Shown here: positions 1-64,000 of the stretch, piece by piece
How positions within the stretch are numbered: the first letter of the stretch is position 1
Layout of the letters: each line of letters starts with the position of its first letter
Assembly (NCBI GenBank): GCA_900474095.1
Contig: UCOA01000011.1
Span: 1 to 64,000 of the forward strand
DNA from: Hyphomicrobiales bacterium
GTDB taxonomy: Bacteria > Pseudomonadota > Alphaproteobacteria > Rhizobiales > Rhizobiaceae
Length of the DNA stretch: 64,000 nucleotides
Reading direction: 5' to 3'
Translations under genes and position numbers: made by a program
The notes under the pieces: model-generated
Databases searched by the model: none
Seen by the model: the letters and a program-made list of their open reading frames with translations, nothing else
What the model was told of the DNA's origin: nothing

Positions 1-702
1 GGCGGGCCGATTGCCATGCCGTGGCTTGGCGACGTCGCAGCCGTGCTGCAGATGTGGTATCCGGGCCAGGAACTCGGCAATGCTGTGGCCGACGTGCTGT
101 TCGGCGACGTAGAGCCGGGCGGCCGCTTGCCGCAAACCTTCCCTAAGTCGCTTTCCGACAACTCGTCCTTTACTAACGATCCGCTGACCTATCCGGGCAA
201 GGACGGCCATGTCGTGTATAGCGAAGGCATCTATGTCGGCTATCGCCATCACGACACGCGCGCGATCACACCGCTTTTTCCGTTCGGCTATGGCCTCGGC
301 TACACCAGCTTCGAATGGAGCGCGCCGCGGCTCTCCTCGACCACGATCGGAGAAGCGGGCGTTTCGGTCGAGGTGGACGTGACGAATACCGGGGCTCGGG
401 CCGGCTCGGACGTCGTGCAGCTCTACGTTCGTTCAATCGATTCAAAGATCGACCGGCCAGACAAGGAACTGAGGGCTTTCGGCAAGCTGCGTCTGGCGCC
501 CGGCAAGAGGGGGACGGTCAGCCTCGGGATACGCCTGCGCGACCTCGCTTATTTCGATGTCGAAGCGAAAGCGTTTGTCGCACCGGCTGGCGACTACGAG
601 CTCGTCATTGCGGCCCATGCGCTGGATATCCGCGGCACAATGCGCATCGCCCTGTCCGAAACGTGGCTCGAACCTGTGCGGCCAGACCTATTGCGAACCT
701 AG
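1..702 (+). CDS. Glycoside hydrolase family 3 protein, C-terminal part (5' end outside window)
   Basis: The reading frame is open from base 1, so the start lies upstream; about 233 residues are visible. The first part matches the end of the GH3 C-terminal (alpha/beta sandwich) domain, with the P-G-Q-E stretch, the L-F-G-D-V-x-P-G-G-R-L-P turn and a Y-x-E-G-I-Y-V-G-Y-R segment. From about residue 115 follows a fibronectin type III-like domain typical of beta-glucosidases and beta-xylosidases (V-T-N-T-G-x-R-A-G then D-V-V-Q-L-Y-V). The nucleophile domain is outside the window, so substrate specificity cannot be read. It would release monosaccharides from beta-linked glycosides, which fits the sugar importers further on. 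The gene ends 33 bp before a decayed permease gene on the opposite strand. Confidence 0.9.
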   Translation, partial: GGPIAMPWLGDVAAVLQMWYPGQELGNAVADVLFGDVEPGGRLPQTFPKSLSDNSSFTNDPLTYPGKDGHVVYSEGIYVGYRHHDTRAITPLFPFGYGLGYTSFEWSAPRLSSTTIGEAGVSVEVDVTNTGARAGSDVVQLYVRSIDSKIDRPDKELRAFGKLRLAPGKRGTVSLGIRLRDLAYFDVEAKAFVAPAGDYELVIAAHALDIRGTMRIALSETWLEPVRPDLLRT

Positions 703-734
703 AGCTACGGATCCGGTGAGAATTCCCTTGTGCT

Positions 735-1048
735 TCAGAGTGCGTTCATAATCAGGATCGTTCCTGCGATGAAGACGAATGCTGCCCAATCGCCGGGCTG
801 ATATTTTCACGGATGGTGGAGAACATCTGGCGGGCCAGTGTGCGCTGGTTAGGGCCGGCAACGAACAGCGTCAGAACCACCTCGTCGCCCAGAACCGCGG
901 AACGCCGGAGGAACCGACGCTGACCAAACCAGCCGTCGCTGGCGGCAACGATGTCGAACTGAGATTGAGTGGCATGTTTCGTAGCAGATGAAACAACGCG
1001 CTGCACTTCGGTGTAGCGCGAGAACGCAACAGCCAAATGACCTTTCAC
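735..1048 (-). pseudogene. Remnant of a polyamine-type ABC transporter permease (PotC-like), 3' end
   Basis: A minus-strand frame contains G-D-E-V-V-L-T-L-F-V-A-G-P followed by R-T-L-A-R-Q-M-F-S-T-I-R-E-N-I-S-P. This is the conserved C-terminal block of PotC/PotI-like permeases of spermidine/putrescine/opine ABC transporters. The match breaks on both sides. Downstream, the expected last membrane helix (A-F-V-F-I-A-G-T-I-L-I-M-N-A-L, then stop near 735) is in another frame. Upstream, the preceding helix is also out of frame, and the 5' two thirds of the gene are absent. I read this as a frameshifted, truncated gene. The first about 30 residues of the open frame look unrelated and are probably not coding. 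Confidence 0.6.
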
Positions 1049-1456
1049 ACGGTTTCGGAAGGTTGCCTAAAAGGTCATTAGGATCGAAAAAGCAACACTG
1101 CCCAAATGACCGTCCAGTTCCATAATTATCCTTATGCGATATGTTATAACATAACGCTTATTGATACCTTTGTCCCCTCAGTTCAAGAAAGCATTTCATG
1201 AGGTCCAGTGCCTGTGGGAATGCCCAAGACACGCCCTCGCTGGCGCTTGATGGTGCGGTCGGCACGCTCGCCCGCGAAGAGGCTTGTAAACCCCAGTCGG
1301 ATCATTGAGCTCGCCAAGTGGCGAAAGGCAAGTTGCCTATAAAGTTGCCCTCTCAGCAGAAACATGGATAGGAAGAGGCAACCGCATGAATACGCGGCCG
1401 TCTCGGCTCCGATGCCTCCGGATCCGGTCCTTCCTGCCCGCTTTTCTCGCGTAACA
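1049..1456. other. Intergenic region without a recognisable gene
   Basis: About 400 bp between the decayed permease and the epimerase gene. Short frames on both strands show no family I recognise. The only structure seen is the AT-rich palindrome at 1140-1153 with adjoining ATAAC direct repeats. The region may be part of the same decayed segment as the permease remnant. Confidence 0.5.
1140..1153. repeat. 14-bp perfect palindrome built on GTTATAAC
   Basis: TATGTTATAACATA equals its own reverse complement. A second ATAAC follows directly at 1151-1155. It shares the half-site of the LysR-type boxes found elsewhere in the window but lacks their 5-bp centre. It lies about 90 bp upstream of the decayed permease, so it may be a leftover operator. 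Confidence 0.5.
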
Positions 1457-2353
1457 TCATGTGTTGACGTACTTCCGCCAGTTGTGTTGCTCCTTGAAAC
1501 CAAGAACCTCACGGATCTTTCGATTGGACAGCAGCCCTTCGTCCTCGCCCACGGGCCGCCGCAGTTGGACCTTCGGGAAAAATCGAGCCAGAAGTTCGGA
1601 ATTTGGCTGCGGTACCGAGTTCGAGTCGTTGCTTGCGTTGAAGATCTGAAAACCCAAACCGTTCTTCCTCAAACATAGATCCACTATCTGGCCCAGATCT
1701 CGGGCATCTACGTATGAAAACGTTAATCTGCGCCGAGCGCCTGGATTCTCGGCAAAGCCAGGGAACCTGGCGTAGTCTGAAGGTTCCATCACGTTACCAA
1801 TCCGCAGCGCATACACGTCTGCCCCCGTTCGTCTCTGAAATCCTTCAGCGGTCACCTCGTTTACCCGCTTGGAAAGACCGTATGAGTCGACCGGATCGAT
1901 TGGATAGTCTTCTTCAAGCGGCAGCCATTTTGGATCGACTACGCCGTCAGTGAGGCAGATTCCGTAGGTCGTCTCAGAGGACGCCAAGATGACCTTCTTC
2001 ACCTTCATCTTCGCCGCCGCTTCTAGGACATTGTACGTCGACATGACGTTGATCCGGAAGGTTTCCGGATCAACAGGGATATGCCCTGCAGGTACCGATG
2101 CGGCGAAATGCACGACCGCGTCAAAGCCGCGATGTCCGATTCCGTCGTCCACCTCGCCATCGTCAGCATAGGTCTGCATGAGGGAAAACACTTGGCCTAG
2201 ATCGGTCAAATCCGCCAGCATGTCGCGCACCTTCGGATGCCGAAGAGGAGTACGGTCGACGTTGACCACCTTGTGGCCTGCCTCCGACAAATAGTTCACC
2301 ACATGCCGACCGGCCTTGCCGCTACCGCCCGTGAACAAGATTCGCATTGTCAT
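1457..2353 (-). CDS. NAD-dependent epimerase/dehydratase (extended SDR)
   Basis: A 298-residue extended-SDR enzyme. The nucleotide-binding turn T-G-G-S-G-K-A-G is at residues 8-15, and the catalytic pair Tyr158/Lys162 (Y-G-L-S-K) is preceded by A-S-S at about 124-126. The family interconverts or oxidises sugars, often as nucleotide sugars; close relatives also act as uronate or sugar dehydrogenases, so the substrate is open. The ATG at 2351-2353 has AGAGG just upstream; a second ATG two codons on is possible. It follows the orphan sugar-binding protein gene on the same strand, separated by about 150 bp with two hairpins, and is probably co-transcribed with it. That suggests it acts on the ligand of that binding protein. 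Confidence 0.85.
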   Translation of the reverse strand: MTMRILFTGGSGKAGRHVVNYLSEAGHKVVNVDRTPLRHPKVRDMLADLTDLGQVFSLMQTYADDGEVDDGIGHRGFDAVVHFAASVPAGHIPVDPETFRINVMSTYNVLEAAAKMKVKKVILASSETTYGICLTDGVVDPKWLPLEEDYPIDPVDSYGLSKRVNEVTAEGFQRRTGADVYALRIGNVMEPSDYARFPGFAENPGARRRLTFSYVDARDLGQIVDLCLRKNGLGFQIFNASNDSNSVPQPNSELLARFFPKVQLRRPVGEDEGLLSNRKIREVLGFKEQHNWRKYVNT

Positions 2354-2383
2354 TATCCTCTAGGTCAGAGCCATTTTCCATTA

Positions 2384-2446
2384 TTGCCGCCGCCTCCAGC
2401 GGCGGCGGCAAGCATGCAGAAAAGGGGTATTCACCTTTTTGCATGC
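2384..2446 (-). repeat. Two back-to-back stem-loops between binding-protein and epimerase genes
   Basis: The first hairpin (2384-2411) has a perfect 11-bp stem, TTGCCGCCGCC pairing with GGCGGCGGCAA, around a 6-base loop. The second (2412-2446) pairs 2412-2425 with 2434-2446, with one unpaired base, around 8 bases. Neither is followed by a T-run on the minus strand. They are therefore more likely mRNA-stabilising or partial-termination elements, which would keep the upstream binding protein at higher level than the epimerase. Confidence 0.6.
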
Positions 2447-2505
2447 CTTTATTGGTGTGAGGGACCCAGCTCATTATTCAGGACGGCTTGATCCGCTCGC
2501 GGGGC

Positions 2506-3474
2506 CTACCAGCGTGGGCAGTCCGGGACGTTTTCCTTCGTAAGCGGGAAGAGCTTGTAGTCGATGTACTGACCCTTCTTGGCCTCCGCAGGACTGCTCA
2601 CTGCTTTGAAGAGCGCGTCGAACGACAGTTCGCCGATCAATTTCGGCTGCGTGCAGACCGAGGCGTCCATCTCTCCAGCTATGAGCGCGTTAGCACCGAG
2701 GTCCGATCCGCCTCCGGTCGCGATGAGGAGAGCCTTGGCATTGGCGGCTTCGATGGCTTTGGCGCAGCCGATTGCCATATCGTCGGCATGGCTGAAGATC
2801 ATGTCCAAATCCGGATTCGCGATCAACGCGTTCTGGCAGATCCGTTCGCCGGATGCCGGGGTCCAGTCAGAAGGCTGCGAGGAGACGATCTTGAATTTTA
2901 TCCCCGCCTCGCTCAACGCGGCCTCGAACCCCTGTTGCCGCTGTTTCACGACTGAGAATCCCGGCGCACCTTCGACAACGGCGATCTTTGCTTCCCGATC
3001 TTTCGGAAGTACGCCCGCCGCGAAGACACCTGCCACGTGACCGGCGTCTACGTCATTCGTGGTCACGAGCGCCGTGAGATTTGGATAGACGTAGTCCACC
3101 GGGTTCGTATTGGGGTCGCCGACCGGGACAGCGGAAGCTACAATGGGAATACCCGCGTCGGCGACCTTGTCGACCAGGCTTTGAACAGTCACAGAGTCGT
3201 TCGGCATAAACGCGATACCGTCGACTTTCTGGAGCATGAGATCGTCGATTTGGTTCGCCTGCGTTTCCATGCTCATTTTGGGATCGAGCAAAATGACCTT
3301 GACGCCGTTGGCCTCCGCTTTCTCCTTGAAGCCGTTCACGAGCACAACATCATAGGGATATGCCATGGTATTCGGTATCAGCCCGAACACGAGATCCTTC
3401 GCCGAGGCCACGTTTGCCATCAGCAAAGCTGCCGAGAGGCTTCCCAACAGCATAACTTCAATCTTTTTGTTCAC
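2506..3474 (-). CDS. Sugar ABC transporter substrate-binding protein (orphan)
   Basis: A 322-residue periplasmic binding protein of the RbsB/XylF type (periplasmic binding protein-like I fold). An N-terminal signal peptide has lysines at positions 3-4, a hydrophobic stretch and a likely cleavage after A-S-A at about residue 25. Start is GTG at 3472-3474, chosen for the GGAGGAG seven bases upstream. It is closely similar along its whole length to the binding protein at 23840-24805: shared blocks include S-H-A-D-D-M-A-I-G-C-A, A-T-G-G-G-S and the D-C-P-x-W end. No permease or ATPase gene accompanies it. It may use the 21-24 kb importer as an alternative receptor, or serve in sensing. Confidence 0.9.
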   Translation of the reverse strand: MNKKIEVMLLGSLSAALLMANVASAKDLVFGLIPNTMAYPYDVVLVNGFKEKAEANGVKVILLDPKMSMETQANQIDDLMLQKVDGIAFMPNDSVTVQSLVDKVADAGIPIVASAVPVGDPNTNPVDYVYPNLTALVTTNDVDAGHVAGVFAAGVLPKDREAKIAVVEGAPGFSVVKQRQQGFEAALSEAGIKFKIVSSQPSDWTPASGERICQNALIANPDLDMIFSHADDMAIGCAKAIEAANAKALLIATGGGSDLGANALIAGEMDASVCTQPKLIGELSFDALFKAVSSPAEAKKGQYIDYKLFPLTKENVPDCPRW

Positions 3475-4070
3475 TTCCGTACTCCTCCCGAGTGCGGCCC
3501 CTGGACTTGCGGATCTCCGACATGCGGCAATCGAAGGTCGGACGTCCTTGTAAAAGCTCCAGCGCCATTGATTTGACTATTCCATGCCCTGAGCGACTCC
3601 CTGCGCCCAAGAGCCAGGACCCTGCCTACCTGCTTCGACCTCAGCCACTATTCCGGTCTTTTAGGCTTTGGACCGCGGTAAAATGCGACTGAGGCAGGAC
3701 GCACCGTATCACCACGAAAACATTGGGAAAGCCGCACTGGCCGCAAACGTCTTTGGCGAAATACGCAAAGGTCAGAGCGTGATCACTGCGTCGACCGGGA
3801 AAATCATGAACGAGAACACCAAAGCTTCAATCGAAGTCGGGCCAAGGCGGGACATGTCGAAACCCTTAGATGGGCGCCGCGATCCCCTCAAGATGTTCAC
3901 GGTTCCTACAATCATGGGGCTACGGAGCCGATCTGCCACTCCGTCCAGATCGAAGGCGCGACTTCGCGCCACCGATGATCCGGTTCATATCTTCAAAATC
4001 AAAAGGCTGCCCGCGCTCGCGCGCGGACTGCATGCGCTGGTTATTTCCCGCGGCACCTACTGCCGCTCTG
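3475..4070. other. Intergenic region, about 600 bp, no gene recognised
   Basis: This region separates the GTG start of the orphan binding protein from the end of pntB, so it must hold the promoter of the former. No LysR-type box of the kind seen elsewhere was found. A 66-codon minus-strand frame at 3772-3972 has a hydrophobic tail but no family match I can name; it could be a membrane-protein remnant. Confidence 0.4.
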
Positions 4071-5471
4071 TCAGCGCGCCATGGCTTTGACGATTTCTTC
4101 GGTTGCCTTCTTGGCATCGCCGAGCAGCATCATCGTCCCGTCCTTGTAGAACAGCGTATTGTCGATGCCCGCGTAACCGGAACCAAGCGAGCGCTTGACG
4201 AAGACACAGGTCTTCGCCTTGTCGACGTCGAGGATTGGCATGCCATAGAGCGGCGACGTCTTGTCGTCTCGCGCAGCCGGGTTGGTGACATCGTTGGCAC
4301 CGATGACATAAGCGACGTCGGCCTGGCCGAAGTCGGAATTGATGTCCTCGAGTTCGAACACGTCGTCATAGGGAACGTTGGCTTCGGCAAGAAGCACGTT
4401 CATGTGACCGGGCATACGGCCCGCGACCGGATGGATCGCGTACTTAACAACGACGCCCGCTTCCTTGAGTCTGTCGCCCATCTCCCGCAGCGCGTGTTGC
4501 GCCTGAGCGACGGCCATGCCGTACCCGGGAACGATGATCACCTTCGACGCATTGGCCATCAGATATCCGGCGTCCACGGCGGAGCCGAGCTTTACGGATT
4601 TATTGGAGTTGTCGTCCCCGCCCGCAGCGGCGGCGGCACCGCCGAAACCGCCAAGTATGACCGAGATGAAGGATCGGTTCATGCCCTTGCACATGATGTA
4701 GGAGAGGATCGCGCCCGACGAGCCGACCAGCGCGCCTGTGATGATCAGCGCCAGATTGCCGAGCGTAAAGCCGATTCCGGCGGCCGCCCAGCCAGAGTAG
4801 GAATTCAACATCGACACGACGACGGGCATGTCGGCCCCGCCGATGGGGATGATGAGCAGAACGCCGAAGACGAGTGACAGCGCGACGATCGTCCAGAAAA
4901 CCGTGTGGCTCTCAGTCACCACCAGGACTCCGACAAGGACGATGATCGCTGCGAAGATCGCGATGTTAACCGCGTGCCGCATGGGCAGCATGATCGGCTT
5001 GCCGCTCATCCGGCCATCAAGCTTGAGGAAGGCGATGATCGAGCCAGTGAAAGTGATCGCACCGATGGCAACGCCCAGCGACATCTCGACGAGCGCCTGC
5101 CCGTGAATCTGCCCGACTTCCCCGATGCCGAACGAGGACGGCGCGTAGAGTGCCGCCGCGGCCACCAGCACAGCCGCCAGACCAACCAACGAGTGAAAAC
5201 CGGCCACGAGCTGGGGCATCGAGGTCATGGCGATGCGGCGAGCGATAACCGCGCCAAGGCCGCCGCCGACGGCGAGGCCAAGGACGATCAACATCCAGCC
5301 CATCGGGGTCGGGTTCGTCAGGGCGAGCGTCGTGAGGATCGCGATCCCCATACCGACCATGCCGTAGGTATTACCCTTACGGGAGGTTGATGGATGCGAA
5401 AGGCCCCGGAGCGCCATGATGAAGAGCACCCCGGAAACGAGATAAAGGAAGGCTGCGATATTGACGGACAT
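4071..5471 (-). CDS. pntB: NAD(P) transhydrogenase subunit beta
   Basis: A 466-residue protein of the usual PntB length. The N-terminal half holds about nine membrane segments; the C-terminal about 180 residues form the NADP(H)-binding domain III, with G-Y-G-M-A-V-A-Q-A-Q, H-P-V-A-G-R-M-P-G-H-M-N, G-A-N-D-V-T-N-P-A and K-R-S-L-G-S-G-Y-A-G. Together with PntAA and PntAB it moves hydride from NADH to NADP+, driven by proton entry across the inner membrane. It is the last gene of pntAA-pntAB-pntB; the ATG at 5469-5471 lies 14 bp past the pntAB stop, behind GAGGGG. The setting beside dehydrogenase genes suggests it handles the NADH/NADPH balance of this catabolism. Confidence 0.97.
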   Translation of the reverse strand: MSVNIAAFLYLVSGVLFIMALRGLSHPSTSRKGNTYGMVGMGIAILTTLALTNPTPMGWMLIVLGLAVGGGLGAVIARRIAMTSMPQLVAGFHSLVGLAAVLVAAAALYAPSSFGIGEVGQIHGQALVEMSLGVAIGAITFTGSIIAFLKLDGRMSGKPIMLPMRHAVNIAIFAAIIVLVGVLVVTESHTVFWTIVALSLVFGVLLIIPIGGADMPVVVSMLNSYSGWAAAGIGFTLGNLALIITGALVGSSGAILSYIMCKGMNRSFISVILGGFGGAAAAAGGDDNSNKSVKLGSAVDAGYLMANASKVIIVPGYGMAVAQAQHALREMGDRLKEAGVVVKYAIHPVAGRMPGHMNVLLAEANVPYDDVFELEDINSDFGQADVAYVIGANDVTNPAARDDKTSPLYGMPILDVDKAKTCVFVKRSLGSGYAGIDNTLFYKDGTMMLLGDAKKATEEIVKAMAR

Positions 5472-5485
5472 CTTCGTTCAGCCCC

Positions 5486-5893
5486 TCACTTTTCTTTTTT
5501 CTTGTACATGGCGAGCATGCGCTGGGTGACCAGGAAGCCGCCGAAGATGTTGATCGAAGCGAGGATCAGCGCGACGAAGCCCATGCCTGTGGCGACGCCG
5601 CTTGGAGACATGCCGACAGCGAGCAATGCGCCGACGACGATGACAGAGGAGATGGCATTCGTGACGGCCATCAGGGGCGTGTGGAGCGCCGGTGTCACCG
5701 ACCAGACGACGTAATAGCCGACGAAGATCGCGAGCACGAAGATGGCAAGCTGGAAGATAAAGGGGTCAATCGCTCCGCCTGATAGCGCATGTGCGGCGTC
5801 CGCGATGGAAGGGTGTGTGGCGACCGCGTCTCGGACAGCGGTCGCGGCTTTGTCGAGGTTCTCGAGAGCCTGGTTCACTGTATCGGAAGCCAT
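5486..5893 (-). CDS. pntAB: NAD(P) transhydrogenase subunit alpha, membrane part
   Basis: A 135-residue protein with a polar N-terminus of about 45 residues followed by about three hydrophobic helices. It corresponds to the C-terminal membrane domain (domain IIa) that is fused to PntA in Escherichia coli but separate in Rhodospirillum and rhizobia. It forms part of the proton channel with PntB. The ATG at 5891-5893 is two bases past the pntAA stop, and its GGAGGA ribosome site lies inside the end of pntAA, so the two are probably translationally coupled. Confidence 0.95.
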
Positions 5894-5895
5894 TC

Positions 5896-7029
5896 TCAGT
5901 CCTCCTTCTTGAAGTTCGGGTGGACGATCTGACCGCCGTGAGTCAACATGGTTGCCTTGACCAGCTCGTCGTCGGGGTTGATCGCCAGTTTTCTGGTTTC
6001 CTTGGACATCAGCGTTTCCAGGAAGGACAAAAGGTTTTTGGCATAAAGAAGCGAGGCAGACGCGGCGACGCGGCCAGGGACATTGCCATAGGCGATAACC
6101 TTCACGCCCTCGACGTCGCTCACCTGATCGGCAACTGCGCCTTCGATATTGCCTCCTCGTTCGATGGCAAGATCGACGGCGACAGAACCCGGTTTCATCG
6201 CTTTCAGCATATCGCGGCTGACAAGTTTTGGAGCCGGCCGGCCGGGGATCAACGCCGTGGTAATGACTATATCCTGCTTGGCGACGTGCTCGGCCACCAG
6301 GACCGCCTGCTTGGCCTGGTACTCTGGGGACATCGGCTTGGCGTAACCCGAGTCGGTTTCGGCCGCCTTGAATTCCTCGTCCTCGACCGCGATGAATTTT
6401 GCGCCGAGGGAGGCGACCTGTTCCTTGGCAGCGGGGCGGACGTCCGTTGCCGAGACAACCGCTCCGAGGCGGCGGGCGGTGGCGATGGCCTGCAGGCCAG
6501 CGACACCAGCGCCCATAACGAAGACCTTTGCGGCCGGCACGGTTCCCGCTGCGGTCATCATCATAGGCACAGCACGGTCATAGACCGAGGCGGCATCGAT
6601 AACCGCCTGGTAGCCAGCGAGGTTTGCCTGGGACGAAAGGATGTCCATGGACTGTGCGCGGGTGATGCGCGGCATCAATTCCATAGCGAACGCGGAAACC
6701 CCCGCGGCCGCAATCTCCCGGAGCGCGTCATCGTTCCCATAGGGGTCCATGGCCGCTATGACGACCGCACCGTTTTTGTATCCTTGAAGCTCGGCGCTGC
6801 TGGGCCGACGAACCTTGAGCACGATTTCGGCGGCGGCGGCGTCCGTGCTCGACCCGATGCGGGCACCCGCCTGTTCAAATTCCCCGTCGGGGATACGCGA
6901 AAGGGCGCCCGCCCCCGCCTCTACAACGACGTCCAAGCCAAGCGCTTTCATCTTCTTGACAGTTTCCGGAGATCCCCCCACGCGAGGCTCTCCCTCCGCG
7001 CTTTCACGCTGGATGAATATGATTGCCAA
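5896..7029 (-). CDS. pntAA: NAD(P) transhydrogenase subunit alpha, NAD(H)-binding part
   Basis: A 377-residue soluble domain I of the alanine dehydrogenase/PntA family. It has R-V-G-G-S-P-E-T-V near the N-terminus, the Rossmann turn [18 protein letters not shown] at about 170, and R-P-A-A-K-E-Q-V after it. It binds NADH and passes hydride to NADP+ on PntB. The best start is TTG at 7027-7029, because the family begins near this point and GAGGG sits eight bases upstream; no ATG fits as well. First gene of the pnt set. The 253-bp gap to the 3-hydroxyisobutyrate-type dehydrogenase gene upstream, on the same strand, may carry a promoter of its own. Confidence 0.95.
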
Positions 7030-7282
7030 TCTACTGTCCCTCTACTGATTTGTCGTTCGGCCCGATGGCATCGGATCTTCGATACCACCGGGCCACCTGC
7101 TGCCTTGGGAGGCGAAGTTCGGCGGACAGGCTGGACCCGAGCGCATGCAATCGCCGACGGCAGGACCCTAATTCCCCTGCCGCCATGCCAGTATCGCGCC
7201 TGCAAAGACCGTGCCGCCGACTATCTCGGCAGATCGATCATATTTTTTGGGATTGCCCGGATCACGCCCGGACGGAACTGTG

Positions 7283-8209
7283 TCACTTCCCGCTGTTTTT
7301 AGTCGCTTCGTTTTCCATGTTCACGCCATTGAGCGCGCCAACATGGTCGCTCAGCATCGGTACATAGTCTTCAGCTCGCCCGATCGCCTCGACATGAGCG
7401 TAATAATGCCGGGCCGCCGAAGCCATGACGGTTACCACGCGGGCATCCGCCGCGATATTGCTGATGTAGCGAAGGTCCTTCGCGGCATTCGCGATAGCGA
7501 ACCTATGGGCATCCCTGTCGCGATCGACGACATAGCGCATGAAGGTCTCGAAGAAACCGTTGCCCATGCGGCTTGGCCCGATCACGTCCCTCATGGTCTG
7601 TGGCGATATGCCGATCTTGGCGCCGAGAACAACGGCTTCGGAATAAAGCGCCCCGTACGACATACCGATGAAATTCATCAGCAGCTTCATTTTATGGCCG
7701 CTCCCCACAGGCCCAATTCGCTTGATCGTCCCTGCCCAGCACTCGATGATCGGTTTGACGGTTTCGAAGAGGGCCTCGTCGCATCCGAGCATCGCGTCAA
7801 GCGTACCAGCTTCAGCCTCTTTCGGCGTGCGCCCCAACGGCGCGTCGACCATGTGCGCTCCCTTCGACGCGAGTTCTTCGGCAAGTTTCACGGTTGAGCC
7901 CGGGTCGGCAGTGGAAGTGTCGATGACGATCAAGCCCGGGCGAGCGCCCGCAAGAATCCCCTCTTTTCCCCGCAAAACGTCTTCGACCTGGGCGGAAGTT
8001 GAAAGGCAAAGATGGATGATGTCGCATTTCGCCGCCATGTCGGCGGGACTGGCGGCTTCCTTCGCGCCCATCGCCAAAAGGCTTTCGATAGGCGCGCGGT
8101 TGGAGCGACCACGCACCCACAGCTCGTAGCCCTTCTCGCGAATGTTCTTCGCCATGCCGTGGCCCATCAGGCCCAACCCGATAAAGCCAATAACCGCTTT
8201 TTCTGCCAT
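7283..8209 (-). CDS. NAD(P)-dependent 3-hydroxyisobutyrate/tartronate-semialdehyde reductase family
   Basis: A 308-residue beta-hydroxyacid dehydrogenase. The N-terminal Rossmann fold has G-F-I-G-L-G-L-M-G-H-G-M-A at residues 8-20; the substrate loop is D-A-P-L-G-R-T-P at 122-129, where the family usually has D-A-P-V-S-G-G; the catalytic lysine is Lys175 in G-x-G-x-x-x-K. The changed substrate loop (L-G-R-T-P) suggests a substrate other than 3-hydroxyisobutyrate. The ATG has AAGGAG nine bases upstream. The gene lies 217 bp downstream of an ALDH gene on the same strand, so it probably oxidises or reduces a hydroxyacid/semialdehyde made in that operon. A lone GGTTATAG half-site lies in that gap near 8328. 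Confidence 0.9.
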   Translation of the reverse strand: MAEKAVIGFIGLGLMGHGMAKNIREKGYELWVRGRSNRAPIESLLAMGAKEAASPADMAAKCDIIHLCLSTSAQVEDVLRGKEGILAGARPGLIVIDTSTADPGSTVKLAEELASKGAHMVDAPLGRTPKEAEAGTLDAMLGCDEALFETVKPIIECWAGTIKRIGPVGSGHKMKLLMNFIGMSYGALYSEAVVLGAKIGISPQTMRDVIGPSRMGNGFFETFMRYVVDRDRDAHRFAIANAAKDLRYISNIAADARVVTVMASAARHYYAHVEAIGRAEDYVPMLSDHVGALNGVNMENEATKNSGK

Positions 8210-8426
8210 ATTTCTCTGCTCCTTCGACCGACCTCCACATCAGATCCGCCGCGTATCCAGTTGTCCGGTAATCGGTGAGCCACTTCATGTCGGACTTGAC
8301 ATTGGCTTAAGCGCCTCCCCGAAAGCCGGTTATAGCCGACCGAGGAGTCACCGCGGGGGGTTGTTCAGCCCCAGTATTGGGACGCCCGTCTACTCCAAAG
8401 CGTCTTCGACGGACGCCCTCCAGCAG

Positions 8427-9881
8427 TCACCGGATGAATTCGGGCAGTCGACCCGCCTCCGCTTCAAAGCCATAGACCGATTTGATCTCTAGGTATTCCT
8501 CCAGGCCGACTGCTCCCATCGAGCGGCCGATGCCGGATTGCTTGTATCCGCCCATAGGGCTGTAGGAGTTGGTGGCCGCGCCATTGAAGCAGATGCGCCC
8601 CGCCTTGAGGCCGCTGGAAAATTCGTAAGCCTTCTTCCGGTCAGTGCCGAAAACGTAACCACCGAGACCGTAGGGGGTGTCGTTGGCGATCCGCAGAGCC
8701 TCCTCTTCGGTCGAATAGGGCATCACCGCCAGGACCGGTCCGAAGATTTCTTCCCTGGCGATGGTCATGTCCGTCGTGACGTCCGCGAAGACCGTGGGCT
8801 TCACAAACAGGCCCTGGTTGACGCCGTCAGGTTTGCCCGGACCGCCGCATACCAGACGCGCGCCTTCGTCCAGCCCAGACTGGATGTGGTTCTGGATGCT
8901 GTTGTACTGCGCCTTGTTGACGACCGGTCCCATCGTCGTGCCGGGATCGCGCGGATCGCCGAGTTTGTATTTGGCGACCTCGTCCGCCAGATAGGGCAAT
9001 ACGGTTTCCATCTGGCTTTCATGCACCAGCATACGGCTCGGCGCGTGGCACGATTGTCCGGTGTTGAAGAAGCAACGCTGGATATTCCAGCGTGCCGCCT
9101 TCTCGAGGTCGGCGTCCATGAGAACGATATTGGCCGACTTGCCGCCAAGTTCGAGCGATGTTCGCTTGATGGCCCTCGCGGCGGCCTCGCCCACCCGCGC
9201 ACCCGCCCGGGTGGAACCAGTGAATGATATCATGTCTACGTCGGGATGACTGGACATGGCTTCGCCGACCACGCTTCCGCGCCCGATAACCAGGTTGAAA
9301 ACGCCCTTCGGAACGCCCGCCTTCTCGAAAATCTCCGCCAGGATGACGGCGCTGACCGGGGACGCATCCGATGGCTTGAGCACCATGGTGCACCCCGCCG
9401 CCACACCGTAGATGGCCTTGATGACCGGTGTCTGCGTGGGCCAGTTCCAAGGAGAAATGAGCGCACATACGCCAATCGACTCCCGCCGAATGATGGTATC
9501 GCCAATGTGGGTCTCGAACCGGTATGTCTTGAGCAGATCGCGCGCCACTTTCATATGGCCGACGGGACCCGTCACTTGCGCCTTTGCGCTTACCGGAATG
9601 CCGACCTCACGGGCCATCGCTTGCGCGATATCGTCGGCACGCTCTTCATAAGCAGCGATGATACTGTCGATAAGCAAAATCCTCTCTTCGAGAGAAGTCT
9701 CGGAAAACGCAGGGAATGCCCGGCGTGCCGCCTTGACGGCCTTGTCGACGTCCTCCGCGTTCCCGCCAGTGGCCACCGTCGCGAACGGTTCCTCGGTGAA
9801 AGGATCGACGAGTGGCTTCTGGCCTGGGGTAGAAGGATCGACCCACGCTCCGTCGATGTACAGTTTGCCGTAATGGTTCAT
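8427..9881 (-). CDS. NAD(P)-dependent aldehyde dehydrogenase
   Basis: A 484-residue ALDH of normal length. It has the P-W-N-W-P motif (Asn146), the general base Glu244 in L-E-L-G-G-K, and the nucleophile Cys278 in G-Q-S-C. The ATG at 9879-9881 is preceded at five bases by GGGAGAG; the open frame continues upstream into the neighbouring SDR gene, but that part is not this protein. It lies 22 bp behind the SDR stop, in an operon HpcH aldolase - SDR - ALDH - reductase. It would oxidise the aldehyde released by the aldolase. The substrate is not evident. Confidence 0.93.
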   Translation of the reverse strand: MNHYGKLYIDGAWVDPSTPGQKPLVDPFTEEPFATVATGGNAEDVDKAVKAARRAFPAFSETSLEERILLIDSIIAAYEERADDIAQAMAREVGIPVSAKAQVTGPVGHMKVARDLLKTYRFETHIGDTIIRRESIGVCALISPWNWPTQTPVIKAIYGVAAGCTMVLKPSDASPVSAVILAEIFEKAGVPKGVFNLVIGRGSVVGEAMSSHPDVDMISFTGSTRAGARVGEAAARAIKRTSLELGGKSANIVLMDADLEKAARWNIQRCFFNTGQSCHAPSRMLVHESQMETVLPYLADEVAKYKLGDPRDPGTTMGPVVNKAQYNSIQNHIQSGLDEGARLVCGGPGKPDGVNQGLFVKPTVFADVTTDMTIAREEIFGPVLAVMPYSTEEEALRIANDTPYGLGGYVFGTDRKKAYEFSSGLKAGRICFNGAATNSYSPMGGYKQSGIGRSMGAVGLEEYLEIKSVYGFEAEAGRLPEFIR

Positions 9882-9903
9882 GACGCTCTCCCTCGTGGGG
9901 CCG

Positions 9904-10731
9904 TTAAAAGCTGTGGGTGTACCCACCGTCGCAGGCGATCGTCTGCCCGGTGATGAAGGAGGCCGCGGGTGTCGACAGGAACATCGTGAGGCCTGCAAGA
10001 TCGGACGGTACGATGGTCCTAGGGATGCACTGGAGGTCGATGTTGCGCTGGCGAACTTCCGGGGTGAGGCTCGCGGCGCGCTCGGCGACTTCCGTCGCCA
10101 CCGTTCCCGGGCGGATGCAGTTAGCGGTGATGCCTTCCGCGCCGAGTTCACGGGCCAGCGAGTTTGTCATCCCGATCAGCGCCGACTTGGACGTGACATA
10201 GTGGAGGTAGTTCTTGGTGCCACGATGCACCGAGGCCGACGAAATATTGATAATGCGGCCGAAGCGGTTCTTCCGCATGCTGTCGACAACCGCTGAGGCG
10301 CAGAAGAACACGCCGTTGATGTTGACGTCCATGACCCTCTGCCATTCGGCCTGCGGGATCTGGTCGAATGGACGCTTCGCCAGATTGGAAAAAATTGAGG
10401 CGTTGTTGATCAGGACATCCACGCGGCCGAATTCCGCCAAGGTCGCCGCCACCATCGCGTCCACCGAGTCTTTTTTTGCGACGTCGACGGCGAGCGGAAG
10501 GGCATTGCTTCCCGACGCCGTGATCTCCTTTGCCACCGACTGGGCATTCTCGAGGCTGAGGTCGGCGATCACCGGGATCGCACCCGCCGCGGCGAATTGG
10601 CGTGCCAGTTCCCGACCGATACCCTGGCCCGCCCCCGTGACGATGACGATCCGGTCCTTGACGCTGAAGTTGCGGGCCTCCGCCGGAACTTCTATTTCCG
10701 GAGCGACTTGTTCGGCAGTTCCAATAGTCAC
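9904..10731 (-). CDS. SDR family oxidoreductase (copy 1 of the SDR + HpcH pair)
   Basis: A 275-residue classical SDR. The cofactor turn T-G-A-G-Q-G-I-G is at 32-39, N-N-A at about 109-111, and the catalytic Ser164/165, Tyr178 and Lys182 (Y-V-T-S-K) are present. I place the start at GTG 10729-10731 because GGAGGG lies six bases upstream; upstream codons in the same frame have no ribosome site. Like its paralogue at 39991-40869 it carries a leader of about 28 residues before the Rossmann fold, and the two share long identical blocks (R-E-L-A-R-Q-F-A-A-A-G-A-I-P-V; Y-L-H-Y-V-T-S-K-S-A; the A-C-D-G-G-Y-T-H-S end). Both follow an HpcH/HpaI aldolase gene. The likely role is oxidation of a sugar- or acid-derived hydroxyl. 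Confidence 0.93.
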   Translation of the reverse strand: MTIGTAEQVAPEIEVPAEARNFSVKDRIVIVTGAGQGIGRELARQFAAAGAIPVIADLSLENAQSVAKEITASGSNALPLAVDVAKKDSVDAMVAATLAEFGRVDVLINNASIFSNLAKRPFDQIPQAEWQRVMDVNINGVFFCASAVVDSMRKNRFGRIINISSASVHRGTKNYLHYVTSKSALIGMTNSLARELGAEGITANCIRPGTVATEVAERAASLTPEVRQRNIDLQCIPRTIVPSDLAGLTMFLSTPAASFITGQTIACDGGYTHSF

Positions 10732-10816
10732 GTGTTTCCCTCCAACAAGAGCGCGACCAACAAGGGCCGACGGATCGAAGAATGCTTGGACCACGCGGTC
10801 GCCGCGGTCATAAATG

Positions 10817-11605
10817 TCATCGGAACGATTGAGCGGTCGCGGTCGCCGCGCTCATCAGGAAGCCTGTGTCGCTTCCCGCGGACACGTAGCGGCCCCCAAG
10901 ACGGATCATTTCCTTGGCCAGTTCCGGTCGGGAATTCAGTCCTCCGACGCCAAGATGCTTGCCCTTTGCCCGGCAAACCGCCGCCACATGCTCGTATGCC
11001 TCGCGGACCCGCGGGTGATCCAGCGCACCGGGCACTCCGAACGAGTTGCAAAGGTCGTTGGTGCCGACCAACAGCATGTCCATTCCATCGACGGACGCGA
11101 TGTCGTCAGCGTTTTCTACCGCCGTCGACGACTCGATCATGCCAACGACCAGCGTTGCCTCTTCCATCTTCTGCATGACCTCGGCCGCGGGCCCCCCACG
11201 GAACAGAGTATGGGCGTTGGTGGCGAGCAAAGAGCGACTTCCCCGAGGAGGAAAACGAGAGGCATCCACGATTTGCTCCGCCTCGGATCGGTTTTCCACA
11301 TGGGGTACGATCACTCCCTGCGCTCCCGTTTCCAGAACCCGGCCGATTTCGGTCTTGTCTAGTCCGGAGACGCGAACCAATGGTGTCACGCCAAGGGCGG
11401 TGGCCGTTAGACTGATTTGACTGACGGTCTCCAGCGAAAAGCTGCAGTGCTCCAGGTCGATGTAGAGGCAATCGAAGCCTGCGCTTTTCGCAATAGCGGC
11501 GATCTCGACACCGCGCATGAGCCGGACGACCATTCCAACGGCCACTCCGCCTGCATCCATCTTGGATTTCGTAAGGTTCTTCGATGGCGTTTCCAAATTG
11601 AACAT
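10817..11605 (-). CDS. HpcH/HpaI aldolase family protein (copy 1)
   Basis: A 262-residue class II pyruvate aldolase-type TIM barrel. It has Arg28 (V-R-L-M-R-G), His53 (L-E-H) and metal ligands Glu158 (M-I-E-S) and Asp184 (G-T-N-D), with the 26-residue spacing known for HpaI. Such enzymes cleave 2-keto-3-deoxy or 4-hydroxy-2-keto acids into pyruvate and an aldehyde, or act on related acyl groups. It is paralogous to 40866-41654 with the key residues at identical positions. First gene of a minus-strand operon; the LysR-type box at 11734-11748 lies 129 bp upstream of its ATG, between it and the divergent cupin gene. Ribosome site weak; the start is chosen by comparison with the paralogue. Confidence 0.92.
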   Translation of the reverse strand: MFNLETPSKNLTKSKMDAGGVAVGMVVRLMRGVEIAAIAKSAGFDCLYIDLEHCSFSLETVSQISLTATALGVTPLVRVSGLDKTEIGRVLETGAQGVIVPHVENRSEAEQIVDASRFPPRGSRSLLATNAHTLFRGGPAAEVMQKMEEATLVVGMIESSTAVENADDIASVDGMDMLLVGTNDLCNSFGVPGALDHPRVREAYEHVAAVCRAKGKHLGVGGLNSRPELAKEMIRLGGRYVSAGSDTGFLMSAATATAQSFR

Positions 11606-11733
11606 GGCTGATCCAGAAGACTCGCTGACCGAGCGCGGGTTGCTTTACTTCGCCATTTTCGGCGGTGTCTAAGCTTTTTGCAGTCAACACTTACGCTTAT
11701 CAAGTCTGTTTGGCCCTCCAGACCGTGGGCGGA

Positions 11734-11748
11734 ATAACGTGATGTTAT
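11734..11748. promoter_or_regulatory. LysR-type box, perfect (HpcH/cupin divergent promoter)
   Basis: ATAAC-GTGAT-GTTAT: a perfect inverted repeat with T and A eleven bases apart, as in LysR-type operators. The symmetry continues outward as GGCGG and CCGCC (11728-11755). It lies between the divergent HpcH (start 11605) and cupin (start 11839) genes and could control both. Confidence 0.7.
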
Positions 11749-11838
11749 AGCCGCCGAAATTGGAGGATACCGGAATGCCGCCGTTTGGGATTATCTGGGG
11801 ACCAACAGTTTGGTCCTGAACACGAGAGGAGTAACAAA

Positions 11839-12678
11839 ATGCGTATCGGAGAATTTGCAACAGCCGAGGGCGGCGCGGTCGGTTCGATGAGAGACGGGAA
11901 ACTCGACCAGAAGTTTCTGCTGCAGGGAGATGACGATTCCCCCAATAACTATTTGCTCAATGTCGGCCTTACCGGATCAGGAGGCTGGGGCACGCCCCGC
12001 CACCGCCACAACTTCGACCAGATCCGCTACGTGCTCAAGGGCAAATATCCGGCGTCGCCCCACAAGATCATGGACGAGGGGTCGGTTGCGTATTTTCCTG
12101 AGAGCGTGCACTACGGTCCGCAGGACCGGCCCGAAGGGCTGGAGATGATGGTCATCCAATTCGGTGGTGCCAGCGGCGCGGGCTTTCTGAGCACGCCTCG
12201 GCGCGAAGCGGCCAATGAGGCTCTCAAGGCAAAGGGCGAGTTCAAGAGCGGCGTCTTCACCTGGGTGGATGAACAGGGCCAGAAACACAACATGGATGGT
12301 GCGGCCGCCTGCTACGAAGAAGCGACGGGACGCAAGATGGTTCTCGCACCGCCGCGCTATGACGATGTGATCATGATGGATCCCAAGTCATACGACTGGA
12401 TCGAAACCGGCACACCGGGAGTGTACTCAAAGCTTCTGGGCACGTTCACGGAGCGCGAGATCAAGATGAGCTTCATCAAAGTCGAAGCCGGTGCCACCTA
12501 TAATACGGGATCCCGTTCTCAGCTCGACGTGCTCTTCATGAGCAAGGGGAACATCACGATCGACGGCAAGACGTACGGTGACAAAACCGCGCTCGAACTG
12601 AGCCCATCTGACGCTCCGGCCGACATCAAGGCCAATGAAGAATCGATGTTTTTTGTTGTGACGCTGCCGAAGTTCTGA
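11839..12678 (+). CDS. Cupin domain-containing protein
   Basis: A 279-residue protein with two beta-barrel (cupin) halves. The first carries P-R-H-R-H-N-F-D-Q at about residues 54-62, a metal-binding pattern like the cupin H-x-H-x(3-4)-E/Q motif, and a second half starts near 190. Function unknown: bicupins of this kind include sugar isomerases, dioxygenases and simple binding proteins. The ATG at 11839 is preceded by GAGAGGAG at eight bases; the open frame extends 18 codons upstream without a ribosome site. It stands alone on the plus strand, divergent from the aldolase operon and sharing the box at 11734, so it probably belongs to the same pathway. Confidence 0.8.
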   Translation: MRIGEFATAEGGAVGSMRDGKLDQKFLLQGDDDSPNNYLLNVGLTGSGGWGTPRHRHNFDQIRYVLKGKYPASPHKIMDEGSVAYFPESVHYGPQDRPEGLEMMVIQFGGASGAGFLSTPRREAANEALKAKGEFKSGVFTWVDEQGQKHNMDGAAACYEEATGRKMVLAPPRYDDVIMMDPKSYDWIETGTPGVYSKLLGTFTEREIKMSFIKVEAGATYNTGSRSQLDVLFMSKGNITIDGKTYGDKTALELSPSDAPADIKANEESMFFVVTLPKF

Positions 12679-12997
12679 TGGGTCCTTGTTGTCAAAGGGA
12701 CTCGCCGCCGAGTCGGCGGGTCTCCGTTAATACCGGCTCGCCCGGAGCCAGGGGTTCGCGAAGCCGCAGATGCGGGACGGCATTCCCGCCGACTATCAGG
12801 AGTGAAGACATGACCCCCGGTATCGGAGCGACAACCTGAAATCGTGGACTTGGTGCAAAACTACCGGCCGCTGGGCATAACGGCTGTACAGGCGGCCGTG
12901 ACCATCAAGGGGCAGAGCCTTCAATCGAGAGAAGTCGCCTGTCCGGCAGGGACCGGGCTTCCGGAAGGCTTTCACTTCCCGGAGATCTCAACGACGA
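12679..12997. other. Intergenic region between convergent cupin and LysR genes
   Basis: No gene seen. A GC-rich hairpin at 12700-12722 (ACTCGCCG against CGGCGGGT) lies about 20 bp past the cupin stop and probably ends its transcript, though no T-run follows. Confidence 0.5.
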
Positions 12998-13951
12998 TTA
13001 AGCGTGACGGGCCTCTTGATGTCCATTGTGTTCGCGGCACAGCTCCAAGCCCACTTCCGCGACACAGGTAACCAAATCCTTCCGCGATTGATCCATTTGG
13101 TACCCTTCGCGGAAGAAGACGGCGATGTCGCGGCTGAGCACGGGATCGTTGAACGGAAGCGGAAGCAGGCGTTGCTCGGCGACCTCCTCATGGACCGCGT
13201 GGGCCGGCAGCAGGGCGATATGATCGGTCTCGGCCACCAACGACTTCAGGAGCGACACTGATCCACACACAGTGACCTGGGTCGGAAGCGCCACGTTCAT
13301 GGTTTTGAGGATGTGGTCCAGCACGGTGTGGGTACGGCGGGACGTGGGACTTATCCACGGGTACTGAACGAGTTGCTCCCAGGTTAGGTTTTCCGACCGT
13401 TGCAGCGGGTGATCCACGCGGGAGATGACACGCAGGGTATCTCGGAATAAAACCCGCTGGCGCAACCCGTCGAGCATGTCGAAAACCTCGGTGAACCCGA
13501 TTACGAAGTCGAAGTCGCGACGAAGCAATCCAACAAGCAGATCGGCTTGCGCGCTTTCCACCACCTGCAACTGTCCGTCCTGATGTGCCTCACGCCATTT
13601 CCTCATGGCCATCGGTATGATCTTGCTTGCCAGACTGGGGAGGCTTCCGAGCCTTATGGCTTCGCTGTAGCCGTCGCGGGTATTCAACAGGTCTCGCTCG
13701 GCAAGCTCCACTTCCTCGCGGATGACTCTGGCGTGGCAATAGAGGATATCTCCGCTCCTGGTGGTCACAATGCCCTTGGGACCGCGTTCCATCAACTGCA
13801 TGCCCACCTCCGCCTCGAGCCTGTCCATGGATGTGGACAAGGCAGGTTGGGAAACGCGCAGCAATTTCGCCGCGCGATTGAGGCTGCCCTGTTCGATAAC
13901 AGTGGCAAAATACAGCAGTTTCTTAGGATCGATTTCCAACAGCACCGGCAC
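12998..13951 (-). CDS. LysR-family transcriptional regulator (paralogue A)
   Basis: A 317-residue regulator. The winged helix-turn-helix is at residues about 15-70 (G-S-L-N-R-A-A then S-Q-P-A-L-S-T-S), followed by the co-inducer domain. It is clearly related to the regulators at 44276-45277 and 52301-53293: all share I-D-P-x-K near the start, L-Y-C-H-A-R, D-F-D-F-V-I/F-G-F-T-E and L-P-A-H-A-V. These resemble the GbpR-like group that controls sugar uptake in rhizobia (family knowledge, not verified here). Start is GTG at 13949-13951 with a poor ribosome site. It lies 34 bp behind the ALDH gene as the last gene of the 18.2-13 kb operon, so its own level would follow that operon. Confidence 0.93.
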   Translation of the reverse strand: MPVLLEIDPKKLLYFATVIEQGSLNRAAKLLRVSQPALSTSMDRLEAEVGMQLMERGPKGIVTTRSGDILYCHARVIREEVELAERDLLNTRDGYSEAIRLGSLPSLASKIIPMAMRKWREAHQDGQLQVVESAQADLLVGLLRRDFDFVIGFTEVFDMLDGLRQRVLFRDTLRVISRVDHPLQRSENLTWEQLVQYPWISPTSRRTHTVLDHILKTMNVALPTQVTVCGSVSLLKSLVAETDHIALLPAHAVHEEVAEQRLLPLPFNDPVLSRDIAVFFREGYQMDQSRKDLVTCVAEVGLELCREHNGHQEARHA

Positions 13952-13985
13952 AATTCACGCCCGTCAACAGGCAATATTTACGTTT

Positions 13986-15434
13986 CTAGACCCGGACACG
14001 CCTTTCGGCAATCGTTTTGGCGACAGTGTAGCTGTTCCACATCTCCAAGCCGCCTTCCCTGCCTATACCGCTCTCCCGATATCCGCCGAACGGCGCGTCC
14101 GCTCCAGGGCTGGTGAACACGTTGAGGGCGACAGATCCAACTTGCAATTCACGGGAAAGATGATCCGCGACCTCCATCGAGTTCGTGAACACAAACGCCG
14201 CCAGACCCATACTCAAGCTGTTGCTGATAGAAAGGGCCTCGTCCATGGAGTCAACGGGCGCGCAGGGAGAGAGAGGACCGAACGGCTCCTCGCTCATGAT
14301 CCTCGCGTCTAAGGGCACATCCGCAAGGACTGTGGGCGCGTAGAACCAGCCGCGATTGCCAACGCGCTGGCCGCCGGTGACCACCCGCGCGCCGTGTGCG
14401 ACCGCGTCCTCAACGAGACCGGACATCGCGTCCAGGCGTCGACGATTGGCGACCGGTCCCATTTGGGTGTCTTTTGCGAATCCGTCACCGACGATAAGCC
14501 TGCTCGCCTTTGAAGCGAGGCTCTCGACGAAATCGCCATAAACCGAGCGGTGAATCAGAAATCGCGAGGGCGCCGAGCAGAACTGGCCCGCCATCCGGTA
14601 TTTCCAGTTGACGGCGAGCTGGGCTACCTCGTCGGCATCGACGTTCTCGTCCACCAGGACCGGTGCATGTCCACCGAGTTCCATCAGTACGGGTTTCATC
14701 GTCTCGGCAGCAAGCCGCGTGAGGTGCTTGCCGACGTGGATCGAACCGGTCAGGGTAACGAGGCGGGTGATCGGGGAAAGCACGAGGGTACGGGACACTT
14801 CGTCGGGATCGCCGAAAACAACGTTTAGCACGCCCTTCGGCAAGCCTGCGTCCAGGAAACATTGGGCGAAAAGGCATGCTGTGGCGGGTGTCTCTTCCGC
14901 GGGCTTGAGGATCACGGAGCACCCGGCCGCCAGCGACGCGCTGATCTTACGTGACGGCGCGCTCATCGGCACGTTCCATGGGGTGAACGCTGCGACCGGA
15001 CCGATCGGTTCACGCACGACGAACTGCTGTATCGGGGGATCCGTGGGGACGATGCGGCCGTAAAGGCGCCTGATCTCTTCCGCGTCCCAGTCGAGGAACG
15101 TGGCAGACCTTTCGATCTCGGCAAGAGACTCGGAAAGCGTCTTGCCGAGCTCCATGGTGAAAATCGGCGCGATATCGGCGGCTCGTTCGCGGACGATGGC
15201 CGCCGCGCTTCGCATGATTGCGGCTCGCTCGGTCGGTGGCGTCTTCCGCCACACCTCGAAGCCGCGCGCAGAGGATTCCAGCGCGTTCTGAAGATCTTGA
15301 GCGGTCGCCTTCGGCACCTGCCCAAGTATGGTTTCGTCGCTGGGGTTCTCCACGTCGCAAAGTGGGGCGCGATCATAGATCCATTCGCCGTCGATCAGAA
15401 GGCCGATGCGTGGATACTTCTGGTTGTCGCTCAT
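13986..15434 (-). CDS. Aldehyde dehydrogenase family protein
   Basis: A 482-residue ALDH with Asn154 (P-W-N-V-P), Glu252 (M-E-L-G-G-H) and Cys286 (G-Q-F-C-S). The Q-F-C-S-A-P-S-R form and L-L-I-D-G-E-W start resemble succinate-semialdehyde/glycolaldehyde-type enzymes. I use ATG 15432-15434; a TTG six codons upstream keeps the frame but lies on the AAGGGA ribosome site. It sits between a D-2-hydroxyacid dehydrogenase gene (76 bp upstream) and a LysR gene. It probably oxidises a short hydroxyaldehyde or semialdehyde in the pathway. Confidence 0.93.
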   Translation of the reverse strand: MSDNQKYPRIGLLIDGEWIYDRAPLCDVENPSDETILGQVPKATAQDLQNALESSARGFEVWRKTPPTERAAIMRSAAAIVRERAADIAPIFTMELGKTLSESLAEIERSATFLDWDAEEIRRLYGRIVPTDPPIQQFVVREPIGPVAAFTPWNVPMSAPSRKISASLAAGCSVILKPAEETPATACLFAQCFLDAGLPKGVLNVVFGDPDEVSRTLVLSPITRLVTLTGSIHVGKHLTRLAAETMKPVLMELGGHAPVLVDENVDADEVAQLAVNWKYRMAGQFCSAPSRFLIHRSVYGDFVESLASKASRLIVGDGFAKDTQMGPVANRRRLDAMSGLVEDAVAHGARVVTGGQRVGNRGWFYAPTVLADVPLDARIMSEEPFGPLSPCAPVDSMDEALSISNSLSMGLAAFVFTNSMEVADHLSRELQVGSVALNVFTSPGADAPFGGYRESGIGREGGLEMWNSYTVAKTIAERRVRV

Positions 15435-15510
15435 TTCCGGTGTCCCTTTCAAGCCAATCCGCTGGCTGGGTTTTTTGGTAGAAGCCCTGCGGCGCCTGCC
15501 GAATGCATCT

Positions 15511-16431
15511 TCATTTCCCGCTGTCGAGAAATTTCAGGACCACGTCCTCGGCGATCCTCGCTCCGCGGGCTCTTTGACCCCAAGTCTGCCCACCGATGTG
15601 CGGAGTAAAGATAACATTGGACAAGGCGGCGAGGCGCTGGGGTATGTTCGGCTCGCTGTCGAGCACATCCAGGGCGGCGCCCGCGATAACCCCGTTCTCA
15701 AGGGCTTCGATAAGCGCGTTCGTGTCGACCAGGTTTCCTCGTCCGACATTCACGAGACGGCCTTTGGGACCGAGCGCCGCGAGCTCTTCCGCGCCAATGA
15801 CGTGATGGAGGCTCGGTGTCCCCGGAAGCGCCAGGACGAGGACGTCCGACGCCTTGCAAAGCGCCATCCAGTCCGCGTGCAGGGACGCGCCGAGCCCTCT
15901 GTTCGACCCGCGGTCGAGACCCGCGATCTTCATCCTCGAAACGGCCGCGCGGGCTGCGATGGCCTGACCAATCCGGCCGCTGAGCCCCCCGATGCCCATG
16001 GTCATGTCCACGACGCTGTCCCCGACCTCGAAGCGGCCCTGCCGCCAATCTCCGCTACGGGCAAAGGCATCGGCGCGCACCAGGCCGCGGCACGACATGA
16101 GCGTCAGAGCCATGGCCAGATCCGCGACGTCGTCGGTCAGCGCTTCGCCGACGGGCCGCACCCTTACCCCGCGCTCAGCCAGCGCAGTTTGATCGATGAG
16201 GTCAGTTCCAACCCCTTGGGAAACGACGAGACGGAGATTCGGCAGCGCGTCGGCCAGTTCCGCGCTGCATCCGCGCGAGGCGCTGGTCATCAAGACCCGC
16301 ACCGCGCAGCGATCCGTTTCCGGCAACGAATGGACATCTTTGGGACCGGGCACGACTCGAACGAGATCGCGCCCTTCTAGCGAGGGATAGGTCATTCCCG
16401 CCAGCGCGGGGAAGGAAAGCACGGGATGCAT
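15511..16431 (-). CDS. D-isomer-specific 2-hydroxyacid dehydrogenase
   Basis: About 306 residues. The catalytic triad of the family is present: Arg231 (V-N-V-G-R-G), Glu260 (D-S-E-P) and His278 (T-P-H-I-G-G). The NAD(P)-binding turn G-I-G-G-L-S-G-R-I-G at about 146-155 is longer than the usual G-x-G-x-x-G, though G-L-S-G-R-I-G can supply it. Related enzymes reduce glyoxylate or hydroxypyruvate, or oxidise D-2-hydroxyacids. The frame stays open upstream into the SMP-30 gene; ATG 16429-16431 gives the usual length but has no strong ribosome site, so the start is uncertain. It lies in the operon SDR - SMP-30 - this gene - ALDH - LysR. Confidence 0.88.
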   Translation of the reverse strand: MHPVLSFPALAGMTYPSLEGRDLVRVVPGPKDVHSLPETDRCAVRVLMTSASRGCSAELADALPNLRLVVSQGVGTDLIDQTALAERGVRVRPVGEALTDDVADLAMALTLMSCRGLVRADAFARSGDWRQGRFEVGDSVVDMTMGIGGLSGRIGQAIAARAAVSRMKIAGLDRGSNRGLGASLHADWMALCKASDVLVLALPGTPSLHHVIGAEELAALGPKGRLVNVGRGNLVDTNALIEALENGVIAGAALDVLDSEPNIPQRLAALSNVIFTPHIGGQTWGQRARGARIAEDVVLKFLDSGK

Positions 16432-16522
16432 TGGCTTGTCGTCGTCCGTCGTGTCGATGAGGAGCCACGCTATCGGCGCGCCGTTTTCCGGGCAATGCAA
16501 ACTGGCGACGCGCGGTAGAGAG

Positions 16523-17404
16523 TTATAACTTTCCCTTATAGCCAATCTGGGTTTTGGCGAATTCGCCACCCCGCACGTCAACCTCCATCGTGTAAATCGC
16601 GCTATTGCGCTTTCCCGCGGCCATGTCGCTTTCGGTGCCGATGAAAGCTGTCATGAAAAGCGTTTTGCCCGACTTTCCCCCCAAGGTGCAGGAGATGCCC
16701 GAACCTGGGAACTGCACGGTATCCGTGATCTTGCCGCCATCGAGGACTCGCACGAATTCACCGGTGTTGTAGATGCCCGCCCATATTGCGCCTTCGGCAT
16801 CGACGCAGATACCGTCTGGCTGTCGCCTGCCGAGATCGGCAAACACCCTTCGATTGCTCAATCTTCCTGCGTCGTCAATGTCGAAGGCCGTCAGGCGGGC
16901 CGCCCAGGTCTCAGCGACAACAAGGGTCCTTCCGCCGTCGATCACCACGGATCCATTGGGGAAGTCGACTTCTCTGGCGACCTCTTCGATTGTACCATCC
17001 GGATCGACCCTATGGAGAGAGGTTGTCCTGCGCTCTTCGCCGGCCGCGAAATCGTAGCCGAAATTTCCGGCGTAGATCCGGTCATGTTCATCGATCGCGA
17101 AATCGTTCAGCCAACCGGTCGTGTGTTTTGACAGATCAGCGTACTCAGCCAACTGTTCGCCCGAAGTATATTTAAGAAGCCTGGAATCCTTGGCGGATGC
17201 CACGATCAAGCTGCCATCTGAAAGGAAACCCAGTCCGGATGGCCGATTTGGAACGTACAAATAGGTCTTGCGATGTCCGTCGGCACAAAGCGCACAAACC
17301 TTATGGTCGAAGACGTCCGATACCCATAGACGATCCTCCCGCCATTTCGGCGCCTCGAGAAACAAGAAATCATCGGCGAACAATGCGGGTGTTCTGGTTG
17401 CCAT
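16523..17404 (-). CDS. SMP-30/gluconolactonase/LRE family protein
   Basis: A 293-residue six-bladed beta-propeller hydrolase. The divalent-metal ligands of the family are present: Glu17 (L-E-A-P-K), Asn100 (W-L-N-D), Asn150 (F-P-N-G) and Asp197 (Q-P-D-G-I). Such enzymes open sugar lactones, so this one would act after an SDR that makes a lactone. The ATG has GGGAGG six bases upstream. It lies 31 bp behind the SDR gene 17436-18179. A degenerate LysR-type box (ATAAC-TTTCC-CTTAT, 16525-16539) overlaps its stop codon, upstream of the next gene. Confidence 0.92.
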   Translation of the reverse strand: MATRTPALFADDFLFLEAPKWREDRLWVSDVFDHKVCALCADGHRKTYLYVPNRPSGLGFLSDGSLIVASAKDSRLLKYTSGEQLAEYADLSKHTTGWLNDFAIDEHDRIYAGNFGYDFAAGEERRTTSLHRVDPDGTIEEVAREVDFPNGSVVIDGGRTLVVAETWAARLTAFDIDDAGRLSNRRVFADLGRRQPDGICVDAEGAIWAGIYNTGEFVRVLDGGKITDTVQFPGSGISCTLGGKSGKTLFMTAFIGTESDMAAGKRNSAIYTMEVDVRGGEFAKTQIGYKGKL

Positions 17405-17435
17405 CTTCGTCCTCCCGGGTGAGCGCTGGACGCGT

Positions 17436-18179
17436 TCACCAGCCGCCGTCGCAGTGGATGTCCTGGCCCGTTATGAGGTCGGCCTCCGGGGAAGAAAGGA
17501 AAACCGCCAGATTTGCGATGTCTTCTGGTTCGATCCGGCGCTTGAGGCTCTGTCGCTCGAGGATCCATCGATGATATTCTTCTCTTTTCTCCCCGAAATG
17601 GCGCCATTCCGCCTCGGACACTACGGCACCCGGTGAAATGCCGTTCACGTTGATGCCATGGTGACCGAGTTCGCGTGCAAGCGCTTTGACGAGACCGTAC
17701 ATCGCCCCCTTCGAGGCGACATAGGGGACGAAGCCCTCCCAGTGCCCCGTGAGAGTGGCAGATGTCATGTTGACGATCTTGCCGTATTTCTTCTGCTTCA
17801 TCCGTATGCTGCACGCCCTGGCGACGACGAAAGCGGCGGACGAATTGATCCGGACTTCCTTCTCATATTCCTCGATCGTGAACTGCTCATGCGGTTTGTT
17901 GACGACGTAAGCAGCGTTGTTCACCGCAATGTCTATGCCGCCCACTTCCTCGGCAAGCGCCGTCACGGCTTTCTCCGTGGCTTCCAGATCGCTGAGGTCG
18001 CAGCCGAAATACCGGCCGCCTTGCGCGAGCTTGTCAATTATTTCTGAGGCGTTTTCCATATCGGGGCGGTCCGACGCGATGACCCTGGCTCCCGCTACAT
18101 GATAGCGCGCCACCAAGGCTTTGCCGATCGTTCCCAACGCTCCGGTGATAAACACAGTCTTCCCGGCTAGATTTGCCAT
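17436..18179 (-). CDS. SDR family oxidoreductase
   Basis: A 247-residue SDR. The cofactor turn is the slightly unusual T-G-A-L-G-T-I-G at 12-19 (T-G-x-x-x-G-I-G is usual), with N-N-A at about 92 and Y-V-A-S-K near 154. ATG 18177-18179 is chosen for GGGAGGG five bases upstream. First gene of a five-gene minus-strand operon that continues with an SMP-30 lactonase; the pairing suggests that it oxidises a sugar to a lactone. The LysR-type box at 18267-18281 is 88 bp upstream and shared with the divergent MmgE/PrpD gene. Confidence 0.93.
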   Translation of the reverse strand: MANLAGKTVFITGALGTIGKALVARYHVAGARVIASDRPDMENASEIIDKLAQGGRYFGCDLSDLEATEKAVTALAEEVGGIDIAVNNAAYVVNKPHEQFTIEEYEKEVRINSSAAFVVARACSIRMKQKKYGKIVNMTSATLTGHWEGFVPYVASKGAMYGLVKALARELGHHGINVNGISPGAVVSEAEWRHFGEKREEYHRWILERQSLKRRIEPEDIANLAVFLSSPEADLITGQDIHCDGGW

Positions 18180-18266
18180 CGTGCCCTCCCAATTTGTTCC
18201 TCCACTCAAAATTCCATTTCTAGCAACAAATGAGAACCTTCGAATTCTGCTAACCTACCATGACCT

Positions 18267-18281
18267 ATAGCTTCTAGTTAT
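18267..18281. promoter_or_regulatory. LysR-type box (SDR operon / MmgE-PrpD divergent promoter)
   Basis: ATAGC-TTCTA-GTTAT: one mismatch to ATAAC-N5-GTTAT, with the T-N11-A spacing kept. A further GGTTATAG half-site lies at 18313-18320, about 37 bp away, the kind of spacing seen between recognition and activation sites of LysR-type regulators. It lies between starts 18179 and 18400. Confidence 0.6.
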
Positions 18282-18399
18282 ATGCCTCAGGTTCAAAGTC
18301 CTTGTCGGATTAGGTTATAGATGCGGGGCGGCGTTCGACGTGCGATGGCTGCGGCTTAAGGTGGCCGTCGGCAGGACGTCTACATGGAGGAAAGCCACG

Positions 18400-19800
18400 A
18401 TGCCCAGCGAACCCGATCTCGTGCACGTATTTGCCCAGCACGCCGCGGATCTCTCGTATGACAATCTTACGGCCGCCGCGTGCGAAGCGGCCAAGAAAAG
18501 CATTCTCGATACCCTGGGCGTCATTCTCGCGGCGAGCGGAATGGAGCCCGCGGTCCGGGGCGTAGTCGAAATCGTCAATGAAAGTGGCGGTAAGCCGGAA
18601 TGTTCGGTTATAGGGTTCGGCGGTCGTCGCCCGGCGATCATGGCGGCTCTCGCCAACGGAGCGATGGCGCACTGCTTGGACTATGACGATCAAACACCTT
18701 GGGGACAGCACACAGCAAGTTCGATCGTGCCTGCCGCGTTCGCGGTCGCCGAACGCCAGGGCGGTGTTTCCGGCAAGGATCTGATTGCCGCTGTTGCCAC
18801 TGGTCAGGACATCTTTGGACGACTGAGATGCAATGTGGATTGGAAAAAAGACTGGAACCTCTCGACGGTGCTCGCTGTATTCGCCGCGACGGCTTCCGCG
18901 GGCCGCACGATGGGACAGCCATCCAGGCAAATCGCCAACGCAATGGGCATCGCCACCATGCAATGCAGCGGCATCATGGAGATGGTGGCGGGACGCGGTA
19001 GCGATCTCAGAGGCATGTACGCCGGGTTTTCTGCCAAGGGCGCCGTCTTGGCGACCTTGATGGCGGACAAGGGCATCACAGGCATCGACCAAATGTTCGA
19101 AGGGCAATATGGCTTCATGAACACCTACTTCGGCGGCGGCTACGATCGCGAAGCAATCGTCCACGATCTAGGGCGGGAGTTTCTCGGAAGTGGAACGCTT
19201 TACAAGCGTTGGCCCTGCGTTGGTACGGCGCATAGCCATATGAAAGCGGCGATCGACATCGTCACGAACAACAATCTGCACCCAGACCAGATCGCGGAGA
19301 TCAGGCTTCATGTTGGCGATTACCACGACTTGATGTGCCAACCTCTCGATGAGAGACGTAGCCCGGCGACATTGGCGGATGCGAAGTTCAGCCTGCCTTT
19401 TCTTGTTTCTGTTGCGATCGCCCGACGGGGAATGAGCGTCTCCGATTTTTCCGAAGGGGGCCTTCGTGACAGAGTGGTGCTCGAGACCGCGAGCAAGATA
19501 AGCCTTGTGAGAGACCCAGCGCTGAATTGGAAACTCGAACTCCCGCCCGGTCGAGTCGAGATTCTTACCCATGACGGCAGCCGTTGGTTGGAGGAAGGCC
19601 GAAGCGTTCCGGGCAATGCCGACAATCCCATGGACTGGGACGACCTCTGCTCGAAATTCAGGGAATGCGCGGCGGCCTCGGTCACCGCAATGGCGGACGA
19701 CGTCGTGACACGGGTAGCGGACCTCGCCCGTCGACTCGAGGAGCTCCCCGATGCAACTGAACTTGTGAAACTTCTCTCTCCGCCAGAACACCAGGCGTAA
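18400..19800 (+). CDS. MmgE/PrpD family protein
   Basis: A 466-residue protein of the 2-methylcitrate dehydratase/cis-aconitate decarboxylase/iminodisuccinate epimerase family. It shows the D-Y-D-D motif at about 89-92, the G-H-A-x-D-Y-D-D equivalent (here A-H-C-L-D-Y-D-D), and an all-helical first domain followed by a small lid domain. The family dehydrates or decarboxylates hydroxy-acids. No prpB/prpC genes are nearby, so methylcitrate is unlikely to be the substrate; it might be the missing dehydratase of a sugar-acid route. ATG 18400 has GGAGG nine bases upstream; the frame is open further up without a ribosome site. Confidence 0.88.
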   Translation: MPSEPDLVHVFAQHAADLSYDNLTAAACEAAKKSILDTLGVILAASGMEPAVRGVVEIVNESGGKPECSVIGFGGRRPAIMAALANGAMAHCLDYDDQTPWGQHTASSIVPAAFAVAERQGGVSGKDLIAAVATGQDIFGRLRCNVDWKKDWNLSTVLAVFAATASAGRTMGQPSRQIANAMGIATMQCSGIMEMVAGRGSDLRGMYAGFSAKGAVLATLMADKGITGIDQMFEGQYGFMNTYFGGGYDREAIVHDLGREFLGSGTLYKRWPCVGTAHSHMKAAIDIVTNNNLHPDQIAEIRLHVGDYHDLMCQPLDERRSPATLADAKFSLPFLVSVAIARRGMSVSDFSEGGLRDRVVLETASKISLVRDPALNWKLELPPGRVEILTHDGSRWLEEGRSVPGNADNPMDWDDLCSKFRECAAASVTAMADDVVTRVADLARRLEELPDATELVKLLSPPEHQA

Positions 19801-19822
19801 CCTGCGGCTGGAATACGCCTGG
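19791..19822 (+). terminator. Hairpin overlapping the MmgE/PrpD stop codon
   Basis: CCAGGCGTA (19791-19799) pairs perfectly with TACGCCTGG (19814-19822) around 14 bases. The stop codon lies at the base of the first arm. No T-run follows, so it may stabilise the mRNA end or cause Rho-assisted stopping. Confidence 0.45.
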
Positions 19823-20143
19823 GGCTCCATACAGGCGTCCGGTGGCGCTCAGTGAGAACGCCTTTCTATTTGAAGCCATCGACCGCGGAGAAAGGGCGAA
19901 AGATTGCGTGGACGGGTGTATCCGAAGGCCAGTAGTCTGCCTCAGCAGCTTTCCCGCCGCGAAGTCGCGGTTTCAGGCGTCCCCCGCTGTATCCGTACTG
20001 ATCGCTTTCATGAAGAATAGCGACCGGTTTCATCGTTTGCTAAGGTGGGGCGTTCGCACATGCTCATGGTACGAAACGAGTGGGCACCGTGCGGTCAGCG
20101 CACTAGAATACCGGATAGTCTGATGCTCAGATTTGCCCTACAA
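19801..20143. other. Intergenic region between convergent genes
   Basis: About 340 bp between the ends of the MmgE/PrpD gene and the SDR gene of the importer operon. A 93-codon plus-strand frame shows no recognisable family or ribosome site. Apart from the hairpin at its start I see nothing. Confidence 0.4.
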
Positions 20144-20920
20144 TCAAATGCCAGCGGTCTGCCCCCCGTCGATGACCATCGCGTGGCCTGTGACGAAGCC
20201 CCCCGCGTCTGAGCAAAGCCAGAGGACCGTGCCTGCAATTTCTTCCGGCCGTCCCATTCGGCCGACAGGCTCTTGCGCGATAATGCGGGCCCGGCCTTCG
20301 TCGGTATCCCCCGTGTACCGAGCGATCATCGGGGTGTCGATGATTCCCGGGCAAATGGCGTTCACCCTAATGTTCTTGTCCGCGTATTCGAGGGCGGCGA
20401 CCTTGCTCGCGGCCACGACACCGAACTTCGAGGCACAATAGCTGGACTGCCCGCGGATCGCCAGGACACCCGCGCCGGACGCGGTGTTGACGATCGCCCC
20501 GCCGCCTTGGCGCAACATGATTTCGATCTCGTATTTCATGCAGAGGAAAACGCTTTTCAGGTTCACGGCGATGGTCCTGTCCCAGACTTCCTCGGACAAG
20601 TCGGCGATCGATTGCGCGGGCTGTTCGATGCCCGCGTTGTTGAACGCGACGTCCAAGCGGCCGAACTTTTCCACGGTCTTGTCAAGAGCGGCCTTTACGT
20701 CAGAACTCTTGGCCACGTCGCAGATGACCGACAAAACCCTTCCACCCATTCCCTCGATCTCAGTGACCGTCTCCTTCAAGCCTTTCTCGGAAATGTCAGC
20801 GGCCGTCACAGCCGCGCCCGCCTTGGCAAACGCGATTGCCGCGGCGCGACCGATACCGCTTCCCGCTCCAGTGACAAACGCGATTTTGCCGTTGAAATCC
20901 ACCTTGGGTATGTCAGTCAT
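20144..20920 (-). CDS. SDR family oxidoreductase of the sugar ABC operon
   Basis: A 258-residue classical SDR with T-G-A-G-S-G-I-G at 17-24, N-N-A-G at about 94, Y-C-A-S-K at about 160 and P-G at about 190. Last gene of the operon binding protein - ATPase - permease - SDR (90 bp after the permease), so it probably oxidises the imported sugar or polyol at the first step. Its glucose/galactose/polyol preference cannot be told from the sequence. Confidence 0.93.
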   Translation of the reverse strand: MTDIPKVDFNGKIAFVTGAGSGIGRAAAIAFAKAGAAVTAADISEKGLKETVTEIEGMGGRVLSVICDVAKSSDVKAALDKTVEKFGRLDVAFNNAGIEQPAQSIADLSEEVWDRTIAVNLKSVFLCMKYEIEIMLRQGGGAIVNTASGAGVLAIRGQSSYCASKFGVVAASKVAALEYADKNIRVNAICPGIIDTPMIARYTGDTDEGRARIIAQEPVGRMGRPEEIAGTVLWLCSDAGGFVTGHAMVIDGGQTAGI

Positions 20921-21010
20921 TTTCGTTTTTCCGTTTCTTTTTGTCCACGACGACAGGGGCCGCGCGGCTGATGAAGCCCATTTCGCGGCGACAGAACTGG
21001 CCTTTGGTTT

Positions 21011-22225
21011 TCAGCCGCCTGTCCTGGACTTGGTCTTCGAGCCGCCGACGGTGTAGATTGCCGCCGCAGTTACGACAACAACGCCTTCAATCAACCCCTG
21101 CCAGTTTGCGCCCAGGTTCAGGATGTTGAAGCCATTGGTGAGAGAATACAGCAGCAGTGCGCCAGCGAGTGTCTTGATAACGCTACCCGCGCCGCCGAAC
21201 AGCGAAGTACCACCGAGGATCGCAGCCGCAATGACCGTGAGTTCCGCTCCTTGAAGGCCTGCGGGGTTTATCGACCTCAGACGGCTGGCGAACAGAATTC
21301 CGGCAAGCCCGGCGGCGCCGCTACAGAAGACGAAAGCCATCAATTTGTAACGGGTCACGCTGATGCCGGAGAGCCGCGCCGCCTCGGAATTGCCACCGAC
21401 CGCATAGACGCGACGGCCGACCATCGTAAAAGTCAGGGTAAACCAGACTATTGCGGTGAAGATGGCCATGTAGATGACAGGATTGCGGAGGATCAGTTCC
21501 CCGCCAGAAGCCCAGGACACCAATAGGAAGAAGATGCCGATCACCACCATCGCCAATACCGCGGGCCGGAGACGCTTCCCGGCCATTCGGGTCTGGAAGG
21601 CACGAAAAGCGCCGAACGCGAGAAGCGCAGCCCCTGCCGCTAGTACCAACCAGAAAACATCGTGACGGCCGCCTTCAAACGCCTTCATGGTCGCGATCAC
21701 CGCCGGGTCGGATGCGGAAAGCGAGCGCCCGTCGGTGTAGATCAAAACAAGTCCGCGAACTGCCGTCATAGTCCCGAGGGTAACGATGAAGGCGTTGATT
21801 CCGACGAACTGCACGATGGCGCCGTTCAGGAGGCCGATGCTCATAGCCACGACCATCGCAAGGCCTGCAGCGGGCCAGAAACCTATCGCATCGGCATTGC
21901 CGATTAGCATAACCGCGGAGAGCGCGGCGACGGAGGCCACTGACAGGTCGAAATTGCCACTGATGAGAACGACAGTCATGGCCACCGCCATGATCGCGAT
22001 CAGCGACGACTGATAGACGACATTCGACAGGTTTTGTACGCTCAGGTAGTTGGATTGACCCAGATAGGTGGTGATAACCGTCAACGCGACGATGAGGAGC
22101 AAGAGGGCGTAGTAGACCCCCATCTCCTGCATGCCGAACATGCGCTTCCAGTTCGTCTTGGGCACGGAGGTGCCCTGAGCAACCGCTGCCTTCGGTGTTA
22201 CATGATTTTCAGTTACTATGGTCAT
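21011..22225 (-). CDS. Sugar ABC transporter permease (CUT2, XylH-like)
   Basis: A 404-residue permease, longer than RbsC (about 320) and like XylH. After a polar N-terminus of about 30 residues come about ten to twelve membrane segments, with the family block G-N-F-D-L-S-V at about 90-96, G-T-M-T-A-V-R-G in the middle, and A-A-I-L-G-G-T-S-L-F-G-G near the end. It forms the channel for the sugar bound by the protein at 23840-24805. It lies 30 bp behind the ATPase gene; no strong ribosome site. Confidence 0.95.
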   Translation of the reverse strand: MTIVTENHVTPKAAVAQGTSVPKTNWKRMFGMQEMGVYYALLLLIVALTVITTYLGQSNYLSVQNLSNVVYQSSLIAIMAVAMTVVLISGNFDLSVASVAALSAVMLIGNADAIGFWPAAGLAMVVAMSIGLLNGAIVQFVGINAFIVTLGTMTAVRGLVLIYTDGRSLSASDPAVIATMKAFEGGRHDVFWLVLAAGAALLAFGAFRAFQTRMAGKRLRPAVLAMVVIGIFFLLVSWASGGELILRNPVIYMAIFTAIVWFTLTFTMVGRRVYAVGGNSEAARLSGISVTRYKLMAFVFCSGAAGLAGILFASRLRSINPAGLQGAELTVIAAAILGGTSLFGGAGSVIKTLAGALLLYSLTNGFNILNLGANWQGLIEGVVVVTAAAIYTVGGSKTKSRTGG

Positions 22226-22255
22226 GTTCTAATCTCGCTTTGAGAGGCTCGCCAT

Positions 22256-23794
22256 TCAATGGCGCGCGGCTTCGGGCGCTGCGCTCTGGCCTCCGGCCAG
22301 CAGGAGCAATTCGTGCTCTGAAGTGTCGTGAACGTTGCGTTCCGCGATGCATTGGCCGTCGCGCATCACGAGGATGCGGTCGGAAACCGCGATCAGTTCC
22401 TCGAATTCCGATGACACGACTATGACCGACATGCCTTGGCTAGCCAGTTGCCGGACCAACCGGAGGATATCCGTCTTGGCTCCGATATCGATGCCCGCGG
22501 TCGGTTCGTCCAAGAGGAACAGCTTGACGTCGCTGAAAAGCCACTTGGCTATCGTTACCTTCTGGGCGTTGCCACCGCTCAGTTCCTTCACAAGGATTTC
22601 CGGAGAACTGGCTTTGATCGACAGCATGCGGATTGCCTCCCATCCGCGTTCCCGCTCACGCTCGCCCACCGGAAGCGCGTTCATCACGGACACGCTTCCG
22701 AGAGCGGGCAAGGTGGTGTTCTTCCAGATTTCGAAATCGGGCACCAAACCCTGCGCCATTCGATCCTCCGGTACCATTCCGATGCCGGCCCTCACCGCCG
22801 CGCCCGTGTCGCGAGCGACGCGTTTGCCGTCAAGAAGGACCTCTCCCGTGGCGTTCGTGTCGGAGCCGAATATTGCGTGCAGCAGTTCGCTGCGGCCTGA
22901 TCCCAGGAGCCCGGCGACGCCCACCACCTCTCCCCGCGCGACCCTCATCGAGAGCTTCTGCAGCCTGCCCTTTGAGGCGAGATCCCGCAATTCGAGACGT
23001 GGAACCTGCTCGGTAGCAGAGTCTGGCAGAGGCGTGCGATTCTCCGCCTGTCTCTCAAGAGCAACGATTTGTTTGCCGACGATCGCCTCGGCTATGCGAT
23101 TTTCATCCAGATCGCAGGTGTTGGCACGAAGTACTGCGACACCGTCGCGCAAAACGGTGACCTGATCGGTAAGAGCCATCACTTCATCAAGAAAGTGCGA
23201 CACAAAAAGAATCGCCTTCTGCTCGCCTTTGGACAGCTTTCTCACGGTTTCATAGACCAGCTCGCGCTCTTCCGATGCAAGCGAAGCGGTCGGCTCGTCC
23301 ATGACAATCAGGTCGGCACCGGTGCCCAGCGCCTGGAAAATGGACACCATCTGGCGTTCGCCGATGGACAATGAGCCTACGAGCGTGTCCGGATCCAACC
23401 TGTATCCGACGCGTTCGCAGAGTTCGTTGAATTTGCTCCGGATAGATAAAGAACGTCTCCAAGGACCAGTGTTTCCGAGGAAGACGTTCTCGAGGATCGA
23501 CAGAGTCGGGACCAGCGGAATATGCTGGTGGACCGTCGCGACACCCATATCATTTGCGGCTTTGGGATTATCCCACTGCACGGGCTGACCGCGCCAGATG
23601 ATTTCACCTAAGGTCGCCCAGTAGGCACCGGACAGAATCCGGATCAAGGTTGATTTTCCAGCGCCATTGGCCCCGAGCAAGCCGTGGACCTTGCCCCGCT
23701 CGATGTCGAGATCGACACCGCGCAGGGCCAGCGTTCCGTTGGGAAACCCCTTCACGATACCGCGCAACTGCATGATTGGAGTGTTGTCTTGCAT
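22256..23794 (-). CDS. Sugar ABC transporter ATP-binding protein (CUT2, two domains)
   Basis: A 512-residue protein with two ATPase domains. The first has Walker A G-A-N-G-A-G-K-S-T at 41-49, a signature L-S-I-G-E-R-Q and Walker B L-I-V-M-D-E-P-T. The second has the degenerate Walker A G-L-L-G-S-G-R-S usual for RbsA/XylG, L-S-G-G-N-A-Q-K and L-F-L-L-D-E-P-T-A-G-I-D. It drives import with the neighbouring permease; 45 bp separate it from the binding-protein gene. Confidence 0.95.
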   Translation of the reverse strand: MQDNTPIMQLRGIVKGFPNGTLALRGVDLDIERGKVHGLLGANGAGKSTLIRILSGAYWATLGEIIWRGQPVQWDNPKAANDMGVATVHQHIPLVPTLSILENVFLGNTGPWRRSLSIRSKFNELCERVGYRLDPDTLVGSLSIGERQMVSIFQALGTGADLIVMDEPTASLASEERELVYETVRKLSKGEQKAILFVSHFLDEVMALTDQVTVLRDGVAVLRANTCDLDENRIAEAIVGKQIVALERQAENRTPLPDSATEQVPRLELRDLASKGRLQKLSMRVARGEVVGVAGLLGSGRSELLHAIFGSDTNATGEVLLDGKRVARDTGAAVRAGIGMVPEDRMAQGLVPDFEIWKNTTLPALGSVSVMNALPVGERERERGWEAIRMLSIKASSPEILVKELSGGNAQKVTIAKWLFSDVKLFLLDEPTAGIDIGAKTDILRLVRQLASQGMSVIVVSSEFEELIAVSDRILVMRDGQCIAERNVHDTSEHELLLLAGGQSAAPEAARH

Positions 23795-23839
23795 CAGTTG
23801 AGGCTTCCCACTCTGTTTGCTATCAACGAAGGAAAGTTA

Positions 23840-24805
23840 TCACCACTGCTCGGGGCAGTCGTCGATCTTTTCCTTAGTGATCTGCGGCATGTCGTAGGTC
23901 ACGAACCGACCCTTGGGCGTTTCGGGATTCGTTGCGGCTTCGTGCATGGCCTTGAACATAAGCTCGCCCAGCAACTGTGGACGCGTGCACACCGAGCCGT
24001 GCATTTCTCCAGCCAGGATCGCGTCGTGACCCAACTTCGAACCACCGCCAGTCGCGATGAGCTTACCCTTCCAGCTCGCCGCCTCGATCGCCCGCGCGCA
24101 GCCGATTGCCATGTCATCAGCGTGGCTGAAGATCAGGTCAATATCCGGGTGGGCAGTCAGGAAGTTCTGGCATACCGCTTCACCTTCGTCGGGCGTCCAG
24201 TTGGTGGGCTGTTCGGCTACTATCTCGTAATTTGCGCCGGCCTTGTCGAGAGCTGCCTTGAACCCATCGGTGTCGAGCTTGACGATTGTGTAGGCCGGAT
24301 CACCCATTACGATCGCGATCTTGGCTTTCTTGTCTTTCGGGAGGAGGCTTGCGGCCATCTCGCCGGAAACGTAGCCAGCCTGATAATTGTCGGTGGCGAC
24401 CAGCGCTGACAGACCCGGATAGGGATCACTCAGTTTGCGCGTCGCGGAGTCGCCCACCTGCAGGGCGATGGCTACGACCGGGATGCCGGCGTCGTTGACC
24501 TTGTCGACGAAAGATTCAGCGACCACCGAGTCGAGCGGCAGGAATCCGATAGCGTCCACCTTTTGGGACAGCAGGTCATCAAGGGCGTTGCCTTGCTTTT
24601 CGACACTGCCACGCGGATCGAGGACGACGGTTTTGACTCCTGCCTTTTTGGCAGCTTCCTCGAAGCCCTTGGCTGTCATCACGTTGTATGGGTACTCAAG
24701 ACTTGCAGGTACGTAGCCGAAGGTCAGATCCTTTGCGGCAGCCGTTCCGGCGCAAAGAAGCGCAGCGACAGCAGCCACGCCGAATTTCAGTTTATTTCCG
24801 CCCAT
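23840..24805 (-). CDS. Sugar ABC transporter substrate-binding protein
   Basis: A 321-residue periplasmic binding protein with a signal peptide cut near A-A-A at about 24. It is closely similar to the orphan at 2506-3474 and to the remnant at 26757-27035. All three share the region around A-T-G-G-G-S, the A-G-E-M segment, S-V-C-T (or S-I-C) and the C-terminal E/A-x-W end. The ATG has GGGAGGA five bases upstream. First gene of the importer operon. Two LysR-type boxes lie in the 690-bp region upstream. Confidence 0.95.
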   Translation of the reverse strand: MGGNKLKFGVAAVAALLCAGTAAAKDLTFGYVPASLEYPYNVMTAKGFEEAAKKAGVKTVVLDPRGSVEKQGNALDDLLSQKVDAIGFLPLDSVVAESFVDKVNDAGIPVVAIALQVGDSATRKLSDPYPGLSALVATDNYQAGYVSGEMAASLLPKDKKAKIAIVMGDPAYTIVKLDTDGFKAALDKAGANYEIVAEQPTNWTPDEGEAVCQNFLTAHPDIDLIFSHADDMAIGCARAIEAASWKGKLIATGGGSKLGHDAILAGEMHGSVCTRPQLLGELMFKAMHEAATNPETPKGRFVTYDMPQITKEKIDDCPEQW

Positions 24806-25219
24806 GAGTTCCTCCCTGGAGCAAGTTCTGCAACGTGCCGGTATGCGTTTGGCTGTTCGGTTTCGGCACTGTGAAACCGGGCCGTTTGTCGCCGCGCAGA
24901 TCTCGAAGCAATCTATATTTATCGACGGCAGCCGCTCCGACCGACAACAAGGAGGGATTCACCGCATGGTTGAGCCAATACTTGTCGCGGTACCGATGAA
25001 GCAACGCTACTTCGAAATATGACAATTCTCTGGATCTGCTGAATATCGGGGTCCTCCGCTCCTCCGACAGACCCAATTGATCCTCGGTTTGCAACTCGAT
25101 CAGGACGGCAATTTCTGTTGAACTCAGATTTATACCGAAGGGTCGACTTGCACTCCTCCTGTGCAGGATTTTTCTAACATGCTGCAATTTTGCAAGACAG
25201 AGGTCCCGGTGCCCGGGTT

Positions 25220-25234
25220 ATAACATCAGCTTAT
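25220..25234. promoter_or_regulatory. LysR-type box 1 of the ABC/alcohol dehydrogenase region
   Basis: ATAAC-ATCAG-CTTAT: one mismatch in the right half, T-N11-A kept. The flank reads GGGTT on the left and GCC on the right. Confidence 0.55.
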
Positions 25235-25351
25235 GCCGACACGCCGCGCGCAGGTCCATGTCGGTCAGGGTCAAGACCAGAAGCCCTTTTGCGGTAGAGC
25301 GTTGTCGACTGGTCTGAGCCAACAGATCCCCTCGCATCGACGAATGGGCAT

Positions 25352-25366
25352 ATAACATCAAGCTAT
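25352..25366. promoter_or_regulatory. LysR-type box 2 of the ABC/alcohol dehydrogenase region
   Basis: ATAAC-ATCAA-GCTAT: one mismatch in the right half, T-N11-A kept. GGCATA (25347-25352) and TATGCC (25364-25369) extend the symmetry. It lies 134 bp upstream of the alcohol dehydrogenase ATG. Confidence 0.6.
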
Positions 25367-25499
25367 GCCATAACTCGGCGATCAGGACAGAAGCGACGAA
25401 AACGGTTGTCTCAGGAATTCAGATTTGCGACCCAGCTTGATAACAGCGCCGCTCACGTGACGTCGGCGCTAACTGAAATCGATGTTGGAGGTCGAAACG

Positions 25500-26522
25500 A
25501 TGAGAGGGGTTGTTTTCCTCGGCGAAGGCAAAATGGAGCTTCGCGATTTTCCCGACCCTGTACCTGGGCCAGACGAGGTCGTTATCCGGGTGAAGGCTTC
25601 GGGAATGTGCGGAAGTGACTTAAACCACCTCCACGAGCCGAAGCGAACCGAAGACCAGATTGTCATCGAGGGGCATGAGCCATGCGGCGTCGTCGAGATG
25701 GTGGGTTCGGCTGTAAGGCCTCATGAAGCAAAAGTCGGCGACCGCGTGATGATCCACCATTATGACGGCTGCCGCACCTGCTCCAATTGTCGTTCCGGCT
25801 GGACGCAGAACTGCGACAGAGGGCGGATTGCGTTCGGTGGCAATGGCCACGGAAGCCACGCTGACTTTATGAAAGCCCCCGTCCACACAGTGATCAAGCT
25901 GCCCGACGAGCTCTCTTTCAAGGCGGGTGCGGCCATCGGCTGTGGTAGCGGAACGGCCTATGGAGCTTTGAAGCGCATTAACCTCCTTGCCGAAGAGACC
26001 ATCGCCATCTTCGGTCAAGGCCCTGTCGGATTGAGCTGCACCCTGTTCGCGAAGGCCTTCGGCGCGCGGGTCATCGCGCTCGACCCGGGCGAGGAACGCC
26101 TCGCAATGGCCAAAAAATTCGGCGCTGACTTCCTCGTCAATCCATTGAAAGACAACCCCGTCCAAGCCATCAAGGACCTGACCCGCGGTTTCGGCGCCGA
26201 TAAGGCGGTCGAATGCAGTTCGAACCCGGTCGCGCGCGAGCAGGCGGTCAACTGCGTCTGCCAATGGGGCACCACTTGCCTGGTCGGCGTCCACGGGAGC
26301 ATGCAGTTCGACTGCAACGAGGTCATCACGAAGCAAAAGACGCTCGTAGGTTCGCTGACGTTTAGCAAAAACCAGCAAGACGAATGCGCCCAGTTCGTCA
26401 CGGAACGAGGCATTGATGTCGATTCCCTGTTCACGCATGAATTCAAGCTTGAGGACGCCGTGGAGGCATATACCCTTTTCGAGCAGAGGAAAATCGGCAA
26501 AGGCGTTTTCGTATTCGACTAG
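25500..26522 (+). CDS. Zinc-dependent alcohol dehydrogenase (MDR family)
   Basis: A 340-residue medium-chain dehydrogenase. Catalytic-zinc ligands are Cys37 and His59-Glu60 (G-H-E); the structural-zinc cysteines are Cys91, Cys94, Cys97 and Cys105; a Rossmann turn G-x-G-x-V-G occurs near 175. It resembles the threonine/sorbitol/galactitol dehydrogenase group, which oxidises secondary hydroxyls of polyols. ATG 25500 is behind GGAGG at eight bases. Divergent from the sugar ABC operon and probably co-regulated with it, it may oxidise a polyol or sugar brought in by that importer. Confidence 0.93.
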   Translation: MRGVVFLGEGKMELRDFPDPVPGPDEVVIRVKASGMCGSDLNHLHEPKRTEDQIVIEGHEPCGVVEMVGSAVRPHEAKVGDRVMIHHYDGCRTCSNCRSGWTQNCDRGRIAFGGNGHGSHADFMKAPVHTVIKLPDELSFKAGAAIGCGSGTAYGALKRINLLAEETIAIFGQGPVGLSCTLFAKAFGARVIALDPGEERLAMAKKFGADFLVNPLKDNPVQAIKDLTRGFGADKAVECSSNPVAREQAVNCVCQWGTTCLVGVHGSMQFDCNEVITKQKTLVGSLTFSKNQQDECAQFVTERGIDVDSLFTHEFKLEDAVEAYTLFEQRKIGKGVFVFD

Positions 26523-26554
26523 ACCGCTTCTTCGTTATTCAATTGGCTTGGTGA

Positions 26555-26577
26555 TCGTGGCAGTGACTTCGCCACGA
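26555..26577 (+). terminator. Hairpin after the alcohol dehydrogenase gene
   Basis: TCGTGGC (26555-26561) pairs perfectly with GCCACGA (26571-26577) around nine bases and is followed by a short ATTTG. It starts 33 bp past the stop codon and is a plausible transcript end. Confidence 0.55.
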
Positions 26578-26756
26578 ATTTGAACAAATCAACGCCGCCG
26601 GATTAGCTTTGCCTCCCCCTCGGCGGCCATACCGCCCACGGGGGCGTCGCGGTCGCAGTGTTGCGAGCGCAAGTACCCGCGGAATTTCTCGGGCAAGATT
26701 TCATGTCGGGGTAACATCTCGGGATAGCTCTTTGAGAGGCGGCCCTCGACGCTGGT

Positions 26757-27035
26757 TCACCACTCCGCTTGGCGATCCCCAAAGTATACTTGGGTGATCG
26801 TGACACATTCGTAGGTCACGAATTGGGGCTTCAGGGCACCCGGATGGTTGGTCACGTCACAGAGAATTTTTTCAGCATGAGCATTCCCAGCAGTCGGGCC
26901 GCCGCAGATCGAGCCATCCATGGCCGGTAGATATCGCGTCGTTGCCTTCCCTCGACCACCGCCAGTCGAGTCCGCGAACTTCCGGTTGTGAGTCCGACTT
27001 TGCGGGCTTGGACGAGGCGTTGGATCCCCCCAACA
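26757..27035 (-). pseudogene. Remnant of a third sugar-binding-protein gene, C-terminal part
   Basis: A minus-strand frame reads T-G-G-G, then M-D-G-S-I-C-G, and ends F-V-T-Y-E-C-V-T-I-T-Q-V with a terminal A-E-W. These align in order with the C-terminal about 75 residues of the binding protein at 23840-24805 (T-G-G-G, M-H-G-S-V-C-T, F-V-T-Y-D-M-P-Q-I-T, E-Q-W). The segment between T-G-G-G and the D-G-S-I-C block drifts into another frame, and the N-terminal two thirds are missing. It is a decayed copy, next to the alcohol dehydrogenase that faces the intact importer. Confidence 0.7.
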
Positions 27036-27275
27036 AAAGTCAGCCACGGTTGCGCGGCGCGAAATCGCTTGGTTTCACGCCGGCGGTCATAGCCGGCCCG
27101 TTCACATTTGCACTGGCGGCCAAGATGTTTGACGTTCGGGAAGATGTTTGACCGGGGCAGTATCGGCTATTTCTTTGCATCAACGCGCCGACCTATTTCG
27201 CTCTTGCGGCGCAAATGCTTGGGCAGACCGAGAATGATTCCGGGACCCGGCCTGGTGAATTGGGAGAAAGTTGGC

Positions 27276-29033
27276 GTGAACATTGTCAGCAATATTGCAG
27301 CCAACGAGGCTGAGCTCGCCGCGAGGTGGTTGACGTCATTCGAAGCTGCGCTCGAAGCTAGAGATGCCAAAGCACTTGGCCAGCATTTCGCGGACGATTG
27401 CCATTGGCGAGATATCCTCGCTTTCACATGGAACATCACGCCTCACCAATTAAGGCAGCCGATCGTCGAAGGCATTCTCAAGGCGCAGCCGGATGTGCGG
27501 GCGAAAAACTTCAAGCTGGCGGAAGAGCGCACCCCACCCCGCCGCGTGACCCGTATCGGCGTGGAATCGATCGAAGCGATCTTCACATTCGAGACAGAGG
27601 TCGGGCGCGGCCACGGCTTTCTACGGCTGCTCGCCGACGCGCCGGAAACGGCGTGGGCATTGATGACATCGCTCGATGAATTCAAAGGTCATGAGGAACC
27701 AATCGGTGATCGGCGGCCAAGCGGCTCTTCCTATTCGAGAACTTTCGGCGGCGACAACTGGAGCGACCTGCGTGCGAAGGAGCAAGCGTTCGCAGACCGC
27801 GAACCCGCCGTACTGATCATCGGCGCGGGCCAGGGTGGGTTGAGCATAGCCGCCAGACTGAGACTGCTGGGTGTGGATACCCTGGTCGTGGATAAGACGC
27901 CGCGGGTCGGCGACGTCTGGCGCAAGCGTTATCATTCGCTGGCGCTCCACAATCAGGTGAAACTCAACCACCTACCCTATTTGCCCTGGCCGTCAAGCTG
28001 GCCAAAGTACCTGCCGAAGGACATGATCGCCAATTGGCTGGAAAACTACGCCTGGTCCATGGAGTGCAACGTCTGGACTGAAACGACCTTCGTCGAAGGG
28101 TCTTTCGACGACCAAACTGGCCACTGGAATGCCAAGGTGCGGAGGGCGGACGGATCGGAACGGGTCCTGAGGCCGAGACACATCGTCTTTGCCAACGGCG
28201 TGGCGGGCCGCCCGCTGAAACCGTCGGTCCCGGGTCTGGACTCCTTCAAGGGCGCGGTCATACATACACATGATTTCACGAGCGGCGAGGATTGGCGCGG
28301 AAAACGCGTGCTGGTTCTCGGCGCGGGCACGAGCGGCCATGACGTGGCACAGGATCTCCACGGCCACGGCGCGCAGGTGACCCTGGTCCAACGAGGACCT
28401 GCCACTGTCACAAGCGTGACTGCCGCAGGGCTTGTCCATTCCGTCTATTATAGCGAAGGTTTGCCCGTCGAAGACTGCGACCTGATTGCCGCGACCAGCA
28501 CCTACCCGCTGCTCATCCGCAGCTATCAGGCAGCCGTCGCGAAGATCAAGGAAATCGACCGCGACCTTCTTGCCGGCTTGCAGGCAAGGGGTTTCAAGCT
28601 GGATTTCGGGGAGGATGAAACCGGACACCAGATGAAGTTCCGTCGCCGCCACGGTGGCTACTATCTCGACTGCGGATGCTCGGAGTTGATCATCAATGGC
28701 GAGATCGACCTCATGCAGTGGGAAGAGATCGACCAGTTCGTCGAGGAAGGCGTGAAACTTGCCAACGGACAGGTGAACAAGGTCGACCTCGTCGTGACCG
28801 CCACCGGTTATCAGAGCCAGCAGGATCTCATCCGTGAGCTTTTGGGTTCGGAGACCGCGGACAAAATCGGGCCGATCTGGGGTATCGCCCCCGATGGGGA
28901 ACTCGCCAACATGTTCCGGCCCACGCCTCAGCGGGGCCTTTGGTTTACCGGAGGCGGTTTCGCGCACGCGCGCATCTACTCCAAATACATCGCCCTGCAG
29001 ATCAAAGCGCGCGAAATGGGATTGTTGAGCTGA
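27276..29033 (+). CDS. Flavin-containing monooxygenase with NTF2-like N-terminal domain
   Basis: About 585 residues. The first about 150 residues look like an NTF2/SnoaL-like alpha+beta barrel (A-A-R-W-L, H-F-A-D-D-C-H-W-R-D). From about 180 follows a class B flavoprotein monooxygenase: the FAD turn G-A-G-Q-G-G at about 183-188, the fingerprint F-K-G-A-V-I-H-T-H-D-F at about 322, the NADPH turn G-A-G-T-S-G at about 349 and T-A-T-G-Y near the end. The family inserts oxygen in Baeyer-Villiger fashion or hydroxylates heteroatoms. Start GTG 27276 is chosen for GGGAG nine bases upstream; ATG 27234 is an alternative. It is the first gene of a five-gene plus-strand operon and overlaps the next gene by one base. 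Confidence 0.88.
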   Translation: MNIVSNIAANEAELAARWLTSFEAALEARDAKALGQHFADDCHWRDILAFTWNITPHQLRQPIVEGILKAQPDVRAKNFKLAEERTPPRRVTRIGVESIEAIFTFETEVGRGHGFLRLLADAPETAWALMTSLDEFKGHEEPIGDRRPSGSSYSRTFGGDNWSDLRAKEQAFADREPAVLIIGAGQGGLSIAARLRLLGVDTLVVDKTPRVGDVWRKRYHSLALHNQVKLNHLPYLPWPSSWPKYLPKDMIANWLENYAWSMECNVWTETTFVEGSFDDQTGHWNAKVRRADGSERVLRPRHIVFANGVAGRPLKPSVPGLDSFKGAVIHTHDFTSGEDWRGKRVLVLGAGTSGHDVAQDLHGHGAQVTLVQRGPATVTSVTAAGLVHSVYYSEGLPVEDCDLIAATSTYPLLIRSYQAAVAKIKEIDRDLLAGLQARGFKLDFGEDETGHQMKFRRRHGGYYLDCGCSELIINGEIDLMQWEEIDQFVEEGVKLANGQVNKVDLVVTATGYQSQQDLIRELLGSETADKIGPIWGIAPDGELANMFRPTPQRGLWFTGGGFAHARIYSKYIALQIKAREMGLLS

Positions 29034-29863
29034 TGCCACTCGATTTCCATGGCAAGGTGGCTTTTGTAACGGGTGCCGGATCGATCGGCGAAGGCTGGGG
29101 CAACGGAAAGGCGACCGCCGTGCTTCTGGCCCGTCAGGGTGCGAAGGTATTCGGCACCGACATAAACCCTGAAGCGCTGACCGATACCGGATCGGCGATG
29201 GCGCGGGAGAACCTCAGCGGGCATTGGTCGTCCTGCCAATGCGACGCGACCAGCGGCAAGAGCGTCGAGGCTGCGGTGGCGCGATGCGATCGCGAACTAG
29301 GCCGTATTGACATCCTGGTCAACAACGTGGGTGGCAGCGCTCCGGGCGACCCGATCACGATGAGCGAGGAGTTGTGGGAGAAGCAGATCGCTCTCAATCT
29401 CGACAGTGTTTTCCTGAATTGCAAGCATGTCCTCCCCGTCATGCTCCGCCAGTTCGAAGAGGGCGGGAGCGGCGGCGCGATCGTCAACATCGGCAGCGTG
29501 GGGTCGATGACATTTCAGATGGGCGGTCGCGTTAGCGCCGCATACGCGGCCTCGAAGGCGGCGGTCGAGGCCTTTTCCCGCTCTACCGCGATCGCGTTTG
29601 CGAAGAAGGGCATAAGGGTGAACACGGTGATCCCCGGTTCCATGCACACTCCGCTCGTCGAGAACAGGCTAGCTCGCCAGCTTGGCAAGGACGACCTCGC
29701 CAAGCTCATCGCTGAGAGGAATGCGAGCGTGCCTATGGGTCGCATGGGAGACGCATGGGACGTGGCCAACGCGGTAATGTTTCTCGCCAGCGACGAGGCC
29801 CGTTACATCACCGCCACACAACTGGTCGTAGATGGCGGACTGACCGCGGCGCGCCCGGCATGA
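29033..29863 (+). CDS. SDR family oxidoreductase (monooxygenase operon)
   Basis: A 276-residue SDR whose cofactor turn is T-G-A-G-S-I-G-E-G-W-G at about 13-23, longer than the classical form and like that of the divergent/enoyl-reductase-type SDRs. N-N-V-G at about 98 and Y-A-A-S-K at about 171 are present. The ATG shares its A with the preceding TGA, so translation is coupled to the monooxygenase gene. It would supply or remove the ketone handled by the monooxygenase. Confidence 0.92.
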   Translation: MPLDFHGKVAFVTGAGSIGEGWGNGKATAVLLARQGAKVFGTDINPEALTDTGSAMARENLSGHWSSCQCDATSGKSVEAAVARCDRELGRIDILVNNVGGSAPGDPITMSEELWEKQIALNLDSVFLNCKHVLPVMLRQFEEGGSGGAIVNIGSVGSMTFQMGGRVSAAYAASKAAVEAFSRSTAIAFAKKGIRVNTVIPGSMHTPLVENRLARQLGKDDLAKLIAERNASVPMGRMGDAWDVANAVMFLASDEARYITATQLVVDGGLTAARPA

Positions 29864-29900
29864 CTTCCGGACAACCTATGTTCCGAGAGCGGAGGAAAAA

Positions 29901-30773
29901 TTGAGCCGACCAGTTATCATCACTTGCGCTGTTACCGGTTCGGGAGACACCACCGCGGCAAGTCCCTATGTGCCCATCACGCCCGGACAGATCGCCAACG
30001 AAGCTCTCAGTGCGCACGCAGCGGGCGCTGCCATCGTGCACATACATGTTCGCGATCTCGAAACGGGCAAACCCAGTCGCGACATCCGCCTCTATCGGGA
30101 CGTCGTTGGACGCATCCGGCAATCGGGAGCCGATGTCGTGATTAATCTGACGACGGGTGTGGGAGCACGTTTCACACCCGCCGAAGACGATCCGAACCGT
30201 AACGCGGTTTCAGGTCTCGCCTCCCCCGAGGAGCGTATGGAGCACGTGCTCGAGCTGCGGCCGGAGATATGCAGTCTGGACGTGGCAACCATGAACTTCG
30301 GCGCCCACGCGTTCGTCAACGTTCCCGAACACATCGAGCGTATCGCGCGAGCCGTCCGTGCAGCCAACGTCAAACCTGAACTCGAGGTCTTCGATCTCGG
30401 CCATTGCGCGCTTGCTGGACACCTGTTCAAGCAGGGAATATTCGCCGAACCTGCCATGTACCAGCTTTGCCTGGGCATTCCGTGGGGGGCTCCCGCAACC
30501 ACGGAGGCAATGTTGTCCATGAAGCAGATGGTCCCGGCCGGAAGCAACTGGAGCGCGTTTGGCATCGCCGCGAAAGAGTTCCACATGGTCGCGCAGTCGG
30601 TTATCCTCGGGGGGCATGTACGCGTTGGGCTCGAAGACAACCTTTTTCTTTCCCGTGGCGAGTTATCGCCGGGAAACGCCCCATTGGTCGAACGCGCCGC
30701 GAGGATCGTCAAGGAACTTGGGGCCGAGGTCGCCACGGCTTCGCAGGCTCGCGAAATATTGCGGCTTGGTTGA
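29901..30773 (+). CDS. Beta-keto acid cleavage enzyme family (BKACE, DUF849)
   Basis: A 290-residue zinc-dependent TIM barrel. The metal histidines are His47 and His49 in H-I-H-V-R-D, and the C-A-V-T-G turn stands at the N-terminus, as in the family. BKACE enzymes react a beta-keto acid with acetyl-CoA to give acetoacetate and a new CoA ester; the founding member is 3-keto-5-aminohexanoate cleavage enzyme. The start is TTG at 29901-29903, because GGAGGAAAAA precedes it directly and no ATG is near. It lies 37 bp after the SDR gene. It implies a beta-keto acid intermediate in this operon. Confidence 0.92.
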   Translation: MSRPVIITCAVTGSGDTTAASPYVPITPGQIANEALSAHAAGAAIVHIHVRDLETGKPSRDIRLYRDVVGRIRQSGADVVINLTTGVGARFTPAEDDPNRNAVSGLASPEERMEHVLELRPEICSLDVATMNFGAHAFVNVPEHIERIARAVRAANVKPELEVFDLGHCALAGHLFKQGIFAEPAMYQLCLGIPWGAPATTEAMLSMKQMVPAGSNWSAFGIAAKEFHMVAQSVILGGHVRVGLEDNLFLSRGELSPGNAPLVERAARIVKELGAEVATASQAREILRLG

Positions 30774-30793
30774 ACTAATTGACAGGAGCATCC

Positions 30794-31375
30794 ATGCCTC
30801 GCCTCGAAACGTTGTCGAATGACGAGATGACCGCGGCGCAGTCCGAAGTGAGCGCGGAAGCGATCGCCGGAAAGCGGGGACGCGTGCCTGCTCCGATGAT
30901 CGCATGGCTCAGAAATCCGGAACTCGCGCGCAGGGCACAGCGGCTCGGCGAGCTTCTCAGGTACGACACCACACTTCATCCGCGTCTGTCGGAACTGGCG
31001 GTCCTCGTGTGCGGCAGGCATTGGACCTCCCATCACGAATGGACGGCACACAAACGGCTCGCGTTGGACGCCGGGCTGAACCCGCAGGTCATCGCCGACG
31101 TTGCCGCTCGCCGGCGCCCCGAGACGGCCGACGACGAGGAGCGCCTCGTACACGATATCGCGTTGTGCCTCCTCTCCACGGGTCGAATTCCCCGCGCGCT
31201 TTACGATCAAGGCATTCACCGCCTGGGGGAACGAGGTATGGTCGAGCTCGTGGCGATCATCGGCTACTACTGCTTGGTATCGGTGACCCTCAATGCATTC
31301 GAACTAGGAATCCCGGGGTCGATCGCGACGGAACTCGACGATCCCGACTTCTCCTCGCCGGAGGCCGCTCGTTGA
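30794..31375 (+). CDS. Carboxymuconolactone decarboxylase family protein
   Basis: A 193-residue helical protein of the CMD/AhpD superfamily: L-R-L-x-E-L-A-type helix (L-H-P-R-L-S-E-L-A-V-L-V) followed by C-G-R-H-W-T-S-H-H-E-W, in which only one cysteine remains, so it is not an AhpD-type thiol peroxidase. Relatives in catabolic operons are thought to decarboxylate or hydrate cyclic intermediates, mostly unproven. ATG 30794 follows CAGGAG. Its last codon overlaps the TTG start of the next gene. Confidence 0.85.
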   Translation: MPRLETLSNDEMTAAQSEVSAEAIAGKRGRVPAPMIAWLRNPELARRAQRLGELLRYDTTLHPRLSELAVLVCGRHWTSHHEWTAHKRLALDAGLNPQVIADVAARRRPETADDEERLVHDIALCLLSTGRIPRALYDQGIHRLGERGMVELVAIIGYYCLVSVTLNAFELGIPGSIATELDDPDFSSPEAAR

Positions 31376-32415
31376 GCCGGGCGCATCCAGACTTCCATTT
31401 GAAAGACGAGGAGCCGATCGATTCCGGCCTTCCGATCGTCGATGCCCACCATCACCTCTATGAAAGACCAAACCTTCGCTATCTGTTCAACGAGTTCAAA
31501 GCAGATCTCGCAAGCGGACACAACGTCGTGGCGACGGTGTTCGTCCAAGCCCGCGCGATGTACCGCGATGGGGGTCCGGAAGCCATGCGCCCTGTCGGTG
31601 AAACCGAGTTCGCTAAAGGCGTTGCGGACGCGTGCACGGCCGATCCCGAATGCCAAACGCGGGTTTGCGCGGGAATTGTCTGCCACGCCGATCTGATGTT
31701 GGGCGAAAGCGTCGAAGAGGTTCTCAGGGAGCACGGCCGCGCGGCCGGCGGCATTGGTTCGGGAAATCTGCGGGGTCTTCGACACATCGCCGCCTGGGAT
31801 CCCGACCAGGGAATGTTAAACAGCGCCTATCCGACATTTCCGGACATGCTGGAGGACGCCCGTTTCCGAGCCGGGTTCTCTATGCTCGCGAAATACGGCC
31901 TCCGATTTGACGCCTGGCTTTACTACCACCAAATCGACCGGCTGACGGCTTTGGCGAGGTCGTTTCCGCATATTCCGATCGTCGTTGATCACTGTGGAGG
32001 CGTCTTGGGCATCAGGGGCTATGCGGGTCGCCAAGCAGAAGTTTTCGCCCAGTGGTCCAAGGCATTACGCGAACTGGCAACTTGCGACAATGTCGCAATC
32101 AAGCTCGGTGGTCTCGGAATGCCGATCTCTGGTCTCCCCCTTGCGGAAGTGGGAAGGGGGCCGGGCTCCGTTGAACTGTGCACGGCCTGGCGACCATGGA
32201 TGGAGACGTGCATCGAGATTTTCGGAACTCAACGATGCATGTTCGAGAGCAACTATCCAGCCGACCGGGCGAGCCACACCTATGGCACCGGTTGGAACGC
32301 GATGAAGCGGCTGGCGGCAGCGGCAAGCGCGACAGAAAGGGACGATCTCTTCTGGCGCACCGCCGCAAGATTCTACCGACTGGAGACGTCCGCTCAGGCG
32401 GGACGCTCGTCATGA
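31372..32415 (+). CDS. Amidohydrolase family protein (PDC-lactonase-like)
   Basis: A 347-residue amidohydrolase-2-type TIM barrel. The metal motif H-x-H is His26/His28 (V-D-A-H-H-H-L), with V-D-H-C-G-G in the middle and the C-terminal F-E-S-N-Y-P. Such enzymes hydrolyse lactones (2-pyrone-4,6-dicarboxylate lactonase type) or decarboxylate ring acids. The start is TTG at 31372, overlapping the previous stop (TTGA) and preceded by GGAGG; earlier codons of the open frame lie over the CMD gene and are not part of it. Hydrolysis of a lactone made by the monooxygenase fits the operon order. The 3' end overlaps the convergent LysR gene by 22 bp. Confidence 0.88.
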   Translation: MSRAHPDFHLKDEEPIDSGLPIVDAHHHLYERPNLRYLFNEFKADLASGHNVVATVFVQARAMYRDGGPEAMRPVGETEFAKGVADACTADPECQTRVCAGIVCHADLMLGESVEEVLREHGRAAGGIGSGNLRGLRHIAAWDPDQGMLNSAYPTFPDMLEDARFRAGFSMLAKYGLRFDAWLYYHQIDRLTALARSFPHIPIVVDHCGGVLGIRGYAGRQAEVFAQWSKALRELATCDNVAIKLGGLGMPISGLPLAEVGRGPGSVELCTAWRPWMETCIEIFGTQRCMFESNYPADRASHTYGTGWNAMKRLAAAASATERDDLFWRTAARFYRLETSAQAGRSS

Positions 32416-33308
32416 TGACGGAACAAGGCTACCAGGAAATCCACAAAGGCCCGCGTCTTCGGAGAAACTTTCCGGCTGCTCGGGTAAACCGCGTAAAGGG
32501 CGGTGTCGAACTCGGTAGGACTTACCTCGTGGTCCGTCAGGAGAGGTATGAGATCTCCCTTTCTAACGGCTTCCCGGACCGTCGACTCCTGCATGATGAC
32601 CAAGCCAAGACCGCTCATTGCGCTGGTGAACAGTGCAGCGCCGCTGTCCGTCTCGAGGTTGCCCGAAACCGGAATCTCTACCGTGGTCGCGTCCCTGGTG
32701 AATCGCCAGCGGTTGTCGTAATTCTTCGCCCGGTAGACAAGGCAGTTGTGTTTCACGAGGTCTTGCGGGATTGTGGGATAGCCGTTCGTTTCCAAATATG
32801 CCGGACTGCCGCAGAGAACACGGCGACTCGGGCTCAGGCGCCGCGCTATCAAACTTGAGTCCTCGAGACTGCCGAGCCACACCGCGACGTCTATCCCGAG
32901 CGCGACGAGGTCCGCCCGCTCGTCCGTAAGAGTGACATCAATCATGACTTCCTGGTTCTCGGCGAGAAAGTCCTTGAGCGCCGGAACAATTATCTCGTTT
33001 CCGACGGAAATCCTGAGGTGAACACGCAGCCGTCCTTTGACTGTTTTCTGGTAGCCACTGACTTCACGTTTCACGTCATCAATCTGGCGGATGAGTTCAG
33101 TCAGCTTCTGATAATACAGGGTGCCGACTTCCGTGAGGGATTGCCGTCGGGTCGTACGGTTAAGCAGCCGGACTCCCAACGTCGTCTCGAGGCGATTGAT
33201 CTGCCGTGCGACGGAGGTCACAGATGTGTTAAGATGCCGGGCAGCGGCCGAAAAGCTGCCGTTCTCGACAACAAGAACGAACGCCCGATCCAACTTGAGT
33301 TCGTCCAC
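32394..33308 (-). CDS. LysR-family transcriptional regulator (distinct subgroup)
   Basis: About 304 residues with an N-terminal helix-turn-helix (G-S-F-S-A-A-A-R-H-L, V-A-R-Q-I-N-R-L-E) and a substrate-binding domain with the V-D-V-A-V-W-L-G pattern. It belongs to the CrgA/DsdC-like group and is not close to the three other LysR proteins here. I prefer GTG 33306-33308, behind GGGGGAAG, which gives the usual N-terminus; the frame continues 19 codons upstream. It is convergent with the monooxygenase operon and upstream-adjacent to the 33.4-36.6 kb operon on the same strand, so either could be its target. Confidence 0.9.
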   Translation of the reverse strand: MDELKLDRAFVLVVENGSFSAAARHLNTSVTSVARQINRLETTLGVRLLNRTTRRQSLTEVGTLYYQKLTELIRQIDDVKREVSGYQKTVKGRLRVHLRISVGNEIIVPALKDFLAENQEVMIDVTLTDERADLVALGIDVAVWLGSLEDSSLIARRLSPSRRVLCGSPAYLETNGYPTIPQDLVKHNCLVYRAKNYDNRWRFTRDATTVEIPVSGNLETDSGAALFTSAMSGLGLVIMQESTVREAVRKGDLIPLLTDHEVSPTEFDTALYAVYPSSRKVSPKTRAFVDFLVALFRHHDERPA

Positions 33309-33464
33309 TGCTTCCCCCACCCGGTTCCCCTTCTTGTCGTCGAGGAAATGCCTGAACGCAAGCACCGCCGCTACGTGGTCGCCAAACTAGCGAAATGCTG
33401 TAACGCGCACAACGCGGATACAGCACCCCTCGAAATTCCCTGAGTTGCTCGGTTTACCTTAGCG

Positions 33465-34271
33465 TTAGGAGGCTCCTGGATAGACATTCTGGCCGTAGGC
33501 ATTCCTGACATCAGTCAAGAGTTTTCCGGTCGGGGGCGCATATGTCATGCGCTTACTGGTAAAAACACCCGTCAGCTGTTTGATCTGGACGGCCATCTCG
33601 GCAGTCTTCACCAGCGCAAGCGGCCCGTTGAGCACGGGCGTCGAATTTACTTCGTGGATGCCAGCCTCTGTCAGAACCGTCATCAGACTGCCGCCTGCCG
33701 GGATCAAGACCTCGGCACCCTTTTCGATGCAGCGGCCAGCCGCCTCCGTGAATTGGCGGACAATCTCCGCCCTCGCGTCGTCATTTCGGAAGGCGAGATC
33801 GAACACGCCCGGCCTCTCGACCGTCATGGTTTCGACTGATGCCAACCGGGACATGACTCCCTGGTTGCGCACCCCTTCCATGATTCGCGGCACGAACTTG
33901 GGATTGACGTTGATGAGGGAGAACGACGCCCCCATAAGGCAAGCCACCTGAATGGATGACTCACGCAGGCCGAGGACTGGAATATTCAGGAGCTCGCGGA
34001 GTTCATGCACCCCCGGCTCGAAAATATTTCCGACCAGAAAGGCGTCGTAGCCGTCCTTCTCCGCCTGCAGACCCTTTTCCGTCACCTCCACGGTGTCCAA
34101 CAGCTCAAGATAGCGGTATTGGTCGGCAATGGCCCGATGAGGACTGAGTCCGTCCACCGTGATCTCCGTGCCGGGAGCGGCGGACTTTTGAATGATCCTT
34201 CTGAGTGCCTGCGCATATAGTCCGTCTCGGGAACCCCGGGAGACGCCGAAGCTTTGGTAAAACAGTTTCAT
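33465..34271 (-). CDS. Asp/Glu/hydantoin racemase family protein without the catalytic cysteines
   Basis: A 268-residue protein with the duplicated alpha/beta fold of the Asp/Glu/hydantoin racemase superfamily. Racemases need two cysteines, one in each half. Here the first site reads V-G-N-I-F-E-P-G (about 80-87) and the second L-I-P-A-G-G-S (about 189-195), so neither cysteine is present. It therefore probably has another chemistry (isomerase, decarboxylase or maleate-type reaction are unlikely without Cys) or a binding role. ATG 34269-34271 follows AGGAG. Last gene of the operon Ldh - SDR - YciI - this gene. Confidence 0.82.
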   Translation of the reverse strand: MKLFYQSFGVSRGSRDGLYAQALRRIIQKSAAPGTEITVDGLSPHRAIADQYRYLELLDTVEVTEKGLQAEKDGYDAFLVGNIFEPGVHELRELLNIPVLGLRESSIQVACLMGASFSLINVNPKFVPRIMEGVRNQGVMSRLASVETMTVERPGVFDLAFRNDDARAEIVRQFTEAAGRCIEKGAEVLIPAGGSLMTVLTEAGIHEVNSTPVLNGPLALVKTAEMAVQIKQLTGVFTSKRMTYAPPTGKLLTDVRNAYGQNVYPGAS

Positions 34272-34336
34272 CGTCAACTCCTGCTCTTCGTCTCGCTTCG
34301 TGTTCTGTATCGTTCACTCAAGGCAACGCGCACAGA

Positions 34337-34633
34337 CTAGTCGACCAGGTCCGGATTGTACCTGCCCTTCCGCATTCTGTAGATGATGATCTTTTCGAAG
34401 AGACCTGCTTTATAGAAAGGCTCGTTTGAAATGAAATCCTCTGCCCCGTCACGGTCCGGCACGTTGAGGATGAACAGACTTCCCAGGGCCACGGAAGCGT
34501 CGTCGTTCTGTAGCGGTCCCGAGAAGAAGATCTTAGGCTTGAATATGTCGAGGTACTCGCGATGTACCGCCAGGTGCTCTGCCCTTGCCTCGGCGGTGTC
34601 CGCCCTATCAACGCAATATACTGCCCACAACAT
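34337..34633 (-). CDS. YciI-family (dimeric alpha-beta barrel) protein
   Basis: A 98-residue single-domain protein: an N-terminal strand L-W-A-V-Y-C-V-D, R-A-E-H-L-A-V-H-R-E-Y with the conserved His, G-P-L, a D-x-x-x-A-E-D-F-I-x-x-x-P-F pattern and a C-terminal strand. Members act as small isomerases/lactonases or dehalogenase-like enzymes in ring-acid catabolism, or are uncharacterised. ATG 34631-34633 lies behind GGAGAA. It sits between SDR and racemase-like genes of the same operon. A distant relative is encoded at 58128-58427. Confidence 0.87.
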   Translation of the reverse strand: MLWAVYCVDRADTAEARAEHLAVHREYLDIFKPKIFFSGPLQNDDASVALGSLFILNVPDRDGAEDFISNEPFYKAGLFEKIIIYRMRKGRYNPDLVD

Positions 34634-34691
34634 CGAGTTTCTCCTTGCTGCAATCAATGCCGACCAAGCCGGCTGCTTCGGATAGGTTGGT

Positions 34692-35477
34692 TCACATCCG
34701 ATCGGAGCGGCCGCCGTCGACGAACAGCGTGTGCCCGGTGACGTAGCTTGAGTCGTCGGAAGCGAAGAAAAGCACCGGTGCGGCGAGCTCCTGCAGCGTC
34801 CCTAACCGTCCCAACACGACGGTTTTCTTGCGATGCTCCATGTGTTCCTCGACCTCTTCGGGCGTACGGGTCGAAGCCGAAAACGGCGTTAGGAAACTGC
34901 CGGGCGCGACACAATTGACCGTCACTCCGCTCGGGCCAAGCTCGCGCGCCAGTGTCTTCGTCAACATGATCACTCCGGCTTTCGCCGAGACGTACGCGGC
35001 GCTGCCACCCGGCGACCCGGCCGTCCTGTGCGGGGCCGCGCCCGTGCCCAATGCAGAGCTGATGTTGACGACCCGGCCATAGTTCTGTCGCACCATATGC
35101 GGCGCGACCGCCTGCGTGCAGAAGAACACACCCTTCAAATCAACGTCCAGAACGATGTCCCAATCTTCGCTCGTGGTTGTGGCGAAGGGACGGTAACGCG
35201 ATATCCCCGCGTTGTTGATCAGAATGTCGATGCGGCCGTACTCGGCGACCACCTTATCCATGAACTCCGCAAGTTGATCCCGCTTTGTCACATCGACCGC
35301 CGAACCCGATGCCCTGCCACCGGACTGTCTGATGGATTCGACGGCTTCCGGAATGACGCTCTCATTTTTGTCGGCGAGAACCACCGTCGCACCTTCGGCT
35401 GCGAAAAGGTCAGAAATTGCCTTGCCGATGCCCGAGGCACCCCCTGTGACGATCGCAATCTTGTCTTTTAGTCGCAT
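34692..35477 (-). CDS. SDR family oxidoreductase
   Basis: A 261-residue classical SDR: T-G-G-A-S-G-I-G at 11-18, N-N-A-G at about 91, a serine in I-S-S, and Y-V-S-A-K at about 168, with an insert of about ten residues (G-A-A-P-H-R-T-A-G) before the active-site tyrosine. ATG 35475-35477 lies behind GAGGAG at seven bases. Second gene of the operon after the Ldh-type gene (88 bp). Confidence 0.93.
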   Translation of the reverse strand: MRLKDKIAIVTGGASGIGKAISDLFAAEGATVVLADKNESVIPEAVESIRQSGGRASGSAVDVTKRDQLAEFMDKVVAEYGRIDILINNAGISRYRPFATTTSEDWDIVLDVDLKGVFFCTQAVAPHMVRQNYGRVVNISSALGTGAAPHRTAGSPGGSAAYVSAKAGVIMLTKTLARELGPSGVTVNCVAPGSFLTPFSASTRTPEEVEEHMEHRKKTVVLGRLGTLQELAAPVLFFASDDSSYVTGHTLFVDGGRSDRM

Positions 35478-35565
35478 TGTCTGACTCCTCAATGTCGTAT
35501 GGTCGACGACATCGTCCCGCTGATCCCGCCTACGAGCACCCGTCACTGGATGACCTTTTGATGTT

Positions 35566-36561
35566 TTACGTTTCCGCGTCTCCGCGCCGCATCCGCTGCA
35601 ACGCCTCGTAAATCGCCTCGTCGACTTCGATTGTACCTGCTTTTTGAGCTTCCCTGCGCTTGATGGCGCTGGACCTGCCAGGAACTCGCACCTTGGAAAC
35701 GCCGGTCGCGGGTCGCGAAGCCTCGATCTGTTCCACCAGCTTCGTCACCGACAACCGGAACCGGTCGAGCGGCATTAACAGCTCAGGATTGATAACGAGG
35801 AAGAAGAACCCGCAATCGGACACTTCTTCCACGATCGTGGCGCTTCCGCAGAGGATACCGAGAACTTGGACGACAAGGGAAAGTCCGTATCCGCGATGGC
35901 CGCCCCACGGCATGAAGGCGCCCTCGAGGGCGCTTGTCGGGTCGATCGTGGGATGGCCGTGCGGATCGACAGCCACGCCGGGTTCCAGCGGCTGCCCAAG
36001 CTTTTGCCGCAACAAGACGTCTCCCCACGTTGTCATGCCGGTACCGAAATCCACGACCAGTGGATCCGGCTCTGCAGGAAAGGCGAAGGCAATAGGATTG
36101 GTGCCGAAAATCCTGTCGATGCCGCCGGACGGAGCAACCCTCGCCATCGTGTTCGCGGTGTGCATCGCTATGAAGCCTTTGCGAGCGGCACGCTCGACAT
36201 AATACGCGAGCCGACCGCTGAACCATGTATCGGAAATGCCTACAATGCCCACGCCGTTTTGGGTCGCCAGCTCTATGGCCTTGTCGATTCCGACCAAAGA
36301 CGTGACATAGCCGTTGGTCCCTCCTCCGTCGACAACCGCCGAGTTCGGGGACTTCGCGGTCACGACGATCTGTTTTGCGGGGGGCCTGTTTTTCAGGTTT
36401 TCGACGAGTGCCAGGATCCGCGGCAGGCCTGCGAATGCATGCCCGGCCGCGGCTGCGTCTACCAGGTGATCCGCGACGATCTTGGCATGTTTTCCGTCCA
36501 CGCCATGTTTGATCAAAACGTCGGTCGCCAACGCGTGGGCGTCTGAAAACGTGACTTGCAT
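35566..36561 (-). CDS. Ldh family (malate/L-sulfolactate/ureidoglycolate dehydrogenase type) oxidoreductase, altered active site
   Basis: A 331-residue protein of the type 2 malate/lactate dehydrogenase family (NAD(P)-binding, not Rossmann). Family blocks are present: N-P-I-A-F-A-F-P, V-V-D-F-G-T-G-M-T-T-W-G, and G-G-H-R-G-Y-G-L-S-L. The conserved N-terminal S-H-G motif, whose histidine is catalytic, reads F-A-G here (residues 43-45 in G-H-A-F-A-G-L-P-R). The enzyme may therefore be inactive, use His41 instead, or do other chemistry. ATG 36559-36561 is chosen, with GGGAGG nine bases upstream. First gene of a four-gene minus-strand operon, divergent from the acyl-CoA dehydrogenase gene. Confidence 0.85.
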   Translation of the reverse strand: MQVTFSDAHALATDVLIKHGVDGKHAKIVADHLVDAAAAGHAFAGLPRILALVENLKNRPPAKQIVVTAKSPNSAVVDGGGTNGYVTSLVGIDKAIELATQNGVGIVGISDTWFSGRLAYYVERAARKGFIAMHTANTMARVAPSGGIDRIFGTNPIAFAFPAEPDPLVVDFGTGMTTWGDVLLRQKLGQPLEPGVAVDPHGHPTIDPTSALEGAFMPWGGHRGYGLSLVVQVLGILCGSATIVEEVSDCGFFFLVINPELLMPLDRFRLSVTKLVEQIEASRPATGVSKVRVPGRSSAIKRREAQKAGTIEVDEAIYEALQRMRRGDAET

Positions 36562-36748
36562 GTTCGATATGCCTCCCAATCGAGGGCTAACTTACTTTGA
36601 ACCAGGGCGCAGCATTTACATCGATATTCGTTCACGATCTTCACGCAAAACGCAAAGATGCACTCCTTCCCCATCCTTGTCTTCGTCCCCATAATAAGCG
36701 GCAGATACGGCAATCGCACGCGGAAGCGGCGGATCGGGAGGAAAGAAC

Positions 36749-37954
36749 ATGCGGGCTCAAATGAATCACGATTCAAAGGGAGCATTCGTCTGGGATGACC
36801 CATTCCTGCTTGAGGACCAGCTTTCCGACGATGAGCGGATGGTGCGCGATTCCGCGGCGGCGTTCGCCACCGACAAGCTCAAACCGAGGGTCGAACACGC
36901 CTATCTGCACGAAGAAACTGACCCCGCCATTTTCCGGGAAATGGGCGAAGTAGGCCTTCTCGGCATTACAATTCCCGAGGAGTACGGCGGATTAGGTGCG
37001 GGTTATGTCACCTACGGCCTCGTAGCTCGGGAAGTCGAGCGAGTGGATTCAGGCTATCGTTCGATGATGAGCGTCCAGTCGTCGCTGGTTATGTATCCCA
37101 TCTATGCGTACGGGTCGGAGGAGCAGCGCCGGAGGTATCTGCCCAAACTCGCGTCCGGCGAATGGGTGGGATGCTTCGGATTGACCGAGCCGGACGCGGG
37201 GTCCGATCCCGGCGGCATGAAAACCCGGGCGGAGAAGACGTCTGGAGGGTATCGCCTCCGAGGGTCGAAAACATGGATCTCGAATTCGCCGATCGCCGAC
37301 GTGTTCGTTGTCTGGGCAAAGTCGGCAGCGCACGAAAACCAGATCCGTGGCTTCATCATCGAAAAGGGCACGCCGGGGCTTTCCGCACCGAAGATCGGAG
37401 GCAAGCTGTCGCTGCGTGCTTCCATTACTGGCGAAGTCGTCTTGGATGGAGTGGAAGTGGGCGAGGAAGCTTTGCTCCCGAACGTGAGTGGCCTGAAAGG
37501 ACCCTTCGGCTGCCTTAACCGCGCCCGCTACGGCATTTCCTGGGGTGTCATGGGAGCCGCGGAAGACTGCTGGTTTCGCGCCCGCCAATACGGACTAGAC
37601 CGCAAGCAATTCGGAAAGCCGCTGGCGGGCATGCAGCTTTACCAGAAGAAGCTGGCGGACATGCAGACGGAGATTTCACTGGGTCTCCAGGCCTCATTGC
37701 GCGTTGGACGGCTGATGGACGAAGACAAGTTCGCACCCGAAATGATTTCCATCGTGAAACGCAATAATTGTGGCAAAGCCCTCGACATCGCGAGAATGGC
37801 ACGGGACATGCACGGCGCAAACGGCATCCAGATCGAGTACCATGTCATGCGCCATGCCTCCAATCTAGAAACCGTCAACACCTATGAGGGTGCACACGAC
37901 GTCCACGCCCTTATTCTGGGGCGGGCGCAGACCGGAATTCAGGCGTTTTTCTGA
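36749..37954 (+). CDS. Acyl-CoA dehydrogenase, glutaryl-CoA dehydrogenase type
   Basis: A 401-residue FAD enzyme of usual length. It has the [11 protein letters not shown] flavin motif, [21 protein letters not shown] and the glutaryl-CoA-type end [15 protein letters not shown]; the catalytic base is Glu380. It would dehydrogenate, possibly also decarboxylate, glutaryl-CoA or a similar dicarboxyl-CoA. ATG 36749 follows GGAGGAAA. It is alone on the plus strand, with a 187-bp divergent region to the Ldh operon. The paired CoA-transferase gene that often accompanies gcdH is absent. Confidence 0.92.
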
Positions 37955-38404
37955 GCCGAGCGCTCTTGGTCGATGCTCATCGGTTCCCGCGATTGAGCAT
38001 TCCCGTAAAAACCAGGCAGGTATCCAGACAGATGAAATCCGCAAATGCCAGGGACTTATCGCGTGGTCTGCTCCGAGCTTCAGGCTCAGATCATTCACTG
38101 CAACCTATTCCACACTCTCGTCTGCGTGTAAAACGCCTGTTGAATGGGAAGCGACGCCGATGAACGCGGGATGGTCGGCTGCGGGGACAGGCATCTTTCG
38201 AGCCGGTGGACGACCAAACGAAGGACGTCATGGATCTCGCGGCTCGCGGGGATTCCGCCGATCAGGCCCTTCGAACCGAACTCCGGACGCCAAGGATCTT
38301 TGCTGCCACAGCCGAAATACGAGGATGTGTGTGTGTAGCTCTGTCTGCCTGCATCAGCCGCGGGCGCCGCACGCACGGTATTAGACTATCCGGGTTACCG
38401 AACT
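37955..38404. other. Intergenic region between convergent genes
   Basis: About 450 bp. Several 60-90-codon frames overlap one another on both strands, but none has a ribosome site plus a recognisable family. A short GTGTGTGT run is at about 38328-38337. Nothing else seen. Confidence 0.4.
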
Positions 38405-39730
38405 TCAAATCGAGGACGCTGTCTCCTTGCCGCGCTCGAAACATCTGAATATCATTCCAATGTCGGACTGGTCTCCAACCTCGTTGGATGCTGTCTCGAA
38501 CGAAGCAAGGACTGCGTTGCCGACGATGAAGGGGACGCCGTGCCTGGCGCTCAAGCGTGCCACGTGCCGTAACGCATTGAGTGTCTCCCCGATGGTCTTT
38601 CGGGACTTGTAAGGCTTACCATGGGAAAGCGAACCGAGAAATGTTTCGGATGCGAAGCTCCAAGCGGAACCCGAATTCAGAACTTCATCCAGCGGCCCAG
38701 TCATAAGGCCGTATTTTAGGCCCATGGCCACGCATTCGAAGGCCGCCAGGTGATTGCAGGCGTCAACGGCGCTTTCGATCGAGGCAAGAACAGAGCTCCG
38801 ATCTTTCTCGATCATAGCGGGAACATCGGAGCCCTTGGTGCCGCGGTCGAAATCGACACCCGCCAGGGAACCGACGATTCGGAAAACATCTTCGAGCCGC
38901 GCTTCGCCGCCCAAACTGTTCAAGCCCACTTGCATGATATTTCGGGCCGCGGAAGTAACAGGCATTGGAGAACCGGTTTGCAAGCCGAGTTCCAAAGCTT
39001 CGTTGAGATCCTTCACCATAAGAGCGAGGGAGAAGTCCGTCGAGGCCTTCCCCTCCAACTTGGCAACCAGCATCTTCTTCGTAGTGAAGTTCGCACCGTA
39101 ACCCCCGTTGAAGCGTTGCGTGATCTCTCCGAGTGTAAGTCCGGCCTTGAGCCCAAGGGCGCCCAGTTCCAGTACCATCATCCGGTAGCCCGCACCCATG
39201 GCGTTATTGACGAGCTTTAGAGCCTGACCATCGCCGATGCGGTCACTGCAGCGGAAAACCTTGGAGCTCATGGCATTGAGGACCGGAGCGGCCATCTGCC
39301 ACGCCGCATCCGGCCCCGAAGCGATGATCGACACGGTGCCTGACTGCGCAGCCGGAATTCCCCCGCTGACAGGAGCATCCAGCATCAGTACGCCAAGCTT
39401 CTCCAAGCGCCTGGCAATTTCTGCGGTCTCTTGAGGGACGCCGCTGGTCTGATCGACGACGAGCTTCCCCGCGGTAATTCCGTCTTGCACTCCGCTTGAA
39501 CTGAAAATCACCTCGCGGACGTTCGATGTGCGGGGGAGACAGAGCATCACGATGTCGCAAGCGCGCGCCAGTTCGGCTCCGGTCGAAGCCGCTTTCGCTC
39601 CCCTTTCAACGAGATCAGCGACTGCCCTCGCGTTCAGATCCCAAACCATCAACTCGTGGGACTTCACGAGATGCCGCGCAAGGGAGCCTCCCATCGCCCC
39701 CAACCCAATATAACCGACCTTCATGTCCAT
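38405..39730 (-). CDS. 6-phosphogluconate/3-hydroxyisobutyrate dehydrogenase-type protein with a second C-terminal domain
   Basis: A 441-residue protein, about 150 longer than the family norm. The N-terminal Rossmann domain has G-Y-I-G-L-G-A-M-G at 6-14, the D-A-P-V-S-G-G substrate loop is at 118-124, and the catalytic Lys172 stands in G-x-G-x-x-x-K-L-V-N-N. The usual all-helical C-terminal domain ends near 290; about 130 further residues (S-I-E-S-A-V-D-A-C-N-H-L-A-A-F-E-C, then helices) look like a second copy of that domain. It probably oxidises a hydroxyacid; the extra domain may replace the dimer partner. ATG 39728-39730 follows GGAAG; a second ATG is two codons on. Confidence 0.88.
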   Translation of the reverse strand: MDMKVGYIGLGAMGGSLARHLVKSHELMVWDLNARAVADLVERGAKAASTGAELARACDIVMLCLPRTSNVREVIFSSSGVQDGITAGKLVVDQTSGVPQETAEIARRLEKLGVLMLDAPVSGGIPAAQSGTVSIIASGPDAAWQMAAPVLNAMSSKVFRCSDRIGDGQALKLVNNAMGAGYRMMVLELGALGLKAGLTLGEITQRFNGGYGANFTTKKMLVAKLEGKASTDFSLALMVKDLNEALELGLQTGSPMPVTSAARNIMQVGLNSLGGEARLEDVFRIVGSLAGVDFDRGTKGSDVPAMIEKDRSSVLASIESAVDACNHLAAFECVAMGLKYGLMTGPLDEVLNSGSAWSFASETFLGSLSHGKPYKSRKTIGETLNALRHVARLSARHGVPFIVGNAVLASFETASNEVGDQSDIGMIFRCFERGKETASSI

Positions 39731-39990
39731 TGCTTCCAAGTGAAAGTTTCTTCCAAGAAGCCTAACCGGCACCTTGCCACGTCGGGCTTCTGGTTTGTCG
39801 AAGCTCAATTCCATTATGCCGGATGGTCACAGCAGAATGAACCTGAGCTTCCTAGCGGCGCTCGCAATGGAGCTTCGCACGGTGCGTTACAATCGAAACC
39901 CTACCAAGCAGCCCCTGTTGGCGCGGAGATTGGCACTCAACCTGCGGCAACGTCGAAGCCTTCCAATGGTGCCGGTCATGTTATTGCGGC

Positions 39991-40869
39991 CTAGCTGCTG
40001 TGGGTGTAACCGCCGTCACAAGCTATTGTCTGCCCGGTGATGAACCCCGACGCGGGCGTAGACAAGAAGATCATCAGGCCAACAAGATCGGTGTGGACCA
40101 TGCCTCGCTGCAGGCACTGCTGCGAAAGCTGCATGCGGCGCAGATCGATGGTCGGATTGACGGCGCGCTCGACTTCGGTAGCGACCGGACCGGGCCTGAT
40201 GCAGTTGACATTAATGCCGTCGGGACCGAGTTCGCGCGCCATCGCGTTGGTCATTCCGATCATCGCGGATTTGGATGTCACATAATGCAGGTAGTTGCGC
40301 ACACCCTTGGGCACCGCGTCCGAGGAGACGTTGATGATCCGCCCCCAGCCCGCCGCTCGCATGATCGGTGCCACTGCGCGCGCACACAGGAACGGTCCGG
40401 TCACGTTGACGCGGATGACCCGGTCCCATTCCTCCAGAGGTATCAATTCGAAATGCCGCTTGTCGAGCGTGGCAAAGACCGCGGCGTTATTGATGAGGAT
40501 ATCGATCCGGCCGTGTTCCGCAACAATCGCCTGAACCAAATCGCTGGTTGAGGTGGGGTCGGCGATATCGACCTGGAATGCCGTGGCTCTTCCGCCATCT
40601 GCGATGATCTCGTCACGGACGCGCTGAGCGTTGACGACATTAAGGTCTGCTAGAACCGGGATCGCACCCGCAGCGGCGAACTGCCGGGCGAGTTCTCTGC
40701 CGATACCTTGCCCCGCACCGGTAATCAAAACGACGCGATCGGCCACGGTGAAATCGCGTGCCCATTCCGGCACACCGGAATCTTTCGGAGTGTGCACAAC
40801 GGTTTCATCGCTGGCGGCCAACGCGGAACCCGCCGGTTGGACCTGAAGCTCGCTGCTGATGTTCGTCAT
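39991..40869 (-). CDS. SDR family oxidoreductase (copy 2 of the SDR + HpcH pair)
   Basis: A 292-residue SDR with a leader of about 40 residues before the cofactor turn T-G-A-G-Q-G-I-G at 50-57, then N-N-A at about 128 and Y-V-T-S-K at about 196-200. It is paralogous to 9904-10731, with the same order and neighbours. Its ATG overlaps the stop of the aldolase gene (ATGA at 40866-40869), so the two are translated together. It probably acts on a substrate related to that of copy 1. Confidence 0.93.
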   Translation of the reverse strand: MTNISSELQVQPAGSALAASDETVVHTPKDSGVPEWARDFTVADRVVLITGAGQGIGRELARQFAAAGAIPVLADLNVVNAQRVRDEIIADGGRATAFQVDIADPTSTSDLVQAIVAEHGRIDILINNAAVFATLDKRHFELIPLEEWDRVIRVNVTGPFLCARAVAPIMRAAGWGRIINVSSDAVPKGVRNYLHYVTSKSAMIGMTNAMARELGPDGINVNCIRPGPVATEVERAVNPTIDLRRMQLSQQCLQRGMVHTDLVGLMIFLSTPASGFITGQTIACDGGYTHSS

Positions 40870-41654
40870 CTGAATTTCCTTGCTTGCGCGATGGCCGCGT
40901 TGGTGAAGAAAGTCACGTCCGCCCCAGCCGTCGCATAGCGGGCACCGAGAGTTGTCATCTCCTGGACTAGGTCAGGTCTGGGACCGAGACCACCGACCCC
41001 GAAATGAACCCCATTTGTCTTGCAGGCTTCCGCGACGCGCTTGAACGCCGCCCGTAACTCGGGGTGGTCGAAGTCACCCGGCAGACCGAGCGCGTTGCAC
41101 ATGTCATTTGCCCCGACGAGCAGCATGTTGACGCCGTTGACCGCGGCAATTTCCTCCACTGCTTCCAATGCGGAAACCGACTCGATCATGACCACCGCCA
41201 TGGTCATGTTGTTGATGCTCTGCATCGCTTCGGTAGCCGGGGTGGGCCGGAAATACAGTTGCGGGAGGCACGGTGCCAATGAGCGATGGCCCAATGGTGG
41301 GAACTTTGCGGCTTGAATTGCGGCAGCCGCATCTTCCGCAGATTCAATCTGAGGCAGGATGATGCCCATTGCGCCGCATTCGAGCGCCTGCGTAATCGAC
41401 GAATGACTGGCATCGACGACCCTGACCAGCGGAGTTATTCCTGCGAGATTGGCCGCGATGCAGATCTGGCTGATCGTTTCAAGTGAGAAACTGTTGTGCT
41501 CCTGGTCTAGCAGAAGGCAGTCGAAGCCCGCCGTTTTGGCGATGGCTACGACTTCCACCCCCCGTATCAGCCGGACAATCATGCCGACGGCTAAATCGCC
41601 GGACGCCATTTTGGCAAGCAACGGATTCGACGGCCAAGAAGTGGGATCGTGCAT
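40866..41654 (-). CDS. HpcH/HpaI aldolase family protein (copy 2)
   Basis: A 262-residue pyruvate-aldolase-type TIM barrel with Arg28, His53 (Q-E-H), Glu158 (M-I-E-S) and Asp184 (G-A-N-D), all at the same positions as in copy 1 at 10817-11605. It probably cleaves a 2-keto-3-deoxy or 4-hydroxy-2-keto acid. First gene of a two-gene operon with the SDR; the LysR-type box at 41813-41827 is 159 bp upstream of the ATG, between it and the divergent FAH gene. Confidence 0.92.
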   Translation of the reverse strand: MHDPTSWPSNPLLAKMASGDLAVGMIVRLIRGVEVVAIAKTAGFDCLLLDQEHNSFSLETISQICIAANLAGITPLVRVVDASHSSITQALECGAMGIILPQIESAEDAAAAIQAAKFPPLGHRSLAPCLPQLYFRPTPATEAMQSINNMTMAVVMIESVSALEAVEEIAAVNGVNMLLVGANDMCNALGLPGDFDHPELRAAFKRVAEACKTNGVHFGVGGLGPRPDLVQEMTTLGARYATAGADVTFFTNAAIAQARKFR

Positions 41655-42114
41655 TTTCGGTATCTCCGCTCGAACGCCGAACTACTTTTGGTTCGTCGTT
41701 AATTGCAAATCGCACAGCGATACGCTCCAAGATTGAATTTCCAGAAGGCGCCCAAATCTGTCGCGAGGAGAAACCGGAATCAACAGGCAAAGCGATCATC
41801 TAATCTCCGGCGATGCGATAAAGTTATACCCTTCCAAATCCGCTTATTCCCCGAGTGGGCCCGGTCTTCTAAAATTGTATCCACGAGCGTTCCGTGTGAC
41901 TTGGAGGATCATCACGTATGGACGCAAACCAACACGAAAAAAACTGCAGGTCCTCCAGCGGCTTTCGAGAAGAGCCTGTCAGCGATCTCACCGCATGACG
42001 TGGCGTCAAGGTCCACGACGACGCATGCCATGCCAATCTGTATTCCGTAAGGTCTCAACAAACCAACCTGAGCGCCTGGAACCACCACGAACGAACTCCC
42101 GAAGGGTAATAGAA
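41655..42114. other. Divergent promoter region between HpcH aldolase and FAH genes
   Basis: About 460 bp. The FAH frame stays open through part of it, but that section has no ribosome site and no family match. The LysR-type box at 41813-41827 is the only element recognised. Confidence 0.5.
41813..41827. promoter_or_regulatory. LysR-type box, weak left half (HpcH copy 2 / FAH)
   Basis: ATGCG-ATAAA-GTTAT: the right half is perfect and continues ACC as in the boxes at 52092 and 53473; the left half has three mismatches, but the T-N11-A spacing holds. Confidence 0.4.
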
Positions 42115-42978
42115 ATGAAAGTAGCCAGATTCCTCCTTGAAGGAAAAACGCTGATCGGCGTCTTGGACGATTCCGGAAGTGTCATCCACCCACTCGACGA
42201 CCATCTGTCGAGCATGACCGATCTCATCCGATTCTCGGTCTCAGGTTTCAAATTCGATGGCAAGGGACTGCAAGGAATCCCCCTTTCGGAGATTAAGCTG
42301 TTAGCACCCATCATTCCTGATCGGAACATCTTCTGCGTCGGCAAGAACTATTTCGAGCACGCGAAGGAATTCGCTGGAAGCGGCTTCGAGGCGGGTGCGG
42401 TGAAGGGTAAGGAGATCGACGAATATCCCGCAATCTTCTCCAAGCCACCCACCGCGATCGTGGGACCCGACGACGTTGTCGAAATGCATCCCGAGGCCAC
42501 GGAGGCCGTCGATTACGAGGCGGAACTGGCGGTCATCATCGGACAATCTGGCCGAAATATTCCGGAGTCGGAATCCATGCGGCACGTCTGGGGCTATACC
42601 ATCGTGAATGATGTCACAGCACGGGATCGTCAACGCAACCACAAGCAGTGGCTTGCGGGCAAAGGGCTCGACACGTTCTGCCCGATGGGACCGTGGATCG
42701 TGACCGCCGACGAGATCGATGGCGGCAATCTGGATATTGAGTGCAAGGTAAACGGTGAACTGCGGCAAAAGGCAAATACCAGCGACCTCATATTCAAAAT
42801 CCCCCAATTGATCGCCGCGATTTCGGCTGGCCTGACGTTGCGGCCAGGGGACGTGATCGCCACAGGCACGCCCGCGGGCGTGGGGATTGGCTTCACTCCG
42901 CCGCGCTTCCTCTCCTCTGGCGATCGCGTCGAAATCACCATTTCGGGTATCGGGTCACTCAGCAATTCATTCGCCTAG
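42115..42978 (+). CDS. Fumarylacetoacetate hydrolase (FAH) family protein
   Basis: A 287-residue FAH-fold enzyme. The metal ligands are Glu135 and Glu137 (D-Y-E-A-E-L) and Asp166 (N-D-V-T-A-R-D), with G-T-P-A-G-V-G near the end. Members hydrolyse 2,4-diketo acids, decarboxylate oxaloacetate, or hydrate 2-oxopent-4-enoate. In sugar catabolism they act as 2,4-diketo-3-deoxy-sugar-acid hydrolases, which would fit an SDR-oxidised intermediate here. ATG 42115 follows AAGGG at nine bases. It is followed after 210 bp by the TctC-like gene and is divergent from the SDR + HpcH pair. Confidence 0.92.
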   Translation: MKVARFLLEGKTLIGVLDDSGSVIHPLDDHLSSMTDLIRFSVSGFKFDGKGLQGIPLSEIKLLAPIIPDRNIFCVGKNYFEHAKEFAGSGFEAGAVKGKEIDEYPAIFSKPPTAIVGPDDVVEMHPEATEAVDYEAELAVIIGQSGRNIPESESMRHVWGYTIVNDVTARDRQRNHKQWLAGKGLDTFCPMGPWIVTADEIDGGNLDIECKVNGELRQKANTSDLIFKIPQLIAAISAGLTLRPGDVIATGTPAGVGIGFTPPRFLSSGDRVEITISGIGSLSNSFA

Positions 42979-43027
42979 CCGATCCAAGAGCCGGGTGAGA
43001 GCGTTCGACGTACCCGGCGCGGGGGGT

Positions 43028-43042
43028 ATGACCCTAAGTTAT
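43028..43042. promoter_or_regulatory. LysR-type box with extended symmetry (TctC-like gene)
   Basis: ATGAC-CCTAA-GTTAT: one mismatch in the left half, T-N11-A kept. The symmetry extends to GGGGG and CCCCC (43022-43048). It lies 147 bp upstream of the TctC-like start. Confidence 0.65.
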
Positions 43043-43188
43043 GCCCCCAGATATCAAGACCTTGTTTGAAAGGCAGCGCCCGCTATCGTCATTTTATTCA
43101 AGGAGGGGACACGAACAGGTGTGTCTTTGAGGAGATCGCGGGAGAAGCCGATTGAGGCTTCCCGCACCGATATTGTTCGAGGAGGAAC

Positions 43189-44178
43189 ATGAAAATGAGC
43201 AGACCGACTAGACGACAACTACTCGCAGCCGGCATCGCCATGAGCGCACTCAGCGTGCTTGGCTCTAAAGCCATGGCGGACGATGGACCGGTCCGGTGGA
43301 TCATCGGTTACCCGCCCGGTGGCGCGACCGACACGATTGCCCGCCTTTTGTCCGGGCCTGTTTCCAGCAAGATTGGACAGACGGTCATTGTCGACAACCG
43401 CCCCGGCGCCGGCAGTTCGATCGCTGCCGTGGCTCTGGCGAAGTCTCGCCCGGACGGGTTGACGGTTATGGCCGTCGACAACGGCACTCTTGTCATCAAC
43501 CCGGTCGCCTACAGCAACCTGCAGTACGATCCCGAAAAGGATTTCCGGCCAGTCGGCCTCTATGCCGAAGTCAATATCCTCCTCGCAGTTGGCAAGGACC
43601 AACCGTTCAAGACGGTCGCGGAATTCATCGAGCAGGCAAAGGCTGCGTCGAACCCGATCGCATATGCGAGCCCCGGAATCGGCAGTCCTCTGCATCTCGC
43701 GATGGAGCGCCTTGCCAGGGACGCCGGGGTCAAGCTTGAGCACGTGCCCTACAAGGGAATGGCGCCTGCCTTGACCGACGTGCTCGCCGGGGTCGTGCCG
43801 AGCATCGTAATCGACTACACGACTGCCAAGGAAGTCATCCGTTCTGGCGAGTTGCGCCCGTTGGCGGTCTTCTCCAAATCCCGACTTGAACCGCTTGCCG
43901 ACATTCCGACGTTCGGGGAGCAAGTGCTGCCCGGCTTCTCCGCTGGGGCATGGCAGGGCATGGTTGTTCCCCATGACACTCCGGACGAAATCGTGAACCG
44001 TCTGACGGAAGCGCTAGCTTTCGCGTTGAAGGACGAAACGGTGAAGAACCGTTATGGGGATCTCGGCCTCGGTATCCCAGCCAGCAGCGATCCTCAGGCT
44101 TTCAGCAAGCGTTGGCAGGACGACAAGGCGATCTTTCAACCCTTGATCAGAGATCTGGGCATCAAGCTCGACCAATGA
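43189..44178 (+). CDS. Tripartite tricarboxylate transporter substrate-binding protein (TctC/Bug family)
   Basis: A 329-residue periplasmic binding protein. The N-terminus has two arginines (T-R-R-Q-L-L-A-A-G) before a hydrophobic stretch and a cut near A-M-A, so export by Tat is possible. Bug-family marks are Y-P-P-G-G-x-T-D (residues 42-49), N-R-P-G-A-G-S and Y-A-S-P-G-I-G-S. It captures a carboxylate (sugar acid, dicarboxylate or aromatic acid) for a TctA/TctB membrane pair. The only such pair is 11 kb away at 55423-57389, on the same strand. The ATG follows GAGGAGGA. Confidence 0.93.
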   Translation: MKMSRPTRRQLLAAGIAMSALSVLGSKAMADDGPVRWIIGYPPGGATDTIARLLSGPVSSKIGQTVIVDNRPGAGSSIAAVALAKSRPDGLTVMAVDNGTLVINPVAYSNLQYDPEKDFRPVGLYAEVNILLAVGKDQPFKTVAEFIEQAKAASNPIAYASPGIGSPLHLAMERLARDAGVKLEHVPYKGMAPALTDVLAGVVPSIVIDYTTAKEVIRSGELRPLAVFSKSRLEPLADIPTFGEQVLPGFSAGAWQGMVVPHDTPDEIVNRLTEALAFALKDETVKNRYGDLGLGIPASSDPQAFSKRWQDDKAIFQPLIRDLGIKLDQ

Positions 44179-44187
44179 AACAGCCAC

Positions 44188-44211
44188 GGGGCCGCCGCTC
44201 GACGCGGCCCC
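44188..44211 (+). terminator. GC-rich hairpin after the TctC-like gene
   Basis: GGGGCCGC (44188-44195) pairs perfectly with GCGGCCCC (44204-44211) around eight bases, ten bases after the stop codon. The T-run is poor, but the position fits a transcript end between convergent genes. Confidence 0.6.
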
Positions 44212-44275
44212 GACCTTGAGCGCCTCCGCCACGCGTTCAGCGTCGATCGGGCTGATCATGACCTTACACGTCAGC

Positions 44276-45277
44276 TCAGGGATTGTGGCAAATATCCGCG
44301 AGCGAGAGATCCGGTAGGATGTTCTCGTGCGATCCGGGGGGCAATCCGGCCCGGATTTGAGAAATTCCCTGTCCGACACTCTCAACGCTCGCGACCAGAT
44401 CACGACTTGCCTGGTCCAGCTGGTACCCTTCTCGGAAAAACAGGGCGATGTTCCTATGCAATGCGGCGTCATCGATGCGGAGGCTGCAAAGACGACCCGA
44501 GGCGAGTTCCTCTTGCACAGCGTGAGCAGGCAAAACAGCCAGGTGATCGCTGTTGGCAACGACGGATTTCAACAGCGTCACCGAGCCGCAAACGGTCACG
44601 TTTTCCGGCGGCGGCACCTTGGCGGCTCTTAGTGCCGCGTCCAGAATTGCGTGTGAGCGCCGCGCCGTTGGAAAGACCCAAGGGAACCCGACCAGAGTGG
44701 GCCAATCCACTTCCTGTCTATCGCAGAGGGGATGCCCATCGCGGGCGATAACAAGTAGCTGGTCGCGGAATAGCACTCGCTGCCGCAAGCCCTCCTCGAG
44801 ATCGTAACATTCGGTAAATCCGATGACGAAGTCGAACTCCCTGCGAAGCAGGCCGACAAGCAGGTCGATTTGGGGGCACTCTACTATCTGCAGCTCTCGA
44901 TGCGGATAGAGTTCTTCCCATCGCTTGAGTGCGAGCGGCATAACGGAACTGGCGAGACTTGGCAGACTTCCTACTCTAACGGCAACCGGAGCGCTGCCCC
45001 ATGCGTTGAGCAGTTCCCGCTCCGCTAGATTTAGCGCGTCGCGGATCAAGCGGGCATGGCAATACAGAATCTCGCCCATCGCAGTGGGCACTACTCCCTT
45101 GGAGCTTCGTACGAAAACCTTGATCCCCAACTCGGATTCAAGACGCTTGATCGACCGGGAGAGAGCAGGCTGCGTCACGTCGACGGCGCGAGCGGCGCCC
45201 TTCAAGCTGCCGTGATCGATGATGGCGGCCAAATAAAGCAGCTTCCTTGGATCGATCTTGGGCAAAAGGTCCTGCAT
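44276..45277 (-). CDS. LysR-family transcriptional regulator (paralogue B)
   Basis: A 333-residue regulator with helix-turn-helix G-S-L-K-G-A-A-R-A-V, T-Q-P-A-L-S-R-S-I-K-R-L-E and the blocks L-Y-C-H-A-R-L-I-R-D, D-F-V-I-G-F-T-E-C-Y and V-L-P-A-H-A-V shared with 12998-13951 and 52301-53293; it is closest to the latter. ATG 45275-45277 is chosen for GGGAG upstream; the frame opens twelve codons earlier. Convergent with the TctC-like gene and head of nothing obvious; it could control the FAH/TctC side or the lactonase-ABC operon. Confidence 0.93.
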   Translation of the reverse strand: MQDLLPKIDPRKLLYLAAIIDHGSLKGAARAVDVTQPALSRSIKRLESELGIKVFVRSSKGVVPTAMGEILYCHARLIRDALNLAERELLNAWGSAPVAVRVGSLPSLASSVMPLALKRWEELYPHRELQIVECPQIDLLVGLLRREFDFVIGFTECYDLEEGLRQRVLFRDQLLVIARDGHPLCDRQEVDWPTLVGFPWVFPTARRSHAILDAALRAAKVPPPENVTVCGSVTLLKSVVANSDHLAVLPAHAVQEELASGRLCSLRIDDAALHRNIALFFREGYQLDQASRDLVASVESVGQGISQIRAGLPPGSHENILPDLSLADICHNP

Positions 45278-45363
45278 TGAGGCTCCCACTTCCCCGTCAA
45301 GCATCAGACACATTGCTCGGCCGAGACGATATCGTCAATCCTTTGGACGCGCGCCCGTCCGAG

Positions 45364-46272
45364 CTACCGGGGTCCATTGATTTTCAGCCGGACGCGATAC
45401 AGCCCGTTCGTCGCGCAAATGTACATCATGTTGCGCCGCGGTCCGGCGAAGGTCAGATTTGCCACGATCTTGCCAAGCTTGATCTTTCCAAGGAGAGTCC
45501 CGCCCCGCTCGTAGCAATAGACGCCGTCGCCCGTGCTAATCCATATGTTGCCGTCGTCGTCGAGACGCATCCCGTCGAAAATGCCCATCGGGCAGTCCGC
45601 CACCACTTCGCCTCCGCCAATGCGGGCGTCTTCGCCAACCGTGAACGCGCGCACGTGGGCAGGGCCGTCTTCGAAATGGCTCTTGCCGCTGTCAACGACA
45701 AAGAGCGTGCTTTCGTCTTTCGAGAATGCGAGTCCGTTGGGCAGCACCATGTCGGTGATCTTGGCTTCCACTTCGCCCGTCGCCGGATCCACTCGGTAGA
45801 CGTGGCACCCGCCGATTTCGGGTTCGGCCTTGCCACCGTCGAGATCATGGAGAATTCCATAGGTCGGATCGGTGAACCAGACCGCGCCGTCGCTGGTGAC
45901 GACGGCGTCGTTTGGGGAATTCAGTCTTTTGCCGCGCCATTGATCGGCGACCGTCAGGATTGTTCCATCATGATCCGTGCGGCTGATCCGGCGATTGCGG
46001 TGCTCGCAGCTGAGCAGCCGTCCCTGCCTATCGACCGTCTGACCGTTGGGATGGCCGCAATCTTGGCGAAACACGCTGACATGGTCGTTTGTCTCGTCCA
46101 GGCGCAGGATGCGATCGTTGGGAATGTCGGTGAAGAGGAGGTAGCGTCCGGCCGGAAAGTAGGCTGGCCCTTCCGCGAACAAGGCTCCGCTGAACAATTC
46201 CTCCGGCGGAAAGATCGGCACGACCTTATTTCTGAAGTCTTTTTCAACGATCTCGTAGTGCTCGGAAACCAT
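45364..46272 (-). CDS. SMP-30/gluconolactonase family lactonase
   Basis: A 302-residue beta-propeller with metal ligands Glu34 (A-E-G-P), Asn121 (S-P-N-D), Asn179 (L-P-N-G) and Asp233 (F-D-G-M), and F-T-D-I, C-G-H-P-N-G-Q blocks typical of gluconolactonase-type enzymes. It should open a sugar lactone in the cytoplasm. ATG follows GAGGG. It is the last gene of the operon SDR - ABC - SMP-30, which pairs import, oxidation to a lactone and lactone opening. It is only distantly like the SMP-30 protein at 16523-17404. Confidence 0.93.
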   Translation of the reverse strand: MVSEHYEIVEKDFRNKVVPIFPPEELFSGALFAEGPAYFPAGRYLLFTDIPNDRILRLDETNDHVSVFRQDCGHPNGQTVDRQGRLLSCEHRNRRISRTDHDGTILTVADQWRGKRLNSPNDAVVTSDGAVWFTDPTYGILHDLDGGKAEPEIGGCHVYRVDPATGEVEAKITDMVLPNGLAFSKDESTLFVVDSGKSHFEDGPAHVRAFTVGEDARIGGGEVVADCPMGIFDGMRLDDDGNIWISTGDGVYCYERGGTLLGKIKLGKIVANLTFAGPRRNMMYICATNGLYRVRLKINGPR

Positions 46273-46335
46273 TTAAACCCTCGATTCATTGCCTGCGTGA
46301 TCTCGCCGCTATTCGCGCGTCGGCCGGGCGCCCTA

Positions 46336-46361
46336 CCGGCCCGGCCGAACGGCCAGGCCGG
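46336..46361 (-). repeat. Strong stem-loop between binding-protein and lactonase genes
   Basis: CCGGCCCGGCC (46336-46346) pairs with GGCCAGGCCGG (46351-46361) with one mismatch around a GAAC loop. It lies just after the binding-protein stop, without a T-run, as in the 2384-2446 region. It probably protects the upstream mRNA and lowers read-through to the lactonase gene. Confidence 0.6.
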
Positions 46362-46369
46362 TGACGTCC

Positions 46370-47392
46370 TCATTTCGCGCCGATGACGTTTTTCAGGGTC
46401 CAGTCGTAGGTGTACTTCACCCAGACGATATCGCTGTCGGCCATGCCCTTGTGGTCGGTCTTGAGCTGCGCCAGCGTGATCTCGGGGATCGGTGCCACCA
46501 TTTTCATCGGGACGTCGACACCGCTCAGCTTGGCCACTGCAACGTTTACCGCCAGGCCGCCCACGCCAGGGTCTGTGTTGATGGCCACCGACTGGTAGCC
46601 AGACTTCGTGTTCAGATCCAGCAGCAGATTAACGTCCGTGCCGTCAAATCCGTACACCTGAAGGGGCACTTCGCGGCCAGCCGCCAAGAAAGCCTGGGCA
46701 GCCCCGAATGCCGCGACACCCTGCGAGAAGACGATATCTACAGTCGGCAGCGTCGGCAGGATCGAGGCGACCCGCTGCTGGGCGACGGACTGGTTCCAGT
46801 CACCATAGACTTCGGAGACGATCTTGATCTCTGGGTATTTGCTTAGCGCGCGGATATAGGCGTCCTGAATAGCCTGCTCAGCGGCGTTTCCTGCCAGGCC
46901 CCGGATGTTAAGCGCGTTTCCCTTACCCCCGGTGCGCTCCGCTATATAGCCGACATACTTCTCTCCGAGTTCGTTGTAATCGAACTGGAGATCGATCGCC
47001 TTTGGGTTGGTGACCGAGCCTAGCGCCGTGGTCAGCACGGGGATACCGGCGCTCACCGCATTGTTGATAGCACCGTTCAAAGCGGTGTCGGAGAGCGGCT
47101 CCAGGATAATGAAGTCAACGCCCTGAAGCGTCAGGTTGTTGAGCTGCTGGATCTGCGTTTGCGGATCGCCAGCGGCATCCACGACCGTCAGCTCGACTTT
47201 CTTACCTTTCGCACTCAGTTCGGCGGCTGCCCACTGCGCCGCCGCGAGGAATCCTTTCTGCCACCCATTGCCCTGGAAGGGCACGGCCACTCCGATTACG
47301 AACCTCTCCTCGGCGAGCGCGTGCCCGCTGGAGAGCATCGTCGCCAAAAGCAGACCTGCCGCCATAAAGTTCCGTCTCATGTGACTCAGCAT
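46370..47392 (-). CDS. Sugar ABC transporter substrate-binding protein
   Basis: A 340-residue RbsB-like periplasmic binding protein. The signal peptide (R-R near residue 6-7, hydrophobic core, cut after A-L-A at about 27) is followed by V-G-I-G-V-type strand F-V-I-G-V-A-V-P, G-V-D-F-I-I-L-E-P-L-S and Y-G-F-D-G-T-D. ATG 47390-47392 lies behind GAGGAGGAGAAG; the open frame runs far upstream over the permease gene but is not coding there. It delivers ligand to the permease 47437-48438 and the fused ATPase-permease. It is not closely similar to the other two binding proteins. Confidence 0.93.
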   Translation of the reverse strand: MLSHMRRNFMAAGLLLATMLSSGHALAEERFVIGVAVPFQGNGWQKGFLAAAQWAAAELSAKGKKVELTVVDAAGDPQTQIQQLNNLTLQGVDFIILEPLSDTALNGAINNAVSAGIPVLTTALGSVTNPKAIDLQFDYNELGEKYVGYIAERTGGKGNALNIRGLAGNAAEQAIQDAYIRALSKYPEIKIVSEVYGDWNQSVAQQRVASILPTLPTVDIVFSQGVAAFGAAQAFLAAGREVPLQVYGFDGTDVNLLLDLNTKSGYQSVAINTDPGVGGLAVNVAVAKLSGVDVPMKMVAPIPEITLAQLKTDHKGMADSDIVWVKYTYDWTLKNVIGAK

Positions 47393-47436
47393 TTTCTTCT
47401 CCTCCTCATTTTGTGGACCATATTTGTCCCACAGGA

Positions 47437-48438
47437 CTACATTCGATCTCGCGAACGGACCGCCATGAAGCAAACCGTTGCGAGAACGATCGAACCTTGG
47501 ATGATGTATTGTGCTCCGATGCTGAACTGCAGAAGTATCAGGTCGGATTGGGCCAAGGTCAGAACCAGCGCACCCATGGCGGTCCCGATCACGGAGGTGA
47601 CGCCCCCGGTTGTCCGTGTTCCGCCGATTACCACCGCAGCGACCGAGCCGAGCAGATAGCTGCGTCCGAGATCCGCCGACACGCCGCCCTGGTAGACGGC
47701 GAGAAGCACGCCCAGCCACGCGGCGAGCACGCCTGAAAGGACGAACGCTCCCAACAGCAGCCATCCCCTCCGCACGCCTGCCAACCGTGCCGCTTCGCCA
47801 TTCTGGCCCAAGGCGTGCAACTGCACACCGAAGACGGTACGTGAGAGAAGGAACCCTACCCCGACGAGAGTCAGCGCGGCCACGGCCAGGACGCCGGAAA
47901 ATCCGAAGAAACGAAGACGGAGAGCGGCTTCGAACAGGCCGCCGACACGGCTGAAACCACCGCTCTGGATGGCGACGATAAAGCTGTAAAGAATGTAGCC
48001 CGTGGCAAGGGTGGCCACGATGGCGGGGATGCGCAGCCGCACGATGAGAGCCGCGTTCACCACCCCCGCCGCGATTCCGACCAGCAGGGTCAGAGCGACC
48101 GAAGCCGGGATGTTGTCGTGACCCACAAGGCCCGCTGACATTACATACGCGCCGAACGTGACGACATAGGGAAGCGAGAGGTCGAAGTTGCCAGGCCCGC
48201 TCGCGATCACGGCCATCTGCGCCGTCCCGGCGAGAGCCAGAAAACCGGCGATGGTCGCATTTGCGAGGAGGAACGAAATCGACAACGTGCCGGTGACCAA
48301 CCCGGCCAGCAGCCACAGCAAAATCGCCGCGATTAATGCGCCGACCCATGATCGCTTTAGTAGACCGCGCCCGATACTCGCGAGGGTCCAGGATCTCGAG
48401 AGCGAGTTTCCGTCCGAAGATATGGTTGGCTGGGTCAT
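47437..48438 (-). CDS. Sugar ABC transporter permease (CUT2)
   Basis: A 333-residue RbsC-like permease with about eight to ten membrane segments, G-N-F-D-L-S-L at about 84-90, and V-I-G-G-T-R-T-T-G-G-V near the C-terminus. ATG 48436-48438 overlaps the stop of the fused ATPase-permease gene (ATGA), so synthesis is coupled. It is the second permease of the same importer, since the upstream protein already carries one. Confidence 0.93.
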   Translation of the reverse strand: MTQPTISSDGNSLSRSWTLASIGRGLLKRSWVGALIAAILLWLLAGLVTGTLSISFLLANATIAGFLALAGTAQMAVIASGPGNFDLSLPYVVTFGAYVMSAGLVGHDNIPASVALTLLVGIAAGVVNAALIVRLRIPAIVATLATGYILYSFIVAIQSGGFSRVGGLFEAALRLRFFGFSGVLAVAALTLVGVGFLLSRTVFGVQLHALGQNGEAARLAGVRRGWLLLGAFVLSGVLAAWLGVLLAVYQGGVSADLGRSYLLGSVAAVVIGGTRTTGGVTSVIGTAMGALVLTLAQSDLILLQFSIGAQYIIQGSIVLATVCFMAVRSRDRM

Positions 48439-50903
48439 GGCTCGATAGGCCTCGCGAGCGAACGGAAGCTCAAGGCAAGGATCAGGATGAGACCACCGAT
48501 CGCAGTGGAGTATTCCGAGCTGATCCCGAGGAAAGTGAGGTTCGTAGTGACCAACGAAATTCCGACGACAGCCATCACCGCGCCGACCGGAGAAACCATC
48601 CCGCCCGCGAAACTTGCACCGCCCACGACAACCGACGTGATGGTCGCGAGCGTGAAGCTGGACGCAACATGGACATTGCCCGCTCCGGTCGCGGCCACGA
48701 GGAATAAGCCTGACAACACCGCGAAAACCCCCGCCAGCGCGTAAAGCGTCACCCGTCCCGCCAGCGCCGAAAAACCGAGCGAGACGTAGGTTCGCCGATT
48801 GTGTCCCATAGCGCGGAGCCTGATGCTGTAGCCCCATCCGCGGCAGATCCAAAGACCGATTATGGCCACGGCCACAAGGACGACGCAGGGCAGGGGAAGC
48901 GGCCACAACTTGACCTGAATTGCCGCCGCCAACCATTCGGGGGACTTCCCTCCCGGGGTTTCGCGGATCGTCAGCCCTATCCCGAGCCAGATGAAGGAAG
49001 CGCCCAAGGTGGCGACCACCGACGAAACGCCTAGAAGCTCGACGATAAGCGCCAGCAGCACATATCCCACGACCACTGCCGACAAAGCCAGGATACCGAA
49101 CATTGGCGCGTCGACCAGATAGGTCGCCGCCAGCACGTTCGCGAGGCCTATCGCGAAACCGAGGCCCAGATCTATGTCACCACCAAGCAGGAAGAGCATC
49201 TGGGCCAGGACCGCAAAAGCAAGCGGCAAAGAGGCCTGAAGGAGAAGTTCGAGACCGAACGAACTGAAGGCATTCGGCTGTTGCCAGAAGGCCAGCGCGA
49301 ACATGGAACACATCAGCAGCGCGGCAGGCAGTGAGCGCCATGAAAGAAGCCGTGTCAACGAAGCTTCTCGCGGCCCCCCAGACGGCCGTTTGTTCTCGCC
49401 GGACTGTGGTGTCTCGTCCTTCGGACGCTGGAAGGAGGCATGCACAATCCGCTCTTCGGTAACCTCCGTGCCGTCGAATTCGGCGACCACTCGCCCTCGG
49501 GCCATGACATAGACGCGATCGCATTTGTGAAACTCCGCCACCTCCGTCGAGTGAAGGATCGCGCTACGCCCCTTCTCCTTGAGCTTGTCGAGGATCGCGT
49601 AGATCGAGACTTTGGCGGTCACGTCGACGCCTCTGGTGGGATCATCGAGAAGCAGCAGGGGCGCTTCGCTCGCCAATGCTCGACCAAGCAGCGCGCGCTG
49701 CTGATTGCCGCCGCTCAAGCTGACGATGAGAGAGTCCGCGCGTTGGCTGAGGCCCAGTTCGGAAAGCCATTCATTCGCCTTGGCCTTGAGACCTGAGAAA
49801 TCCACGATGCCTGCGTTAGAGAAGCGGCGTATCGCCGAGATAGCGACGTTTTCCTCGACATTCCAGAGCGGGAGAAGCCCCTCGCGCTTGCGATCGCCGC
49901 TGACGTACGCGATGTCGCTGACAGAGCGCACCGCCCCGGTGTCGCGTGCCCTTGCGGCGAATATAGACTGGAGAAGTTCCCGCTGGCCCGCGCCTTCCAG
50001 CCCCGCGATCCCCACGAGCTCCCCCGCCCCTACCCTGATCGAGACATCACGAAGACACCCGGAAGAAAGATGCTCGACGTTCAGCAGGTCGGAGGAGACC
50101 CTGGCGACGGACACAGCCTTGACCGAGCTTTGCGGTTCGACTGTAGCGCCCAAAAGCGAAAGGAGCTCGTCATGGGTGAGATTTCGGCCGTCCCCGTCGA
50201 AGTGGAGTTTCCCGTCGCGCAGCACCACCACACGATGGGCTAGGCGGCGGGCTTCTTCCAGCTTGTGGGTCACATAGACTATCGCGACGCCCTCCGCCGC
50301 CTTCCTCGCAACCAGTTCGGCCAGTTGGTCGGCCTCGTGCGGTGAAAGTGCGGAAGTCGGCTCGTCGAGAATAACCAGTCTGGTGTTTGGCTCCGTCATC
50401 GCCCGTGCGATCTCGACCATCTGGCGCTCCGCGACCGAGAGCTGGGCGACCTCCGCGCAGACGTCGATGCGGTTTCCAGGGAAGACCTGCATTCGTTCTG
50501 CCGCGTGTCGAACGATTTCACGTCGGGATTGAGCGCCGCTTCGTCTGGCTGTGAGCTCGAGATTCTCAGCCACGGTCAGATTCGGAAAGGTCGAAAGCTC
50601 CTGGAAAACCCGTTGGATGCCGCGGACCCGCGAGCCTTTGGATATGTGCTGCTCGAAATCCACTGGCTCGCCGTCAACGGCCAGTGTTCCCGAGCTCGGC
50701 CGCAGCGTGCCGCCGACGATATTGAGCATCGTGGATTTTCCCGCTCCGTTCGGCCCGAGCAGCACGAGGATTTCGCCCGCCCGGATATCGAGGCTGACAT
50801 CGCGCAGGACCTCGTGTGTTCCAAAGCTCTTTGTCAGATTTCGCGCCGAGATAAAGACGGCTCCACCGGGTGGTCCTTCTGCGCTTATGTCGACGTGTTT
50901 CAT
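48435..50903 (-). CDS. Fused sugar ABC transporter ATPase (two domains) + permease
   Basis: An 822-residue protein joining what are normally two genes. The first ATPase domain has Walker A G-P-N-G-A-G-K-S-T at 50-58, signature L-S-V-A-E-R-Q and L-V-I-L-D-E-P-T. The second (about 260-490) has the degenerate G-L-E-G-A-G-Q-R, L-S-G-G-N-Q-Q-R and L-L-L-D-D-P-T-R-G-V-D. After a polar linker (K-D-E-T-P-Q-S-G-E-N-K-R-P, about 495-515) follows a full CUT2 permease of about 310 residues with G-G-D-I-D-L-G-L at about 575 and V-V-G-G-A-S-F-A-G-G near the end. With the next gene it would give an ATPase-permease plus permease heteromer. The fusion is continuous, with no frameshift seen. Confidence 0.93.
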   Translation of the reverse strand: MKHVDISAEGPPGGAVFISARNLTKSFGTHEVLRDVSLDIRAGEILVLLGPNGAGKSTMLNIVGGTLRPSSGTLAVDGEPVDFEQHISKGSRVRGIQRVFQELSTFPNLTVAENLELTARRSGAQSRREIVRHAAERMQVFPGNRIDVCAEVAQLSVAERQMVEIARAMTEPNTRLVILDEPTSALSPHEADQLAELVARKAAEGVAIVYVTHKLEEARRLAHRVVVLRDGKLHFDGDGRNLTHDELLSLLGATVEPQSSVKAVSVARVSSDLLNVEHLSSGCLRDVSIRVGAGELVGIAGLEGAGQRELLQSIFAARARDTGAVRSVSDIAYVSGDRKREGLLPLWNVEENVAISAIRRFSNAGIVDFSGLKAKANEWLSELGLSQRADSLIVSLSGGNQQRALLGRALASEAPLLLLDDPTRGVDVTAKVSIYAILDKLKEKGRSAILHSTEVAEFHKCDRVYVMARGRVVAEFDGTEVTEERIVHASFQRPKDETPQSGENKRPSGGPREASLTRLLSWRSLPAALLMCSMFALAFWQQPNAFSSFGLELLLQASLPLAFAVLAQMLFLLGGDIDLGLGFAIGLANVLAATYLVDAPMFGILALSAVVVGYVLLALIVELLGVSSVVATLGASFIWLGIGLTIRETPGGKSPEWLAAAIQVKLWPLPLPCVVLVAVAIIGLWICRGWGYSIRLRAMGHNRRTYVSLGFSALAGRVTLYALAGVFAVLSGLFLVAATGAGNVHVASSFTLATITSVVVGGASFAGGMVSPVGAVMAVVGISLVTTNLTFLGISSEYSTAIGGLILILALSFRSLARPIEP

Positions 50904-51102
50904 CGTGCCTCCTCCCAGGACATGCCATGCACGATCGCTCAGCCTTGCGGTGATCCGGGCATGGCGACATTCTCCTGCCCGGCGCGCACGCCGGGCAGTT
51001 GCACCCCAGCTTTGCCGGTGGCGTTGATTACTGGATCTGCTCGCCGTTCCCCGGCTCCCGTTCAGCCGCAGATATCTACCGCGGCAACGCTAGGCTCGAG
51101 GT

Positions 51103-51858
51103 TCAGAGGCACGCGGTCTGGCCGCCATCGACCGAGACGACGGCACCCGTCATGAAGCTGGCATCGTCAGTCAGCAGGAAGACGATGACCGCAGCGATCT
51201 CCTCGGGCTCGCCCATGCGGCCGATAGGATGGGCCGCCTTGATGCGTGCCACGGCCTCCGGGTCCTGCAGCATGTATTCGACCAACGGGGTCCTGGTCAT
51301 GCCCGGTGCGATCGCGTTGACGCGAATTCCCAACGGACCCAACTCCGGACACATGGACTTGGTGATGCCCGAGACGGCGAATTTCGACGCCACATACGGC
51401 AGTCGGTTCGGAACGCCCATCACCCCCGCCCCGGACGAGATGTTGACAATCGCGCGGGATCCCGTGTCGTCGCGAACGGCGCGTGCGAAGGCTTGGCACA
51501 TGTTGACGGTTCCGCCGAGATTGACCGCCATGACTCGTTCCAGCTTGTCCGGCTCGACATCTAGGATATTGGCGACGCCAGTGATGCCAGCGCAGTTGAC
51601 CAGGCCGTTCAGACGTCCGAGCCGGGTCCGAGTTTCTTCTGCCAGGGCGCGCGCGGCCGCCGCGTCGCGGACATCGATGACTGCACCCTTGACGCGCTCG
51701 CTACCGCCGAATTCCGCAACGATGTTGTCGACGGCCTCCTGGCTGACGTCGGCCGCCACGATGTCGGCACCCTCGGCATGCAGTCGCCGCACGCACGCGG
51801 CACCGATACCGCTTGCCGCCCCAGTCACGATTACCGTACGGTTTTCGAAACGATTCAT
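51103..51858 (-). CDS. SDR family oxidoreductase heading the second ABC operon
   Basis: A 251-residue SDR: T-G-A-A-S-G-I-G at 12-19, N-C-A-G in place of N-N-A-G at about 88-91, I-S-S-G-A-G, and Y-V-A-S-K at about 153. ATG 51856-51858 lies behind GGAGGAG at seven bases. First gene of the operon SDR - fused ABC - permease - binding protein - SMP-30; about 200 bp separate it from the ABC gene. With the lactonase it suggests sugar to lactone to sugar acid. LysR-type box at 52092-52106 upstream. Confidence 0.93.
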   Translation of the reverse strand: MNRFENRTVIVTGAASGIGAACVRRLHAEGADIVAADVSQEAVDNIVAEFGGSERVKGAVIDVRDAAAARALAEETRTRLGRLNGLVNCAGITGVANILDVEPDKLERVMAVNLGGTVNMCQAFARAVRDDTGSRAIVNISSGAGVMGVPNRLPYVASKFAVSGITKSMCPELGPLGIRVNAIAPGMTRTPLVEYMLQDPEAVARIKAAHPIGRMGEPEEIAAVIVFLLTDDASFMTGAVVSVDGGQTACL

Positions 51859-52300
51859 TCTTGCTCCTCCACTTCGCATTCTCGAAGCGCCTTGCGGATC
51901 CGATCGTCGTTTCCGATGGCTCCGGCGACGCGCTACGATCGCTGCGTGGAAGGTATTTGGTCAGCTATGTCCCTTGTCAATCGATGCCACGAGGGGCCGC
52001 CGTGTGTCTGGCGCAATCCGAAAGGAGCGTCATTGCAAAATTACACAACCAAAACAAACGCTTATTTCCGCGTTGAAATTGAAGTGGTGGTATACCCAAC
52101 AGTTATACCCCGGCTGAAAACCTGGACACTTCCGCTCGTCGTGAAGGTTTGAACCCAGCGCGGTCGGCTATCGAGGACCGCATCTGCGAGGTCGGTCGAC
52201 TGGTGCGAACCTTGTAGTCGTCGAGGAAAGCCGCGGACGTGCGTCACCGTTGTGGACTCGAAGGAAGGTGCGGGTGGGCTGTATGCTGACCGAGCGGTCG
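51859..52300. other. Region between LysR 3' end and SDR operon start
   Basis: About 440 bp that must hold the promoter of the SDR-ABC-lactonase operon. The LysR-type box at 52092-52106 is the only element recognised; the many short frames show no family. Confidence 0.5.
52092..52106. promoter_or_regulatory. LysR-type box (SDR-ABC-lactonase operon)
   Basis: ATACC-CAACA-GTTAT: one mismatch in the left half, T-N11-A kept. GGT and ACC extend the symmetry (52089-52109). It lies 234 bp upstream of the SDR ATG. Confidence 0.6.
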
Positions 52301-53293
52301 TCAGCCGTCATGGTCGGACCGCTCTGAAACCGCAGCCACTCTTTCGGCAGGGACGGCCGACCGTCCGCGGTTGCAAAGCTCCTGTCCGACTGAACCGACA
52401 AGAGAGATAAGCTCCCGGCAGAGATTATCGAAAACATATCCCTCGCGGGAGAAAACGGCGATGTTCCGATCCAGCGCGGCGTCCACTACATCCAGACAGA
52501 CCATACGCCCCTCCTCTAGCTCTTCCCGCACAGCGTGAGCTGGCAGGACCGCCAGATGATCGCTGTCGATGACGAGAGACTTCAACAAGGTAACAGAACC
52601 GCGGACGGTCATTTGCTCAGGCGACGCGACCTTTGCGGCTTTGAGCGCCGCGTCCAGGATCACGTGGGAACGCTTTGCGGTCGGGCAGACCCAGGGATAT
52701 GTGACGAGCAGCTCCCACTTCAGGTTCAGCTCGGAAGCGAGAGGATGTCCCGCCCGGGCGATGACGAAGAGCTTGTCCCGGAAAAGCACCCTTTGCCGCA
52801 AACCGTTTTCGAGATCGTAGCACTCGGTGAAGCCGAAAACGAAATCGAACTCGCGCCGAAGCAGTCCGGTCAGAAGATCAATCTGCGGTACTTCGACCAC
52901 CTGCAATTCACGTTCGCGGAACCTTTCGCGCCAGCGCGTCAGCGCGATTGGCAGTATCGAGTTAGCCAGACTCGGAAGGGCGCCGACCCGAATGACGCCC
53001 GGGTTGCCGCCCTGCGCGTTCAAAAGAGCCCTAGCGGCGAGCCCCATCTCATCGCGGATCAAGCGCGCGTGGCAGTACAAGACCTCCCCGGTTGGCGTGG
53101 GCACGACGCCCAACGGGCCACGCTCCAGAACACACATGCCCAGTTCCGCTTCGAGCCTGCTCATCGAGGTCGACAGAGCGGGCTGGGACAACCCAAGCGC
53201 CTTCGCAGCACTCTTCAAGCTGCCGTGTTCGATGATCGTCGCGAGATAGAGGATTTTGTTAGGATCGATCCTCAGGCGGCTCGCGGGAAGCAT
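52301..53293 (-). CDS. LysR-family transcriptional regulator (paralogue C)
   Basis: A 330-residue regulator with helix-turn-helix G-S-L-K-S-A-A-K-A-L, S-Q-P-A-L-S-T-S-M-S-R-L-E and the blocks L-Y-C-H-A-R-L-I-R-D-E, F-G-F-T-E-C-Y-D-L-E and L-P-A-H-A-V of the other two paralogues. ATG follows AGGAG. It lies between the SDR-ABC-lactonase operon and the divergent ALDH-TctBA operon, with a LysR-type box on each side, and is therefore the best local candidate to bind these boxes. Confidence 0.94.
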   Translation of the reverse strand: MLPASRLRIDPNKILYLATIIEHGSLKSAAKALGLSQPALSTSMSRLEAELGMCVLERGPLGVVPTPTGEVLYCHARLIRDEMGLAARALLNAQGGNPGVIRVGALPSLANSILPIALTRWRERFRERELQVVEVPQIDLLTGLLRREFDFVFGFTECYDLENGLRQRVLFRDKLFVIARAGHPLASELNLKWELLVTYPWVCPTAKRSHVILDAALKAAKVASPEQMTVRGSVTLLKSLVIDSDHLAVLPAHAVREELEEGRMVCLDVVDAALDRNIAVFSREGYVFDNLCRELISLVGSVGQELCNRGRSAVPAERVAAVSERSDHDG

Positions 53294-53776
53294 TGTCTCT
53301 CTCCTGGTTCACGGCGCACCGTGCTCGTCTTCCTTTACACCGGCGCTCGGTCCGGGCAGTTCCGGTCGCGCCGCCAGGCGTTTCAGGCTCATGGTCGCCG
53401 CGGCGATCTTAGCACCGGGCAGACGGAGGCGAACCCATAACAACAGGTGGATCGCATGATGGCGGCTCCCCAATAACCGGAAGTTATACCTCTCTGCCGT
53501 CGTTCGGGGTCTGAGGTAGCGAATGCGGGAAGCGTCAATTACAGTCCGCCCCGCAACTGGTCACCTGGGAGGAAAATGATCGCGTTTGCTGTAGGCGTCG
53601 CTGTATATCCCGTCTTCTGAGCTGGCGCTCGATATTTGATAGCCGACATAGATCATACGTACTTGAACGGAATTCTCATCGCCAACCCGATGACGTGATC
53701 CGCAGATCCCTCCAAGACGCGCCACATCAACTGGAATGCATGGGCTTGGGATCGCAGAGCCCCAAGAGGAAGTCCA
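53294..53776. other. Divergent promoter region between LysR and ALDH-TctBA operon
   Basis: About 480 bp. It contains the perfect LysR-type box at 53473-53487. A minus-strand frame overlapping the ALDH gene has no family match and is taken as chance. Confidence 0.5.
53473..53487. promoter_or_regulatory. LysR-type box, perfect (LysR C / ALDH)
   Basis: ATAAC-CGGAA-GTTAT: both halves perfect, T-N11-A kept. It lies 180 bp from the LysR start and 290 bp from the ALDH start, typical of autoregulation plus divergent activation. Confidence 0.7.
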
Positions 53777-55258
53777 ATGAAACAATACCAGATGTTTATT
53801 GCTGGCGACTTTGCAGATGCAGCGGCCGGAGAACTGCTCGATACCGTCGACCCCTACCGGGGTCAAGTTTGGGCGACGATCCCGCGCGGCAGATCCGCTG
53901 ACGTTGACCGCGCGGTGAGCGCCGCCTACGACGCGATGACAAGAGGCCCCTGGTCGCGGTACACTGCGACACAGCGAGGCAAGGCTTTGAACGCTATCGC
54001 GGATCTCGTCGAACAGCACCGGGACCGTCTGGCGGAAATCGAGACGCGCGACAACGGCAAGCTGCTTAGGGAAACGCGGGCCCAGCTCGGCGGGATCGCG
54101 GAGTGCTGGCGCTATTACGGCGGCTTGGCGGATAAGATTGAGGGCCACGCCATCCCGATCGAGAAACCTGACGCGCTCGCTTTTACCTCGCGGGAGCCCG
54201 TCGGTGTCGTTGCCGCGCTGACGGCCTGGAACTCTCCGCTTTGGTTTGCGGCCATCAAGGCCGCCCCGGCGATGGCCGCTGGATGCGCGGTGGTGGTGAA
54301 GCCTTCGGAATTCGCGTCCGCGAGCACGCTCGAATTCGCGGAACTCGTTAAGGAAGCAGGTTTGCCTGCGGGCGTATTCAACGTCGTAACTGGGCTCGGA
54401 CAGGAATCGGGCGCCGCGCTGGTCGAGCATCCCAAGGTCGCCAAGATCACTTTCACTGGATCCGACGTCACCGGCGCGCGGGTATATGAAACAGCGGCGC
54501 GCAGCATGAAGCGGGTATCCCTCGAACTTGGCGGCAAGTCGCCGAACATCGTCTTCGCAGACGCGGACCTGGATCTAGCCGCATCGGGAGCCGTGTCAGG
54601 CATCTTCGGCGCGTCCGGTCAGATGTGCACGGCGGGTTCGCGCTTGCTGGTACAGCGTTCGATACTGGAGGAGTTTACCGGAAGGCTTCTCGATTTGGCG
54701 CGGAATATCCGTCTCGGCGACCCCATGGCTCCGGAGACGGACGTCGGCCCGATCGCGACGCCTCCCCAATTCCAGAAAGTTATGGATTACCTCGATATCG
54801 CTCAGGCAGACGGCGCCCGGTGCATCCTGGGCGGCAAAGCCGCGGAAGGTCCTGAGCTGACCGGTGGCCAGTTCGTTCAGCCCACCGTGTTCGCCGACGT
54901 ACAGAACAACATGCGCATAGCGCAAGAGGAGGTGTTTGGCCCAATCCTTTCCATCATCGGTTTCGACACCGAAGAGGAGGCGATCGAGATCGCCAACGAG
55001 ATCGACTATGGTTTGGTCGCAGGCGTCTGGACGACCAACATTGGTCGAGCGGTTCGCATGTCCAAGGCGCTACATGTGGGCACGGTGTGGATCAACACAT
55101 ACCGGGCGTACAGCTACATGGTGCCGTTCGGCGGCATGAAACGCTCTGGACTAGGTCGTGAGAGCGGCATCGAAGCCGTCAATGAATACCTCGAAACAAA
55201 GAGCGTCATCATGTCAATCGCCGAGGCAGTGCCCGGCAATCCGTTCATCATGAGGTAG
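53777..55258 (+). CDS. NAD-dependent aldehyde dehydrogenase
   Basis: A 493-residue ALDH with Asn152 (A-W-N-S-P), Glu250 (L-E-L-G-G-K) and Cys284 (G-Q-M-C-T). It resembles betaine-aldehyde/2-hydroxymuconic-type ALDHs. ATG follows AGAGGAAG. First gene of an operon with TctB and TctA, so it probably oxidises a product of the carboxylate they import. It is not especially close to the other two ALDHs. Confidence 0.94.
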   Translation: MKQYQMFIAGDFADAAAGELLDTVDPYRGQVWATIPRGRSADVDRAVSAAYDAMTRGPWSRYTATQRGKALNAIADLVEQHRDRLAEIETRDNGKLLRETRAQLGGIAECWRYYGGLADKIEGHAIPIEKPDALAFTSREPVGVVAALTAWNSPLWFAAIKAAPAMAAGCAVVVKPSEFASASTLEFAELVKEAGLPAGVFNVVTGLGQESGAALVEHPKVAKITFTGSDVTGARVYETAARSMKRVSLELGGKSPNIVFADADLDLAASGAVSGIFGASGQMCTAGSRLLVQRSILEEFTGRLLDLARNIRLGDPMAPETDVGPIATPPQFQKVMDYLDIAQADGARCILGGKAAEGPELTGGQFVQPTVFADVQNNMRIAQEEVFGPILSIIGFDTEEEAIEIANEIDYGLVAGVWTTNIGRAVRMSKALHVGTVWINTYRAYSYMVPFGGMKRSGLGRESGIEAVNEYLETKSVIMSIAEAVPGNPFIMR

Positions 55259-55422
55259 CGTGGCGAAGCGTGTACGAACACCTAACCGCGCGGCCCGACG
55301 AAATCGACAGCGCCATCATTTTCTGAGAAGCGGGGGATTCGTCCTAAGTGACTGGGCCGCTCAGGCCGTTGACGGTGGACGATCCTTCCATTGAACCCGC
55401 GTATTACTACCAGAGGTTATTT

Positions 55423-55884
55423 ATGAGCAGCAAAGTCAATGCAACGGACATCGCAAGCGGGGCCATGCTTCTCGTCCTTGCTGCAGTGGGCCTTTCGATA
55501 AATCTGCAGTACCCGTTGGGAACCGCAAGCCGCATGGGTGCGGGATACATGCCCCTGATCGCCTTCGTGACGTTGGGTATTTTGGGCATGGGTGTCACCG
55601 TGTCCGGGTTCCGAGGCGCTCCGCGTCGGCTTGAGAACTGGGCTTGGCGCGAGCTGGTCCTCATCCTTGCCGCGTTCGCGATTTTCGGGGCACTGCTCGA
55701 GGATATCGGCATGGCCGCCGGTATCATCGCGATGGTCGTTATCAGCGGGTTGGCCGACCGGACTCAGACATTGAAAGGTCTCGCCGGACTCGCTGTCGTC
55801 CTGCTTATCATCTGCTGGCTAGTCTTCAGCTGGGGACTACAGATACGGGTGCCATTCTTTCCACCCTTCCTGAACAACGTTTGA
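55423..55884 (+). CDS. Tripartite tricarboxylate transporter TctB family protein
   Basis: A 153-residue membrane protein with four hydrophobic segments and the G-T-A-S-R-M-G-A-G-Y-M-P motif near residue 35 typical of TctB. It is the small membrane subunit that pairs with TctA. ATG 55423 follows AGAGG; the frame is open 25 codons upstream. The TctA gene starts 11 bp after the stop. The matching TctC-like gene lies 11 kb upstream. Confidence 0.92.
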   Translation: MSSKVNATDIASGAMLLVLAAVGLSINLQYPLGTASRMGAGYMPLIAFVTLGILGMGVTVSGFRGAPRRLENWAWRELVLILAAFAIFGALLEDIGMAAGIIAMVVISGLADRTQTLKGLAGLAVVLLIICWLVFSWGLQIRVPFFPPFLNNV

Positions 55885-55895
55885 GGGAGCCGACG

Positions 55896-57389
55896 ATGCT
55901 CGAAAATCTCGCGCTTGGATTCTCCACGGCCGTCACCTTTCAGAATCTGGGTTTCGCCTTTATCGGATGTCTTATCGGAACAGCGATCGGCGTGCTGCCC
56001 GGTGTCGGACCCGTCGCGACGATATCGTTGCTGCTGCCTTTGACATTCGGTCTCGACCCCATCACCTCGATGATCATGCTTGCCGGCATCTATTACGGCG
56101 CGCAATATGGCGGATCGACGTCGGCGATCTTGTTAAACCTGCCGGGCGAGGTCACCGCTGTGGTGACGACACTGGAAGGCCACAAGATGGCACGGGCTGG
56201 GCGCGCAGGAGCGGCGCTGGCCGTGGCTGCCCTCGGTTCTTTTTTCGCGGGAACCGTGGCGACACTGGTGGTGGCCGCTTCTGGACCCGTTCTCACAGCT
56301 GTCGCGATGTCGTTCGGACCCGCCGAATACTTTTCGCTGATCCTTCTTGGCCTGATCGCCGCGACGGTGTTGGCGCAGGGAAGCATGTTCAAATCCCTTG
56401 CCATGATCGTGTTGGGTGTCGCGCTTGGGCTGGTCGGCACCGATGTTCAGAGCGGCCAGCTGCGCTTCACACTTGGCTTTCCGCAACTCTTCGAGGGTGT
56501 GGGCTTCGTCCCGCTTGCGATGGGGATTTTCGGGATCGCGGAGATCATCCGCAACCTGGAATGTCCGGAACAACGCTCGGGCACGGCCTCGAGCGTCGGT
56601 AAACTGTGGCTGACCAGGACAGAGTTCAAACGCGCCGTGCCCTCGGTCCTGCGCGGGACCGCGCTGGGATCCTTGCTAGGGATATTGCCTGGAGGAGGCC
56701 TCGCGCTTTCCACTTTCGCGTCCTACATGCTGGAGCGCAAGGTCTCCAAATATCGACATGAATTCGGCAGTGGAGCGATCGAAGGCGTGGCAGGCCCGGA
56801 AAGCGCCAACAACGCTGCCTCCCAGACTTCGTTCATTCCGATGCTCACGCTTGGCCTTCCCGCCAATGCCGTGATGGCCTTGATGATAGGCGCGCTCATG
56901 ATCCAGGGTATCCAGCCGGGTCCTCGTATGATCGCCGAACAGCCTACGCTTTTTTGGGGGTTGATCGCCAGCATGTGGATCGGCAACCTGATGCTCGTGA
57001 TCATTAATCTGCCGCTCGTCGGGGTGTGGGTGTCGCTTCTAAAAGTGCCCTACAAGTACCTCTATCCCGCGATCCTGGTTTTTTGTGGCATCGGTGCCTA
57101 TTCCATTAACAACTCAGTCTTCGATGTCTATCAAACCGCCGTGTTCGGGTTGGTGGGTTATGCCCTGATCAAGCTGGAATTCGAGCCCGCTCCTCTTTTG
57201 ATCGGTTTCGTTCTCGGTCCTATGATGGAGGAATACCTCAAGCGCGCTATGCTTCTCTCGCACGGCGACGTCACCGTCTTCGTCGAACGTCCGCTCAGCG
57301 CTGTCTTCCTCTTAATGGGTGCCATTGCTCTCGCCGCCATGGTGGTGCCAACCATTCGGCGAAAAAAAGACCAAGCGTTGGCCGAATAG
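55896..57389 (+). CDS. Tripartite tricarboxylate transporter permease, TctA family
   Basis: A 497-residue membrane protein with about twelve segments. Family blocks are G-V-L-P-G-V-G-P near 38-44, Y-Y-G-A-Q-Y-G-G-S-T at about 67-76, P-G-G-G near 265, and G-V-A-G-P-E-S-A-N-N-A. It imports a carboxylate using an ion gradient together with TctB and a TctC-type binding protein. ATG 55896 lies behind GAGGGAG. Confidence 0.95.
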   Translation: MLENLALGFSTAVTFQNLGFAFIGCLIGTAIGVLPGVGPVATISLLLPLTFGLDPITSMIMLAGIYYGAQYGGSTSAILLNLPGEVTAVVTTLEGHKMARAGRAGAALAVAALGSFFAGTVATLVVAASGPVLTAVAMSFGPAEYFSLILLGLIAATVLAQGSMFKSLAMIVLGVALGLVGTDVQSGQLRFTLGFPQLFEGVGFVPLAMGIFGIAEIIRNLECPEQRSGTASSVGKLWLTRTEFKRAVPSVLRGTALGSLLGILPGGGLALSTFASYMLERKVSKYRHEFGSGAIEGVAGPESANNAASQTSFIPMLTLGLPANAVMALMIGALMIQGIQPGPRMIAEQPTLFWGLIASMWIGNLMLVIINLPLVGVWVSLLKVPYKYLYPAILVFCGIGAYSINNSVFDVYQTAVFGLVGYALIKLEFEPAPLLIGFVLGPMMEEYLKRAMLLSHGDVTVFVERPLSAVFLLMGAIALAAMVVPTIRRKKDQALAE

Positions 57390-58127
57390 GGAAGCGCCAG
57401 CTCCGCCAAGGGCGAAGTTTAACCGTCAGGTCAGGCTTCGCGGCGTCAAGCCAACGGCTATGCGTAGCGATAGGCGGGCAGCCAAACAGGAGATCCCAGC
57501 GTCGATGTACGCGCCAAACATAGCGGCCCTGAACAGGCTAAGATGCGTGCGGATGTCCCCGAGGCTAGGGACAAGTGGTTGTCAAACAGAGATTAACGAT
57601 CTTCTGGACGGCGCTACGGCGGTATAACGCACCTGAGTGAACGCGGAACTCGAAGTCATGACACACGGCCCGCGTCCTCACTTGAGTGAGGCGGTCCCTG
57701 ATAGGCTTATAAGAGGATAGAAACCGATGCTCGAAGCAACATCTCGCTTCACCGCAAATTCGAAAAGTGAGACTTTCGGCGCCGAAGAAAAACCGGGGAA
57801 CGCATCCGTTGAATGGACGACGGTGGAATCCAGTTCAGGTCAACGATTTATCCCGATGGATCGAAACGGACAAGCGGACGGATTTCCTCTGTGGCGTGCG
57901 GCCATATTCGGCAAAAAAGAACCCGGCCGCCGTAGCGTTGCCGGGTTTGACTAAGCGGGATCTGTGAGAACCGTCCCGCAAATCAACGCAAGTCCAGCGT
58001 TCAAGCCTAGGCCGGAAGGTTGGAGCGTTCCATGATAGGCGGCACGGCGCCACTCATGTGCGTCATCCTGCGAGCGCTCGTCGCGCGGTTCCGCAGGTCG
58101 GCTTTACGGCAAATCGGCGTCTCGGCT
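57390..58127. other. Intergenic region, about 740 bp, no gene recognised
   Basis: Between the convergent TctA and YciI genes. Overlapping 66-100-codon frames have no recognisable family. It holds a small perfect inverted repeat at 57676-57691 (CCTCACT/AGTGAGG) and the minus-strand terminator at 57920-57947. Confidence 0.45.
57908..57947 (-). terminator. Rho-independent terminator of the YciI gene
   Basis: AACCCGGC (57920-57927) pairs perfectly with GCCGGGTT (57940-57947) around 12 bases. Read on the minus strand, the stem is followed by CTTTTTTG, a proper T-run. It lies about 180 bp past the YciI stop at 58128. Confidence 0.7.
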
Positions 58128-58427
58128 TCACACGGGAATGCGCTTGTGATCGAAAATGAACTTGCGCCATTTGGTGATTGTGTACTTGCTGAAAATGCCG
58201 TTCTGAAAGAAGGGGTCGTTCTCGATGTAGTCCACTGCGTCCTTGCGGACGTCGGTGTCCAACAAAATGAGACCGCCGTTCGGAAAATCGTCATCATCGG
58301 GAAAGAAACCGCCGCTAGCGATAATACGATGGGCGTTCTTGGTAACGTATTCGATGTGAACGGGACGCATCGCCTTTTTCTTCTCAAGAACACCGGGATC
58401 GTCCGAAAACATGATGGCGTAAGGCAT
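58128..58427 (-). CDS. YciI-family (dimeric alpha-beta barrel) protein, single gene
   Basis: A 99-residue protein with the YciI pattern: P-Y-A-I-M-F-S-D strand, R-P-V-H-I-E-Y with the conserved His, S-G-G-F-F, L-L-D-T-D, and D-P-F-F. ATG 58425-58427 follows AGAGG. It forms a one-gene unit with a perfect LysR-type box 121 bp upstream and a terminator downstream, so it is expected to be co-regulated with the sugar/acid modules. Its substrate is unknown. Confidence 0.85.
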   Translation of the reverse strand: MPYAIMFSDDPGVLEKKKAMRPVHIEYVTKNAHRIIASGGFFPDDDDFPNGGLILLDTDVRKDAVDYIENDPFFQNGIFSKYTITKWRKFIFDHKRIPV

Positions 58428-58547
58428 GCGTACCTCTGTGTGACAGTGTTGAAAGGGGCGACATCGCATAAGCGGCGCAGTCGCGTTGGATCGCCTTGGT
58501 GTTTAGACTTCGACCCGACGAGCCGCAATCCTGTGGCTCACGACGAT

Positions 58548-58562
58548 ATAACGTCGAGTTAT
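58548..58562. promoter_or_regulatory. LysR-type box, perfect (YciI gene)
   Basis: ATAAC-GTCGA-GTTAT, with one further base pair of symmetry (TATAAC to GTTATA, 58547-58563). It lies 121 bp upstream of the YciI ATG. Confidence 0.7.
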
Positions 58563-58636
58563 AGTAATGAGTTGGCGTCGCGCCCATTAGAACCTTCGAG
58601 CGATCCTTTCCCAACCTTGACCTAAACGGACCGGAG

Positions 58637-58655
58637 GCTTCGGTTTTACCGAAGC
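58637..58655 (-). terminator. Hairpin beyond the D-amino-acid dehydrogenase gene
   Basis: GCTTCGG (58637-58643) pairs perfectly with CCGAAGC (58649-58655) around TTTTA, about 90 bp past the stop of the gene at 58745. There is no clear T-run. Confidence 0.45.
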
Positions 58656-58744
58656 TAAGGATTGATAAGATGATGCTGCGGCAAGACGTCAGAGTGCTAC
58701 AGCGCGCTTGGAGGGACGAAGGAGGCGAGAGGGCTTACGCGTCA

Positions 58745-59989
58745 TTACGAAGGCGGTCCCCTGCGGCGACTGCTGTCGATTAGGTCGGAAACCAGCTCTG
58801 ATGTCGCTGCAGACAGCGTCCATCCAAGATGACCGTGACCGGTATTGTAGAAAACGCCCGGGCGCTTCCCTTGCCGCACGACCGGCATCATGTTGGGCAT
58901 CATCGGGCGCAGGCCCGACCAGGGCTCAACGCGAGATGTGGATACGTTGGGAAATAACCAGCGCACCCAGTCCGTAAGTGGTCGAATCCGATCCGAGCGG
59001 ATGTTTCGATCATGGCCGTTAAATTCAGCAGTGCCGGCGACGCGGAATCTGTCCTTCCCAAGTCGGCTCGTAACTATTTTGGCGCGATCGTCAAGCAAAC
59101 TAACCCATGGGGCGCTCTCTTGGCTCTTGTCGTCTTCCAGATTGACTGTGATCGAGTAGCCCTTCACCGGGTACACATTTACCCGATCTCCGAGCATCGC
59201 CGCGAATTGTCGGCTCCCGACGCCAGCGCATACGACAACGGCGTCGCCGTTTAGCGTCGTCGGGTCCGATCTCGGGTCATCGGTGGGGCGCCATTCTACA
59301 GAAACTTGATTGCCGGTCTTAATCGTCAACACGTCCGTATCGAAGAGAAAGGTTGCACCATGTCGCTTGCAAGCCTCGGCGAGGCCCCTCGTGAACTTAT
59401 GAATATCACCCGTAGAATCCGATGGCGTGAAGAAACCACCGAATAATTTGGTGGTCAGTGTGGGTTCGATGGATCGAATCTCTTCAGCGGACACGGATCG
59501 GCGATCAAGGCCCCCCTTCTGCAACAAATTGTTGACCCTTGCCGCGTCCTCAAAGCCATCTCTGTCGTAATACACGTGCAGGATTCCGCGCCGCTCAAGA
59601 TCAAAATCGATCCCCTCGCTTTGCGCCATCGCAAATAAATGACGGCGAGATTCAATTGCCAGCCTTGTCGTGGCCACGGTATTGTTCTCGTAATCGGGGA
59701 TGCATCCGAGAAACTCAGCCAGCCATGAGTATTTGTGCCATGTAGGCTTCGGGTTGAGGAGGAGTGGGGCATCCCGTTTCAGCATCCATTTCATGCCCTT
59801 GGAAACTGTCGACCAACTGTTCCACACTTCGGCATTGCTCGCGGAGAGCTGGCCACCGTTGGCAAATGAGGTCTCCATGGCTGCGTAGCGGTGTCGGTCG
59901 ATGATCGTAACTTGGTAGCCTCTCTTAAGAAGTGCATAAGCGGTGGTTACGCCGGTGACGCCAGCGCCTAGAATCAGAATACGGGGCAT
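58745..59989 (-). CDS. FAD-dependent D-amino-acid dehydrogenase (DadA-like)
   Basis: A 414-residue flavoprotein of the DAO/DadA family. The FAD turn G-A-G-V-T-G-V-T at residues about 8-15 is followed by the acidic end of the second strand (I-I-D-R-H); F-A-N-G-G-Q-L-S is near 36-43; and the C-terminal substrate block has G-L-R-P-M-M-P and G-H-G-H-L-G-W-T. It would oxidise a D-amino acid or glycine/sarcosine-like amine to a keto acid, passing electrons to the respiratory chain. ATG 59987-59989 lies behind GGAGGA at three bases. A tandem glycine riboswitch in its leader says that glycine controls it. Alternative: a glycine-oxidase-type enzyme. Confidence 0.93.
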   Translation of the reverse strand: MPRILILGAGVTGVTTAYALLKRGYQVTIIDRHRYAAMETSFANGGQLSASNAEVWNSWSTVSKGMKWMLKRDAPLLLNPKPTWHKYSWLAEFLGCIPDYENNTVATTRLAIESRRHLFAMAQSEGIDFDLERRGILHVYYDRDGFEDAARVNNLLQKGGLDRRSVSAEEIRSIEPTLTTKLFGGFFTPSDSTGDIHKFTRGLAEACKRHGATFLFDTDVLTIKTGNQVSVEWRPTDDPRSDPTTLNGDAVVVCAGVGSRQFAAMLGDRVNVYPVKGYSITVNLEDDKSQESAPWVSLLDDRAKIVTSRLGKDRFRVAGTAEFNGHDRNIRSDRIRPLTDWVRWLFPNVSTSRVEPWSGLRPMMPNMMPVVRQGKRPGVFYNTGHGHLGWTLSAATSELVSDLIDSSRRRGPPS

Positions 59990-60036
59990 AATTCCTCCAA
60001 CAGTGGTATGGGACTTGGCCTGTCCCCTGCCCCCAA

Positions 60037-60200
60037 TCTGTCTGTTTACCTGAGAGCTTTCCCTCCCCCACGGGAGGTCCCCTTCGGTGGACACTTTGAA
60101 AAGTGTCTCTCTCCAGATGGTTCACCCTGGTAGTCATTTTGCCTGAGAGATTCCTGGGGGGTTGCTCCGTCGGCGCGGCTGGAACGGCCGTCTCTCCTAC
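60037..60200 (-). promoter_or_regulatory. Tandem glycine riboswitch
   Basis: On the minus strand, aptamer 1 runs from GGAGAGAC (60190-60197) through GCGCCGACGGAGCAA to CTCTCAGGCAAAA (ending at 60137). After a short linker, aptamer 2 runs from TCTGGAGAGAGAC (60105-60117) through CACCGAAGGGG to CTCTCAGGTAAACAGACAGA (ending at 60037). These are the two conserved cores of the cooperative glycine riboswitch, with the TCTG/CAGA stem closing aptamer 2. About 47 bases separate it from the downstream ATG; GGGGAC and GTCCC in that stretch can form the expression hairpin. Confidence 0.95.
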
Positions 60201-60248
60201 AAGGACGATGAACGCATTCGAACGTATCACGTCGAAGGCGATCGAATA

Positions 60249-60665
60249 TTAGATTGTACTTCCTTCCATTTGCTCGAGTTCAACCAATGTCCCTTGGAAA
60301 TCCCCAGGATGCACGAACACAACGGGTTTCCCGTGAGCTCCGAGTTTTGGTTGGCCGTCACCAAGAATCCGAGCTCCAATTTCAGCGACCTTGATGGAGG
60401 CGGATCCTATATCCTCCACCTCAAAACACAGGTGATGGACGCCGCCCCTCGGGTTCTTGGCAAGGTAGCCCGCAATCGGAGAATTTTCTCCAAGAGGATG
60501 AAGTAATTCGATTTTCGTGTTTGGAAGCGTCACGAAGACCACCGTCACACCATGCTCGGGAAGATCTTCTGGCTCTGAAACTCTCGCCCCGAGAGCAGAG
60601 TATTGCTTTGACGCGTATTCAAGATCCGGGACAGCAATCGCCACATGGTTAAGCCAGCTTATCAC
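60249..60665 (-). CDS. Methylmalonyl-CoA epimerase-like VOC protein
   Basis: A 138-residue vicinal-oxygen-chelate protein. The metal ligands His7 (L-N-H-V-A-I-A-V), the G-G-V-H-H-L-C-F-E-V block (His77/78) and V-E-L-E-Q near the C-terminus match methylmalonyl-CoA epimerase. Start is GTG 60663-60665, behind GGGAGGG. It lies just upstream of the glycine riboswitch on the same strand; there is no methylmalonyl-CoA mutase gene in the window, so the exact substrate is open (glyoxalase-type activity is an alternative). Confidence 0.85.
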   Translation of the reverse strand: MISWLNHVAIAVPDLEYASKQYSALGARVSEPEDLPEHGVTVVFVTLPNTKIELLHPLGENSPIAGYLAKNPRGGVHHLCFEVEDIGSASIKVAEIGARILGDGQPKLGAHGKPVVFVHPGDFQGTLVELEQMEGSTI

Positions 60666-61031
60666 AATACCCTCCCGCGTTTTTTTGCTTCGAAGATCAC
60701 GCTTCCGCCCCTCGCTTTCATGACGCTCTCCCCGCTCGTCCTCGCTTGTCCCATCAGGGATTCAAGATAAAGCCGCCGCGTTGATACGGATACCGAGCGT
60801 GGCTCAAACGTCTTTTCTGGACTTGGAAGATCCGGTCCACATCAGTTAGTCGGCTGACGCCGCGATGATCGCGACGAGGCGGCATTCGTGGCGACGTCGG
60901 TAAGCATAAAGAACTGCCTCCTAAAAGCGTCCAGCAAAATGCCGGGTTATGTGTCCGGAGCCGCGACCCACTTCGAAGAGGCGCCCTGGCTTCCAAAGTT
61001 CGGTGGCGGTTGTGCGCCAAATATGAGCCGC
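60666..61031. other. Intergenic region between aminotransferase and epimerase genes
   Basis: About 365 bp, same-strand genes on both sides. A 94-codon minus-strand frame lacks a ribosome site and a recognisable family. A T-rich stretch near 60678-60684 is the only visible feature. Confidence 0.4.
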
Positions 61032-62495
61032 TCATCCTCCTGAAAGACCATCTACGATATTGATATCAAAGTCACCGGATGCCGCGAGCTCTTGCTGTGT
61101 AAGAACAATCGCATCTCGCATGAGCCGAGCGAAATCGTCAATTTGACTGCGGCTGAGTATCAGCGGAGGGGAAATGATGTTCATGGTCCCCAGCGGCCTG
61201 ACAATGAGGCCCAGTTCGCCCGAATGCCTTGCAATGATGTCACCTACCCCTACGCTGGGGCCAAAGGATTCCTTCGTTGATCGGTCCTTGACGCTTTCCA
61301 CGCACATCATGAAATGACTGCCTCTCACGTCGCCCACGATTTCGAGATCGCCTAACTCGCGCATCTTCCGTTCGAAGTAGGAACCTTCTGATTGCACGTG
61401 TGCACAGATATTTTCCCGCTCCATCAAAGCGATGTTCGCCAAAGCGGCAGCACACGCCACGGGATGGCCCGAATAGGTGTAACCGTTAATGAAAGTCGCC
61501 TGGGGTTCTGCGTTCACAAGCACGTTGTGGATGCTGTCAGAGAAGATCAAACCTCCCAATGGCTGATAGCCGGATGTGACCCCTTTTGCAAAGGTGATGA
61601 TATCAGGTTCAATCCCGAACATCTCTTTTGAAGCAAACATATATCCGAGCCGGCCGAACGCAGTGATAACCTCGTCGGCTACGTAGAGGATATCGTATTC
61701 CTTGCAGAGCTGCCATGTCCGGTAGTTATAGCCATCCGGCGGGACTATGACGCCACCCGAACCCAAAATGGGTTCTGCGAAAAAAGCCGCGATGTTTTCC
61801 GTACCCAGATCAAGGATGGTGGTCCGCAGCTCATCAACGAGAAAATCGCAGAACTCGGACTCGCTCATCCCCTCGGGTCGACGGTAGGGGTTTGGACACG
61901 AGACCTGCCGGATGATATCAGTGACGAAACGCAAATGCGGGCTGCGTTCCGGTGGATTTCCTCCCATCGAGGCGGTCATAATCGTGCTGCCGTGGTACGC
62001 CCTCACGCGCGTCAAAATAAATCGCTTGTCAGGTTTCCCACGAACACTCTGGTAAAACTGTATCAATCTTACTGCAGAGTCGTTGGCCGTGGATCCCCCG
62101 CAGGAGTAAAGGACATGGTTAAGTTCGCCGGGCGCGAGAGATGCTATCTTTTCTGAAAGGCGGACCGCAGGCACGTTAGCCAACCCGTCGGTGGGGTTGT
62201 AGTAAGGTAACTTGCGAGCCTGTTCAGCAATGGCATCGCAAATTTCGTCTCGGCCATATCCCATGTTCACGCACCACAGACCACCCATGCCGTCCAGATA
62301 CCGCCGGCCGGCGGAGTCATAGACGTAAGCGCCCTCCCCGCCCGTCACAACCAACGAGTTGGTTTCTTTGGCGGAGCGAAAAGTGGGCCACGCATGAGTA
62401 TAGTGATCGCGGTCTGCGCGCAGGACATCGTCTGCTTCAATTTCTGGAAGCGCAAATCTATTGTGCGAGCGGCCGGCGACCTCACTGCTGTCCAT
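61032..62495 (-). CDS. Class III (omega-) aminotransferase
   Basis: A 487-residue PLP enzyme. It has the phosphate-binding S-C-G-G-S-T-A-N-D, the V-A-D-E-V-I-T-A-F-G-R aspartate strand and the Schiff-base Lys304 in F-A-K-G-V-T-S-G-Y. It resembles omega-amino acid/taurine/putrescine:pyruvate aminotransferases, which move an amino group from a terminal amine to pyruvate or 2-oxoglutarate. ATG follows AAGGA. It heads the minus-strand group with the epimerase-like and DadA-like genes and is divergent from the amidase gene. Together they suggest breakdown of an amide or amine to an aldehyde plus an amino acid. Confidence 0.93.
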   Translation of the reverse strand: MDSSEVAGRSHNRFALPEIEADDVLRADRDHYTHAWPTFRSAKETNSLVVTGGEGAYVYDSAGRRYLDGMGGLWCVNMGYGRDEICDAIAEQARKLPYYNPTDGLANVPAVRLSEKIASLAPGELNHVLYSCGGSTANDSAVRLIQFYQSVRGKPDKRFILTRVRAYHGSTIMTASMGGNPPERSPHLRFVTDIIRQVSCPNPYRRPEGMSESEFCDFLVDELRTTILDLGTENIAAFFAEPILGSGGVIVPPDGYNYRTWQLCKEYDILYVADEVITAFGRLGYMFASKEMFGIEPDIITFAKGVTSGYQPLGGLIFSDSIHNVLVNAEPQATFINGYTYSGHPVACAAALANIALMERENICAHVQSEGSYFERKMRELGDLEIVGDVRGSHFMMCVESVKDRSTKESFGPSVGVGDIIARHSGELGLIVRPLGTMNIISPPLILSRSQIDDFARLMRDAIVLTQQELAASGDFDINIVDGLSGG

Positions 62496-63010
62496 GATTC
62501 ATTCCTTCTGCCTGTTTCCGAGAGAGGAAGAGCGTTGGTAAACGGCCTGTCTTATCGAGGATGAACGCCATCTGTGAGGGCAAATTCAGCGGCACTCACA
62601 TCCCAATGAGAAACGATAGCGCTCCCGATCGTGGCAGACTATCGCCACGGTCCGAACCAATATTCGGCCAATCCTAGGCCCATCAACCAGAGTGACAAGA
62701 TTAACGATCCGGTGCCGGTCAGGACGAAATGGCCGCAAGGGATTTAATAGCCGAACAGCAGAACGGCAGATCGCTGTCTGCAAGATCTCCAACGCGAAAA
62801 ATTTTACGACGGCGATAGGATTGATCTGCCGGTTGACGGTGGGAAAGAAGTGGGCGCGGTTTTTGCCTTGTCCGATTGTCCGAAATCGGTTGATTTGCAC
62901 TGATTTTGCGCCTTGTCCAAAACAATCTTCGCTGATTTCGGCTGGCAAGAGAACCAGGCAAGCGCGTAGTGTGCGGAAAACAAATATCATCGGTCAGGGA
63001 CTGATTTTCC
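62496..63010. other. Divergent promoter region between aminotransferase and amidase genes
   Basis: About 515 bp. Frames of 70-137 codons on both strands overlap each other and have no family match. No LysR-type box of the kind found elsewhere is present. Base composition is somewhat more AT-rich than in the coding regions. Confidence 0.4.
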
Positions 63011-64000
63011 ATGAGTGCTATAACCGATTTGAATGCGATAGAGTTGATGTCAGCGATCCGCTCGCGAGACGTAAGCTGTGTTCAAATCATGGAATCCTAT
63101 CTTGAGCGGATTTCAAAACTAAACCCCGGACTGAATGCGATCGTCTCGTTTCGCGACAATGACGAACTAATCGCGGAAGCCCGCAAAGCTGATCAAATTA
63201 AGTCGAGTGATGAGTCGATTGGCCTACTGCATGGCTTTCCGATCGCGATCAAAGACACCAGCGAAACGAAGGGTATTCGAACAACATTCGGCTCACCGAT
63301 ATATGCTGACTACATTCCGGAAAAAGACGCCATTTTCGTAGAGCGGCTGAAGCGGTCGGGCGCTATCATAATTGGCAAAACCAACATCCCCGAATTTGCG
63401 CTGGGATCACAAACCTTCAACCCTGTCTTTGGCGTCACTCGAAACGCTTACGACGGCACCAAAACAGCCGGGGGAAGCAGCGGCGGAGCCGCAGTGTCAC
63501 TGGCCGCCCGCCTGCAGGTCGTCGCCGACGGCAGCGATCACGGTGGCTCCCTGCGCAATCCTGCGGCATTCAACAATGTATTTGCCCTTCGCCCATCGAT
63601 TGGCCGAATTCCGACGGAGGATGTCAATCCGTTCAGTCCGAGCATGACTGTGAACGGGCCGATGGCTAGGACTGTCGAAGACTTGGCCCTGCTGCTTTCG
63701 GTCATGTCTGGATATGATAGTCGAGCACCCCTTTCGATAAAGGAAGACCCCATACAGTTTACCGCGGGCCTGGACCGCGATTTCCATGGGCTAAGGATCG
63801 CATGGCTTGGCGACCTCGGAGGTCATTTGCCGATCGACCGGGAAGTGTTGCGGTTGTGCGAAAATGCGCTGCAGGTTTTCAGAAACCTTGGATGCACGGT
63901 GGAAGCCGCGTTTCCCTCGTTCGCCTACGAGGGTCTTTGGCAAAATTGGGTTTCAATCCGCTCCTGGGGCATCACTGACTGGCTGAAACCACGTTACCAG
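63011..64000 (+). CDS. Amidase signature family protein (3' end outside window)
   Basis: The first 330 residues are visible and the frame is still open at the last base. Amidase-signature marks: the catalytic lysine in I-A-I-K-D (about 80-84), the G-G-S-S-G-G-A-A-V core with the cis-serine at about 158-165, and the nucleophile serine in D-H-G-G-S-L-R-N-P-A. It would hydrolyse a carboxamide to acid and ammonia; subgroup not determinable. ATG 63011 has a weak ribosome site. Divergent from the aminotransferase gene. Confidence 0.92.
   Translation, partial: MSAITDLNAIELMSAIRSRDVSCVQIMESYLERISKLNPGLNAIVSFRDNDELIAEARKADQIKSSDESIGLLHGFPIAIKDTSETKGIRTTFGSPIYADYIPEKDAIFVERLKRSGAIIIGKTNIPEFALGSQTFNPVFGVTRNAYDGTKTAGGSSGGAAVSLAARLQVVADGSDHGGSLRNPAAFNNVFALRPSIGRIPTEDVNPFSPSMTVNGPMARTVEDLALLLSVMSGYDSRAPLSIKEDPIQFTAGLDRDFHGLRIAWLGDLGGHLPIDREVLRLCENALQVFRNLGCTVEAAFPSFAYEGLWQNWVSIRSWGITDWLKPRYQ

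Follow-up and report, generated by a model that had tools for sequence, protein, structure and literature searches.

A core of four genes, predicted to encode a type II (SnoaL-type) flavin monooxygenase (FMO), an SDR oxidoreductase, a CMD-like protein and a hydrolase-like protein with the cog3618 fold, recurs across bacterial genomes, and the operon described here represents one copy of this module. By contrast, the gene for the putative carbon–carbon cleaving enzyme differs between copies; in the window (the whole 64-kb stretch of DNA analysed), it is predicted to be a beta-keto acid cleavage enzyme (BKACE). The operon probably degrades an organic compound by oxygen insertion, and it occurs in the same form on plasmids as well as in soil bacteria of unrelated lineages. 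The open reading frames of the operon (FMO, SDR, BKACE, CMD-like and amidohydrolase) all lie on the plus strand, within the following features:

27100–27275, plus strand: conserved non-coding leader, upstream of the FMO gene.
27276–29033, plus strand: FMO, a type II flavin monooxygenase with a SnoaL-type N-terminal region and an FAD/NAD(P)H monooxygenase domain; GTG start.
29033–29863, plus strand: SDR oxidoreductase; ATG start, one-base TGATG overlap with the FMO gene.
29901–30773, plus strand: BKACE; TTG start; accessory, not core.
30794–31375, plus strand: CMD-like protein; ATG start.
31372–32415, plus strand: Amidohydrolase_2/cog3618-fold protein; TTG start, TTGA overlap with the CMD-like gene.
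32394–33365, minus strand: LysR-type regulator; convergent, 22-base overlap with the amidohydrolase gene.
35566–36579, minus strand: Ldh_2-family dehydrogenase; possible outer member of the module.

All five genes of the initial annotation were recovered at the same positions and with agreeing Pfam families, the CMD-like protein falling just under its cutoff. None of the five proteins reached an NCBIfam equivalog cutoff among the matches listed (the best 25 for the FMO and the SDR). The mechanical open reading frame of the FMO begins at a TTG at 27108, upstream of the called start; however, the FMO gene of Mesorhizobium STM 4661 has an ATG aligned with position 27276, and the alignment upstream contains indels of lengths not divisible by three, both of which support a start at 27276.

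The complete five-gene neighbourhood, a search for which had been proposed with the initial annotation, was found in the same order in Mesorhizobium STM 4661 (84–94% identity) and on plasmid pENH92 of Cupriavidus necator (57–70% identity). Judging from this recurrence, the order of the genes is not a matter of chance, and its identity in other genomes argues for the single unit that had been claimed. Separate neighbourhoods elsewhere, which had been named as evidence against such a unit, do exist for the wider amidohydrolase family, but not for close orthologues: at 57 of 58 loci of the wider family, the flank retrieved (short in some cases) contained neither a BKACE nor a CMD relative, the only exception being locus L001.

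Variovorax, Rhizobium leguminosarum and two further genomes likewise carry the four core genes, usually with a related LysR gene; in Sphingobium, the core is rearranged and the CMD protein divergent. The four genes occur together in all eight examined loci with an FMO at 58% identity or more, window included, and the FMO relatives (58–90%) lie beside the same partner genes in the other module loci. SDR relatives (66–89%) directly follow the FMO gene in seven other loci (L001, L113, L159, L160, L161, L163 and L183), the Sphingobium relative (59%) being placed one gene further on, and CMD-like relatives (52–91%) are present in seven other module loci, L161 among them. In the plasmid collection, all 11 records with such an FMO (58% or more) have a CMD gene 0.9–2.1 kb downstream.

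At eight loci with FMO relatives of 46–50% (L176–L182 and L187), no relative of the module SDR, CMD or amidohydrolase was detected in the fetched flanks, nor was any in that of L164 (46%), where only weaker SDR and ALDH matches occurred; loci L124–L128 (41–42%) displayed at most SDR-type matches of 28–35% and acyl-CoA dehydrogenase matches of 31–33%. Thus, the module marks only the closest group of FMOs. Its distribution is patchy: the module FMO was detected in one of 26 genomes of the genus, the window's own, with all candidates scored. Such FMOs in general are common (at E ≤ 1e-60, at least 104 of the family's 297 genomes have one, in a search in which, as in that of the phylum, only three to four candidates per genome were scored and misses are possible). 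Identities of the core proteins correlate across loci (r 0.82–0.94), a result resting largely on two close pairs, without which r drops to 0.48–0.87 among the four core genes and to 0.22–0.58 with LysR, which weakens an apparently strong signal of co-inheritance.

The LysR gene, whose product matches PF03466 and PF00126, usually seems to belong with the operon, as relatives were retrieved beside the modules of Cupriavidus, Variovorax, R. leguminosarum and G638 (48–52%) and in STM 4661 (90%), and none at L113 or L162. The leader contains a direct repeat, AAGATGTTTGAC, at 27122–27133 and 27141–27152, which is a candidate regulator site; the leader is conserved in STM 4661, with the second copy less well kept. 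A sigma-70 scan revealed no promoter-like site, 1.7 being expected in shuffled sequences. The Ldh_2-family dehydrogenase may be an outer member of the module: a relative (50%) is encoded approximately 3 kb away from the pENH92 module, and in Variovorax WDL1 a 51-residue Ldh_2-like fragment, under the Pfam cutoff, lies between the SDR and CMD genes.

The FMO matches the Pfam families FMO-like and Pyr_redox_3, and its best PDB match is JsFMO (8ACS; residues 13–583 aligned, 402.7 bits). An N-terminal extension of approximately 160 residues precedes the monooxygenase domain, FAD-domain matches beginning near residue 178; SnoaL was absent from the Pfam matches listed. Over this near-full alignment, His-216, Tyr-458 and Arg-571 of JsFMO correspond to H225, Y462 and R566 (with a hand-counted numbering offset), three columns conserved at 100% in 48 homologues, whereas Asp-217, considered possibly marginal for catalysis by the authors of the JsFMO study (PMC10028610), is replaced by Asn (N226). 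The second nucleotide motif also differs, being GxNxxA in JsFMO and GxGxxG in the window. Type I Baeyer–Villiger monooxygenases bear the fingerprint FxGxxxHxxxW(P/D), where the window reads FKGAVIHTHDF, with F at the expected W, and a type I identity was rejected. The class B assignment made initially stands for the class, but the enzyme is of the type II, SnoaL-type, rather than a type I Baeyer–Villiger monooxygenase. From the other members of this type (JsFMO, R. jostii FMO-E/F/G and PsFMO A–C), it is distinguished by its place in a recurrent operon. Cyclopentanone and cyclohexanone are not converted by JsFMO (PMC10028610, section 2.4), while PsFMO A–C are said to accept cyclohexanone-type ketones and camphor (PMC10028610, introduction), so that a 'cyclic alcohol or ketone' as substrate of the pathway stays a guess. 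The SDR that follows matches adh_short_C2 (PF13561, 194 bits).

The amidohydrolase matches PF04909 (Amidohydro_2) at 112 bits for a cutoff of 26.4, and its AlphaFold2 model (pLDDT 92) adopts the TIM-barrel fold of cog3618, with 4DLF as best PDB match (Z 32.4, rmsd 2.4 over 272 residues) and LigI structures at Z of approximately 23. In cog3618 lactonases, the catalytic Asp presumably lies at strand 8, a position aligned with Asn-294 of the window protein. Indeed, E292-S293-N294 (ESN) replaces the GSD of the solved lactonase 4DLF, this triad is present in all 45 aligned relatives, and the Glu two residues before the Asn position is found in 74 of 79 members of a wider set. Thus, of the 'PDC-lactonase-like' enzyme described initially, the fold shared with 4DLF and the PDC hydrolase LigI is retained but the lactonase Asp is not. 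The argument is suggestive only, as another solved member, 6UVZ, also carries Asn at this position; D248A and D248N mutants of LigI are present among the PDB entries listed. The curated cutoff for L-fucono-1,5-lactonase (NF052480) was not reached (61.7 bits for 400), and the 58 wider neighbourhoods, several with short flanks, yielded no substrate clue, the four FMO matches detected there including three at 22–23%. In the LigI/cog3618 literature, the available text of a riboflavin-catabolism paper gives no link to the operon.

The CMD-like protein matches PF02627 at 21.2 bits, too low for CMD membership at the gathering score of 23, and 16 of the 22 members of its alignment, window included, match this family at E ≤ 0.01. 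Its family profile retrieved nothing from the PDB at E ≤ 0.01, and a structure predicted from the single sequence (pLDDT 41) was set aside.

BKACE is a full-length member of the BKACE/Kce family (PF05853, 329 bits for a cutoff of 24.8; residues 4–289 on profile positions 1–274 of 274), with 9ZSC and 3C6C as closest PDB entries by sequence, but scores under all four NCBIfam cutoffs listed. Relatives exist in STM 4661 (94%) and pENH92 (67%), and the stretches retrieved for the remaining module loci showed none. With a presence in three of eight examined loci, window included, BKACE is, on gene content, accessory to the module and does not hold the place of defining last step initially given to it. 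Elsewhere, genes for a thiolase and a ChsH2-type OB protein adjoin the hydrolase gene (genome G029 and R. leguminosarum), or a PEP_mutase-family gene lies inside the operon (Sphingobium). In G638 and Variovorax, an ADC-family (acetoacetate-decarboxylase) gene and a thiolase gene are located approximately 4 and 7 kb from the core, respectively, distances at which the association may be a coincidence. This variation in the last enzyme suggests that the intermediate is a beta-keto acid or the corresponding CoA ester; an alternation of BKACE and thiolase is proposed for deoxyribonate catabolism in the available text of PMC6365646.

Overall, we give about even chances to an accessory, probably mobile catabolic operon, combining the FMO–SDR–CMD–hydrolase core with a variable carbon–carbon cleaving enzyme. 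In such a pathway, the FMO would insert oxygen adjacent to a carbonyl, the hydrolase-like protein would open the resulting ester or lactone, the SDR would oxidize a hydroxyl before or after this opening, and BKACE would convert a beta-keto acid and acetyl-CoA into acetoacetate and an acyl-CoA. As to the substrate, the genes nearby hint at an oxygenated compound, possibly an acid or one derived from a sugar.

A rather unlikely alternative is a sugar-acid route resembling that of deoxyribonate, in which the hydrolase opens a sugar lactone, the SDR produces a 3-keto acid for cleavage by BKACE, and the FMO serves a side step or another substrate. A lactonase, an SDR and BKACE indeed share one putative operon in Pseudomonas simiae, and a thiolase route is proposed for the K. 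michiganensis cluster; however, unlike in the window operon, no flavin monooxygenase or CMD-like gene is mentioned for either cluster (available text of PMC6365646). Within approximately 50 kb of its module, G029 also has genes related to those of the window for a sugar-type ABC transporter, an SMP-30 lactonase, SDRs and an aldehyde dehydrogenase. Against this route, FMO and SDR are kept at loci where BKACE was not found, which makes BKACE look less central than the FMO.

Unlikely, too, is the ring-opening route first proposed, from oxidation of a cyclic alcohol by the SDR through lactone formation by the FMO and opening by the amidohydrolase to cleavage of a beta-keto acid by BKACE. These activities are plausible for the protein families, and the lactonase fold agrees with them, but JsFMO, the closest solved relative, converts neither cyclopentanone nor cyclohexanone (PMC10028610), the hydrolase has Asn for the catalytic Asp and the CMD-like protein is left without a role. 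Improbable, finally, is the oxidation by the FMO of S or N, or of an acyclic ketone to an ester, in an operon detoxifying or using such a compound: JsFMO does oxidize some linear ketones of medium length and, poorly, sulfides (PMC10028610), but beta-keto acid chemistry is a better fit to the BKACE, thiolase/OB and ADC-family partners, an objection that leaves the ester variant unaffected.

Returning to the accessory catabolic operon, its most far-reaching form, which we regard as less likely than not, is a new aerobic pathway in which a SnoaL-type FMO with a dedicated role, an Asp-less cog3618 enzyme (its acid displaced along the barrel strand by two residues) and a CMD-like enzyme with a new function would lead to a beta-keto acid, then handled by interchangeable BKACE, thiolase/OB, PEP-mutase-type or ADC-type enzymes. 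No description of the five-gene set was found in the largely open-access literature searched. The module would provide one shared biological context for three orphan groups, the SnoaL-type FMOs, the ESN-type cog3618 proteins and the CMD-like proteins, and its named carriers (Cupriavidus NH9, Variovorax WDL1 and R. leguminosarum) make a search for the substrate practical.

The five genes claimed by the initial annotation were all confirmed at their described places. With the neighbouring regulator and leader, the layout in the window is as follows:

27276-29033, + strand, flavin monooxygenase (FMO)
29033-29863, + strand, SDR
29901-30773, + strand, BKACE
30794-31375, + strand, CMD-like protein
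31372-32415, + strand, amidohydrolase
32394-33365, - strand, downstream LysR gene, overlapping the last operon gene by 22 bases
27122-27152, direct repeat AAGATGTTTGAC with a 19-base period, in the conserved operon leader; copy 2 is weaker in Mesorhizobium sp. STM 4661

Pfam places the proteins among FMO-like monooxygenases, SDR, BKACE and Amidohydrolase_2, the CMD-like assignment falling slightly below cutoff (16 of the 22 members of this protein's alignment match CMD at E <= 0.01). Among the matches listed, none of the five proteins reached an NCBIfam cutoff, and thus no exact function can be assigned to any of these genes. The FMO start was set at GTG 27276, because STM 4661 has an ATG at the aligned position and the alignment of the two leaders contains frame-breaking indels.

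Sequence comparison indicates that the operon is conserved beyond the window. A plasmid search retrieved all five genes in the same order on pENH92 of C. necator NH9 (identities to the window: FMO 67%, SDR 70%, BKACE 67%, CMD 64%, hydrolase 57%), and a genome-contig search with the amidohydrolase as query retrieved a single locus nearly matching the entire region, that of STM 4661, where 11 of 12 tested genes stand at 84-95% and only the acyl-CoA dehydrogenase was not found. Eleven plasmid records carry an FMO of at least 58% identity, all with a CMD gene 0.9-2.1 kb downstream, as judged from match coordinates; four of the eleven were also examined directly. FMO, SDR, CMD and hydrolase genes also occur together in genomes G029 (L113; family of the window) and G638 (L183; class of the window), and this four-gene core is complete in all eight fully examined loci with an FMO of at least 58% (the window, L001, L113, L159, L160, L161, L163 and L183). 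At 51% FMO identity, Sphingobium EP60837 has FMO, a PEP_mutase-family gene, SDR, hydrolase and a divergent CMD-family protein. Pairwise identities, calculated for the core proteins and LysR only, were correlated (r 0.82-0.94); once two close pairs, to which the correlation owes much, were removed, r fell to 0.48-0.87 within the four-gene core and to 0.22-0.58 for comparisons with LysR.

The gene for C-C cleavage is the variable part. BKACE was found in only three of the eight module loci examined (window, STM 4661 and pENH92). The operons of G029 and R. leguminosarum run on into genes for a thiolase (PF22691, an assignment tested on the G029 locus) and a ChsH2-type zinc-ribbon/OB protein. In Variovorax WDL1, a short Ldh_2-like fragment stands where BKACE would be, and a citryl-CoA lyase lies 6-7 kb downstream together with a thiolase-domain protein that is 66% identical to the G029 thiolase; G638 has an acetoacetate-decarboxylase-family gene approximately 4 kb downstream of the module. 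We infer that one beta-keto-acid-consuming step may be replaced by others between module copies, a reading better supported where the variable genes are adjacent (G029, R. leguminosarum and Sphingobium) than in Variovorax and G638. Directly before the Variovorax FMO, on the opposite strand (L159, 13473-13745), lies a fragment 68% identical to the window acyl-CoA dehydrogenase, likely a remnant.

The distribution is patchy. An FMO of at least 58% was found in two of 297 family genomes, the window's own and G029 (STM 4661 comes from a different collection). Among 26 genomes of the window's genus only its own has such an FMO, three others having 40% paralogues, and among 120 of G029's genus G029 alone passed E 1e-160. 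Two IS5 transposase genes encoding the same protein (WP_078194641.1) bracket a stretch of pENH92 that contains the module, LysR, a TctC-type binding protein and an Ldh gene:

NZ_CP017759.1 35840-48398, IS5-flanked module, composite-transposon-like layout
NZ_CP017759.1 51585-52559, third IS5 transposase copy

Taken together, the patchy spread, the plasmid locations and the flanking IS elements suggest that the module is mobile. In three R. leguminosarum plasmid records (L161 14001-15730; plasmid-search matches H8-H10), the FMO match is in two pieces with no gene annotated beneath, and the FMO may be broken there.

The initial annotation proposed alcohol oxidation by the SDR, oxygen insertion by the monooxygenase, lactone opening by the amidohydrolase and beta-keto acid cleavage by BKACE. 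The sole full-length PDB relative of the FMO is 8ACS (JsFMO; 402.7 bits, next match 87.5), a type II FMO with demonstrated Baeyer-Villiger activity. Its ketone substrates include norcamphor, derivatives of cyclobutanone and some linear ketones, but neither cyclopentanone nor cyclohexanone, and cyclohexanone-type ketones and camphor are described as accepted by PsFMO A-C (PMC10028610). His-216, Tyr-458 and Arg-571 of JsFMO are retained as H225, Y462 and R566, whereas Asp-217 is replaced by N226 (numbering hand-counted across a 16-residue offset between PDB chain and paper).

The predicted amidohydrolase structure (pLDDT 92) is closest to cog3618 structures (Z scores: 4DLF 32.4; LigI about 23; decarboxylases about 20). 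D24, H26, H28, H207 and E292-S293-N294 are invariant in 45 aligned relatives; a larger set of 79 gave FESN[YF] in 74, GSNF in three and no fit to the pattern in two. N294 stands at an aligned Asp of 4DLF, which we take to be the catalytic residue of lactonases (PDB titles list LigI D248A and D248N mutants in complexes), so that the LigI lactonase step is not transferable by homology. This argument is weakened by 6UVZ, which also carries Asn at the equivalent position, and the Glu two residues before N294 is a candidate substitute for the Asp.

The genomic context extends the comparison with G029:

8427-26522 (approx. 18 kb), sugar-type ABC transporter, SMP-30 lactonase, SDRs, aldehyde dehydrogenases, MmgE/PrpD-type protein and ADH

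Relatives (69-88%) of genes from this 8.4-26.5 kb region are located no more than about 50 kb from the G029 module, as are relatives of SDR2 (69%) and of a 3-hydroxyisobutyrate-dehydrogenase-type protein (49%); part of these context genes have relatives near the R. leguminosarum module too. These relationships suggest that the window and G029 share a larger rhizobial island for the catabolism of oxygenated compounds. Elsewhere, the window holds two related same-strand pairs of SDR and HpcH-type aldolase genes (9904-11605 and 39991-41654) and a glycine riboswitch aptamer (RF00504, 69.4 bits, 60121-60209, - strand) directly upstream of a same-strand ORF (58745-60094).

Searches of the literature, with most subscription papers outside it, turned up no description of this operon, in agreement with the initial annotation, which knew of no described pathway with exactly this set, and no match for BKACE paired with a Baeyer-Villiger monooxygenase or for KCE with CMD and a monooxygenase. 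The nearest described logic is deoxyribonate catabolism, with lactonase, SDR and BKACE in one putative operon and a proposed thiolase route in Klebsiella (PMC6365646). The pathway of the initial annotation stands as one possibility, weakest in its lactonase step (Asn for Asp) and in its BKACE-centred reading (three of eight loci). From its gene content and order, the operon itself is genuine and recurrent, is built of known families, and is probably mobile.
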